46,201 bases of DNA from an uncultured Thioclava sp. (GTDB taxonomy: Bacteria > Pseudomonadota > Alphaproteobacteria > Rhodobacterales > Rhodobacteraceae), in the NCBI RefSeq assembly GCF_913064665.1, contig NZ_CAJYBT010000029.1, positions 1 through 46,201 of the forward strand. Reading direction: 5' to 3'. The position numbers and the translations under genes are program-made. Positions within the stretch are counted from its first letter, which is position 1. Each line of letters opens with the position of its first letter. Under the pieces are notes generated by a model. That model was not told the origin of the DNA and did not search any database. It saw only the letters and a program-made list of their open reading frames with translations. Positions 1 to 46,201 of the stretch are shown here, one piece after another.

Positions 1-980
1 CGCCCGCGCCCCAACTGCACCCGCCCCGGACGCACCTGCCCAGCCGCGTGGCGCTCGCGCACCTTGGGCCGTTCCGCCGACAACCCAGCCCCCGACTAGA
101 ACCGCCCCAGCCCAGTATTGCGCATCACGGTCGCCACCAACGCGCCCCCGCGCAACTGGCCGCTTTCGGCCCAGCGTGCGGCGAATAGCGCCATGATCTG
201 ATCGCCATCCGCGACATGGCCGGTCTCGTCGATGATCATCACCCGATCCGCGTCGCCATCCAGCGAAATCCCAAGATCGGCCCCATGCGCAACCACCGCC
301 TCGGCGCAGGTCTGGGTGTGGGTCGAGCCGCAATTCTCGTTGATATTGCGCCCATCCGGAGAGACGCCGACCGGGATCACCTCGCAGCCCAGCTCCCACA
401 ACACGGCGGGAGCGGCGCGATAGGCGGCGCCATTGGCGCAATCGACCACCACTTTTAGCCCCTGACGCCCGCCCTTGGGAAAGGTCGTTTTGGCATATTC
501 GACATAGCGGCCCAGACCGTCATCGATGCGCTTGGCGCGACCGATGTTTTCGGGCTGGGCAAGGCGGATCTCTTGATCCAGCATCGCCTCGATCTCGGCC
601 TCGGCGGCATCGGACAGCTTAAAGCCATCCGGACCGAAGAACTTGATTCCATTGTCTTTTGCTGGGTTGTGACTGGCGGAAATCATGATCCCCAAATCGG
701 CCCGCATCGAACGGGTCAAATAGCCCACGGCGGGTGTTGGCACCGGGCCCAGCAGCAGCACGTTCATCCCCGTTGAGGTCAGCCCCGCCGTCAACGCATT
801 CTCAAACATATAGCCCGACAGGCGGGTGTCCTTGCCGATCACGACGCGATGCCCGCGCGAGTTGTCGCGGCGAAAATACCGCCCCGCCGCCGCGCCAAGC
901 TTGAGCGCGACTTCGGCCGTCATGTGACCCGAATTGGCCTGACCGCGCACACCGTCCGTGCCAAAAAGCTTTCTGCTCAT
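1..980 (-). CDS. glmM: phosphoglucosamine mutase GlmM (C-terminal part beyond the window edge)
   Basis: Converts glucosamine-6-phosphate to glucosamine-1-phosphate in the cytoplasm, on the route to UDP-GlcNAc for peptidoglycan and LPS. The N-terminus [13 protein letters not shown], the phosphoserine loop [13 protein letters not shown] and the metal-binding loop SLDGDADR are all present. The start ATG at 980 follows a strong GGAGG and overlaps the folP stop by 4 nt (ATGA), so it is the third gene of folB-folP-glmM. About 294 residues read cleanly. A TAG then appears at 96-98, but the same frame goes on resembling GlmM to base 1 ([11 protein letters not shown] where KVGDRHVxGQM is expected). 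The stop is therefore more likely sequence error at a contig end than a true pseudogene. The last ~120 residues of the normal ~450 lie outside the window. Confidence 0.93.
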
Positions 981-2008
981 TGCCCGCCCTCCTCGTGGTA
1001 TCCTCTTGTTATCGCGTCCCAAAGCCGGACCCCTTGAGCGATTTCCGCGACATCGTGGACGCGGTGAATCTGCACGCCCTGCCCCAGCCCCGCCAGTGTC
1101 ACCGCCAGCGAGCCCGGCATTCGGGCCTGGGCATCTTCGGCCCGCCCGATGGTGCCGATAAAGCGTTTGCGCGACGCCCCAAGCAGCAGCGAACACCCAA
1201 GCCCGTGAAACAGGCTCAGCCCCCGGATCAGCGCCAGATTGTGCTGCAACGTTTTGCCAAATCCGATGCCGGGATCGGCGATGATAGCGGCGCGATCCAC
1301 GCCATGCGCCTCGGCCAGCGCGATGCGATCCTCAAGGTAGTCATAAACATCGAGCAGCACGTCAGAATAGCGCGGATCGTCTTGCATATCCTCGGGCAGG
1401 CCCTGCGCATGCATCAGGCAGATCGGCACACCGGACACCTGCGCCACTTCGACCATCGCGGGATCAAATTCCAGCGCGGAGACATCGTTAAGCATATCCG
1501 CGCCCGATTCCAGCGCCTGATCGGCCACAAGCGCCTTGCGCGTATCAATCGAGATTGGCGTATCAAAGTCCACCTCGCGCAGCGCGGCAATCACCGGGGC
1601 GGTGCGTGCAATCTCTTCATCCTCGGATACTTCGTTGGCACCGGGGCGGGTCGATTCGCCGCCAATATCCAGAATATCCGCGCCCGCCTCGCGCAGCTCA
1701 AGCGCGCGCGCGATGGCGGCATCTTCAAGATCATATTGCCCGCCATCCGAGAAACTGTCGGGCGTGACGTTCAAGATCCCCATGATCCGGGGCGCATCCA
1801 TGCGCAGCCCGGCGACCGGCGCGCGCGCGGTGCACAGGCGCAGCATGATATCTTCGGGCAGATGGCTGGCGGGGATGATCTCGGGCTCGGCGTCGCGCCG
1901 GATCAGTTCGACCTCGTCGAACCAGCACCAACCTGCGGCCAATGTCAGGGCGCTGTCGGGACGCGCGGTATCAAGACGCAGAAGCGGGCGGTAATAAGTC
2001 TTTTCCAT
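977..2008 (-). CDS. folP: dihydropteroate synthase FolP
   Basis: Condenses 6-hydroxymethyl-7,8-dihydropterin pyrophosphate with p-aminobenzoate to give dihydropteroate, the sulfonamide-sensitive step of folate synthesis. Diagnostic motifs are [14 protein letters not shown] (pterin-binding family signature), [33 protein letters not shown] and GASRKRFIG. The product is about 343 residues, longer than the usual ~280 because an ~70-residue N-terminal segment precedes the TIM barrel, as in several alphaproteobacteria. I prefer the ATG at 2008 with AAGGTG upstream; an in-frame GTG at 2020 would add four residues. The stop overlaps the glmM start (ATGA), indicating translational coupling. Confidence 0.95.
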
Positions 2009-2047
2009 GCGCCCATTCACCTTATCGGCGCGCCTTTTTCAAGCCAT

Positions 2048-2968
2048 TCAAAGCGATGCTCGCGTGATTGGCACGCGGCTTCCCGCCGGGGCTGAAATAT
2101 CTCCGTGAAGCTCAAGGCGCGCGGCGGCCAGATGCTCGGCCAGCCACAGCGTCAGCGCCACCGCATTATGGGCAGGCGCGCTTGGGCCATCGACGGCATC
2201 AAGCACGATTTTCGAGGGTGCCCAGACCACCATCTGCCCGTGGCGCATCGCCCAGTCGATCTCGGTGCGTGTGGCGACCACAACGCAACGCGGATCGCGC
2301 GCCGCCAAGCGCCAGGCGTTTTGTTCAATCGCGAGCAGGTCGATGCGGCGCTGGGTCGGGCCCTGCCCGCTTTGCACGACGGGCCCGTCCGGCAGGCCGA
2401 CGGCCAAAATCACCGGCGCGCCCGCCTTTTGCAGCGCATCCAGACGCGCGCCCAGATCGGGGGCGTCAATCGCGGCGTTGGAGAGATAAGCGACGACCGG
2501 GTGCAGCGGCTCTTCTCCGCCATCGGCGCGCAGACCCTTGGTTGGAGCCACGGCGCGCGAGCGCACGATTTCCACGCCCAAAGCCCCCGGCCCGCGATCA
2601 AGCTTTTCGATACGCACGAAGACCCGCATCGCTTGCGGCGCGGCCAGCACACGCTCGGCGACGCGCGCCGCGAGGGTTTCCAGCAGATTCACCCGTTCCT
2701 CGGCCAATTCGGCGGCGATGGCCTCGGTGATGCGATCATAGGACAGGATGCGATCGACATCGTCTTCAAGGGGCTCGGGGGCCGGGCGCACCTCGACCAC
2801 CACATTAAATTGCAGACGTTGCGTTTGTCCGCGCTCTTGCTGGAACGCGCCGATATCGGCCTCAACCACATGATCGCGCAACGAAATTCGGTCGCGCGGA
2901 TCGGTGGGAGCAGACGCGGCCGCGCGCGCCTCGGGATGGGCAAAAGCCAAAGTGATATCGGAACTCAT
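2048..2968 (-). CDS. folB: dihydroneopterin aldolase FolB with C-terminal amino-acid-kinase-like extension
   Basis: Cleaves dihydroneopterin to 6-hydroxymethyl-dihydropterin, two steps before FolP, which is encoded just downstream. The FolB domain covers roughly residues 25-130 (RISLRDHVVEADIGAF, SYDRITEAI, NLLETLAARVAERVL, VRIEKLDRGPGALG). It is followed by ~170 residues not found in ordinary ~120-residue FolB. That extension resembles part of an amino-acid kinase fold (RRIDLLAIEQNAWRLA, MVVWAPSKIVLDA, NAVALTLWLAEHL), but the glycine-rich N-terminal phosphate loop is absent and the usual TSDS before the final helix reads PAHN. The role of this region is unknown to me. The start ATG at 2968 is chosen for GGAGGGGGCC just upstream. 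The last ~10 codons overlap an intergenic repeat family member (see 2077-2110). Confidence 0.9.
   Translation of the reverse strand: MSSDITLAFAHPEARAAASAPTDPRDRISLRDHVVEADIGAFQQERGQTQRLQFNVVVEVRPAPEPLEDDVDRILSYDRITEAIAAELAEERVNLLETLAARVAERVLAAPQAMRVFVRIEKLDRGPGALGVEIVRSRAVAPTKGLRADGGEEPLHPVVAYLSNAAIDAPDLGARLDALQKAGAPVILAVGLPDGPVVQSGQGPTQRRIDLLAIEQNAWRLAARDPRCVVVATRTEIDWAMRHGQMVVWAPSKIVLDAVDGPSAPAHNAVALTLWLAEHLAAARLELHGDISAPAGSRVPITRASL
2077..2110 (+). repeat. member of a short intergenic repeat family, absorbed into the folB 3' end
   Basis: This stretch (GGCTTCCCGCCGGGGCTGAA at its start, ending CTCCGTGAAG) is an imperfect relative of the copies at 6676-6709 and 21153-21185. The shared pattern is a G+C-rich GCCTCC/GGCGGG core, a short A/T run, then a GATGAAAG-like end. 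Here it is read antisense as the FolB tail GDISAPAGSR. The match is by eye and looser than that between the other two. Confidence 0.4.
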
Positions 2969-3005
2969 GGCCCCCTCCGGGAATTGCGTCATTTGAACAA
3001 GCATA

Positions 3006-3031
3006 GAAAAAGGGCGGGACAAAGCCCACCC
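3006..3031 (-). terminator. rho-independent terminator after the cell wall hydrolase gene
   Basis: Read leftward this is GGGTGGG, a six-base loop, CCCGCCC, then TTTTT. It lies 31 bp past the stop of the cell wall hydrolase gene and before the folB start, so it probably separates the two units. Confidence 0.75.
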
Positions 3032-3062
3032 TCATCCGTCATTTCACGCGCGATCCGCGACC

Positions 3063-3752
3063 TCAATTCGAGGCGGTACGGATCGGATCGGCGTAAAACA
3101 GGTGATGCCCGATTGCCGCCGTCTTATCGAAGACACGCGACCAGCGCGGATAGCTGTTGCGGGTGTGGAAATAGGTCGCCCCATCGGTCAGGCTGCGCGG
3201 CGCACCGTCGATCATCGCGCGCGCGACCTTGGCCACCCGTGCAAACGCGCCTTTATTGTGCACGGCATCGGCGCGGCCATCGCAATACCAGCTGAACTGG
3301 CAGCCGCGCGAATTGGACTGATGCACAACACCGCAGATCGAGCCGGGGAAGCGCGGGTCATCGACCCGGTTCAAGATCACTTCGGCCACCGCCTGCTGAC
3401 CCTTCACACCTTCACCGCGCGCTTCGAAATACAGTGCCTTGGAAAGGCATTCGAACTGCTCACCGCCGGTCGCCTTGGGTTGCTGCGCAAGCCAGGTCGC
3501 GGACAGCATCTTGGGCATGACGCCTTTGGTTGCGATCTTTTTGGAATGGGCGGGCGCCATCGAGAGCGCGGTCACCCGACGCTTGTCGATCACGCTCATC
3601 GCCGAGCGTTCCTGCCACAGAACAGACATAAGGCCTTGTTCGGCCACTTCGGTCGGGTCGTTGGACTGGCTCACCGTTACTTCGGCACGCAAGCCTCCGG
3701 CGAGGGCCAGGAGGACAACAGCGCCCCCCGTCCAGCTTTTCAGCACTGACAT
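3063..3752 (-). CDS. SleB-type cell wall hydrolase, exported
   Basis: 229 residues with an N-terminal signal peptide (hydrophobic GGAVVLLALAGGLRA) and a C-terminal cell wall hydrolase domain of the SleB/CwlJ type. Its hallmarks are the catalytic glutamate in LYFEARGEG, QQAVAEVILNRV, and CQFSWYCDG near the end. Relatives cleave peptidoglycan glycan strands, and in alphaproteobacteria they are thought to act in the periplasm in wall turnover. The ATG at 3752 follows GGAAG with seven-base spacing; an upstream in-frame extension looks non-coding. It is followed by a terminator and faces an unremarkable 250 bp upstream gap, so it is probably monocistronic. Confidence 0.9.
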   Translation of the reverse strand: MSVLKSWTGGAVVLLALAGGLRAEVTVSQSNDPTEVAEQGLMSVLWQERSAMSVIDKRRVTALSMAPAHSKKIATKGVMPKMLSATWLAQQPKATGGEQFECLSKALYFEARGEGVKGQQAVAEVILNRVDDPRFPGSICGVVHQSNSRGCQFSWYCDGRADAVHNKGAFARVAKVARAMIDGAPRSLTDGATYFHTRNSYPRWSRVFDKTAAIGHHLFYADPIRTASN

Positions 3753-4003
3753 GTTTATCTTCCGATAAGGACAATCGCCACATCCCCCCAAGGGCGTGAC
3801 CGCGCTCACTTAACGTCAGCTGTCAAAAAAGTCCAGAAAACATGGAACCGTGCCCTAAACCCCACAGGATTCGCGGCGGATTCTTGCCATGTTGATGCGC
3901 TAAGTTCCGCGCTGTCCCTTAAAGAATCGGATAAACCGAACTGCGGGGATTTGCCAATGGATAAACGCTAAACTGCGCGAAATCTTGCCCATTTACGCGC
4001 CCG

Positions 4004-6547
4004 TCAAGGCGTGCTGCGCCCGCGCGGAGCCAAAAGTGCGAAATGCGCTGCGGCTAAACGCGCAACGGGCACACGAAACGGTGAACAGGACACATAATCG
4101 AACCCGGCGGCGCGACAAAACGCGATTGATTCGGGGTTGCCGCCATGCTCGCCACAGACCGAGATCGTGATGTCCGGGCGCGCCCCACGCCCCCGCGCCG
4201 CTCCCATCAACAACAGCTCGCCCACGCCCTCGACATCAAGAATGTGGAACGGGTCTTCTTCATAGACCTGCTGATTGACGTAGGTGGACATGAACCGCCC
4301 CGCATCGTCGCGCGACAGCCCATAAGTCATTTGTGTCAAGTCATTGGTGCCAAAGGACAAGAAGGCCGCGTGTTCAGCGATCTCCCCGGCACGCAAAGCC
4401 GCACGGGGGGTTTCCACCATCACGCCAAGGCGGAAGGTGAAGGACGATTTCGTCTCATTGCGCACGGTGGCGGCGACGGCATCGATGCGGGTCTTCACGA
4501 GCTCGACCTCGCGCGAGGCCGAGACCAGCGGGATCATGATATCGGGCACGATTTCCGCACCGCGCCGTTTGGCCTCGACCGTCGCTTCAAAGATCGCGCG
4601 CGCCTGCATGTCGTAAATTTCGGGCACGGTGATGCCCAGACGCACGCCGCGCATCCCCAGCATCGGGTTGAACTCGCTCAGCGCCTCACAGCGGCGCATC
4701 ACGTCCGATAGCGGACGATCCAACGCCTCGGCCAATTCGCGCATCCCCTCGCGATCATGGGGCAGGAATTCGTGCAAGGGCGGGTCGAACAGACGGATGC
4801 AGACCGGCTGGCCCTTCATCAACTCAAACAGGGTCAGGAAATCGGCGCGCTGCATCGGTAGCAGCCGTTCCAGCGAAGCGCGACGATCCTCGGGGCTGTC
4901 GGCAAAGATCATTTCGCGCATGACGGTCAGGCGATCTTCGTCGAAAAACATATGCTCGGTGCGGCACAGACCGATCCCGTCGGCCTCAAACATCAGCGCG
5001 GTGCGCGCATCATCGGGCGTGTCGGCATTGGCGCGAATCCCGATATCGCGCACCAGATCGGCCCAGTGCAGCAACGTGCGAAACCCGTCATCCAGCGCAG
5101 GCGCCAGCATCTCGGCGCTGCCCACCAGAACCTCGCCATTGGTGCCATCCAGCGTGACGATATCGCCCTCGCGGAAAATCCGCCCCTTGGGGCCGCGAAA
5201 CTGGCGCTCGCGGGCGTTCAGTTCGATCTCGGAACAGCCCACGATACAGGGCAAACCCAGACCGCGCGCGATCACCGCCGCGTGGCTGGTCATGCCACCG
5301 CGTTCGGTCAGCACCGCCACGGCGGCATGCATGCCGCGAATATCCTCGGGCGAGGTTTCGCGGCGCACCAGAATGCAGGGTTCGTCGCGCGCGGCGGCGG
5401 CCTGCGCGGCGGCGGCCGTGAACACGATCTTGCCCGTTGCCGCCCCCGGTGAGGCCGCAATGCCGCGCGCCAGCACATCACGGGGCGCGCGCGGATCGAC
5501 CTGATAATGCAGCAATTCCGTGATCGCGCGGGGTTCGACGCGCAGCAGCGCATCCTCGCGCGAAATCACCTTATCCTCGGCCAGCGCGACCGCGATGCGC
5601 ACCGTGGCGCGCGACGAGCGCGGTACGCGCACCGCATCAATCACATGGACCTGACCCGATTCAACGGTGAATTCGAGCTGCATCTCTTCGCGCAGTTTTA
5701 CCCGACACGCCGCGCCATATTCACAGAGCTGGTCAAAGACGCGCTGGTCGGCCTCTTGCAGCGAGGCTCCGCGCGGATCGCGTGTCAGATACAGCGCCTC
5801 GATCGCAGCTTTGCGACCTTGGCTTTGGCCGCGAAACCGACCCGTGACCTGCGTCGCGCCTGTCACCGGATCGACGAATTGGATGGTGCCCGAGCCCGAC
5901 AGCCCCGGCCCGATCCCCAGCGCCATTTCCTGCACCAACAGCCCGAGGGCGGCATCAGGTGGCGCTCCCTTGGCCTGACGCAGCAGCCGCGCGGTCGTGC
6001 CTTCCCAAGCACGCGCCATCGAACGCAGCACCTCACCCAATTGACGCGCAGGCGATTGCGGGAAACGCTCGTCCGTCTCTTCCTCAAAGGCGTCAAGCGC
6101 GAGGTCTAGCGCGCCCGGCCCCGAATCCTGCTGAAACATATCCGGATCGAGACGCGCGACATGGATCGCATATAGCTGCACGAAGCGCAGATAGAGCGCA
6201 TCCGCCGCCTCGGAGCCGTGGGTGTTGGAGAGATGCGCGTGCATATCGTCGTTCATACCGACATTGAGCACCGTGCCCGGCCCGCCCCATTCGGGGTTTT
6301 CCGGGCTTGAGCGCACCGAAACCAGCATATGCGGGCCGAATTCCTTGACCAGCGCGACGGTGTCGATGCTTTGCCCTGCGGCGATAGCGCGCACGGTTTG
6401 GGCGGGCAGCGACACGGTTGTGGGCACCGGCAAATCCAGCCGGATCAGCCGTTGCAGGCATTTCGCACGCCAGCCATGAGTCGCCGTCCCGACCGAAGCC
6501 GAGGGCGTCAGGGTGACAAAGTCAGCGATTTCAAACAGTTTCTGCAT
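4004..6547 (-). CDS. ppdK: pyruvate, phosphate dikinase-like protein with divergent ATP-grasp domain
   Basis: 847 residues in PPDK order: N-terminal ATP-grasp (about 1-350), phosphohistidine swivelling domain with His422 in GGMTSHAAVIARG, and C-terminal PEP/pyruvate TIM barrel ending in YVSCSPFRVPVARLAAA with the conserved Cys. PPDK interconverts pyruvate + ATP + Pi with PEP + AMP + PPi. The swivel and barrel are textbook, but several nucleotide-site motifs are altered: MPGMMDT reads NPEWGGPGT, the TRNPxTG motif reads FVDPVTG, QGED is missing, and LQTR reads VIDAVR. True PPDK activity is therefore uncertain. It could be a PEP-binding paralogue. The ATG at 6547 is chosen; a GTG at 6565 is in frame. 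It lies downstream of glyQ-glyS, a recurrent alphaproteobacterial arrangement. Confidence 0.82.
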   Translation of the reverse strand: MQKLFEIADFVTLTPSASVGTATHGWRAKCLQRLIRLDLPVPTTVSLPAQTVRAIAAGQSIDTVALVKEFGPHMLVSVRSSPENPEWGGPGTVLNVGMNDDMHAHLSNTHGSEAADALYLRFVQLYAIHVARLDPDMFQQDSGPGALDLALDAFEEETDERFPQSPARQLGEVLRSMARAWEGTTARLLRQAKGAPPDAALGLLVQEMALGIGPGLSGSGTIQFVDPVTGATQVTGRFRGQSQGRKAAIEALYLTRDPRGASLQEADQRVFDQLCEYGAACRVKLREEMQLEFTVESGQVHVIDAVRVPRSSRATVRIAVALAEDKVISREDALLRVEPRAITELLHYQVDPRAPRDVLARGIAASPGAATGKIVFTAAAAQAAAARDEPCILVRRETSPEDIRGMHAAVAVLTERGGMTSHAAVIARGLGLPCIVGCSEIELNARERQFRGPKGRIFREGDIVTLDGTNGEVLVGSAEMLAPALDDGFRTLLHWADLVRDIGIRANADTPDDARTALMFEADGIGLCRTEHMFFDEDRLTVMREMIFADSPEDRRASLERLLPMQRADFLTLFELMKGQPVCIRLFDPPLHEFLPHDREGMRELAEALDRPLSDVMRRCEALSEFNPMLGMRGVRLGITVPEIYDMQARAIFEATVEAKRRGAEIVPDIMIPLVSASREVELVKTRIDAVAATVRNETKSSFTFRLGVMVETPRAALRAGEIAEHAAFLSFGTNDLTQMTYGLSRDDAGRFMSTYVNQQVYEEDPFHILDVEGVGELLLMGAARGRGARPDITISVCGEHGGNPESIAFCRAAGFDYVSCSPFRVPVARLAAAHFALLAPRGRSTP

Positions 6548-6675
6548 TGCAGCATAAATCTCCACTCAGGCAGAATAGGGCGATTTTGCGCACTCGCAAG
6601 TGCGCCGTCACGAGAAACGACGCAGCGTTACCCGTGCGCCCTGTCGCGACGCTGGGACAGGGGCCGCGGTCGGGA

Positions 6676-6709
6676 GCCTCCGGCGGGAGTATTTTTGGCC
6701 AGATGAAAG
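6676..6709 (+). repeat. intergenic repeat GCCTCCGGCGGGAGTATTTT...
   Basis: The clearest copy of the short family also seen at 21153-21185 and more loosely at 2077-2110. It starts GCCTCCGGCGGGAGTATTTT and ends GGCCAGATGAAAG. It lies immediately 3' of glyS, in the 165 bp glyS-ppdK gap. From general knowledge, similar GCCTCCGGCGGGnnTATTT sequences are scattered between genes in many Rhodobacterales; their function is unknown. Confidence 0.65.
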
Positions 6710-6712
6710 GGC

Positions 6713-8935
6713 TTAGCCCTCGATTCGGGTGAGGTCGGCCACGCTGAGGCAGATTTGGCGGATGCGCGAGAGCAGGTTGAGACGGTTGCGCCGGATCACT
6801 TCGCTGTCGGTATTGATTTGCACCGCCTCGAAAAACGCATCAATGGGGCTGCGCAGATCGGCCATTGCGGCCATTGCGGTGGCGAAATCTTCGGACTCCA
6901 TCGCCGGGGCGATCTGTGCCTCGGCGGCGTCGAGCGCGGCGAAGAGGGCTTTTTCCTCGGGCGTTTCGGCGAATTTCACATCCGCGCCGAAGGAATATTC
7001 GACCCCGTCTTTTTCCTCGGCTTGGGTGAGGATGTTATTGGCCCGCTTAAACCCTTGGATCAGGTTCGCGCCATCCTCGGTCTTGAGGGTTTGCGACAGA
7101 GCCTGTGCGCGTTTCACGACGAGGGTCAGGTCGTCGCTGCCGGGCCCCGCGGCGCTTGCCGCCGCAGACTCAACAGGTTCGAGCACAGCGTCGATCACGT
7201 CGTGGCGGATGCCTTGGTCTTTGAGGAAGACTTTAAGGCGGTCGTGGAAGAAGGAGAGGAGGTTGGCAAGCACAGAACTATCGTCCGTTGCCAATAGGTT
7301 TTCGAGTTCCGGCGACGAAGAGAACTCACTAGGATCTGCACCTTTGCTTACACTGGACAACCATTCCTGAAGCGCTGCGTTAGATTTGTCTCGAAGACTC
7401 TTATCCACATTTTCCATGCTCCGTAGAAGCACGCTGAACAGCCCCACTCTCAGTCCATTCTCCAGCACCAACCGGATCACCCCAAGCGCAGCGCGGCGCA
7501 GCGCAAAGGGGTCTTTCGACCCTGTGGGTTTCTCGTCAATCGCCCAGAAACCGGTCAGCGTGTCGATCTTGTCGGCAAGGGCGACGGCGACCGAGACGGG
7601 CTCGCTGGGCACGGCGTCGGACGGGCCAAGCGGCGCGTAATGGTCGCGCACGGCGTCGGCCACGCGATCATCGAGACTAGCACTTTTTGCATAATATCGG
7701 CCCATCACCCCCTGCAATTCGGGGAATTCATAGACCATTTCCGACCTTAGATCGGCTTTGGCAACGCGGGCTGCCTCGGAGGCGAGGTCGGGGCTGGCGC
7801 CCACCAGCGGGGCGATTTCGCGCGCCAGTGACTCGATGCGGCGGATGCGCTCGCCCTGAGAGCCCAGCTTGTTGTGGAATGTCACGGCATCCAGACCCGC
7901 GGCCATGCCCTCAAGCCCGTGGGTTTTGATCGTGCGCTGATCGTTTTCCCAGAAGAACTTGGCATCCGACAGACGCGCCGAGAGCACCTTTTGGTTGCCC
8001 GCAAGGATGGTCGCGCCGTGGTCGGCGGTTTCGCGGTTGGCCACGGTCACGAAACCCTCGATCCGGCCGGTTTTCGGGTTTTTCACCGAGAAGAATTTCT
8101 GATGCTCTTTCATCGAGGTTTGCAGCACCTCGGGCGGCAGGTCGAGGAATTCATCGTCGATCTGCCCCATCAGCGTCAAGGGCCATTCGACCAGCCCGGC
8201 GACCTCGGCCAGAAGGCCTTTGTCTTCAACGACGTCCCAGCCCTTGGCAAAAGCCATTTGCTGAGCATCGTGCCAGATCGTGGCGGCGCGGCTCTCGGAA
8301 TCGAGCACGACCTTGGCCGCCTTGAGCTGGCGCGCGTAGCTTTCAAACCCGCCGACCGAAAACGCATCGGGGGCCATGAAGCGGTGCCCGCGCGTGCTGT
8401 CGCCCGCGATGATGCCATCGACATCAAGCGGGACGATGGTGGCCCCGGCCTCATCGGACAGGATCGCGAGGATCGAATGCAGCGGGCGCACCCAGCGCAA
8501 GCTGCCCGCGCCCCAGCGCATGGATTTCGGCCAGGGGAAGTTGCGGATCGTGTGTTCGAGCACCTCGGCCACGATCTCGGTCGCGGGGCGGCCGGGGCGT
8601 TCGATGGTCGCGAAGTAGACTTGCCCTTTTTTGTCGTCGCGGATTTCCAGTTGGTCCTTCGAAAGACCGGTGGCGCGCAAAAATCCGTCGAGCGCCTTTT
8701 CGGGGGCATCGGTGCGCGGGCCTTTGCGTTCTTCGCGCAGGGTGGGCGAGTTGGCGGTCAGCCCCTCAATCGCCAGCACCAGACGGCGCGGCGTGGAAAA
8801 CGCGCCCGCATGGGCGTAGGTCAGCCCGGCCTCGACCACGCCATCGGTGATCAGCTTTTGCAGATCGGCGCGCGCGCGCGGCTGCATCCGGGCCGGGATT
8901 TCCTCGGAGAACAGTTCAATCAAGAGATCGGGCAT
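6713..8935 (-). CDS. glyS: glycine--tRNA ligase beta subunit GlyS
   Basis: Beta subunit of the heterotetrameric bacterial glycyl-tRNA synthetase, needed for tRNA-Gly recognition. It begins MPDLLIELFSEEIPARM and carries the family motifs FSTPRRLVLAIEGL, ALADKIDTLTGFW and DPFALRRAALGVIRLVLENG. 740 residues, slightly longer than usual. The extra length comes mainly from a segment encoded at about 7265-7440 whose DNA is visibly poorer in G+C than its surroundings. The start ATG at 8935 comes just after the stop of the upstream small membrane protein gene (TGACATG), so translation is probably coupled within glyQ-(membrane protein)-glyS. Confidence 0.97.
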   Translation of the reverse strand: MPDLLIELFSEEIPARMQPRARADLQKLITDGVVEAGLTYAHAGAFSTPRRLVLAIEGLTANSPTLREERKGPRTDAPEKALDGFLRATGLSKDQLEIRDDKKGQVYFATIERPGRPATEIVAEVLEHTIRNFPWPKSMRWGAGSLRWVRPLHSILAILSDEAGATIVPLDVDGIIAGDSTRGHRFMAPDAFSVGGFESYARQLKAAKVVLDSESRAATIWHDAQQMAFAKGWDVVEDKGLLAEVAGLVEWPLTLMGQIDDEFLDLPPEVLQTSMKEHQKFFSVKNPKTGRIEGFVTVANRETADHGATILAGNQKVLSARLSDAKFFWENDQRTIKTHGLEGMAAGLDAVTFHNKLGSQGERIRRIESLAREIAPLVGASPDLASEAARVAKADLRSEMVYEFPELQGVMGRYYAKSASLDDRVADAVRDHYAPLGPSDAVPSEPVSVAVALADKIDTLTGFWAIDEKPTGSKDPFALRRAALGVIRLVLENGLRVGLFSVLLRSMENVDKSLRDKSNAALQEWLSSVSKGADPSEFSSSPELENLLATDDSSVLANLLSFFHDRLKVFLKDQGIRHDVIDAVLEPVESAAASAAGPGSDDLTLVVKRAQALSQTLKTEDGANLIQGFKRANNILTQAEEKDGVEYSFGADVKFAETPEEKALFAALDAAEAQIAPAMESEDFATAMAAMADLRSPIDAFFEAVQINTDSEVIRRNRLNLLSRIRQICLSVADLTRIEG

Positions 8936-8936
8936 G

Positions 8937-9410
8937 TCACTTCTCCGCTTCGGAATTCAATTGGTGCCAGACATAGGCCTGACCGTCGGGATAGATTGCC
9001 ACGACGCGATCAACGCCGGGGTGAATGTCGTGCTGAGACAGGAAGGCCACGGCGCGCCCGGCTTCAAGATCGGCGCCGATGCGTTTGGCATCAAAGCAGT
9101 CGAACCATCTTGGCCCGATCAGCGGCGTGGGTTTGTCGTAGACCTGAAAGGTTTCGGTGGCCGTGGGCAGCGACAGATCGGTGCGGAAACAGGCGCGGTA
9201 GCGCAGTGGCGAGCTGTCGGCGTCAATGCCCTGATAACCCGCAACATCCAGCGGGTCGAGCGTGCCGCCAAGCTCGGCCAGCGTAATCGCAGCACCCGGA
9301 GCCGTAGCCGAGACGGTCTGATAATAGCCATATTCCTGCGCGTAATAGACGCCCGCGCCAAAGGCCAGCGCGATCAGCACGATGCCGCCCCCGATATATT
9401 TGCCATTCAC
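8937..9410 (-). CDS. small single-pass membrane protein of unknown function between glyQ and glyS
   Basis: 157 residues with one N-terminal transmembrane helix ([20 protein letters not shown]) and a periplasmic domain containing [12 protein letters not shown] and [15 protein letters not shown], with two cysteines that could pair. I place the start at GTG 9410, which overlaps the glyQ stop as GTGA; a longer upstream reading would be antisense-like and overlap glyQ. I believe relatives occupy this same glyQ-glyS slot in other Rhodobacterales (possibly DUF6446), but no function is known to me. The tight coupling suggests co-translation rather than a role in aminoacylation. Confidence 0.75.
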
Positions 9411-10369
9411 GCTGCGGCCCCGTTCGGTTGCGCCCCGCCCGCTTCGGTACGCACAAAGGCATCGGCGCAGACTTTGGCGAGCGCGCGCACACGCCCGATA
9501 TAGGCCTGGCGTTCGGTGACCGAGATCACGCCGCGCGCATCGAGCAGGTTGAACAGGTGGCTCGCCTTGATGCATTGATCATAGGCCGGGTGCGCCATGA
9601 TGATCTTGCGGCCCGCATCGTCGGTATCGTCACTGGCAAGGATGCGGCCACATTCGGCCTCGGCATCCTCGAAATGGCGCAACAGCGTGTCGGTATCGGC
9701 CACGTCGAAATTCCAGCGCGAATATTCCTGCTCGGTCTGGCGGAACACATCGCCATATTTCAGCGCGATGGGCGCGGAGGGGTCGTTATAGGGCATGTCC
9801 ATCACGTGATCGATGCCCAGCACATACATTGCCAGACGCTCAAGCCCGTAGGTCAGCTCGCCCGCGACGGGTTTGCAATCATGCCCGCCGACCTGTTGGA
9901 AATAAGTGAATTGCGACACTTCCATGCCGTCGCACCAGACTTCCCAGCCAAGCCCCCAAGCGCCCAAAGTGGGGCTTTCCCAGTCATCCTCGACAAAGCG
10001 GATGTCGTGCAAGTCCAGATCAATCCCGATGGCGGCCAGCGAACCGAGATAGAGATCTTGCAGATCGGGCGGGCTGGGTTTGATCAGCACTTGATACTGG
10101 TAGTAGTGCTGCAGACGGTTGGGGTTCTCGCCGTAGCGCCCGTCGGTAGGGCGGCGCGAGGGTTGGACATAGGCCGCAGCCCACGGCTTATCGCCCAGTG
10201 CGCGCAGCGTCGTGGCCGGGTGGAACGTGCCCGCGCCGACTTCCATGTCATAGGGCTGCAACACCGCGCAGCCCTTGGAGGCCCAATAGCTCATCAATCG
10301 CAGGATAATCTCCTGAAACGATCTCGGCGCGCTCTGGGGGGCGTTTTGGGGGGCGTCGGGATTGGCCAT
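9407..10369 (-). CDS. glyQ: glycine--tRNA ligase alpha subunit GlyQ
   Basis: Catalytic alpha subunit of bacterial alpha2beta2 glycyl-tRNA synthetase; activates glycine with ATP. Motifs include [61 protein letters not shown] and FTYFQQVGG. 320 residues, a normal length with a slightly longer Pro/Ala/Gln-rich N-terminus. The ATG at 10369 follows GAGGTGAG. It is the first gene of the glyQ-(membrane protein)-glyS-ppdK run; its promoter should lie in the ~185 bp divergent gap shared with the SPOR protein gene. Confidence 0.97.
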
Positions 10370-10555
10370 GTCTCACCTCGAATAAAGCGCCTTCTTCCTA
10401 GGCAAGGGGGGCGTGGGCGTCAACGCCTCGCAAGCCCGATCTGCATGGCGATCTGCGGCCCAAGCCCCACATCCGCCGATTTCCTGCCACTCGAGGGGGT
10501 GACCTTGCGCGCGGTTTCGATACGTTGCGCGACAAGACGATAAAAAGGGGTGGGT

Positions 10556-12346
10556 ATGCGCAAGGTTCACAAAGCGATTTCGGTCATTGTCGGGGCGAGT
10601 TTGACGGCGATGGTCTGGACCGGCAGCGCATGGGCGCAGGCTTGGGTGCAGATCGAGGCGAAATCTTCGCTCGCACAAGCAGAGGAACGCGCGCGCGACT
10701 GGGCGGGGATGTTTCCGGATGCCTCGGGCTTTCGTTTGAAATCGGGCTGGTATGCGATTGCGCTGGGGCCGTTCGCGGATGAGCAAACGGCCGATGATCG
10801 CCGCCGCGCGCTGCGTCAGGACGGGTTGATCCCGCGCGACAGTTTCGTGGCCGATGGCGGGCAGTTCACACAGCAGTTTTGGCCGATTGGGGCAAGCCTG
10901 AGCGGCGCGCCGATCAGGCCAGTCGAGACCCAGCCCCTGCCCGACACCGCCCCTGCCCTTGGCGCGACTGAAGTCCCCGCCCCCCCTGCGGCTGAGCCCG
11001 CAACGCCCGCGCAGCCCGCACCTGAAACATTGGCAGATTCTCGCCGTCTTGAAAGCGCGCTGAGCCGCGATCAGCGCCGCGACATTCAGGCCGCGCTGGA
11101 TTGGGAAGGCAGCTATCAAGGCGCGATTGACGGGTTGTTCGGGCCGGGCACGCGCAGCTCAATCGCCGATTGGCAGATGAAAAACGGCTTTGAGCCGACG
11201 GGGGTTCTCTCTTCGGCGCAGCAGATGGAATTGCTCGACCGGGTGGCGGCATCACGCGCCGCGTTGGGGCTGCAAACGGTCGATGAGACCGAGGCCGGGA
11301 TCTCAATAGAGCTGCCGTTGGGGCTGGTGCAATTCGCGCGCTACAACACGCCTTTCGTGAATTACGCGCCCAAAAACGATAGCGGCGTGCAGGTCTTGCT
11401 GATCTCGCAGCCGGGCGATGCGGCGCGGTTGCGCGGTCTGTATGATGCGATGCAAACGCTTGAAATCGTGCCGGTTTCCGGGGATCGCACCCTGCGCAAC
11501 AATGGTTTCACCATTGAGGGCGGCAACAGCGAAATCCAGTCTTATACGCAGGCCACGCTGTCCAAGGGGCTGATCAAGGGCTTTGTGCTGGTCTGGCCTG
11601 CAGGTGATGCCAAGCGCATGGGCCGGGTGCTGGAGGCGATGAAATCCAGCTTCAAGCCGATTGGCACCGCCGCGCTGGATGCCACGCTGGGCCAGCCGAT
11701 GTCGGTCACGCGCGCAGCCCTGATGGCGGGGATTGAGAAACGCACGCCGGTGTTTTCGCGCTCGGGGTTTTACATTGATGCCAAGGGCTCGGTTCTGACG
11801 GCGGCGCAGGGGCTGGCGCAATGCGGGCGCATCACCGTCGATGCGCATCCCGCCGATCTGGCGTTCAACGACGCGCAGATGGGGTTTGCCGTGTTGCAAC
11901 CCAGCGCGCCGCTTGCCCCCAAAGGGTTTGCGCAATTCAGCACCCAATCCCCGCTTGCAGGCGCGCAAATCACCGTGGCGGGATTCTCTTACCCCGAAGC
12001 TCTGCCCGCGCCGGTGTTGAACTTTGGCACGCTGTCCGCGCTCAAGGGGCTGGCGGGCGAGACCGATCAGGCCCGCATCGAGGCCAAAACGCGCGCAGGC
12101 GATGTCGGCGGGCCGATACTGGATGGCACGGGCGCGGTGATGGGGATGTTGCTGCCCCCCGCGCAGGATGCCGGCCGGATGTTGCCCGATGGCTTGCATG
12201 CCGCGCTGCAGGCGCAGGCGATGGCCCCGGCGCTGTCGCAAAACGGCTTCCCCCCCGAGGCGGCCAGTTTTTCCGGCCCGCGCGCAGCCGAAGACCTGCA
12301 GCAGATCGCCGATCGGATGGTGGTGCGGGTGTCGTGCTGGAAGTGA
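10556..12346 (+). CDS. exported SPOR / peptidoglycan-binding protein with an inactive trypsin-like domain
   Basis: 596 residues. A signal peptide (1-27, cleavage near SAWAQA) is followed by a SPOR-like domain (28-100, FRLKSGWYAIALGPF), a Pro/Ala-rich linker (~120-160), a peptidoglycan-binding domain (~168-230, DGLFGPGTRSSIADWQ), a middle region of unknown fold, and a C-terminal trypsin-like beta-barrel (~395-540). All three catalytic positions are lost: LTAAH reads LTAAQ (Gln418), the Asp of DLALL is replaced in QMGFAVL, and GxSGGP reads GDVGGP (Val517). It probably binds septal or denuded glycan and acts as a scaffold rather than a protease. The ATG at 10556 follows AAAAGGGG; a GTG two codons upstream is less well placed. 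Convergent with trkH, one base apart. Confidence 0.85.
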   Translation: MRKVHKAISVIVGASLTAMVWTGSAWAQAWVQIEAKSSLAQAEERARDWAGMFPDASGFRLKSGWYAIALGPFADEQTADDRRRALRQDGLIPRDSFVADGGQFTQQFWPIGASLSGAPIRPVETQPLPDTAPALGATEVPAPPAAEPATPAQPAPETLADSRRLESALSRDQRRDIQAALDWEGSYQGAIDGLFGPGTRSSIADWQMKNGFEPTGVLSSAQQMELLDRVAASRAALGLQTVDETEAGISIELPLGLVQFARYNTPFVNYAPKNDSGVQVLLISQPGDAARLRGLYDAMQTLEIVPVSGDRTLRNNGFTIEGGNSEIQSYTQATLSKGLIKGFVLVWPAGDAKRMGRVLEAMKSSFKPIGTAALDATLGQPMSVTRAALMAGIEKRTPVFSRSGFYIDAKGSVLTAAQGLAQCGRITVDAHPADLAFNDAQMGFAVLQPSAPLAPKGFAQFSTQSPLAGAQITVAGFSYPEALPAPVLNFGTLSALKGLAGETDQARIEAKTRAGDVGGPILDGTGAVMGMLLPPAQDAGRMLPDGLHAALQAQAMAPALSQNGFPPEAASFSGPRAAEDLQQIADRMVVRVSCWK

Positions 12347-12347
12347 T

Positions 12348-13796
12348 CTAGGCGCGCCAGAAGCGGGGAAGGAACAGCACGAGCACGCTCATCAATTCGA
12401 GCCGCCCGATGCACATCGCCCCGCTCATCAGCCATTTCGCACTGGCCGGGAAATCCGCGACCGAGCCATTGGCCGTTATCTCGGGGCCCCAAGCCGGGCC
12501 GATATTGGCGATCGAGGTCCAGGCGGCGGTCATCGCGGTTTCGGTCTCAAGCCCGGTGAAGGTCAGCGCGATGATCAGCACCCCGAAGGTCAAGATGAAC
12601 AGCGAAAAGAACGCCACGACCGAGTTGACGACTCCGTCCTCAACGGCCTGCCGGTCATATTGCACGCGCAGCAGGCGATGGGGTGAATAAAGCCGCTGGA
12701 TTTGCACCTTGATCGCCTCGAACAAGATCAGGTAGCGAAACACTTTGACCGAGCAGGCGGTTGAGGACGTGCAGCCCCCGATCAGCCCCGAAATGATAAG
12801 AACGGTAAAGGCGAGATGGCCCCATTGGGTGATGTCTTCGGACGCGTAGCCAGTACCGGTAAAGGTCGAGACGACGTTGAATGTCACCTCGCGCAGGGTC
12901 GGCCAGAACGAAGTCTCGTGGCGGATCATCCGGTAGATCACGATCACCGCAATCGCATAGCCCATCCATCGCAGGAACGCGCGCACCTGCGGGTCGCGCC
13001 AGAGTGGCACGACATTGCCCTGCGTCATCTGCACAAAGCGGATAAACGGCATCGCGGCGAGCGCCATATACACTGAGGAGGCATATTCCGGTGCGCCCTT
13101 ATAGGTCGCAAAAGAGGCGTCGTAATTGGAAAACCCGCCCGTGCTCATCGTGGTGAGCGCATGCATCACCGCATCAAACCCGGTCATGCCCAGCGCCATA
13201 TAGGTCATCGCGCAGGCAATCGTGAGGCCGACGTAAATACGGATCAACGCGGTTGAGATATCCATCGCGCGCGGCAGAATTTTGCCAAGCGTATCAAAGC
13301 CTTCCGAGCGGAAAAACTGCATCCCGCCGACCTTCATCACCGGCAGAAAGATCATCGCGACGATGATAATCCCCAAGCCCCCCAGCCATTGCAGCAAGCC
13401 CCGCCACAGGTTCACACCCGGGGGCAAGCCATCAAGATGGGGGATCACGGTGGTGCCGGTGGTGGTGAGGCCCGACATCGCCTCGAAATAGGCATCCGTC
13501 AGGTTCAGATGCGGCGCCCCCAAGATCATCGGCAGCGCTCCAAACAGCGGCAAAGTCAGCCAGACGGCCGTGGTCAAGACGAAGCTTTGCTGAATGGTCA
13601 AAGTGCTGCGCAGCGCATCGCGCGAGGCCAGCGACAGCACGAAGCCGGTACTGACCGTCAGGATCGCGCTTTCGACGAATACCTGCCAATGGGGTGATCC
13701 ATAACCCCAATCCACCTCCGCCGGGATCAGCATCGTCAGCCCCAGCACGGATGTCAGCATGCCGATGATGTAGCCTACCGGGCGCAGATCGATCAT
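12348..13796 (-). CDS. trkH: TrkH-type potassium uptake protein
   Basis: Inner-membrane ion-conducting subunit of the Trk K+ uptake system, which works with the cytoplasmic NAD-binding regulator TrkA (not in this window). 482 residues, polytopic, with the four pseudo-repeated selectivity loops visible as SGLTTTGTTVI, TMSTGGFSN, TFTGTGYAS and GGCTSSTACS. The N-terminal half gives the usual paired helices. The ATG at 13796 is the first good start. The gene lies head-to-head with pyc, separated by ~160 bp, and its stop almost touches that of the SPOR protein gene. Confidence 0.94.
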   Translation of the reverse strand: MIDLRPVGYIIGMLTSVLGLTMLIPAEVDWGYGSPHWQVFVESAILTVSTGFVLSLASRDALRSTLTIQQSFVLTTAVWLTLPLFGALPMILGAPHLNLTDAYFEAMSGLTTTGTTVIPHLDGLPPGVNLWRGLLQWLGGLGIIIVAMIFLPVMKVGGMQFFRSEGFDTLGKILPRAMDISTALIRIYVGLTIACAMTYMALGMTGFDAVMHALTTMSTGGFSNYDASFATYKGAPEYASSVYMALAAMPFIRFVQMTQGNVVPLWRDPQVRAFLRWMGYAIAVIVIYRMIRHETSFWPTLREVTFNVVSTFTGTGYASEDITQWGHLAFTVLIISGLIGGCTSSTACSVKVFRYLILFEAIKVQIQRLYSPHRLLRVQYDRQAVEDGVVNSVVAFFSLFILTFGVLIIALTFTGLETETAMTAAWTSIANIGPAWGPEITANGSVADFPASAKWLMSGAMCIGRLELMSVLVLFLPRFWRA

Positions 13797-13958
13797 GTGC
13801 CCACCTTGCCCAGCTAACGGGGCTAGTCAATAGCCGCAATCGGGGTTTGCAAAGTCCTTGAGTTTGATCTGTAAATTTGCCGCGCTTTGCAGATAGGCCT
13901 TGCGCTGCGCTGCGGCGACGCTACCGTTCAGCCGGTTTTGAAAGAGCGGGAGACAGCA

Positions 13959-16900
13959 ATGTTCAACAAGATCCTCGTGGCAAATCGCGGCGAAATCGCG
14001 ATCCGGGTAATGCGCGCAGCCAATGAGCTGGGCAAGAAAACAGTTGCCGTATATGCCGAAGAGGACAAGTTGGGGCTGCATCGTTTCAAGGCGGATGAGG
14101 CCTATCGCATCGGCGAGGGGCTGTCGCCAGTTGGCGCCTATCTCAGCATCGAGGAAATCATTCGCGTGGCCAAGGAATCGGGCGCGGATGCGATTCATCC
14201 GGGCTACGGGCTTTTGTCGGAAAATCCCGATTTCGTAGAAGCTTGCGCCGATGCGGGCATCACATTCATCGGCCCCAAGGCCGAGACGATGCGCGCCCTT
14301 GGCGACAAGGCGTCTGCGCGTCAGGTCGCGATCAAGGCGGGCGTGCCGGTGATCCCCGCGACCGATGTTCTGGGCGAGGATTTCGACGCGATCAAGAAAG
14401 AGGCCGCTGAGGTGGGCTATCCGCTGATGCTCAAGGCGTCTTGGGGTGGCGGCGGGCGTGGGATGCGCCCGATCACGTCCGAGGACGAGTTGGTCGAAAA
14501 GGTCCGCGAGGGTCGTCGCGAGGCCGAGGCCGCCTTTGGCAACGGCGAGGGTTATCTGGAGAAGATGATCATCCGTGCGCGCCATGTCGAGGTGCAGCTT
14601 TTGGGTGACACGCATGGTGGCCTTTATCACCTGTTCGAACGCGATTGCACCGTGCAGCGGCGCAACCAAAAAGTGGTGGAGCGCGCCCCTGCCCCGTACC
14701 TGAGCGACGCGCAACGCGCCGAAGTTTGCGCATTGGCGCTGAAAATCGGCAATGCCGTGGGCTATCAGAACGCGGGCACCGTCGAATTCCTGATGGATAT
14801 GGACACCGACCAGTTCTATTTCATCGAGGTCAACCCGCGCGTTCAGGTCGAACATACCGTCACCGAGGAAGTGACCGGGATCGACATCGTGCAGGCCCAG
14901 ATCAAGATCGCCGAGGGTGCGACCCTGACCGAGGCCACCGGAGCCGCCGCGCAATCTGACATCCAGCTTTCGGGCCATGCGCTGCAATGCCGCGTGACCA
15001 CGGAAGACCCGCAAAACAACTTCATTCCCGATTACGGCCGCCTGACCGCGTATCGCAGCGCGACCGGCATGGGGATTCGCCTTGATGGCGGCACCGCCTA
15101 TGCGGGCGGGGTGATCACACGCTATTACGACAGTCTGCTGGTCAAGGTCACCGCTTGGGCGCAGACGCCGGACCAAACGATCCGCCGGATGGACCGCGCC
15201 CTGCGCGAGTTTCGTATTCGCGGCGTGTCCACCAATATCGATTTCGTCATCAATCTGCTGAAACATCCGACCTTCTTGGATATGAGCTATTCGACGAAGT
15301 TCATCGACACCACGCCCGCGCTGTTTGATTTCAAGCTGCGCCGCGACCGGGGCACGAAAATTCTGACCTATATCGCGGATGTCATCGTGAACGGGCATCC
15401 CGAGACCGTCGGGCGGGCCAAACCCCATGCCGAAGCCAAGCCCCCTCGCCTGCCCCCGATCACGGGTGCGCCGCAGCCGGGCACGCGCAATCTGCTGGAA
15501 ACCGAAGGCCCGCAGGCGGTCGCGGATTGGATGAAGGCGCAGAGCAAGCTGTTGCTGACGGACACCACGATGCGCGACGGGCATCAATCGCTGCTGGCGA
15601 CGCGGATGCGCTCAATCGATATGATCAAGGCCGCGCCCGCCTATGCCGCCAACTTGGGCGATCTGTTCTCGGTGGAATGCTGGGGCGGCGCGACGTTTGA
15701 TGTGGCCTATCGCTTCTTGCAGGAATGTCCCTGGCAGCGGTTGCGCGACATTCGCACCCATCTGCCCAACGTGATGACGCAGATGCTGCTGCGCGCCTCC
15801 AACGGCGTGGGCTACACGAATTATCCTGACAACGTGGTGGAGTTCTTCGTCAAGCGCGCCGCCGCGACCGGGGTGGATGTGTTCCGCGTGTTCGACAGCC
15901 TGAACTGGGTCGAAAACATGCGCGTCGCGATGGATGCGGTGATTGAAAGCGGCAAGGTCTGCGAAGGCACGATCTGCTACACCGGCGATATTCTTGACCC
16001 CGATCGCGCGAAATACGACCTGAAATATTACGTCGGCATGGCCAAGGAACTTGAGGCGGCGGGCGCGCATGTGCTTGGTCTCAAGGATATGGCAGGCCTG
16101 CTGAAACCCGCTGCCGCGCGCCAGTTGATCACCGCGCTCAAGAACGAGGTCGGCCTGCCGATCCATTTCCACACCCATGACACCTCTGGCATCGCGGGCG
16201 CGACGGTTCTCGCCGCTGCCGATGCGGGCGTGGATGCGGTCGATGCGGCGATGGATGCGTTTTCGGGCGGCACCTCGCAGCCTTGTCTTGGCTCCATCGT
16301 CGAGGCCTTGGACCATACCGAGCGCGACACCGGGCTTGATATCGCCGCGATCCGGCGGATGTCGAATTATTGGGAAGCCGTGCGCCATCAATATGCGGCG
16401 TTCGAATCTGGCCTCGAAGCCCCGGCCTCAGAGGTCTATCTGCACGAAATGCCCGGCGGCCAGTTCACCAATCTCAAAAGTCAGGCGCGCTCGCTGGGGC
16501 TGGAAGAACGTTGGCACGAAGTGGCGCAGGCCTATGCCGACGCCAACCAGATTTTCGGCGATATCGTCAAGGTCACGCCCAGTTCCAAAGTGGTCGGGGA
16601 CATGGCGCTGATGATGGTGGCGCAAGGGCTGAGCAAGGAAGACGTGCTTAACCCGGGCAAGGATGTCTCCTTCCCCGATTCCGTGATCGACATGATGCGC
16701 GGCAATCTGGGCCAACCCCCCGGCGGCTGGCCCGAAGGGATCTCGAAAAAGGTGCTCAAGGGCGAGGTCGCCTCGACCGAGCGCCCCGGCAAACACCTGC
16801 CCGCCGTCGATCTGGAAAAGACTCGCACCGATCTGGCCGCGCAGCTTGGCATTACGATAGATGACGAAGATCTCGCAGGATATCTGATGTATCCCAAGGT

Positions 16901-17390
16901 CTTCACCGATTACGCCACGCGCCATGACACCTATGGCCCGGTGCGCACCCTGCCCACCCCGGTGTTTTTCTACGGGCTTGAGCCGCAGACCGAAATCTCG
17001 GCCGAAATTGATCCGGGCAAGACGCTGGAAATCCGCTACCTGACCGAAGGCGACACCGATGAATTGGGCGAGGTGAAGGTCTATTTCGAACTCAACGGCC
17101 AGCCCCGCGCCGTGCGCGTGCCCAACCGTGCGGTCAAGGCCACAACAGCGGCCAAACCCAAGGCGGATCCCGGCAACCCCAACCATATCGGCGCGCCGAT
17201 GCCCGGCTCGGTTGCGAGCGTCGTGGTGAGTGTGGGCCAGGTCGTCAAGCCGGGCGATATGCTGCTGACGATCGAGGCGATGAAGATGGAAACCGGCATT
17301 CACGCCGACCGAGAGGCCACGGTCAAGGCGCTGCATGTGACGCAAGGCGCACAAATCGACGCCAAGGACCTGCTGATAGAGCTGGAATAA
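13959..17390 (+). CDS. pyc: pyruvate carboxylase
   Basis: Carboxylates pyruvate to oxaloacetate, the main anaplerotic entry to the TCA cycle. 1143 residues in the single-chain order: biotin carboxylase (1-~450; MFNKILVANRGEIAIR, KASWGGGGRGM, EVNPRVQVEHTVTEE), carboxyltransferase TIM barrel (~530-800; LLTDTTMRDGHQSLLATRMR, FHTHDTSGI), PYC/OADA conserved region, and a C-terminal biotinyl domain with Lys1109 in EAMKMETG. The start ATG at 13959 follows GGGAGA; the upstream in-frame extension lacks family similarity. Length and motifs are normal, so I expect it to be functional. A strong hairpin follows the stop. Confidence 0.98.
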   Translation: MFNKILVANRGEIAIRVMRAANELGKKTVAVYAEEDKLGLHRFKADEAYRIGEGLSPVGAYLSIEEIIRVAKESGADAIHPGYGLLSENPDFVEACADAGITFIGPKAETMRALGDKASARQVAIKAGVPVIPATDVLGEDFDAIKKEAAEVGYPLMLKASWGGGGRGMRPITSEDELVEKVREGRREAEAAFGNGEGYLEKMIIRARHVEVQLLGDTHGGLYHLFERDCTVQRRNQKVVERAPAPYLSDAQRAEVCALALKIGNAVGYQNAGTVEFLMDMDTDQFYFIEVNPRVQVEHTVTEEVTGIDIVQAQIKIAEGATLTEATGAAAQSDIQLSGHALQCRVTTEDPQNNFIPDYGRLTAYRSATGMGIRLDGGTAYAGGVITRYYDSLLVKVTAWAQTPDQTIRRMDRALREFRIRGVSTNIDFVINLLKHPTFLDMSYSTKFIDTTPALFDFKLRRDRGTKILTYIADVIVNGHPETVGRAKPHAEAKPPRLPPITGAPQPGTRNLLETEGPQAVADWMKAQSKLLLTDTTMRDGHQSLLATRMRSIDMIKAAPAYAANLGDLFSVECWGGATFDVAYRFLQECPWQRLRDIRTHLPNVMTQMLLRASNGVGYTNYPDNVVEFFVKRAAATGVDVFRVFDSLNWVENMRVAMDAVIESGKVCEGTICYTGDILDPDRAKYDLKYYVGMAKELEAAGAHVLGLKDMAGLLKPAAARQLITALKNEVGLPIHFHTHDTSGIAGATVLAAADAGVDAVDAAMDAFSGGTSQPCLGSIVEALDHTERDTGLDIAAIRRMSNYWEAVRHQYAAFESGLEAPASEVYLHEMPGGQFTNLKSQARSLGLEERWHEVAQAYADANQIFGDIVKVTPSSKVVGDMALMMVAQGLSKEDVLNPGKDVSFPDSVIDMMRGNLGQPPGGWPEGISKKVLKGEVASTERPGKHLPAVDLEKTRTDLAAQLGITIDDEDLAGYLMYPKVFTDYATRHDTYGPVRTLPTPVFFYGLEPQTEISAEIDPGKTLEIRYLTEGDTDELGEVKVYFELNGQPRAVRVPNRAVKATTAAKPKADPGNPNHIGAPMPGSVASVVVSVGQVVKPGDMLLTIEAMKMETGIHADREATVKALHVTQGAQIDAKDLLIELE

Positions 17391-17395
17391 AGAGG

Positions 17396-17425
17396 TCTGC
17401 CCAGCCGCCGTTGCGGTTGGGCAGA
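17396..17425 (+). terminator. strong hairpin after pyc, probable terminator
   Basis: TCTGCCCAGCCGC and GCGGTTGGGCAGA form a 13-bp stem (one G-T pair) around a four-base loop, 5 bp past the pyc stop. No T-run follows, so termination strength is uncertain. Confidence 0.55.
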
Positions 17426-17645
17426 GACCGCCACTGGGACAACGGGTGTCGGCAGGTTCTGTTGATGGCGTACATGCCCCACCTGCTGCGCAGGTTCCCC
17501 CGGAATATGCGGGCAAATGCGATGGCAAGACAGCCGCGCAGGGCGGCGATATGATCTGTCTGCAATCGCAAAGCACCACGCGATTGCGTCGCAGGGGGCT
17601 GCGCACTCTTGCATGGGCGCGCGCAGGGTGGCAAAGACTTGCCCT

Positions 17646-18308
17646 ATGAGCACCGATACAACCCAAGATAAAAAACTTGCCCTGATCACCGGCGCGTCGC
17701 GCGGACTCGGGGCGGCTTTGGCCGAAGCGCTGGCCGCGGATGGCTATCACGTCATGGCCGTGGCACGCACTTCGGGCGCGCTCGAAGAGCTGGATGACCG
17801 GGTGCAGGCGCTTGGCGGCACCGCGTCGCTGGGGCCGCTGGATGTCACAGACCCCGATCAGATGGCGCATCTGGCGGGCTCGATTGGGGCGCGCTGGGGC
17901 GGGGTCGATCTGTGGGCGCATTGCGCGATCCACGCAGCCCCCTTGTGCCCTGCTGGCCATATCGACGCCAAAGAGTTGTCGCGCTCCACGGCCGTGAATA
18001 TGACCGCCACGGCGCAGTTGATCGGGCTGATCGAGCCGCTCTTGCTGGCGCGCAAGGGCACGGCCCTGTTTTTCGACGATGATCGCGCGGGGCAGAAATT
18101 CTTTGGCATTTACGGCGCAACGAAGGCGGCGCAAATGGCCATGGTGCGTAGCTGGCAGGCTGAAACTGTCAAGGTCGGGCCGCGGGTGATGATCGCAACC
18201 CCCGCCCCGATGGCCACGGCATTGCGCGCGCGGTTCTTCCCCGGCGAAGACCGCGATGCACTGGCAGATCGCCACGCCGAAGCGCGCCGGATTCTGGCAA
18301 GCCTGTAA
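17646..18308 (+). CDS. short-chain dehydrogenase/reductase family protein
   Basis: 220 residues with a Rossmann N-terminus ([19 protein letters not shown]), an adenine-side Asp (PLDVTD) and the YxxxK pair in YGATKAAQ. The catalytic serine two strands earlier is not evident: the position where NVSS-like sequence is expected reads [10 protein letters not shown]. The Asn-Ser-Tyr-Lys tetrad may therefore be incomplete and the enzyme atypical. Substrate unknown. I chose ATG 17646 because the Rossmann motif begins shortly after it; upstream in-frame sequence is not family-like. It precedes surE in the same direction with a 65 bp gap and may be transcribed with surE-pcm-nlpD. Confidence 0.82.
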
Positions 18309-18373
18309 GCCCCGCTTTACCCTGCGGCCCACCCGCGTTAAGCAGGGGCAAATGCCAGCAGACCGGGGGCCAT

Positions 18374-19159
18374 ATGCGCATTCTCATCACCAATGACGAC
18401 GGGATCGACGCGCCCGGCCTTCAGGTTCTAACCGAAATCGCCGCCGAGGTGGCTGGCCCCGATGGCGAGGTCTGGACAGTCGCGCCCGCCTTTGAGCAAT
18501 CCGGCGTCGGCCATTGCATCTCTTATACCCATCCGATGATGATTTCCAAACTGGCCGAGCGGCGCTTTGCCACCGAGGGCAGCCCTGCCGATTGCGTGTT
18601 GGCCGGGCTCTATGATGTGCTTGAGGGGCAGCGCCCCGATCTGGTGCTGTCGGGTGTGAACCGGGGCAATAATTCAGCCGATAATGCCTTATATTCCGGC
18701 ACGTTGGGCGGTGCGATGGAGGCCGCTTTGCAAGGCGTTCCCGCGATTGCGCTGTCGCAATTCCTTGGCCCGCTGGTGTTCGACGCCCCCGATATGTTCG
18801 AGGCGGCGCGGGTGCATGGGGCGGGCCTTGTGCGCAAGCTGTGGGAAAACGGCGTCTGGGACGATGGCGATTATCGGGTGTTTTACAACGTGAACTTCCC
18901 GCCCGTGCTGGCCGCTGATGTGAGGGGCCACAAGGTCGCCGCGCAAGGCTTTCGCAAGGATTGCTATTTCGGCGTTGAGCCCCATCACGCGCCCTCGGGG
19001 CGGCGGTTCTTGTGGGTCAAAGGCGGCCCGCAACACACGCCCACCGCGCCGGGCACCGATGCGGCGGCCAATCTGGATGGCTATATCTCGGTCACGCCGA
19101 TGCGCGCCGATCTGACCGCCCATGACGTGCTGGTCGATCTGGAGGCGCGTCTGGGATGA
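18374..19159 (+). CDS. surE: 5'/3'-nucleotidase SurE
   Basis: Metal-dependent nucleoside monophosphatase associated with stationary-phase survival. [15 protein letters not shown] contains the N-terminal Asp-Asp metal ligands; [18 protein letters not shown] and FYNVNFP are also diagnostic. 261 residues, normal length. The ATG at 18374 follows CGGGGG. The stop overlaps the pcm start (ATGA). The surE-pcm-nlpD order matches the classical enterobacterial cluster, here without rpoS, as expected for an alphaproteobacterium. Confidence 0.97.
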
Positions 19160-19812
19160 GCAAAGAGGCGCAAGAGAACCTGGCCGAGCGCAAGATGCGC
19201 TTTCTCTTTGCGCTGCGTTCTAAGGGCGTGACGGATGCACGCACGCTGAGTGCGATGGAGACAATCGACCGCGGCCGTTTTGTGCGCGGGCTGTTTGCCG
19301 AGCGCGCCTATGAGGATATGCCGCTGCCCATCGCTTGTGGGCAGACGATCAGCCAGCCCTCGGTTGTTGGCCTGATGACGCAGGCGCTAAAGGTCGGGCC
19401 ACGTGATACCGTGCTGGAAATCGGCACCGGGTCTGGCTATCAGGCCGCCGTGCTGAGCCAGCTTGCGCGCCGGGTCTATACAGTGGATCGCCACCGCCGT
19501 CTGGCGCGCGATTCCGAGGCGCTGTTTGCCGCCCTGTCGATCCCTAATATCGTGACGATTGCGGGCGATGGATCGCGGGGCTTACCCGATCAGGCCCCCT
19601 TTGATAGAATTATCGTGACCGCTGCCGCCGAAGACCCGCCCGGCCCACTCTTGGCCCAGCTCAAGATCGGCGGTATCATGGTCTTGCCGGTGGGTCAGTC
19701 TGATACGGTGCAAAGCCTGATCCGGGTGCAACGCCTTGAGAGCGGGTTTGACTATGAAGAATTGCGCCCGGTGCGCTTTGTTCCTCTTGTTGAGGGGATG
19801 GCGAGCGATTGA
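19156..19812 (+). CDS. pcm: protein-L-isoaspartate O-methyltransferase
   Basis: Transfers a methyl group from SAM to L-isoaspartyl residues, initiating repair of aged proteins. 218 residues with the characteristic [18 protein letters not shown], the SAM motif [15 protein letters not shown], and [13 protein letters not shown]. Start ATG 19156 overlaps the surE stop, so translation is coupled. Normal length. Confidence 0.97.
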
Positions 19813-19875
19813 CGGGCCTGGGCAATAGCGTGACAAGGGTCCCCCAGAGGCCCGGCAAACAGTGAGGACGAGCGG

Positions 19876-21087
19876 ATGGTATTGAGAAACTCCCGGTTGC
19901 GACTGATCCTTGTGGCAGGCGTGGCCGCAGGCACATTGGCGGCTTGCGACCAGCAAGGCTTTGACATGGACCTGCGCCGCTTTGGCACGGGTGGGCTGGA
20001 AACGACCGAGGCGGCGCGCCAAGCGGTACAAGATCGCCCGCGCCCCGATAGCCGCGGCATCATCACCTATCCCAATTATCAGGTCGTGGTCGCCAATCGC
20101 GGTGACACCGTGACCTCGGTCGCCCAGCGCATCGGCGCCGATCCCGGGGCACTGGCGCGTTATAACGCGGTTGCCCCCAACGCGGTGCTGAATGCAGGAG
20201 AGGTTCTGGCCCTGCCCAACAGCGTCGGCGGCGGTGTGACAAGCAATACACCGATGGGTGCTGGCGCCAATCCCAGCGCGCTGACGGCGGATACGATTGA
20301 TATCACTTCGCTGGCCTCCAACGCGATCGACAAATCCCAAGCCGGGCAAACCGCGCGCCCAGTCGCCTCCAAGCCGGTGGTCACATCCCCCACCAGCCCC
20401 GAGCCGATCCGCCACAAGGTTGCGCGCGGAGAGACGGCCTATTCGATCGCGCGCTATTACAACGTGCCAGTCAAGGCACTGGCGCAATGGAACGGGCTGC
20501 CCAATGATCTCAGCGTGCGCGAGGGGCAATATCTGCTGATCCCGGTCGCCTCGAACCGTCAACCGGCCAAGGTTGAGACCGCAAGCTCTACCACTGTTCC
20601 CGGTATCGGCTCGCCGACCCCGGTTCCGCCTTCGGCCGCCGAGCCGCTGCCCAAGATCGTACCGCCCAAGGCCTCGGCCCCGGTGGATAAATCGAGCGTG
20701 CCCGATATGAGCAATGAGCGCACCGCCGCCTCAAGCAGTAGCAAGATGACGATGCCAGTCTCTGGCGCGATCATTCGCCCCTTCAAGAAGGGCAAGAATG
20801 ATGGAATCGACATTTCCGCAAGCCCCGGCACGGCGGTGAAAGCGGCCGAGGCGGGCACGGTGCTGCTGATCTCGCAAGACACTGATAATGTGTCGTTCTT
20901 GGCGCTGAAACATGCCGATAACCTGGTAACGGTCTATTACAACGTAGCCGGGCTGAGCGTGAAAAAAGGTGCAAGCGTGAAGCGCGGGCAGACCATTGCC
21001 AAGGTGGCGCCGGGCGATCCGGGCTATCTGCATTTCGAGGTCCGCAAGGGGATCGAGTCGATCGATCCGATGCCCTATCTGAACTGA
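19876..21087 (+). CDS. nlpD: NlpD-like lipoprotein with two LysM domains and a degenerate LytM (M23) domain
   Basis: 403 residues. Lipobox LAAC places the lipidated Cys at 24. LysM repeats follow at about 66-113 and 177-223, then a Ser/Pro/Lys-rich linker and a C-terminal LytM/M23 domain (~295-403). Zinc ligands of active M23 peptidases are mostly replaced: HxGID reads NDGID, YAH reads YYN, HLHF reads YLHF. That is the pattern of E. coli NlpD, a non-enzymatic activator of the septal amidase AmiC, so I infer an amidase-activator role in daughter-cell separation. The position directly after surE-pcm supports NlpD over other LytM proteins. A 16-bp duplication covers the stop codon region. Confidence 0.88.
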   Translation: MVLRNSRLRLILVAGVAAGTLAACDQQGFDMDLRRFGTGGLETTEAARQAVQDRPRPDSRGIITYPNYQVVVANRGDTVTSVAQRIGADPGALARYNAVAPNAVLNAGEVLALPNSVGGGVTSNTPMGAGANPSALTADTIDITSLASNAIDKSQAGQTARPVASKPVVTSPTSPEPIRHKVARGETAYSIARYYNVPVKALAQWNGLPNDLSVREGQYLLIPVASNRQPAKVETASSTTVPGIGSPTPVPPSAAEPLPKIVPPKASAPVDKSSVPDMSNERTAASSSSKMTMPVSGAIIRPFKKGKNDGIDISASPGTAVKAAEAGTVLLISQDTDNVSFLALKHADNLVTVYYNVAGLSVKKGASVKRGQTIAKVAPGDPGYLHFEVRKGIESIDPMPYLN

Positions 21088-21106
21088 CGGGCCCTATCTG
21101 AACTGA
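21072..21106 (+). repeat. tandem duplication of the nlpD stop-codon region
   Basis: The 16-mer GCCCTATCTGAACTGA occurs at 21072-21087 (the end of nlpD) and again at 21091-21106, separated by CGG. It is an exact small duplication leaving a second stop just after the first. Confidence 0.9.
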
Positions 21107-21152
21107 TGGAAGGGGGGCGCTGCCCCCAACTGCCAAAGCCGCGGCTTTGTCA

Positions 21153-21185
21153 GCCTCCCCCGGCGTCTTTAGAGCTAGATGAGAG
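21153..21185 (+). repeat. second copy of the GCCTCC...AGATGA intergenic repeat
   Basis: Starts GCCTCCCCCGGCGTCTTTAG and continues AGCTAGATGAGAG. It shares the core, the T-run and the AGATGA end with the copy at 6676-6709, in the same orientation and also just 3' of a gene. Confidence 0.5.
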
Positions 21186-21187
21186 AG

Positions 21188-21215
21188 CCGCGTGCGATCA
21201 GTGCGCGGTTTTTTT
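21188..21215 (+). terminator. rho-independent terminator for the surE-pcm-nlpD unit
   Basis: CCGCG...CGCGG closes a stem extended by weaker inner pairs and is followed by seven T residues (21209-21215). It overlaps the end of the convergent DUF808 gene, so the T-run encodes part of that gene's Lys-rich C-terminus. Confidence 0.65.
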
Positions 21216-22169
21216 CTTGCCCGTCAGCAGACGGTAAAGCGGCTGGATGATCCGCATTACCACCGGGATCAACACCAGCCCGTACGCAAGCCCGAAGATG
21301 CCATCGAAAAATGCCGTGACGGCCCAAGTAACGAAGCCCTGCGCGGTGGCAAGGGCATGGGCTGCGGCCTCGGCCTGATGGTGGATCCAGTCATAGGGCG
21401 CGTGAAACCCAAGCTCGGCGAGCCCGTGCAGCACGATATTGCCGCCCACCCAGATCATCGCGGCCGTGCCCACCGTCATCAATACTGTCATCAGCCATGG
21501 CATCAGCTTGACGACACCATGACCCAGCGCGCGGGTGGGCGCGAGCTTGCCGTTTTTGCACAGCCACAGCCCCGCATCGTCAGCCTTCACGATCAGCGCG
21601 ACGCTGCCATAGACCACAACAGTCACACCAATGCCGATGATCGCAAGCGCCAGCGCCTCCATCCAGATATTTTGCGCGGGCGGCAACGCGGCCAGACCGA
21701 TTGTCATGATCTCGGCGGACAGGATGAAATCGGTTTTCACGGCGGCTTTGACGCGGGCTTCTTCCAAGTGATCGGCAGTTTGCGCCGCTATATGGCCCTC
21801 GGCGTCGGGCACATGCGGTTTGAAGATGTGATAGACCTTCTCGGCGCCCTCAAAGCACAGGTAAGACCCGCCCAGCATCAAGAGCGGTGTGATCAGCCAT
21901 GGTGCGAAGGAGGACAGCAGCAGCGCCGCGGGCAACAGGAACACCAGTTTGTTCTTGATCGAGCCGAGCGCGATTTTTCCCACGATGGGCAGTTCGCGCG
22001 CAGGGGCAAAACCATGGACATATTTTGGGGTGACGGCGGAGTCGTCGATCAGCGCCCCTGCCGCCTTGCCCCCCGCCTGCACCGCTTGGCCCGCCGCATC
22101 GTCAATCGAGGTCGCCGCAATCTTGGCAATCCCCGCCACATCGTCCAACAGCGCCAGCAAACCACTCAT
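21198..22169 (-). CDS. DUF808 (YedI-type) inner-membrane protein
   Basis: 323 residues beginning MSGLLALLDDVAGIAKIAA, the hallmark of the DUF808/YedI family, with several transmembrane helices (LVFLLPAALLLSSFAPWLI, ALALAIIGIGVTVVVYGSVA, GLVLIPVVMRIIQPL) and the conserved GGSYLCFEGAEKV. Function is unknown in the family; transport has been suggested. The start ATG at 22169 is supported by AGGA eight bases upstream and the family N-terminus. Leftward, downstream of gatB and separated from it by a terminator, so probably monocistronic. Confidence 0.9.
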   Translation of the reverse strand: MSGLLALLDDVAGIAKIAATSIDDAAGQAVQAGGKAAGALIDDSAVTPKYVHGFAPARELPIVGKIALGSIKNKLVFLLPAALLLSSFAPWLITPLLMLGGSYLCFEGAEKVYHIFKPHVPDAEGHIAAQTADHLEEARVKAAVKTDFILSAEIMTIGLAALPPAQNIWMEALALAIIGIGVTVVVYGSVALIVKADDAGLWLCKNGKLAPTRALGHGVVKLMPWLMTVLMTVGTAAMIWVGGNIVLHGLAELGFHAPYDWIHHQAEAAAHALATAQGFVTWAVTAFFDGIFGLAYGLVLIPVVMRIIQPLYRLLTGKKKTAH

Positions 22170-22232
22170 ACGTATTATCCTACTCGTCTCACCCGTAGGC
22201 CAACCTAGGGTGAGGTGCCAAAGGTGGCAAAC

Positions 22233-22255
22233 GAAAAGGGCGCCCGAAGGCGCCC
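22233..22255 (-). terminator. rho-independent terminator after gatB
   Basis: Read leftward: GGGCGCC, TTCG tetraloop, GGCGCCC, then TTTTCG. A perfect seven-base stem, 24 bp beyond the gatB stop. Confidence 0.85.
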
Positions 22256-22278
22256 TGATGCCCACCCTGCGAGGGCGC

Positions 22279-23796
22279 TTACAGGCCTAGCTTGCCTGCC
22301 ACGATCTCGTTGACCGCTTTGGGATTAGCTTTGCCGCCCGAGGCTTTGATCACCTGCCCCACAAACCAGCCCGCGAGTTTCGGGTTGGCGCGGGCCTTTT
22401 CGACCTGATCGGGGTTGGCGGCGATTACGGCATCGACCGCCGCCTCGATGGCCCCGGTATCGGTGACCTGAATCATGCCGCGTTCTTCGACGATCTTCTC
22501 GGGATCGCCGCCTTCGGTATAGACGATCTCGAACAGCTCTTTGGCGATCTTGCCCGAAATCTTGTCGGATTTGATCAGCTTGATAATCGCGCCCAGTTGC
22601 GCGGGCGAAACCGGGCTGGCGGTGATCTCAGCGTCGTCCTTTTTCAGACGGCCGAACAGTTCATTGATGACCCAGTTGGCCGCCAGCTTGCCATCGCCTG
22701 CTTGCGCGACCACGGCCTCGAAATAGTTGGCGTTCTCAACGTCTGCCGTCAGCACCGAGGCGTCATATTCCGACAGCGCGAAATCCTTGACGAAGCGGGC
22801 TTTTTTGCCGTCGGGCAGTTCGGGCATCGAGGCGGCGATATCATCGACCCAAGCCTGTTCGATTTCCAGTGGCAGCAGATCAGGGCACGGGAAGTAGCGA
22901 TAATCATGCGCCTCTTCCTTGGAGCGCATCGAGCGCGTTTCGCCCTTGTCGGGGTCATAGAGGCGGGTTTCCTGCACGACCGTGCCGCCGTCTTCGACGA
23001 TGGCGATCTGGCGACGCGCCTCGTATTCGATCGCAGCTTGGATAAAGCGCATCGAGTTCATGTTCTTGATCTCGCAACGCGTGCCGAGATGGCTGAAATC
23101 CTGCGTTTCCTGATACTTCTCATAAGCGCCGGGTTTGCAGATCGACACGTTCACATCGGCGCGCAGGTTGCCGTTTTGCATGTTGCCATCGCAGGTGCCT
23201 AAGTAACGCAGGATCTGGCGCAGCTTGGCGACATAGGCGGCGGCCTCTTCGGGGCCACGGATGTCGGGGCGGCTGACGATTTCCATCAGCGCCACACCGG
23301 TGCGGTTGAGATCGACGAAGGACATGTTCGGATCCATGTCGTGGATCGATTTGCCCGCATCCTGTTCAAGGTGGATACGCTCCACACGAACCTTGCGCGC
23401 AACGCCCGGTCCCATATCGACGATGATTTCGCCCTCGCTCACGATGGGATGGTAGAGCTGGCTGATCTGATAGCCTTGCGGCAGATCGGGGTAGAAATAG
23501 TTCTTGCGATCAAAGGCCGAAGTCAGGTTGATCTCGGCCTTGAGGCCCAGCCCGGTGCGCACAGCTTGCGCCACGCAGAATTCGTTGATCACGGGCAACA
23601 TGCCGGGCATCGCGGCATCCACGAAAGCGACGTTGGAATTGGGCTCGGCCCCGAAGGTGGTCGAGGCACCCGAGAACAGTTTCGCATTCGAGGCGACCTG
23701 CGCGTGAACCTCAAGCCCGATCACCAATTCCCAATCCGATTGGGCCCCGGCAATGACCTTGGGTTGGGGCGAGGTAAATTCGAGATGGTCGAGCAT
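22279..23796 (-). CDS. gatB: aspartyl/glutamyl-tRNA(Asn/Gln) amidotransferase subunit B
   Basis: Kinase/transamidase subunit of GatCAB, which converts Glu-tRNA-Gln (and Asp-tRNA-Asn) to the cognate amidated form. 505 residues: [45 protein letters not shown]-like [40 protein letters not shown] and a C-terminal YqeY-like tail ending [13 protein letters not shown]. The ATG at 23796 is preceded by AGGATG; the upstream in-frame stretch is not conserved-looking. gatA and gatC are not in the window. Confidence 0.97.
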
Positions 23797-24125
23797 GTCC
23801 GCATCCTGTCTGAAAGGCGTCTCGCGCCTTCTAGGACAGGGGCGGCGCGGGGGCAAGAGGGCGGCCACATCCGGGCGCGCCAAGCGCGCGATCTGCGGGC
23901 CCGATACCAATGCGCATACGGGCCCCTGATGCTGCAGCGCAGCAACACAGACTCTTGACCCTTCGCGAGTGGCCGCGCCCTTTGCGCGCGCGGGATTTGC
24001 ACCATGATATCGCTAACAGGGTGTGCCCCGCCGGGCCACGCACCCTGCTGCGTTGCGCAGAACAAAACCTGATCCGAAGCGGGGTTGGGCAGAGGAGGAA
24101 ATGACCCGGCTTCTGGAGGATTCTT
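23797..24125. promoter_or_regulatory. divergent intergenic region gatB / sugar ABC transporter
   Basis: 329 bp between two divergent genes, so both promoters should lie here, but I see no convincing -35/-10 pair or operator. At 24101 an ATG with a strong AGAGGAGGAA opens a 66-codon frame that overlaps the binding-protein gene out of frame. The real binding-protein ATG (24126) has its own GGAGGA. Confidence 0.5.
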
Positions 24126-25310
24126 ATGACCAAACGCACCCATCTTTCGCCGGTTTCGGCAATGATCCGGCTTGCAGGAACCAGCGCGATCGCGCTTGGC
24201 CTATGTGGAATGGCCGCGCAGGCTCAAGGCGTGAGCGCATCCGATTTCGGCGCCGATTTCGCGGCGATGGCCAAGCTCAAGGACGTCACCGCCAAGGGTA
24301 AGGGCAAGATCGGCGTCTTGCTGCCCGATACAGCCAGCTCGGCGCGCTACACCTCGTTTGACGAGCCCTATCTGAAGAAAGCTTTCGATATGGCGGGCCT
24401 TTCAAGCAGTGACCTGATCGTCTCGAACGCGCAGGGCTCAGAGGCAGATCAGCTGACGCAGGCGCAGACCGATATCAGCCAAGGCGCGACGGTTTTGCTG
24501 CTGGACCCGATCTCGTCGGGCGGCGGCGCTGCGGTTGAGCAATACGCCAAGGAACACGGCGTGGCCGTGATCGACTATGACCGCCTGACGGTGGGCGGAT
24601 CGCGCGATTATTATATCAGCTTTGACAACGTCTCGGTGGGCAAGCTGATCGGTCAGGGCATGGAACAATGCCTGAGCGATTGGCAGGTCAAGAACCCCGA
24701 TATCCTTGTCATGGCGGGGTCTCCTGATGACAACAATGCCACGCTGTTCAAGCAAGGCTATCTGGACGTTCTCAAACCGAAATTCGACGCGGGCACCTAT
24801 AAGAACGCGGGCGAGCCTGCCGGTAGCTGGGACCCCTCGGTTGCACGCACCACCTTTGAGCAGCAGTTCACCGCGCATGAGAATATCAACGCGGTCGTGA
24901 CGCCCAATGACGACAACGCCAACGCTGTGATCTCGTATCTCAAGACGCTGAAGGTTCCGCCAAAAACCTTCCCGACCACGGGTCAGGACGCGACGCTGAC
25001 GGGGCTGCAAAACATCCTCACCGGCTATCAGTGCGGCACCGTTTACAAACCGATCTATCTTGAGGCCCAAGCCGCCGCCGCACTCGCGCTTTATGTGCGC
25101 GCAGGCGAAACCCCGCCCGCAGGCCTGATCAACGGCAAAACGATGGACAGCGCGCAGAAAAAAGACGTGCCCTCGATCCTGATGGTGCCGATCTGGGTCA
25201 CCGCGAAGACCATCGCCAACACTGTCGTGAAGGACAAGTTCGTGGATGTGGCCAAGCTCTGCACCGGCGATGCGACCGCTGCGTGCAAAGCCGCTGGTAT
25301 CGGGAACTGA
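24126..25310 (+). CDS. periplasmic sugar-binding protein of a xylose-type (CUT2) ABC transporter
   Basis: 394 residues: signal peptide (~1-33, cleavage near AQAQG) and a type I periplasmic-binding-protein fold. Features such as IGVLLPDTASSARYTSFD, VLLLDPISSGGGAAVEQ, VAVIDYDRLTVGG, VVTPNDDNANAVISYL and FPTTGQDATLTGLQ closely follow the XylF pattern, so a pentose such as xylose is plausible but not provable. It is encoded 6 bp before the ATPase-permease gene with the same orientation, so the two form one operon. No sugar kinase, isomerase or ROK/LacI regulator is next to it, and the substrate cannot be deduced from context. Confidence 0.88.
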   Translation: MTKRTHLSPVSAMIRLAGTSAIALGLCGMAAQAQGVSASDFGADFAAMAKLKDVTAKGKGKIGVLLPDTASSARYTSFDEPYLKKAFDMAGLSSSDLIVSNAQGSEADQLTQAQTDISQGATVLLLDPISSGGGAAVEQYAKEHGVAVIDYDRLTVGGSRDYYISFDNVSVGKLIGQGMEQCLSDWQVKNPDILVMAGSPDDNNATLFKQGYLDVLKPKFDAGTYKNAGEPAGSWDPSVARTTFEQQFTAHENINAVVTPNDDNANAVISYLKTLKVPPKTFPTTGQDATLTGLQNILTGYQCGTVYKPIYLEAQAAAALALYVRAGETPPAGLINGKTMDSAQKKDVPSILMVPIWVTAKTIANTVVKDKFVDVAKLCTGDATAACKAAGIGN

Positions 25311-25316
25311 TAGCCA

Positions 25317-27407
25317 ATGAACGAGATGGGTAATGGGACCGGGCCCCAGGATGCGATTCTGCGCATCCGGGGCCTGGAAAAGCGTTTCGGCGCGGTGCAG
25401 GCCCTGAGCGGCGTCGATTTTGACGTGCGCCCGGGTCAGGTGACGGCGCTGGTGGGTGACAATGGCGCGGGCAAATCCGTGCTGACCAAAACGATCGCCG
25501 GCATTCATGAGGCCGATGGCGGAACGATCGAATGGGATGGAAATGTCGTGCGGGTGCGCAATCCGCGCGACAGTGCCGAGTTGGGCATTGAGGTGGTCTA
25601 TCAAGACCTTGCGCTATGCGACAATCTCGATGTGGTCCAAAACATGTTTCTGGGCCGTGAAATCCTGACCAACGGGATGCTGGACGAGGACGCGATGGAA
25701 CGCGCCGCCGCCGAGACGCTGGCCGGGCTGCGGGTGACGACATTGCGCTCGATCCGCCAGCCGGTGGCCTCGCTTTCAGGCGGGCAGCGCCAGTCGATTG
25801 CGGTCGCCAAGGCGGTGATGTGGAACTCGAAACTGGTGATCCTGGACGAGCCCACCGCCGCGCTGGGTGTGGCCCAGACCGGACAGGTCCTGCAACTGGT
25901 GCGCCGTCTGGCCGATCAGGGGCTGGCGGTGGTGATGATCTCGCACAACCTCAACGATGTGTTCGCGGTGGCTGACAATATCGCGATCCTGCGGCTGGGC
26001 GAGATGGTCAGTCAGGGGCCGATGGACAATTACGACACCCAGCGTGTGGTCGAGTTGATGACAACGGGCAAATCGGACCATGTGGTCGAGCCCGGCAAGG
26101 GGCGCGCGGCGCCCTCGATTGCGGCAGAAAACGCCAAGGACGTGGCCGAAGCGCGCGCGGTGTCTGGCGATAGCGGCCCTGCCGCCGTGGTCAGCACCGG
26201 CGAGGCCGAAAGCTTTGCCAGCTACATGGCGCGGGTCTGGTCACGGGTGAAGGCAGGCGAAAGCGGGGTCTTGCCGGTTGTGCTGGGCTTCGTGCTGATC
26301 TCGGCGATCTTCCAGTTCCAGAACGATAAATTCCTGTCCTCGGGCAACCTTGTGAACCTGCTTGTTCAGGGCTCGGTCTTTATGATGATCGGGATGGGAC
26401 AGGTTTTCGTGCTGCTTCTGGGCGAGATCGACCTGTCGCTGGGCTTTGTCGCAGGTATCGGGGCGACGGTGGCGACGCTGCTGGTCGCGCCGGGCATGGG
26501 CTGGCCGTGGTGGGCGGCGGTGATCGTGGCACTGGGTGTCGCGGCGGTGTTGGGGATTTTCCAGGGCCTGCTGATCACCAAGCTGCGCCTGCCCTCTTTC
26601 GTGGTGACGCTGGCGGGTTTGCTGGGCTTTAACGGGCTGATGATCCAACTGCTGGGCGCGGGCGGCACGGTGCCAATTGCCTCAGATACGATCAACAACT
26701 TTGCCAATGGTACGCTGAGCCCGCTGATGGGCTGGGTGTTTACCGGGGTGGCCGTGGCGGTTTTTGCAGCCCTCACCTATCGCAAGGACGCCAAGCGCCG
26801 CGCCAGCGGTCTGGTTGCTCCGCCACTGGGGTTGACGCTGCTCAAAATCGCGCTGGCGGTTGTGGCCGGGGTTGTGCTGGTCACGATCTCGAACATGAAC
26901 CGCGGGATTGCGCGCTTTCCGCTGTCGGGGATGCCTTGGGTGATCCCGATTGTGTTTGGTGTGCTGATCGTGTGGTCCTTCCTGCTCGGCAAGCTGAAAT
27001 TCGGGCGCTACGTTCTGGCCATAGGTGGCAATGCCGAGGCCGCCCGGCGTGCGGGCATCAAGCTGGGTCTGATCCGCACGGCAGCCTTTACGCTGGCAGC
27101 CACCACGGCGGGCATGGGAGGCATCATCTACGCCTCGCGGCTGCGCTCGATCTCGACCAGCTTCGATGGCGGCACGATCGTGCTGTATGTCGTGGCCACG
27201 GCGGTGATCGGGGGCACGTCGCTGTTTGGCGGGCGCGGCCATCCGCTGCATGCGGTGCTGGGCGGGGTCGTGATTGCGGCCATCGTCAATGGCATGGCGC
27301 TGCTGGGGCTGCCCGCTGCGGTGCAGCTGATGGCAACCGCGCTGGTGCTGCTGGCTTCGATCACGGTCGATGTGGTGGTGCGCAGACGCGGCGAGACCAC
27401 ACGCTAA
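25317..27407 (+). CDS. single-chain ABC ATPase-permease fusion, xylose/ribose (CUT2) class
   Basis: 696 residues joining two parts normally made separately. Residues ~12-258 are one ATP-binding cassette: Walker A GDNGAGKS (47-54), YQD Q-loop (~95), signature LSGGQ (153-157), Walker B LVILDEP (173-179), switch His in MISHNLNDVF. After an Ala/Glu-rich linker (~259-305), residues ~306-696 are a CUT2 permease of about ten helices with GQVFVLLLGEIDLSLGFVAG and the C-terminal GGTSLFGGRGHPLHAVLGG. CUT2 ATPases usually carry two cassettes (XylG, RbsA); this has one, so a dimer gives two cassettes and two permease halves. No frameshift is needed for the fusion. Start ATG 25317; an ATG at 25326 is also possible, and neither has a strong ribosome site. 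Confidence 0.87.
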   Translation: MNEMGNGTGPQDAILRIRGLEKRFGAVQALSGVDFDVRPGQVTALVGDNGAGKSVLTKTIAGIHEADGGTIEWDGNVVRVRNPRDSAELGIEVVYQDLALCDNLDVVQNMFLGREILTNGMLDEDAMERAAAETLAGLRVTTLRSIRQPVASLSGGQRQSIAVAKAVMWNSKLVILDEPTAALGVAQTGQVLQLVRRLADQGLAVVMISHNLNDVFAVADNIAILRLGEMVSQGPMDNYDTQRVVELMTTGKSDHVVEPGKGRAAPSIAAENAKDVAEARAVSGDSGPAAVVSTGEAESFASYMARVWSRVKAGESGVLPVVLGFVLISAIFQFQNDKFLSSGNLVNLLVQGSVFMMIGMGQVFVLLLGEIDLSLGFVAGIGATVATLLVAPGMGWPWWAAVIVALGVAAVLGIFQGLLITKLRLPSFVVTLAGLLGFNGLMIQLLGAGGTVPIASDTINNFANGTLSPLMGWVFTGVAVAVFAALTYRKDAKRRASGLVAPPLGLTLLKIALAVVAGVVLVTISNMNRGIARFPLSGMPWVIPIVFGVLIVWSFLLGKLKFGRYVLAIGGNAEAARRAGIKLGLIRTAAFTLAATTAGMGGIIYASRLRSISTSFDGGTIVLYVVATAVIGGTSLFGGRGHPLHAVLGGVVIAAIVNGMALLGLPAAVQLMATALVLLASITVDVVVRRRGETTR

Positions 27408-27430
27408 GGCGCCCTGCGCAAAATATTGGA

Positions 27431-27459
27431 AAGGCCCCGCCGAGTGCGGGGCCTTTTTT
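27431..27459 (+). terminator. rho-independent terminator after the sugar ABC operon
   Basis: AAGGCCCCGC, loop CGAGT, GCGGGGCC, then TTTTTT. A perfect stem located 24 bp after the fusion gene stop. Confidence 0.93.
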
Positions 27460-27538
27460 CGTTGCGATGCGGGCTGTGACCTTTGGCGCGTGCGACCAGC
27501 ACGGACGATACCTCCCCTTGAAGGGTCTCACGCCCCAT

Positions 27539-27564
27539 GAAAAAGGGCGACCCGAAGGCCGCCC
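27539..27564 (-). terminator. rho-independent terminator after pntAB
   Basis: Read leftward: GGGCGGCC, TTCG tetraloop, GGTCGCCC, then TTTTT. It lies 24 bp beyond the pntB stop. Confidence 0.85.
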
Positions 27565-27587
27565 CATCCAATCCATCTGCGCCGCGA

Positions 27588-29063
27588 TCAGTCGATCATC
27601 GGCAGCAGCGTGTTCACCGACGCCTTGGCATCACCATAGAACATCCGCGTGTTTTCTTTGTAGAACAGCGGGTTCTCGATGCCGGAATAGCCGGTGCCCT
27701 GACCGCGTTTAGACACAAAGACCTGTTTCGCCTTCCACACTTCAAGAACCGGCATCCCCGCGATGGGCGAGTTCGGATCTTCTTGGGCGGCCGGGTTCAC
27801 GATGTCATTCGAGCCGATGACGATCACCACATCCGTTTCCGGGAAGTCATCATTGATCTCGTCCATCTCCAGCACGATATCGTAAGGCACTTTCGCCTCG
27901 GCCAAGAGCACGTTCATATGCCCCGGCAGACGCCCGGCAACCGGGTGAATGGCGAAACGCACGGTCTTGCCTTGGGCGCGCAGCTTGCGGGTCAGCTCGC
28001 TCACCGCCTGCTGGGCCTGCGCCACCGCCATGCCGTAACCGGGCACGATGACCACGCTATCGGCCTCGTTCAGAGCTGCGGCAACGCCATCGGCGTCAAT
28101 CGCGATCTGCTCGCCCTCGACCGCCATCGCGGGGCCGGTGGTGTTACCAAACCCGCCCAAAATGACCGACACGAAGGACCGGTTCATCGCCTTACACATG
28201 ATGTAGCTCAGGATTGCACCAGACGAGCCAACCAGCGCACCGGTCACGATCAGCAGATCATTGCCAAGGCTGAAACCAATCGCCGCCGCCGCCCAGCCCG
28301 AGTAGCTGTTGAGCATTGAGACGACCACCGGCATATCCGCGCCGCCGATGCCCATGATCAGGTGATAGCCGATGAAGAAGGCCAGCAGCGTCATCAGCAA
28401 CAGCGCCCAGACCCCTGCCCCGTTCAGGAAGGCAATCAGCAACAGCACCGAGCCAATCGCAGCCCCGGCATTGAGCATATGCCCGCCCGGCAGCTTCTCG
28501 GCCTTGGAGCTAAGCTTGCCCGCCAGCTTGCCGAACGCCACGACCGACCCGGTAAAGGTGACCGCACCGATGAACACGCCAAGGAACAGCTCGACGCGCA
28601 GGATCGACAGCTCGACCGGCGCTTTATGCGCCAGCAGGGCCGCAAAGCCGCGCAAACCGCGTTCGTGTAGCGCCGCCGCGATGCCCGCCTCGTTCAGCGT
28701 GCCCGACAGCGAGGCCTTGAGCGCCATCACATTGGCCATTTCGAGATAGGCGTTATAGCCCACGAACACCGCCGCCAGACCGACGAGCGAGTGCATCGCG
28801 GCCACCAGTTGCGGCATTTCGGTCATTTGCACGCGGTTGGCCACGAACCAGCCGATGATGCCACCCGCCGCGATCATGACGACCGAGATCAACCACAGGC
28901 CAGAGCCCGGCCCGATCAGCGTCGCGACAACCGCCAGCGCCATGCCGGTGATGCCATACCAGACGGCGCGTTTGGCGCTTTCTTGGCCCGAAAGCCCGCC
29001 CAGCGAGAGAATGAAGAGAACTGCCGAAACGACATAGGCAGCGGTCGAGAATCCGGTTTCCAT
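27588..29063 (-). CDS. pntB: NAD(P) transhydrogenase subunit beta
   Basis: Membrane subunit of the proton-translocating transhydrogenase that uses the proton motive force to reduce NADP+ with NADH. 491 residues: about nine transmembrane helices ([18 protein letters not shown] at the start, [20 protein letters not shown] in the middle) and a C-terminal NADP(H)-binding domain with [45 protein letters not shown] and the terminal [19 protein letters not shown]. The ATG at 29063 lies 14 bp after the pntA stop and follows GGGGGCC. Normal length. Confidence 0.97.
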
Positions 29064-29076
29064 TGTCTCGGCCCCC

Positions 29077-30651
29077 TTACGATTTCTGGAACATGGCAAG
29101 CATGCGCCGCGTGACCATGAAGCCACCGAAAATGTTGATCCCGGCCATAAAGACCGACAGCGCGGCAAGCACGATCACCAGCCAGCTTCCCGATCCGATC
29201 TGCAACAGCGCGCCCAAGATGATGATCGAGGAAATCGCGTTGGTCACAGCCATCAGCGGCGTGTGCAAGCTGTGCGCGACGTTCCAGATCACCTGGAAGC
29301 CGATGAAACAGCTCAGCACGAAGACGATGAAGTGTTGCATGAAGCTGGCCGGCGCGATCAGCCCCACGGCAAGCAGAAGCACCGCGCCCACGACAAGCAA
29401 GGTCACCTGGTTCTTGGTCTGCGCCTTGAACGCGGCCACCTCGGCGGCGCGGCGTTCTTCGGGCGTCAGCTCTTTGGGCTTTTCGGCCGGCTTCTTGGCC
29501 GCAATCGCCTGAATTTTCGGCGGTGGCGGTGGGAAGGTGATCTCGCCCTGATAGGCGACCGTTGCGCCACGGATCACGTCATCTTCCATGTTATGCACGA
29601 TCACGCCGTCTTTTTTCGGCGTCAGATCGGTCATCATATGGCGGATGTTGGTGGCATAAAGCGACGAGCTTTGCGACGCCATCCGGCTCGGGAAATCGGT
29701 GTAGCCCACAATGGTCACGTCATTGTCGGTCACGATTTTCTCGTCCGGCTTGGTCAATTCACAGTTGCCGCCACGTTCGGCCGCAAGGTCAACGATCACC
29801 GAGCCGGGCTTCATCGCCTCGACCATATCCTTGGTCCACAGCACCGGGGCATCGCGGCCCGGGATCAGCGCGGTGGTAATGACGATGTCGATATCGGGCG
29901 CAAGTTCGCGGAACTTCTTAAGCTGGGCTTCGCGGAATTCCGGGCTCGAGGGCGCGGCGTAACCGCCTGTCGCGGCCCCATCCTGCGCGGCTTCCTCAAA
30001 ATCGAGATATACGAATTCTGCGCCCATCGATTCGATCTGCTCGGCCACTTCGGGACGCACATCGAACGCGAATGTCATGGCGCCAAGCGAGGTCGAAGCG
30101 CCGATCGCAGCAAGACCCGCCACGCCTGCGCCGACCACCAACACCTTGGCCGGAGGCACCTTGCCCGCCGCCGTCACCTGTCCGGTAAAGAAGCGACCAA
30201 AGTTATTGCCCGCCTCCATCACCGCGCGGTAGCCCGCGATATTGGCCATTGAGGACAGCGCATCCATTTTCTGCGCACGCGAGATACGAGGCACCATATC
30301 CATCGCGATCACATTCGCGCCGGTCTTTTCCGCCGCCTTGAGCAGCTTTTCATTCTGCGCCGGGTAGAAGAACGAGATCAGCGTCTGACCGGGCTTGAGG
30401 CGTTTGACCTCGGCGTCGGTGGGTGGGCGGACCTTGACGACGAAATCCACCTCTTTGAACAGCGCCGTCGCCGTCTTGATGACGGTGACATTGGCAGCCT
30501 CATAGGCGGCATCGGTAAAGCCGGCTTTTACGCCTGCACCGGTTTCGATGAAGCAGTCATGACCCAACTTTTGCAGTTGCAGCGCAGAGTCCGGCGTCAT
30601 CGCGACGCGGGCTTCACCTTCGAAAATCTCCTTTGGAGCTCCGACTTTCAA
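29077..30651 (-). CDS. pntA: NAD(P) transhydrogenase subunit alpha
   Basis: NAD(H)-binding subunit with a short C-terminal membrane domain, the E. coli-like single-chain form (524 residues) rather than the split PntAA/PntAB of Rhodospirillum. Motifs: [35 protein letters not shown] (Rossmann), [30 protein letters not shown] Pro/Lys/Glu-rich linker precedes three or four C-terminal helices. I place the start at TTG 30651: it follows GGGGGAG with ideal spacing and matches the family N-terminus. The longer reading from a TTG at 30735 adds residues without family similarity. The ~285 bp upstream is A+T-rich and should hold the pntAB promoter. Confidence 0.95.
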
Positions 30652-30938
30652 TGTAACTCCCCCTTGGATAGCGACCCACGGCAAAGGCTTGGCGCGGGCC
30701 TGTAATCTGGCGAAGCCCTGAATAACACTGCGCAATAATGTTTCACAAGCGCCGACTGCCTTTAAAATGTTCTTATTGCAAAACAGGGGCCCGACGACAT
30801 AAATGTATACAATCGCACACCGTTCTCAATTCGAATTTCCGCTATAAAATCAAAATTTTAGCGTGGCCTGCGCAACGCTATCCACCCGGAAACGCGCGGA
30901 GATTTTTTGTAGATGCAGCAATTGGGCGCAGGCAGCGA

Positions 30939-31379
30939 TCAAAGCCAGCGGCGGACCTGCGCGCGATAATCGGCATATGTCGCACCGAAACGCGCGCCGA
31001 TCCGGTCCTCTTCGCCGATGATAAAGCGCACTGTTATCAGCCACATGAAGGCGGGCACCAAGGGCAGCGCGAGGGCCGCATTCCACCACAGGCACAGCCC
31101 CGTCAGCACCAGCGCATCGCCCAGATAAATCGGGTTGCGCGTCAGGGCGAAGACGCCCGAGGTAACCAGATCGCTGGGGTCACGGCGCGGAATGAACGTA
31201 GTGTGATGCAGCACCATCTGCCCCGCCGCGACCGCCATCAGCACCAGTCCCATGCCAATCAGCGCCCCGCCAATCAGGCGATCCAGCGTAAAATCAATCG
31301 GCACAGCCTGCCCGATGCTCCACGCCATCGCGGCAAATAGCGCCAGCCATAGCGGCGGGATGTCGATCTCGCGCAGCAA
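30939..31379 (-). CDS. isoprenylcysteine carboxyl methyltransferase-like membrane protein
   Basis: 146 residues, about four hydrophobic helices. The motif GVFALTRNPIYLGDALVLTG and the terminal EEDRIGARFGATYADYRAQVRRW are typical of the bacterial ICMT/PEMT-like methyltransferase superfamily (SAM-binding RNPxY, C-terminal Glu and YxxY). The substrate is unknown; prokaryotic members rarely have isoprenylated targets. The start is TTG 31379, preceded by AAAGGA. It lies 18 bp after the lipoprotein gene in the same direction, so it is probably the last gene of a moaA-led run. Confidence 0.8.
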   Translation of the reverse strand: MLREIDIPPLWLALFAAMAWSIGQAVPIDFTLDRLIGGALIGMGLVLMAVAAGQMVLHHTTFIPRRDPSDLVTSGVFALTRNPIYLGDALVLTGLCLWWNAALALPLVPAFMWLITVRFIIGEEDRIGARFGATYADYRAQVRRWL

Positions 31380-31397
31380 CTTGATCCTTTCGCGCCG

Positions 31398-31856
31398 TTA
31401 CAGGCGATAAACAGTGAGTTCAGGCAGCTCGGTCAGCGGCACCTCAAGCAGGCGCAGCGCAGGCAGCGACACCTCCGAACCCGCCCCCGCCGGTTTACCC
31501 GTGGGGATCAGCGTCACCTTGGCCGATTTCCCGGTTTTCGGGTTTTCGATACGCCCCTTGCTCTCAACGCTCACCAATCCCGTGCGCATCCAGAACCCCG
31601 GATCGGTCGGATCGCCAAGACTGGCAATTGTGACGCCTAGTTTCGCCTCACCGGTGGCGGGTTTTTGCGCCGCTTCGGCGCGTTGCGCCGCCGTTGTGGT
31701 GTCAAACGCTGCAGCGCTATTCGCCGTGGGTTTGGGGGCCGGCGCGATCCGGCCAGGCGCGGGCATCGAGGCTGGGGCGTCCGTTTTGGGCCCGATCCCA
31801 AGCTGCGCGCAGCCTGCCACTGCCAAAACCAATCCCATACTTAACAAACCACGCAT
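31398..31856 (-). CDS. small lipoprotein of unknown function
   Basis: 152 residues with signal peptide and lipobox VAGC (Cys16), then a Pro/Ala-rich stretch and a compact C-terminal part (KLGVTIASLGDPTDPGFWM ... VTLIPTGKP ... SLPALRLLEVPLTELPELT). Similar short lipoproteins are found in Rhodobacterales; I recall some carrying a misleading 'D-galactarate dehydratase' label, but nothing here supports an enzyme. The ATG at 31856 follows GAGGAG. It lies between the membrane protein and the ICMT-like gene. Confidence 0.78.
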   Translation of the reverse strand: MRGLLSMGLVLAVAGCAQLGIGPKTDAPASMPAPGRIAPAPKPTANSAAAFDTTTAAQRAEAAQKPATGEAKLGVTIASLGDPTDPGFWMRTGLVSVESKGRIENPKTGKSAKVTLIPTGKPAGAGSEVSLPALRLLEVPLTELPELTVYRL

Positions 31857-31919
31857 CCGAAAAACTCCTCAAATCCAGAACAAATCCTAACGCATCGCGG
31901 CGCGCGCGCAAATGGCACT

Positions 31920-32351
31920 TTAACCCCGGTTCAACCCGCGCAGGATTTGGCGAAACACAACGATGCCAAGCAGCACCAGAACCGGAGTGATTATAGGCTC
32001 ATAGATCAGCGCGGTGAATGCCTCGCCGGGCAGCCAGCCGCCACCGCCCGGCGCAGGAAATGTTGCGCCCACCCGGTCTCCAGCCCAATACCAACCCAGC
32101 GCTAACATTAGATATGCCAACAGCTTGAACGGCCAAGGCCCTGAAAGCGCGGCCAAAACCGCCAAAGGCAAAATCAGCATTGCGCAGAAACGCAAGCAAT
32201 CCAGCAAAACAGGGAATGGCGCAGGGGCATAGGCGGCCAGCGCAGCGCTTGGCACAAATACGCTCTGACCCCAGATTGAAAGCGCCACGATCAGCGCGCC
32301 CGCGACCCCCGTCAAAGCCGCGCGCAATGCCCGAGAGCACCGCGCGTTCAT
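31920..32351 (-). CDS. small polytopic membrane protein, unknown
   Basis: 143 residues with about four predicted helices ([66 protein letters not shown]). I do not recognise the family. Its ATG at 32351 overlaps the moaA stop (ATGA), so it is translationally coupled to moaA, but nothing in it suggests molybdenum cofactor chemistry. Confidence 0.7.
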
Positions 32352-33355
32352 CCGCCGGTATGGCTCATATGCCGAGTCATCTGGCCCGCGACGGTTTGGC
32401 GGGAATAGTCGAAATCATGGCCCTTTGGCTTGCGCGAAATCGCGGCGCGAATGGCCGCAACCAGCGCGTCATCCTCAGTGCTTGCACGCAGCGGGGCGCG
32501 CAGATCAGCGTTATCTTCTTGGCCCAGACACATGAACAGCTCGCCCGTGCACGTCACGCGCACACGGTTGCAATTTTCACAGAAATTATGCGTCAGAGGC
32601 GTGATGAAGCCGATTTTTTGTTGAGTTTGTGCAAGTCGCACATAGCGCGCCGGGCCGCCGGTGCTTTCGCTCAGCTCTTCCAGCGTAAAGCGTTCCCCCA
32701 GTCGGGCGCGCAAATCAGACAGCGGCCAATATTGATCAAGGCGCATCTCTTCGCCCATCTCGCCCATCGGCATCACCTCGATGAAGGTCAGATCGAACCC
32801 CTCAGCGGCGCACCAATCAACAAGGTCAAACAGCTCATCTTCGTTGAAACCCTTGAGCGCGACGGTGTTGATCTTGACGCGCAGCCCGGCACGCTTGGCC
32901 GCCTCCAGCCCCGCCTTGACCTGATCAAGCCGCCCCCAACGGGTGATGGCGGCGAATTTGTCCGAATCCAGCGTATCCAGCGACACATTGATCCGTTTGA
33001 TTCCCAACGCGGCAAGATCGGGCGCGAATTTCGCCAATTGCGAGCCGTTGGTGGTCAGCGTCAACTCATCCAGCGCCCCGCTGTCGAGATGGCGCGAGAT
33101 GGTGCGGAAGAACGTCATGATATCGCGGCGCACCAAAGGTTCACCGCCGGTGATGCGCAGCTTCTTTACGCCGAGCCCGACGAAAGTCGAGCACAGCCGG
33201 TCCAGTTCCTCCAGCGTCAGCAGCTCTTTCTTGGGCAGGAATTGCATGTGTTCAGCCATGCAATAGGTGCAACGAAAGTCGCAGCGGTCGGTGACCGAGA
33301 CCCGAAGATAGGAAATCGGGCGGGCGAACGGGTCGATGAGGGGCGCGTGATCCAT
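32348..33355 (-). CDS. moaA: GTP 3',8-cyclase MoaA
   Basis: Radical SAM enzyme catalysing the first step of molybdenum cofactor synthesis, from GTP to 3',8-cyclo-7,8-dihydro-GTP. 335 residues with the N-terminal cluster CDFRCTYC, the SAM/GTP motif [18 protein letters not shown], the C-terminal cluster cysteines in [20 protein letters not shown], and the functionally required C-terminal Gly-Gly. The ATG at 33355 has no obvious ribosome site but matches the family N-terminus. No other moa, mob or moe genes are in the window. Confidence 0.96.
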
Positions 33356-33405
33356 GGGGTGAAACTATGCCTCGGGGCGACGCGCGGCAAGGGGGCGCGT
33401 ATGGT

Positions 33406-34590
33406 TCAAGATGGCGCAGCCAGGCGATCCTCGACCATCCCCACCAGCCAGCTTGCGCCATAAGGGATCGCCTCGTCGTGGAACTCGTATTGCGCGTGAT
33501 GCAGCGGCGCGCTGTCGCCATTGCCAAGAAAAAGATAGGCTCCGGGGCGCGCCTCAAGCATATAAGAGAAATCCTCGGCCCCCATCATCGGGGCAACATC
33601 GCGATCCACCGCGCCGTTGACCCGCTCGGCCACGCGCGCGGCATGTTCGGCGCACTCCACATCGTTCACCGTGACCGGATAGCCGCGCAGATACTCGACC
33701 TGCGCCTGCCCGCCATAGGTCGTCGCGACGCCATGGCTGATCTCACCTAAGCGCCGCTCGGCCAGATCGCGGGTCTCTGCCGACATCGCGCGCACCGTGC
33801 CTCCCAACATGACCTCATTGCCGATCACGTTATCCGCTTCGCTTTGCGAATTGAGCGTGGTGACCGAGACCACCACGGGATCGAACGGGTCGACCTCGCG
33901 GCTGGCGATGGATTGCAGCGCCAGGATCAACTGCGCCGAGATCACCACCGGATCGGTGACCTCTTGCGGCTTGGCCGCATGACCGCCCTTGCCGATCACC
34001 CGGATTGTAAAGAAGTCCGCCGAAGCCATCATCGCGCCGGGGCGCACCCCCAGATGGCCCGCCTCCATGCCCGGCATATTGTGCAGCCCATACACCTCGT
34101 CGATGGCGAACCGCTCCATCAAGCCATCTTCGATCATCGCGCGCGCGCCTGCCCCCCCCTCTTCGGCGGGTTGGAAAATCACCACGGCGCGGCCTGCGAA
34201 GGCCCGCGTCTCGCACAGATATTTCGCAGCGCCCAGCAGCATCGAAGTGTGCCCGTCATGGCCGCAAGCATGCATCTTGCCCTTGCTCTGCGAGGCGTGC
34301 TCCAGCCCGGTTTGTTCCACAATCGGCAGCGCATCCATATCCGCGCGCAGACCGATCACGCGCGGGCCCTTCGCCCCTTTGGTCGCAACCTCTTGCCCTT
34401 CGATCACGCCAACCACGCCAGAACGCCCGATCCCCTCGACCACCTCGTCACAGCCAAACGCACGCAACAATTGCGCGACGCGCGCCGAGGTGCGCGGCAG
34501 ATCATAGCCCAGCTCAGGATGGCGGTGAAAATCGCGTCGCCAGCCGATGATCTCGGGCAGCAATTCGGCGAAACGGTTCTTGATCGGCAT
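33406..34590 (-). CDS. M20-family amidohydrolase (hippurate hydrolase/aminoacylase type)
   Basis: 394 residues. Zinc-binding and catalytic motifs of the M20D group are intact: LRADMDALPI, HACGHDGH, FQPAEEGGAGA, GLHNMPG, GKGGHAAKP (dimerisation domain), MGAEDFSYM. Members remove N-acyl groups from amino acids or similar amides; the actual substrate is unknown. The start ATG at 34590 (MPIKNRFAELLPEI) fits the family; the upstream in-frame sequence does not. It lies between tonB and moaA, same direction, with gaps of 50-70 bp. Confidence 0.9.
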   Translation of the reverse strand: MPIKNRFAELLPEIIGWRRDFHRHPELGYDLPRTSARVAQLLRAFGCDEVVEGIGRSGVVGVIEGQEVATKGAKGPRVIGLRADMDALPIVEQTGLEHASQSKGKMHACGHDGHTSMLLGAAKYLCETRAFAGRAVVIFQPAEEGGAGARAMIEDGLMERFAIDEVYGLHNMPGMEAGHLGVRPGAMMASADFFTIRVIGKGGHAAKPQEVTDPVVISAQLILALQSIASREVDPFDPVVVSVTTLNSQSEADNVIGNEVMLGGTVRAMSAETRDLAERRLGEISHGVATTYGGQAQVEYLRGYPVTVNDVECAEHAARVAERVNGAVDRDVAPMMGAEDFSYMLEARPGAYLFLGNGDSAPLHHAQYEFHDEAIPYGASWLVGMVEDRLAAPS

Positions 34591-34657
34591 GGGATACAGC
34601 TTTGCGATTAGGACAATTCGCGCCCACCTTGGCCTGCGCGCGATGCGCGTGCAAGCG

Positions 34658-35473
34658 CTAGCGAAACGCCATCGGCAGGTCGAACGCATAGCTTTGCGCC
34701 TCCAGCCCTTTGGGCGCTGGCGCGAACCGCCCGGCCCGGCGCACCGCCTGCACAGCGGCGCGATCCAGCGCCCCGTTGCCCGAACTTTGCGCCAGCGAGA
34801 CCGACAGCAATTGTCCCGTGCGCGCGACGCGCAAAATCACGATCACCCGCCCCGCGCCGGCCCCTGCGGGTGGAGTCTTGGCGCGCTCGATCTGGGCGCG
34901 GATCTGTGCTCCCCAGCTGGCCATTGCGGCGCGGGTCTGGCCCGGAGACAGCGTCGCCGCGCGGGCTTTGCCCTGCTGACCCGCCGCCACGCCCCCGCCT
35001 GCACCCTTAGCCTGCTGTTCGGGCGCAGCCTGTGAGGCGCGCGAGGCTTTCGATGCGGTTTTAGCGGCCGGTTTCGGTTGGGGTTTGGGCTTGGCGACCG
35101 GGCGCGGCATCTCGGGCGGGGGCGGCACCGTTTGCGGCGGCGGCGGGGTCTCACGCAGTTGCGGGGGTGCGGGCGCAGTTGGCGCGGCATTGGCGAGAGG
35201 CGGATCGTTTGGTGCAGGGGCTGAGGGCGTCGCCTCATCCGTTTGCGGCGCAAGCGGCTTGGGGGCCGCTGCAGCCTGCGGCGGGCGCTCCCAGTCGGCC
35301 ACAACTGCGGCCATCGCCGCCGAGGCTGGCGTGATCGCCACCAGATCCGCACCTTGCGCGCCCGCCGATTGCGCCCCGCCTGCAACGGGGGGCTGCCAGA
35401 TCGCAAACACCGTCAGATGCAGCGCCACAGCCCCGCCCAGCGCGCCCCCAAAGGCCCAGACCCGCGCGCTCAT
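34658..35473 (-). CDS. tonB: TonB-family energy transducer
   Basis: 271 residues. A single N-terminal anchor (FGGALGGAVALHLTVFAIW, containing the His typical of TonB anchors) is followed by a long Pro/Ala/Lys-rich spacer (~100-190) and a C-terminal TonB domain (ILRVARTGQLLSVSLAQSSG, ALDRAAVQAVRRAGRF). TonB spans the periplasm and transmits ExbB/ExbD energy to outer-membrane receptors. Its ATG at 35473 overlaps the upstream exbD stop (ATGA). No TonB-dependent receptor is nearby, so the imported ligand is unknown. Confidence 0.9.
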   Translation of the reverse strand: MSARVWAFGGALGGAVALHLTVFAIWQPPVAGGAQSAGAQGADLVAITPASAAMAAVVADWERPPQAAAAPKPLAPQTDEATPSAPAPNDPPLANAAPTAPAPPQLRETPPPPQTVPPPPEMPRPVAKPKPQPKPAAKTASKASRASQAAPEQQAKGAGGGVAAGQQGKARAATLSPGQTRAAMASWGAQIRAQIERAKTPPAGAGAGRVIVILRVARTGQLLSVSLAQSSGNGALDRAAVQAVRRAGRFAPAPKGLEAQSYAFDLPMAFR

Positions 35474-35880
35474 TTCGCGCGCACCACCAGCGCGAGATCG
35501 CGAAAGCCAAGCGCGGACAGCTGCGGCAGAAGGTCGGCCAGCGCCGCGCCGGGCACCTCCGCATCGGCGCGCAATTGCAAGGTATCGGCGCAGTCCCCGC
35601 ATTGCGCGCGCGCGTCTTGCGCCGCTTGGCCCAATGCCACCAATGCGCCCGCGCCGCGCGCCGTGCCAAAACCAGCCTCGCCTTGCGCATCAAGATACAG
35701 CATCAACGCGCCGGAGTCGGGCGCGGTGTTGCTGTGCGCCTCGGGCGGGGTCACAGCGAAAGGCGCGGGGCGCGCCAGCGTAGCGGCCAGCAAAAAGAAC
35801 ACCAGCAGCAGAAACACGACATTGATCATCGGTAGAAGCGGCTCGCTTAGCGCACGGCGGGGGGGCGGCGCGATCCGCAT
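35470..35880 (-). CDS. second ExbD/TolR-family protein, with Asn at the proton-site position
   Basis: 136 residues with the single N-terminal helix of the family (LLPMINVVFLLLVFFLLAA) and a periplasmic domain ending LGFRDLALVVRAK. The Asp that carries protons in ExbD and TolR (PMID-V) is Asn here (codon AAT). The periplasmic part has an unusual CGDC pair. It could be a non-protonatable partner in a mixed ExbD1/ExbD2 stalk. The start ATG at 35880 shares one base with the preceding exbD stop (TGATG) and the stop overlaps tonB. Confidence 0.87.
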   Translation of the reverse strand: MRIAPPPRRALSEPLLPMINVVFLLLVFFLLAATLARPAPFAVTPPEAHSNTAPDSGALMLYLDAQGEAGFGTARGAGALVALGQAAQDARAQCGDCADTLQLRADAEVPGAALADLLPQLSALGFRDLALVVRAK

Positions 35881-36260
35881 CAGCGCACCAGCACGAGCTG
35901 CGCGATCCCTGCCCCGCGCAACTGCTCCATCACGGCGATCACATCTTGTAAATTTCCGCCCTTGGGCCGGATCACCACCGGATCGGTGGGCTTGGCCATC
36001 AGCGCATTCAAGCGCACCGCCAGATCATCGGGCGCAATCGCGACGCCGTTGAGGCTCAGCGCGCCATCTGCCCCCACATCTACCAGTCGCGGCGGGCCAG
36101 ACCAGTGCGCAGACGCCCCCCCGCCAATCGAGAGATCCAGCGTGCGCTCAACGCCAAAGCGCGAGGCCAGCATGAAAAACACCAACAGCAAAAACACCAC
36201 GTCGATCATCGGCGTCAGGGCTGCGCGCCTGCGCGGACGGGGGGTATCGAAGGCAAACAT
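35880..36260 (-). CDS. exbD: ExbD/TolR-family proton-channel protein
   Basis: 126 residues. The N-terminal helix has the canonical LTPMIDVVFLLLVFFMLAS with the proton-carrying Asp intact, followed by a periplasmic dimerisation domain (VVIRPKGGNLQDVIAVMEQL). It works with ExbB to harvest the proton motive force for TonB. The ATG at 36260 shares its A with the exbB stop (TGATG); a GTG one codon upstream is possible. Confidence 0.93.
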   Translation of the reverse strand: MFAFDTPRPRRRAALTPMIDVVFLLLVFFMLASRFGVERTLDLSIGGGASAHWSGPPRLVDVGADGALSLNGVAIAPDDLAVRLNALMAKPTDPVVIRPKGGNLQDVIAVMEQLRGAGIAQLVLVR

Positions 36261-36949
36261 CACTCGGCAGCGGCGCGACCCGGCGCCTTGGCAGCGGGGG
36301 CAACGTCGCGCGGTGCGCGTAGGAAAATCCGCGTCGCGCTGTCTTCAAGATCATGGCGCAGCCGGTCCACCACCGCGTCAAATCCCGACAGCGCGATCTG
36401 CGCCGGGATCGCGACGCCCATACCCGCCGCCGTCGTCAAAAGCGCCTCCCAGATGCCGCCCGCAAGGGTTGCAGGATCGGCCTGAACCCCGGCCTCTTGC
36501 AAGGCGCGAAAGGCTGCGATCATTCCGGCAACCGTGCCCAGCAGACCCAAAAGCGGGCCAATCACCACCGCCAGTTCCAACCCCCGCAACCCCGAGCGCG
36601 CCCGGATCAGCAACGCCCGTGCCGCGCGGGCGGTTTCGGCCTCGGCACTGGCGCGATCAAGGCTTGGGTCTTGCAGCGCCGCCATCGCTCGGCGCGCCAA
36701 TTGCGCGCGTAAAGACCGCCGCCCCGCCAAAGCCGCCTCGGCGCGCGCGATATCACCCGCCTCCCAAGCCGCAATCGCGGCATGGGTATGCGCGCCACCC
36801 GACCACGCGCCCGCCATCGATAAATCCCAGATTTTCCATAAGATCAGCGCCAGCGACAACACCGACAGCGCCGCAATCGCCCACATCGCAGGCCCGCCAA
36901 GGCTGAGCGCGTCAATCAAACGGCCCGGTATCTGGCTGATGTCGGCCAT
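36260..36949 (-). CDS. exbB: ExbB/MotA/TolQ-family proton-channel protein
   Basis: 229 residues with three helices in ExbB topology: MWAIAALSVLSLALILWKI near the N-terminus, then LELAVVIGPLLGLLGTVAGM and GIWEALLTTAAGMGVAIPAQ around the conserved channel. The large cytoplasmic loop lies between helices 1 and 2. First gene of exbB-exbD-exbD-tonB, with all junctions overlapping. ATG 36949 follows AGGGAGA. No clear Fur-type operator is visible upstream. Confidence 0.92.
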   Translation of the reverse strand: MADISQIPGRLIDALSLGGPAMWAIAALSVLSLALILWKIWDLSMAGAWSGGAHTHAAIAAWEAGDIARAEAALAGRRSLRAQLARRAMAALQDPSLDRASAEAETARAARALLIRARSGLRGLELAVVIGPLLGLLGTVAGMIAAFRALQEAGVQADPATLAGGIWEALLTTAAGMGVAIPAQIALSGFDAVVDRLRHDLEDSATRIFLRAPRDVAPAAKAPGRAAAE

Positions 36950-37354
36950 TGCGTCTCCCTTGGTTGCGAAGCGTGTCGCGCGCCAAATCCAACGCGCCGC
37001 GTCCGTTTTGCTGTCGCACAGTCTGGCACGCCTTTCAACTCTGCGCAGGCGCGTCAGCCGTTGGAAACGTCCGGTTTCCGCATAGAAATGGGGGAAGACA
37101 TGGGGCCGCCACCCCCTACGCGCCTTCGCATTTACCCCAAGGACTGCATGGCGCTTCTTTGCTGCGCCACAGAGCTGCGCTGCGCGGGCGCTTAGGGAGG
37201 TGGGGGCCGTTTTCAACCCCTGATGTCTGACACTCAAATGGTGCGCAAATGCACACAATAGAAGCAAAAGTTCCGTTTACTCTGCAAAATAACACGCCAT
37301 ATGGGGTTGCGAGAGGGAAAGACCCTCGACCCTAGATTACAGAGTGAGACTATC
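36950..37354. other. intergenic region between exbB and a small secreted-protein gene
   Basis: 405 bp holding the divergent promoters of exbB and the secreted protein. An imperfect inverted pair of ~20-nt arms is visible (CCGCCACCCCCTACGCGCC near 37107 and its approximate complement near 37185-37205). From about 37240 the sequence becomes A+T-richer. I see no coding region and no confident promoter. Confidence 0.5.
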
Positions 37355-37609
37355 ATGAAACATATCATCGCTACATCCGCCGTTCTTGCGCTCCTCGCAG
37401 GCTCCGCTTCCGCTGCGAGCAATCAGACGCACGAACGTCACGCCTCTTTCCCGAACGGCGTCACCGCCACGGACACTGCCAAAGTCGAAGCGAGCACGGT
37501 TTATTCCAACAAGGAATTGCAGCGCGCGCACCTGGAGCCGACTGATATTGTGCCAGTGACCGTCTTTCAGGCACCCGACAATATCGCCCCGCCCAGACAT
37601 GACGGCTGA
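37355..37609 (+). CDS. small exported protein, unknown
   Basis: 84 residues: a good signal peptide (MKHIIATSAVLALLAGSASA) and ~64 mature residues including VEASTVYSNKELQRAHL and VFQAPDNIAPPRHDG. No Cys and no recognised domain. ATG 37355 was chosen because the signal peptide starts there; the upstream ribosome site is weak (AGAGTGAGAC). It marks the transition from the core genes to the lower-G+C accessory region. Confidence 0.65.
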   Translation: MKHIIATSAVLALLAGSASAASNQTHERHASFPNGVTATDTAKVEASTVYSNKELQRAHLEPTDIVPVTVFQAPDNIAPPRHDG

Positions 37610-38130
37610 TCTCCTCTGCCGTGAATAGACATGGGGCGTCTGCAGCATGCGGGCGCCCCCAATTAATTTGGCCAGTGGCGCGCATATCACACCAGTGCAA
37701 CCTATTGCGATGGATAACGATAACGCCCCTCGGAAAACGCCTGTCATCGACGCGTGGCACGCCAATGCTCCTTGGGGAATACGCTTGGTTGGAGCGCTGC
37801 CTGTTGATCTCACCAACCTTCGCCTCGGTCTAAACGTCTCCTCCAAGCGCCGCCAAATTCGCCTCATCTGCGAAGCGTACCAAGGACCGCCCCTTGCGAC
37901 TGGTGAGACTGTGCAATGCGCGTGGGGCTTGATGACTGCTCTGCCTGCCCGCCCCCCTGAAAACTCCAGCGTCCGATGATCCAAAATTCGTAGGCAGGGC
38001 ACAAACTCGCGGAATCTCGCGACAAACTTAGGACCCGCGGGGGACAGATCATGCACACGGCTCTGCTGTACAAATCGGCAATACGCTACAGATACGACCT
38101 GTAGAACGGGTCTTGTTGGGCGGCCGGTTT
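37610..38130. other. 521 bp without a convincing gene
   Basis: A 110-codon open frame exists on the plus strand at 37647-37979 (containing APWGIRLVGALPVDLTNLRL) and a longer one on the minus strand, but neither has a clear ribosome site or recognisable similarity. I do not call either as a gene. It may be decayed sequence at the boundary of the signalling island. Confidence 0.45.
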
Positions 38131-38922
38131 TCAGGCGGGATGCCGCCCGAATAGCTTGCTTTTCTTGATAGCAGGCTCTTGAGATTCCTCCACCTTCCCC
38201 TGTTGCGAAAGAATTTCACCCGCCTCACCCAACGCAAAAGCCTTGCGTTCATGATCTTCCAAATCGCTCATGAAATCGAACAACCGCTCGCAGGAATTTG
38301 AGATTTGTTTGATCGCAGCATTATACTTGCTTTCGTCCGCCCTTGCTGAGTTAAGGTCACGAACGTGACGCATCATTTTTGTGATCAAGGGCTTCATTTC
38401 AACAGCACATTCCTTGGTGAACTTATCAAGGACAGCTTCGACCCTGTGACGCACAACCTCGTGGCTTTCGACAGAACGGGTAAGACTTGCCTTTTGCAGG
38501 GCGTTGATCGTGGCTCTTCGCAGGGTTTCGTTAGACAAATCGTCCTTGACCAGAAAGTCACTGCACCCGTTTTTCATCGCCTCGATTGCGACTTCGGACT
38601 TACCGTCGCCAGTTACCATGATTGTGGCAGCGTGGCGGTTGCGCGGATCAAGCTCGATGGCGTCAATGGCGAGCAATCCGCTGCCTTCCGGAAGGTGATA
38701 GTCCAGAAAAATCAAGTCAAACGTATTGAGTTCTAGTGCGGTGCCCAGTGATTCAAGCGAATCCGCTTCGTAGATATCCACCTCGAATTCGAGTCCCTCG
38801 CACATGCGCCGCAGCCGGGCCCGATCGAACCTTTGGTCGTCGACGATCAGAATTCTCGCAAAATCTGGTATTTTGATTGTGTTTTTCTGAACCTTGAATT
38901 GGATTTTTTGCATACTGGTCAA
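38131..38922 (-). CDS. response regulator: receiver domain plus helical C-terminal domain
   Basis: 263 residues. The receiver domain (~22-145) has all key residues: Asp28/Asp29 in LIVDDQ, phospho-Asp74 in IFLDYHLP, Thr104 in MVTGDG and Lys126 in LVKDD. The remaining ~115 residues look wholly helical and highly charged (HRVEAVLDKFTKECAVEMKP, MMRHVRDLNSARADESKYNA, ERLFDFMSDLEDHERKAF) with no HTH, GGDEF, EAL or kinase motif; a protein-protein output is likely. TTG at 38922 is the best start: GGAG lies seven bases upstream, while the ATG at 38913 has no ribosome site. It is separated from the kinase/regulator pair downstream by a decayed insertion sequence. Confidence 0.85.
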   Translation of the reverse strand: MTSMQKIQFKVQKNTIKIPDFARILIVDDQRFDRARLRRMCEGLEFEVDIYEADSLESLGTALELNTFDLIFLDYHLPEGSGLLAIDAIELDPRNRHAATIMVTGDGKSEVAIEAMKNGCSDFLVKDDLSNETLRRATINALQKASLTRSVESHEVVRHRVEAVLDKFTKECAVEMKPLITKMMRHVRDLNSARADESKYNAAIKQISNSCERLFDFMSDLEDHERKAFALGEAGEILSQQGKVEESQEPAIKKSKLFGRHPA

Positions 38923-39054
38923 GGATACACTCCACTAATATCTCTAAGGTATTAAAGGGTAATTTCATGAAAAAAGTATAAAAAACACCGGGGATCGCTC
39001 TAATTGAAGCGACATCCCTTACAAATATGTGACGTCCCGAACTGCCTGAACTCG

Positions 39055-40012
39055 ATATAAGGACGCAGCAGACTACTACCGATGGCGCAAGGACTGAGCC
39101 ATGTCACGACATTGGCCTGAGTGACAATGGCGAAGGGGGGCAGAAGCCGGGATCAGTTGAAGCGGCTGAAGGAGCTGGAGACCGAGACTACCCGGCTCAG
39201 ACGTGCGGTATCAGATCTGACGCTGGACAAGAGGGGACTGACCGAGGCCGCCCGAGGAAACTTCTGAGCCCTGCCCGCCGCCGTAGGTGTATTGATCACG
39301 TGCGGCAGGCCCCCTCCACGCAGCGAAAGGTTCGCTATGACCTGCCAGACGAAGAACGGTTGACCGAGGAGATCATCGAGCTGACGCGAGAGTTCGGGTG
39401 CTATGCACTGTCCGCCAAGCGATACTTGCGTCGCCGTGAGGGGATACCCACATGATTACCGGGATGCTGAACACCAGCGGCTGGCATGTTAATCACAAGC
39501 GCCTCACTCGGCAGATTTGCGATGCAAATCGCCTGCCGGGCAATGGTCGAGTGACGCGTTCACCAAGGAGGCGCTGGTCATCCGTCTCAAACGCAAGCTA
39601 AATTCCGTCAACGTGTTCGACGCCTTGAGCCGATCTGTTCATGCCTCACGCGGCCCGCCTGAGGTCACAAGATCAAACAATGGCGCGGAGTTCATCGCCA
39701 AGAAGGTGCGCACCTGGATCGGAGCGGCGGGCTCCAAAACAGCCTTCATCGCATCAGGGTCACCTTGGGAAAACGGCTCCTGCGAGAGCTTCAATGCTCG
39801 GTTCCGGGACGCGTTGCTGACCGGTGAGGTCAGCTCGACGCCGCGCGCGGCACAGATCCTGATCGAACGATGGCGCCCCCCCCTACAATACGGTCAGGCC
39901 GCACAGCGCCCTCCGATACCGACTGGCCGCATCAGAAAGTTTCGTCCCGATAGATCAAAGGCTAACCATGCACTAACAATTAACTTGGACCACTTAAGAG
40001 TTAATGGGAGCA
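39055..40012 (+). pseudogene. decayed IS3-family element (IS407-like orfA/orfB remnant)
   Basis: Pieces of both transposase frames survive in order on the plus strand, broken by stops, frameshifts and deletions. From orfA: YYRWRKD near 39070 and QLKRLKELETETTRLRRAVS, then SDLTLDK. From orfB: RRRCIDHVRQAPSTQRKVRY, EERLTEEIIELTREFGCY, then a deletion removing the first catalytic Asp region, then FTKEALVIRLKRKLNSVNV, SPWENGSCESFNARFRD. The second catalytic Asp is Asn (RSNNGAEF for RSDNGAEF). TTGGACCACT at 39985-39994 looks like the remains of the right terminal repeat; the left end is not identifiable. Not mobile. Confidence 0.85.
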
Positions 40013-40076
40013 CGCCAACAGTGCTGTCAGCATCCATTTGTGAGAGGCGATCCTAAAAATGTAAAAATGTCATGTC

Positions 40077-40538
40077 CTAGCGCGGCATTTCGACAACTTT
40101 GGTATAGGCGTCAATCATCTCGAGCGCTTTCACAAAGCTGTCGCCGAGATCGTCTTTCACGATGTATCCCGCAATATTGCTTTCGTAGGCTGCAGCGACA
40201 TCCGTTGGTGCATCGGAGGTGGACAGCACAAATATTACGGCAGGGTGCAACTTTGGATCTTTGCGTACTTCTTCCAGAAACTCAAAGCCGTTCATGCGTG
40301 GCATATTGAGGTCCAGCGTCACAAGATAGGGAGACAAAAGAGAATCTTCGCCACAATCGCCGCGCAAGATGTTCAGCGCATGTTGGCCATCTCTGGCTAT
40401 TGTCACTGGATTGATGATTTTAAGTTTCTTTAACGCGCGCTTCACAGCCATCACACTGACCACATCATCATCGACGATCAGGAATTTGACCGGGGCCGTC
40501 TGAACATCAAAGGATTTTTCTTGTTGTGTTGCTACCAT
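40077..40538 (-). CDS. single-domain response regulator (Rcp1/CheY-like)
   Basis: 153 residues, receiver domain only: acidic pocket IVDDD (~21-25), phospho-Asp76 in VTLDLNMPRMNG, Ser/Thr in LSTSDAP (~106-111) and Lys128 in YIVKDD. The sequence resembles Rcp1-type regulators that pair with phytochrome-like kinases. The ATG at 40538 follows AAGGG; the in-frame TTG at 40556 is less well placed. It lies 24 bp after the histidine kinase gene in the same direction, so the kinase is its likely phosphodonor. With no output domain it must act by protein contact or as a phosphorelay shuttle. Confidence 0.9.
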   Translation of the reverse strand: MVATQQEKSFDVQTAPVKFLIVDDDVVSVMAVKRALKKLKIINPVTIARDGQHALNILRGDCGEDSLLSPYLVTLDLNMPRMNGFEFLEEVRKDPKLHPAVIFVLSTSDAPTDVAAAYESNIAGYIVKDDLGDSFVKALEMIDAYTKVVEMPR

Positions 40539-40562
40539 TTTTAGTGCCCTTATCAAATTGGC

Positions 40563-42515
40563 CTACGCGGCCTGGTTGATTGAATTTACATCCTCAGATT
40601 TTTCCGGAAAATCGAATGTAAATATGGTACCTCGTCCACGCTCAGGATCAGATTGAATCGAGATTGACCCACTGTAGTGTTCTAGCAATTTGCGAATGAT
40701 AGCGAGGCCAAGCCCGCTTCCTTCAACCTCATCGCGTGAGCGAAGGGTTTGAAAAAGACCAAATATCTTGTCGTGGTATTTCGGCGAAATTCCTGGCCCG
40801 TCATCCTGAACAGAACAGACTATTCGACCTGACCTAATATGTGTATCCACCTTGATGGAACCCACTGGCTGATCATGATGTTTAATACCATTGCTGACCA
40901 GATTGAGTAGTATCTGACGTAGCGGTGTTGCATATGTCACGACAGAGTCGCACGACCCCGAAAATCTGATATGGAAACGATCATCTGGATCGAGCAATTC
41001 AGCAGTTTCCTTGAGGATACCTTTGATCGAAAGCTCGGTCAGATCATCGGCCTCTTTTCCAACACGGGAATAGGCCAAAAGATCAGATAGCAACTGGTTC
41101 AACCGCCCGATACGCCGCTGCAGCAACGCCATGTTTTCGCGACCTTCAGATGAGAATACATTATCGCTGTCCTCTAAGGTCCAATCGGCCAAATCTTGAA
41201 TTGCCCGTAACGGAGAACGTAGGTCATGTGCCGCAACATAAGCGAATTTTTCCAGTTCTGTGTTGGAACGCTGCAACTCCTGTGCGTTCATCTTGAACAC
41301 CTCAAGCGCGCTTGCAATATATCCCAGCTCATCCGGACCGGTTACGTCAACATCATACGTGGTCTCGCCTGCAGCAATCGCAAGGACCGATTTGGTCAGG
41401 CTTGCCATCCGTTTGTTGATTTGTCTTTCCACAATAAAAACCAATGCCCAACCGATTGCGAAAAAAGAAACGAAACTTGCGATAGCGAGAATGACGATCA
41501 TTCTTTCAGTCACCGCTGTAAGGTTTTGCCTGGCCGCATCGATTTGGCCTTGCGCAACTGCAGTTAGTTGATTCGACAAGACTGAAATAGTCTCAGCTGG
41601 AACGAATTGCTCAACTTTTTGAACATCGAGAGCGGCGCGGCGCGCCAGCAGCTCTTCGACTTCTTTGACAACACCAGTATCACCAAAAAGATGGTCACGC
41701 ATTTTCACGACTTCACCGGCCATGCCTGTCCTAGTCGCGCTCTCCTGTAGTTGTCCGATAAGGACAACAATTCCTCTCATTTTAAAGCGAAGTGTGTGCT
41801 CAGCCCTTTCAAGCTCACCTGCATCCGAGATGTTAGACAACCCCAAGGCAGCATCTATAATCGATTCAAATTTCAAGGTTATTGCCGCTATTGCATAAGC
41901 CAATACCAGCTCTTGATTGAAGTTCTGTTCATTCATATTGGGGCCAACCACACCGTCAGGCTGATCTACCTGATAATTGCGATTCGTTGCAGAAGCTGTC
42001 TCATAGGACAAGTCTTCCAGAAGCGTCCGCATAGTTTTGCGAAGTACTGCCAGCTTTTCAATTCTTTGTTTTAGTAGTTCTTCATGCAGTATTATAGAAG
42101 TTTTTGTCTCCAGAATTTCAGCTGACCCAAGATAAATCTTGTTAAGAGCCTCTGTTAGTTTTTCTACAACATCTTCCGAAGGGCCGCCGTCGGAAAACTC
42201 TTGAGTGTTTGCATGCAAGATCGACAGTCTCACCGTCAGCCTTTCACTCAAAGGATTGAGCTCAGAAAGCTGATCGGCGCTTTCAATCTTTTGTAAAAGG
42301 AGCAACAAATTCTTCAGGCTTCGTTCGGTTTCCTCTGCCCTGACAAAAACCGGGATTGAAGAAAGGGTCAGTAGATCTACAGACCGATTCAGCGACTGAA
42401 CCTGGAAAAAGCCAACACCCAATGCCCCAAACAGAACAATGGAAATCATTAGGAATACGATGCGAAGCCGAAGGACGATGCCGGGCGCAATTTGGAAAGA
42501 TTTCTGCCCTGACAT
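40563..42515 (-). CDS. membrane histidine kinase with ~300-residue helical periplasmic domain
   Basis: 650 residues: TM1 ~14-37; a periplasmic region ~38-337 that looks entirely helical; TM2 ~338-361; HAMP ~363-410; HisKA with His430 in YVAAHDLRSPLRAI; HATPase with N-box SNGIKHH (~541-547), DDGPGIS (571-577) and EGSGLGLAI (598-606). The catalytic part is of the phytochrome-associated type. A long all-helical sensor of this size recalls TorS, which reads a ligand through a periplasmic binding protein; here a Tat-exported binding protein is encoded divergently 122 bp away. The ATG at 42515 follows AGGGGC. Base composition is well below that of the flanking core genes. Confidence 0.92.
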   Translation of the reverse strand: MSGQKSFQIAPGIVLRLRIVFLMISIVLFGALGVGFFQVQSLNRSVDLLTLSSIPVFVRAEETERSLKNLLLLLQKIESADQLSELNPLSERLTVRLSILHANTQEFSDGGPSEDVVEKLTEALNKIYLGSAEILETKTSIILHEELLKQRIEKLAVLRKTMRTLLEDLSYETASATNRNYQVDQPDGVVGPNMNEQNFNQELVLAYAIAAITLKFESIIDAALGLSNISDAGELERAEHTLRFKMRGIVVLIGQLQESATRTGMAGEVVKMRDHLFGDTGVVKEVEELLARRAALDVQKVEQFVPAETISVLSNQLTAVAQGQIDAARQNLTAVTERMIVILAIASFVSFFAIGWALVFIVERQINKRMASLTKSVLAIAAGETTYDVDVTGPDELGYIASALEVFKMNAQELQRSNTELEKFAYVAAHDLRSPLRAIQDLADWTLEDSDNVFSSEGRENMALLQRRIGRLNQLLSDLLAYSRVGKEADDLTELSIKGILKETAELLDPDDRFHIRFSGSCDSVVTYATPLRQILLNLVSNGIKHHDQPVGSIKVDTHIRSGRIVCSVQDDGPGISPKYHDKIFGLFQTLRSRDEVEGSGLGLAIIRKLLEHYSGSISIQSDPERGRGTIFTFDFPEKSEDVNSINQAA

Positions 42516-42637
42516 CTAAGCCCCTGCGTACATCTGGGTGGATTGTTCGGCAAACTTAGCGATGACAAATTAATGAACAATTAAAGATGTTGCGCAATCC
42601 TCTGGCTCACACATGAAACTCAGGAACAGCATTAAAA
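42516..42637. promoter_or_regulatory. divergent promoter region with a 7-bp inverted repeat
   Basis: 122 A+T-rich bases between the kinase and binding-protein genes. ATTGTTC (42542-42548) and GAACAAT (42575-42581) form perfect 7-bp arms 26 bp apart. This could be a shared operator site, but arms of this length can occur by chance. No -35/-10 is assigned. Confidence 0.4.
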
Positions 42638-44113
42638 ATGACCAAAGGGCAAACAGAAGGCGGTAACTTCACCCGCCGCAACGCGATCTTGGGCATGGCT
42701 GCATCAGCGGCCTATTCCTTCTGCCCATCGTCTGGTGCGGCCGCATCAGATCGGTCGCTACATGAAGTCGTGGCGCAACGTGTGCGTGAGCTGGCAGGTG
42801 GGCGGCAACTGAAGCTACGGTTACTATTACCAAACGGATCGGGTGGAAATGTGAACCCCATCATATCTGTTTTCCAATCGATGACCGGAATCGAAGTTCT
42901 CTCATTTGAAACACCCGTTGATGAGATCAATACAGAACTGTCCCTTGATGCCCTCAGCAATTCTAAGAATTACGACGTTGCCCTACCCGCGACATTTGGC
43001 GTGCCTGACCTGGTCGCATCCGGTGCAATTATACCTATCACTGAGTTTGCAAAGCGCTATGAGCCTCAAGGTTTTCGTGAGGACATCCTGTTTGGCGTCG
43101 GCGACAGTTTCGATAATGAAATCTACGGATTTCAAACGGACGGCGATGCTTATACCATGTTTTATCACAAAGGTATGCTAGAGAATCCAGACGAACGGGC
43201 GCGTTATGAAGACGCCTTCGGGCAGGTCTTGTCAAAACCTGAAACATGGCGTGAACTTGATCAACAAATGGCCTTCTTCAATCGACCAGATGAAGGGCAA
43301 TGGGGCGGGCTGTTGTTCAGAACACCGAGTTACCTTGCATGGGAATGGTGGGTCAGGTTTCATGCAAAAGGCATCTGGCCATTCTCTTTTGAGATGCAGC
43401 CACAAATCGCATCCGACGCTGGTGTAGAAGCTTTGGAAGAGATGATACGAGCGACGGACTACCTGCATCCAGAAACGTCTCAACTAGGGTTATTTGGAAA
43501 CTGGGAGCGCTACAGCCGTGGCGATGTGTTCTGCAACATCGGGTGGGGCGGGTCTCAAAAATATCTAAACGGCGAGAGTTCAAACATGCGCGGCAACATG
43601 GTTTTTGGCCCAACACCGGGGGGGATCGTCAACGAAAAACTGTTGATTACACCATATTTCAATTGGGGCTGGAATTATGTTGTGTCCAGCAATAGCGACC
43701 TGCCTGAAATTGCCTATTTATTCGCTCTGTTTGCATCCACGCCTCAAATGTCGACGCTGGCCGTCCGGCAGAGCGATGGTTTTTTTGATCCCTTCCGCCC
43801 TGAGCACTATGAGGATGAAGGGATAAAATCTGCTTACTCACCCGAATTTCTGACAGTGCAGCGCGCCAGTCTGGAATCGGCCATTCCCGATCTCTACCTA
43901 GAAAATCAGGGCGAGTATTTTCGCGTGTTGAGCGAATGGTTAACACGTGCTTTGGCGCGGGAAGTTACTCCGAGAACGGCTCTTGAGCGTGTTGCCCAAC
44001 GATGGCAGTTGATTACAAATGGCTCGGGACGTCCTGCGCAAAAAACACGATGGGCGCAGTTGCGCGCCAAATACCCAAAACAAATCAGGGATGAGTTGAG
44101 GGACATTATGTAA
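42638..44113 (+). CDS. Tat-exported extracellular solute-binding protein (family 1)
   Basis: 491 residues. N-terminal twin-arginine signal (FTRRNAILGMAASAA, Arg13-Arg14) with cleavage near GAAAS. The mature part matches the maltose-type family 1 binding-protein pattern: LKLRLLLPNGSGGNVNPIIS, NSKNYDVALPATFGVPDL, YTMFYHKGMLENPDERARYE, PETWRELDQQM, GDVFCNIGWGG, YFNWGWNYVVSSNS. No permease or ATPase gene is nearby; instead it sits between two histidine kinases. It may serve sensing rather than import, or supply a distant transporter. The ligand is unknown. An AGGA lies ~13 bp before the ATG. Confidence 0.85.
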   Translation: MTKGQTEGGNFTRRNAILGMAASAAYSFCPSSGAAASDRSLHEVVAQRVRELAGGRQLKLRLLLPNGSGGNVNPIISVFQSMTGIEVLSFETPVDEINTELSLDALSNSKNYDVALPATFGVPDLVASGAIIPITEFAKRYEPQGFREDILFGVGDSFDNEIYGFQTDGDAYTMFYHKGMLENPDERARYEDAFGQVLSKPETWRELDQQMAFFNRPDEGQWGGLLFRTPSYLAWEWWVRFHAKGIWPFSFEMQPQIASDAGVEALEEMIRATDYLHPETSQLGLFGNWERYSRGDVFCNIGWGGSQKYLNGESSNMRGNMVFGPTPGGIVNEKLLITPYFNWGWNYVVSSNSDLPEIAYLFALFASTPQMSTLAVRQSDGFFDPFRPEHYEDEGIKSAYSPEFLTVQRASLESAIPDLYLENQGEYFRVLSEWLTRALAREVTPRTALERVAQRWQLITNGSGRPAQKTRWAQLRAKYPKQIRDELRDIM

Positions 44114-44189
44114 CTGAGATGGGAACCCATTAATCGGACATTTGACATTCAATTCATGAAAATACAACTTCCCAACGCGGAGTAAACAG

Positions 44190-44924
44190 ATGAGCATTCA
44201 AAATAACGGACGTATGCCTGAATCCGAATTGAGGGCCACGAGCCCTACTCGTGATTCGAAGGACTTCGAAGAATTCGTCCAATTGCTTAGCCATGATGTT
44301 CGCAATTCTGTAAGGGCATTGTTTGAGTTGCCTCAGTGGATTAAGGAAGATTTAATCGCAGAAGGTTACCCGATCGATGGTTCCGTCGCGGAAAATTTCG
44401 ACCTCATGGAAATCCACACGCGTCGATTGGATCAGATGCTTTTAGATTTGCTGACTTATTCCCGAGTTGGATGCAAGCAAACAGTGCAATCCGTCAGCTT
44501 GGTGGATGCAATTCAACATGTATGCGCACAACTATCTATACCGAAAGGTTTTCAAATCACCAGCAATCTCAAATGCAAATCCATTCATATGGGTGATCGG
44601 GATATTTTGACCTTGCTTTCAGCGCTCGTTTCCAACGCGATCAAGCATCACGATCGAGACGATGGCGCCATACATATCTCGTCCCGGCAAAGTGGCGACG
44701 AATGCATAATTTCTGTACATGATGATGGGCCGGGTATTCCCGAACAACATCGATCTAGGGTCTTTGACGTCATGACAACCCTTAATTCGCGCGATGAAGT
44801 TGAAGGCAGTGGAATGGGCCTAGCGATCGTTCGCAAAATTGTTGAATTTTATGGGGGGCACTTAGGCTGGGCAATGACCGACGGTGACCGCCATACCTGT
44901 TTGGAAATGTGTTTTAAGATTTGA
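44190..44924 (+). CDS. soluble histidine kinase without an input domain
   Basis: 244 residues, no transmembrane helix, no PAS/GAF. HisKA with His35 in LLSHDVRNSVRALF, N-box SNAIKHH (~148-154), DDGPGIP (178-184), EGSGMGLAIVRK (~205-216). Its ATP-binding end closely matches the membrane kinase at 40563-42515 (SRDEVEGSGxGLAI and SNxIKHHD are shared), so the two are related. ATG 44190 follows GGAG. Encoded 76 bp after the solute-binding protein, same direction, probably cotranscribed. With no sensor of its own it may act as a phosphatase or histidine phosphotransferase, or form mixed dimers. Confidence 0.88.
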   Translation: MSIQNNGRMPESELRATSPTRDSKDFEEFVQLLSHDVRNSVRALFELPQWIKEDLIAEGYPIDGSVAENFDLMEIHTRRLDQMLLDLLTYSRVGCKQTVQSVSLVDAIQHVCAQLSIPKGFQITSNLKCKSIHMGDRDILTLLSALVSNAIKHHDRDDGAIHISSRQSGDECIISVHDDGPGIPEQHRSRVFDVMTTLNSRDEVEGSGMGLAIVRKIVEFYGGHLGWAMTDGDRHTCLEMCFKI

Positions 44925-44962
44925 ACGAATGCGGCTTGTTAGCATGCGCCCTGCATGCAACC

Positions 44963-45814
44963 TGAATAGCCCCGCGTTTTCTAGACGCCTTCGGGTCTCA
45001 GTTTCCGCTGCCGTTCGAACTCGACGGGCGACAGCATCCCGTTTCTCGCATGCTTGCGCTTCGGGTTGTAGAACATCTCGATGTAATCGAACACGTCCTG
45101 CCGGGCCCGTTCGCGGGTTTTGTAGGTCCGGCGCCTGATCCTTTCGCGCTTGAGAAGGTTGAAGAAGCTCTCGGCAACCGCATTGTCGTGACAGTTTCCG
45201 CGACGGCTCATCGAATGCTCCAGATTGTGGCCTCGCAGGAACGCGGCCCAGTCCATGCTGGTGAATTGGCTGCCCTGGTTCGAATGGATCAGAACCTTTG
45301 CCTTCGGCTTGCGGCGCCAGACGGCCATGTGCAGAGCCTGCAACACAACGTCCGTAGTCTGCCGGCTCTGCATCGACCAACCAACCACGCGGCGTGAGAA
45401 GAGATCGATGACGACCGCCAGGTAGGCAAAGCCCTCCTGCGTGCGGATGTAGGTGATGTCGGTGACCCAGACCTTGTCCGGTGCCCCCACGTCGAACTGC
45501 CGGTCGAGAGTGTTATCGACGACGACCGACGGCCTGCCGCCATACCCACCGGGGCGGCGCTTGTAGCCGATCTGAGCCTTGATCCCAGCCCGCTTCGTCA
45601 GACGGGCAACACGGTTCACGCAGATGCTTTCGCCCTGTTCGATCAGGTCGTCGTGCAGCTTGCGGTGACCATAGACCTTGCCGCTCTCGACCCACGCCTC
45701 CTTCAGCATCCTGGTCTGCCGCAGATCCTCTTGGGCCCGCTTGCTCAGCGGGGTCTTCAGCCAAGCGTAGAAGCCGCCCGGTTGGATGCCCAAGCATCGG
45801 CCCATCGCCCGCCC
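44963..45814 (-). mobile_element. truncated IS3-family insertion sequence
   Basis: The right-hand terminus is recognisable at 44963 (TGAATAGCCCCGCGTTTT..., the TG-start, C/G-rich then T-rich form of IS3-family ends), 18 bp beyond the orfB stop. The other end, orfA and the start of orfB are missing because the sequence switches to unrelated DNA near 45810-45820. Confidence 0.8.
44981..45814 (-). pseudogene. IS3-family transposase orfB, N-terminally truncated, catalytic Asp replaced
   Basis: About 278 residues of an IS3-family orfB: CLGIQPGGFYAWLKTPLS, YGHRKLHDDL, VTDITYIRTQEGFAYLAVV with the first catalytic Asp, then HSNQGSQFTS and, 35 residues on, Glu in NAVAESFFNLLKRERIRRR. It ends NGMLSPVEFERQRKL. 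The second catalytic Asp of the DD(35)E triad is Asn (codon AAC for GAC), which should abolish transposition unless it is a sequencing error. The reading frame continues past 45814 only as antisense of the P450-like fragment. Confidence 0.88.
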
Positions 45815-46046
45815 AGCGACCTGCCGATGTTCCTCGGGTGGTACAACGCGATGATGGCCGGGTTCTGGACCGACGCCGAACTGCGCCGGCTCGGTCGGCA
45901 GGCGCACCTCGAGTTCCAGGACTACCTCGCCCCGATCATCGCCGAGCGCGCCGAACGACCGGGCGAGGACTTGATCTCACGCGTCCTGCACGCCCAGGTC
46001 GACGGTGAACGCATGGACCGCGCCGACATCGTGGACCTCTTCAGGT
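45815..46046 (+). pseudogene. cytochrome P450 fragment of actinobacterial character
   Basis: From 45818 a plus-strand frame reads DLPMFLGWYNAMMAGFW, then YLAPIIAERAERPGEDLISR and VDGERMDRADIVDLF. This matches the region of bacterial cytochrome P450s just before the oxygen-binding I helix. There is no start, no heme Cys region and no I-helix AGxxTT: the similarity stops near 46046. G+C is much higher than in the neighbouring genes. The abrupt junction with the insertion sequence suggests a chimeric contig end. Confidence 0.6.
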
Positions 46047-46201
46047 TGATCGTCACCGGACGACTCGATCTCACGCAGTCCATCTCGGCGCGCTACCCCC
46101 TGGCCGACACCAACGCCGCCCTCCCCGCCCCGTCTCCCCCCGCTTTACGCGCCCTCCGCTTCCGCGCCCCTCGTGTCGCCGCCCCCCTGTCCCTCTCCAC
46201 C
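46047..46201 (+). other. alcohol-dehydrogenase-like scrap then pyrimidine-rich terminal sequence
   Basis: The same frame now reads IVTGRLDLTQSISARYPLAD followed by TNAAL, which resembles the C-terminal end of zinc-type alcohol dehydrogenases rather than a P450. From about 46115 the DNA is mostly C and T and encodes nothing plausible. I read it as low-quality or chimeric sequence at the contig end. Confidence 0.45.

Follow-up and report, generated by a model that had tools for sequence, protein, structure and literature searches.

A solute-binding protein gene paired with a TorS-type kinase gene in Thioclava: a candidate ligand-sensing receptor

Why would a bacterium encode a solute-binding protein (SBP) among kinases and response regulators, and does this protein serve transport or sensing? 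The question arises from the window analysed here, 46,201 nucleotides of an uncultured Thioclava sp. that make up an entire contig. An earlier note on this DNA had singled out five signalling genes at 38131-44924, lower in G+C than the genes to their left. All five open reading frames (ORFs), called mechanically by script, are present at these limits, and their G+C content is 47-50% (0.47-0.50) versus 0.627 for positions 1-37000 of the window. The features of the locus are the following.

38131..38922 (-): tailed response regulator, RRh; Response_reg 1.1e-16 (Pfam)
39517..40056 (+): IS3-type transposase remnant; rve_3 5.2e-10, and transpos_IS3 7.9e-18, under cutoff
40077..40556 (-): single-domain response regulator, RR1; Response_reg 6.9e-16 (Pfam)
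40563..42515 (-): membrane histidine kinase, HKm, 650 aa; HAMP, HisKA and HATPase_c (Pfam)
41511..42398 (-): TorS-type periplasmic sensor domain of HKm, approximately residues 40-335
42516..42637: intergenic region between the divergent HKm and SBP genes, with limits from the ORF coordinates
42638..44113 (+): SBP; SBP_bac_1 26.8 bits versus a cutoff of 26 (Pfam)
44190..44924 (+): soluble histidine kinase, HKs; HATPase_c 6e-21 and a sub-threshold HisKA (Pfam)
44962..45812 (-): IS3-family element at the right border of the cluster; rve 8e-30, transpos_IS3 3.3e-94

Both the HKm and the SBP promoters presumably sit in the intergenic region. The Pfam scan covered seven ORFs, namely the five genes and two transposases, and left out other ORFs of at least 90 aa in the cluster region, all of which overlap these genes. 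None of the seven encodes a permease, an ABC ATPase or a DNA-binding regulator, in agreement with the earlier note, which had seen no permease, ATPase or transcription factor. Its protein descriptions also held: a membrane kinase with a periplasmic domain of about 300 residues, a soluble kinase (the two Pfam matches of HKs), and a receiver-only regulator next to a tailed one, with Response_reg in both and a helical hairpin modelled for the tail.

HKm is organised as a transmembrane (TM) segment, the periplasmic domain, a second TM segment, HAMP, HisKA and HATPase_c. Hydropathy places the TM segments at residues 19-37 and 340-358, about 300 residues apart. The kinase half is ordinary, and no Pfam family is matched by the periplasmic half itself. 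A model of residues 1-430 (pLDDT 91.8) was compared with the PDB using Foldseek. The top five matches are all TorS, four of them from TorS-TorT complexes: 3o1h_A, 3o1i_A, 3o1i_B and 3o1j_A (E 7.9e-7 to 1.5e-6, TM score by target 0.80-0.84) and 3i9y (E 4.0e-5, TM score by target 0.93), with 9-10% identity. Weaker matches to the PilJ and McpS sensor domains follow. In addition, a family profile built from residues 1-430 of 60 receptors (L072, L116 and L119 having been dropped from 63) matches 3o1h_A with an E-value of 2.9e-9 over nearly the whole sensor domain. Stronger PDB matches of this profile cover the chemoreceptor HAMP region only. The Pfam family PF21689 (TorS_sensor_domain) is matched by 9 of the 60 relatives at E <=0.1 and not by HKm of the window, which scores 137.5 bits against the NCBIfam TorS equivalog, below its cutoff of 676.5. 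Judged by the model and the sequence profile, the periplasmic domain of HKm has the TorS sensor fold. TorS is switched via the periplasmic protein TorT. The adjacent SBP is therefore the obvious partner of HKm, and SBP-to-kinase signalling the natural reading of such a fold.

Conservation of the gene neighbourhood was followed in two collections. A scan of one genome per species (84,980 species) with two peptide patterns, both derived from sensor-type SBPs, yielded 80 loci, 80 of 86 relatives being kept; given the origin of the patterns, transporter types are probably under-sampled. The second collection, a family sample of 295 genomes, overlaps the first in part (e.g. L031 is L052, from Litorivita pollutaquae). 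It gave a match at E 1e-20 in 31 genomes, that of the window included, and SBP matches of at least 40% identity at 13 places in 12 other genomes. A gene for a membrane kinase faces that of the SBP at 11 of these 13 places; at the remaining two the contig stops on that side. Single metagenome bins suggest that more phyla carry the receptor family.

Among the 80 loci of the species scan, 69 belong to a sensor clade described below and 10 are of another type (L129 was left out). Four of the 69 are cut less than 400 bp from the SBP start (L057, L064, L065 and L100), leaving 65 assessable. A receptor gene adjoins the SBP gene in 63 of these, which is the arrangement that characterises three-component systems, a conserved SBP gene beside the gene of a receptor with an extracytoplasmic domain. 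Sixty-two of the pairs were recognised by script (56 divergent, 6 with the receptor downstream) and one, L097, by eye. The two remaining loci have a partial kinase alone, 836 bp downstream of the SBP (L104), or an SBP without a kinase nearby (L093). Of the 62 adjacent receptors, 60 have a pair of TM segments with over 150 residues between them, the exceptions being L099, cut before the output domain, and L067, with one TM segment. The sensor-domain profile misses 11 of the 62, six of which lie downstream, and the sensors of these 11 may thus be of another kind.

The full set of genes is less constant than the pair. The five kinds are complete in 9 of the 80 loci (L051, L052, L053, L054, L058, L061, L066, L068 and L118, the kinase of L061 being counted by profile only) and in another two genomes of the family sample (L036 and L039); this is the outcome of the conserved-neighbourhood check that the earlier note had proposed. 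Homologues of RR1 are found in 35 of the 80 loci (>60 bits), of HKs in 18 (BLAST class) and of RRh in 12 (>80 bits). The output halves of the receptors vary as well. By eye, 4 of 12 aligned receptors have another HisKA type (L038, L041, L042 and L043); L062, L096 and L107 are hybrid kinases; PAS domains appear in L062, L071, L107 and L119; and in L081 a GGDEF-EAL module replaces the kinase on the same TorS-type sensor. Hence, SBP and sensor, which stay together while outputs change, form the stable unit. No recurrent metabolic neighbour emerged among the 25 most frequent neighbour clusters listed, counted across the sensor clade without L072, L123 and the ABC loci; these clusters correspond to the shared flank of one group, the scattered ABC-ATPase superfamily and ORFs antisense to cluster genes.

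Distances between SBPs follow those between sensors (r = 0.69, none of 999 Mantel permutations being as high). The correlation with the kinase part is 0.58, and the SBP-sensor value is not significantly above it (95% interval of the difference -0.025 to 0.292). These values rest on 57 pairs, with L072, L123, L099, L116, L119, L081 and four family loci excluded.

The origin of the SBP was approached through its tree. The 70 sensor-associated rows (69 loci and the window) form one clade (100/100), outside which fall 10 ABC rows and 4 distant rows. The tree was rooted at its midpoint and excludes L129, whose SBP is fragmented; four outgroup rows are flagged as meeting on long branches, and nine rows have an unusual composition. 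The kinase gene is absent from all 10 loci outside the sensor clade, and in 9 of them permease genes follow the SBP gene; the tenth, L122, is cut at the contig end. In these nine ABC-operon loci (L074, L080, L083, L084, L085, L087, L089, L092 and L114), two permease genes and then two ATPase genes are found in eight, L089 having one permease gene at the contig end. By BLAST, they also carry genes for a HisD-like dehydrogenase (8/9), an uncharacterised protein of about 390 aa (8/9), LacI (6/9), an MBL-fold protein (5/9) and a second, sugar-type (RbsB/RbsC-like) set (5/9). In the distant loci L044-L050, permeases lie beside the SBP in 7 of 7. Within the sensor clade, no permease of the transporter-operon kind adjoins the SBP. 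The closest relatives of the window's binding protein thus sit beside kinases and not with a permease and an ATPase, an association that the earlier note had named as counting against its idea.

The two SBP types resemble each other closely. Of 72 sensor-invariant residues (constancy of 95% or more over 67 sensor rows), 67 are shared with transporter-type SBPs (at least 85% of 9 transporter rows; L129, L122, L097, L072 and L123 left out), and the types differ at few conserved positions, three among those listed. Since the core looks unchanged, the sensor SBPs probably bind the same ligand class as their transporter relatives. From the tree, a single switch from transport to sensing in the SBP lineage would be parsimonious.

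This similarity also lends itself to a different account, in which the SBP works for an ABC transporter whose genes lie elsewhere in the genome and the kinase, a mere neighbour, senses the same ligand directly. Transporter-type relatives do sit in ABC operons with a nearly identical SBP core, and helical-bundle sensors such as McpS, with malate or succinate bound, take small ligands directly. We consider this account improbable. The only permease matches near sensor-clade SBPs are weak (23-33% identity), at distances of about 3 kb in L118 and about 10 kb in L035 and L040. The genome to which the window belongs contains a single match to the SBP. A search of the 295 family genomes, that of the window included, for the ~390-aa protein that marks the transporter operons gave nothing at E 1e-20, though it was run without a positive control. 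Finally, the best fold matches of the sensor are to the SBP-dependent TorS. Overall, the explanation that we favour with reasonable confidence is that the SBP acts as the ligand-binding subunit of a membrane receptor and not as part of a transporter, as far as sequence and models can indicate; the best reading of its history is a single recruitment, by which a transport SBP became the co-receptor of TorS-type kinases.

What might this receptor bind? The twin arginine (R13, R14) is conserved across the SBP family, and the protein is probably exported by Tat. Among solved structures, a trehalose/maltose-binding protein is its best-scoring relative. Almost all SBP_bac_1 members covered by a survey of model bacteria are predicted sugar binders, according to the portion of PMC9602780 cited here. 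Together with the sugar-type permeases encoded near the transporter-type SBPs, membership in this family points, as a lead, to a carbohydrate-like ligand. The sulfonate DHPS was considered and rejected. It had been suggested by the HisD-like enzyme of the transporter operons, which in L089 finds its best PDB match in sulfopropanediol 3-dehydrogenase (1.2e-135, versus 1.9e-75 for the best histidinol dehydrogenase). The motif that marks HpsN is G-R-Y-A/S-H in the cited part of PMC11382572. Seven of the eight HisD-like proteins of the ABC operons could be checked (the eighth, L092, is cut and was left out), and all seven read G-K-Y-P-L, so the His motif of HpsN is missing and the DHPS guess was dropped. 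Separately, the HpsN motif occurs in a HisD-family gene near the sensor locus L062.

Several characterised systems resemble the cluster in part. TorT-TorS shares the helical periplasmic kinase fold, encoded with a periplasmic binding protein. The partners differ: TorT has a type I periplasmic-binding-protein fold, and the SBP of the cluster belongs to SBP_bac_1. TorS is, by its NCBIfam name, a hybrid sensor histidine kinase/response regulator, whereas the cluster encodes separate single-domain regulators. TorR is a DNA-binding regulator, of which the cluster has no equivalent. CuaDSR of Ruminiclostridium cellulolyticum, likened here by description, has a sugar SBP encoded beside a class I kinase. 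In the cited sections of PMC10384115, the extracellular part of that kinase comprises about 267 residues with seven modelled helices, the SBP is a second sugar SBP, and SBP-kinase contact was observed by two-hybrid. In contrast to the cluster, CuaDSR has a YesN/AraC-family output, controls transporter genes and belongs to another organism group (PMC10384115). NspS-MbaA couples a polyamine SBP to a c-di-GMP receptor (PMC9993111, PMC8967002, as far as cited here). It is an SBP-fed transmembrane receptor, as proposed for the cluster, and L081 has GGDEF-EAL on the same sensor as HKm, but the receptor in the window is a kinase. The ABC importers of the relatives share the SBP subfamily and come with permeases and, contig permitting, ATPases instead of a kinase; the scanned ORFs of the cluster include neither.

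SBP-activated kinases are an established class (PMC11113362, PMC9602780, in the parts cited). The idea of a conserved sensory unit stands, while the earlier description of the system as undescribed does not hold as to its kind. About 10 SBP-kinase couples had been characterised by 2022 (cited portion of PMC9602780), and 10 of 11 characterised couples are gene neighbours (cited portion of PMC11113362). Adjacency is no proof of coupling, since a 2024 study saw no sign that three SBPs encoded near two Pseudomonas kinases activate these kinases (PMC11113362). What sets the family apart is that an SBP_bac_1 protein is combined with a TorS-type sensor, that its regulators lack DNA-binding domains and that its relation to a transporter SBP can be traced. 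No description of the cluster was found in the open-access literature, by titles among the matches listed, subscription literature falling mostly outside the search.

On the output side, HKs is soluble and lacks an input domain. The AlphaFold2 model of RRh (pLDDT 81.8, below 50 at residues 232-256 and at both ends) consists of a receiver and two long helices (131-195 and 197-234), a long helical hairpin that matches no known output domain. Foldseek pairs RRh with some receiver-kinase proteins over about 190-215 columns at an rmsd above 11 Å. The tail was also considered as a degenerate kinase dimerisation domain, which was rejected (hhalign probability 0.5%). Since no DNA-binding regulator is encoded at the cluster, the output is more likely to run through protein contact, as the earlier note had proposed, or through c-di-GMP, to which some relatives point.

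A specific version of the latter, in which the regulators steer diguanylate cyclases or phosphodiesterases so that the cluster feeds a c-di-GMP circuit as in NspS-MbaA, appears somewhat unlikely to us. The fusion in L081 speaks for it, as do receiver-GGDEF-EAL genes beside the cluster in 6 of the 69 sensor-clade loci (L070, L073, L077, L078, L091 and L127; assigned by BLAST in all six and by Pfam in L077, L078 and L091). Such genes are common, however, and the six of 69 stand without a background rate. BLAST found neither GGDEF nor EAL in the window, and the remaining 62 loci have no receiver-GGDEF-EAL neighbour or fusion within the DNA examined. Three of these 62 (L094, L102 and L126) have a GGDEF-EAL gene further off; in three Granulosicoccus loci such a gene lies at least 4 kb beyond the SBP gene.

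In the receptor that we favour, the SBP, exported probably by Tat, would bind a small ligand in the periplasm and dock on the helical, TorS-type domain of HKm, the product of the divergent gene. Docking would alter HKm autophosphorylation and hence the flow of phosphate to RR1, encoded just downstream. HKs and RRh may add a branch or a feedback; their wiring is a guess. A broader scenario, which we put forward tentatively and rate a little below even, takes all of its parts jointly. A TorS-type sensor would have captured the transport SBP lineage once, giving a dedicated environmental receptor for a common carbohydrate-like compound, which then spread through Alpha- and Gammaproteobacteria and Bdellovibrionota. 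Its sensing half would have stayed constant, and its outputs (stand-alone regulators, hybrid kinases, GGDEF-EAL) would be freely swapped. In the window, the output would be a split relay of two kinases and two regulators with a target other than transcription. The family offers about 60 comparable SBP-kinase pairs with a clear before and after, transporter versus sensor SBPs, which makes the conversion of a transport SBP into a receptor subunit directly testable. It would also represent a candidate chemical sensor in roseobacter-type bacteria and beyond.

The copy in the window has a history of its own. It looks horizontally acquired, given its low G+C, IS DNA inside and beside it, and a genus-mate genome (G254, the sole other genome of the genus sampled) without a match at E 1e-20. 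The IS3-type remnant, not mentioned in the earlier note, lies between RRh and the remaining four genes; the gap matching its position measures 117 bp in L051, the relative whose SBP is closest. No inverted repeat of at least 12 bases was found at 38930-40076. The right-hand IS3 element lies near the contig end. No plasmid record spans 80% of window positions 37900-46201; among 446 records, the 20 best share with this query only the right-hand IS (about 10% of its length), at 80-84% identity. Plasmid-encoded SBP matches are at most 30% identical (17 records, E 1e-30).

The same signs could mean that the copy is a decaying island, with a sensor core perhaps intact and an output severed by the IS insertion. 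We regard this as unlikely. All five reading frames remain open and, by eye, translations and alignments retain the conserved residues of kinases and receivers. In 49 other loci the G+C of the kinase-SBP pair is on average only 3 points lower than that of the surrounding DNA, and in 10 of the 49 the difference exceeds 5 points. Moreover, nine Sulfitobacter-Roseobacter loci share a common chromosomal setting, with purE/purK on one side in all nine and groEL on the other flank in eight, both by eye.

HisD-like dehydrogenase genes were compared from seven transporter-type loci, in which the gene for the solute-binding protein (SBP) lies with ABC permease genes and no kinase (L074, L080, L083, L084, L085, L087, L089). 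The L089 protein is nearer sulfopropanediol dehydrogenase than histidinol dehydrogenase. The sulfonate-binding His of sulfopropanediol dehydrogenase is missing in all seven proteins, which read G-K-Y-P-L. These seven proteins perhaps represent a third specificity. In the sensor-type locus L062, LacI-like and HisD-family genes lie 0.7-3.2 kb beyond the SBP gene (region 10135-12630), and the HisD-family protein carries the HpsN motif as G-R-Y-S-H.

A gene for a protein of about 390 residues is located downstream of the ATPase genes in eight of the nine transporter-type loci (L083, L074, L080, L084, L085, L087, L092, L114). The L083 copy is:

13590-14777, gene for the ~390-residue protein

This copy has neither a Pfam nor an NCBIfam match. 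The protein may act in the same pathway, as an enzyme or binding protein not described before.

In L081, the receptor gene is divergent from an SBP gene of the same subfamily as that of the window:

5288-7867, TorS-type sensor fused to HAMP-GGDEF-EAL

The sensor matches PF21689 at 1.2e-4, under the curated cutoff of this family. The fusion is a predicted c-di-GMP version of the SBP-linked TorS-type receptor. In three Granulosicoccus loci (L094, L102, L126), a CheB-CheR-PAS-receiver protein (domains assigned with Pfam for the L094 copy) and a GGDEF-EAL gene are encoded downstream of the SBP gene, at about 9.9-16.3 kb.

At the right end of the window, similarity of the insertion sequence to plasmid records stops near 45812 among the best 20 of 446 such records. 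One open reading frame spans the remainder of the contig:

45653-46201, ORF including 45813-46201, without a match in a Pfam search

It may be a piece of a different gene or mark a join made during assembly.
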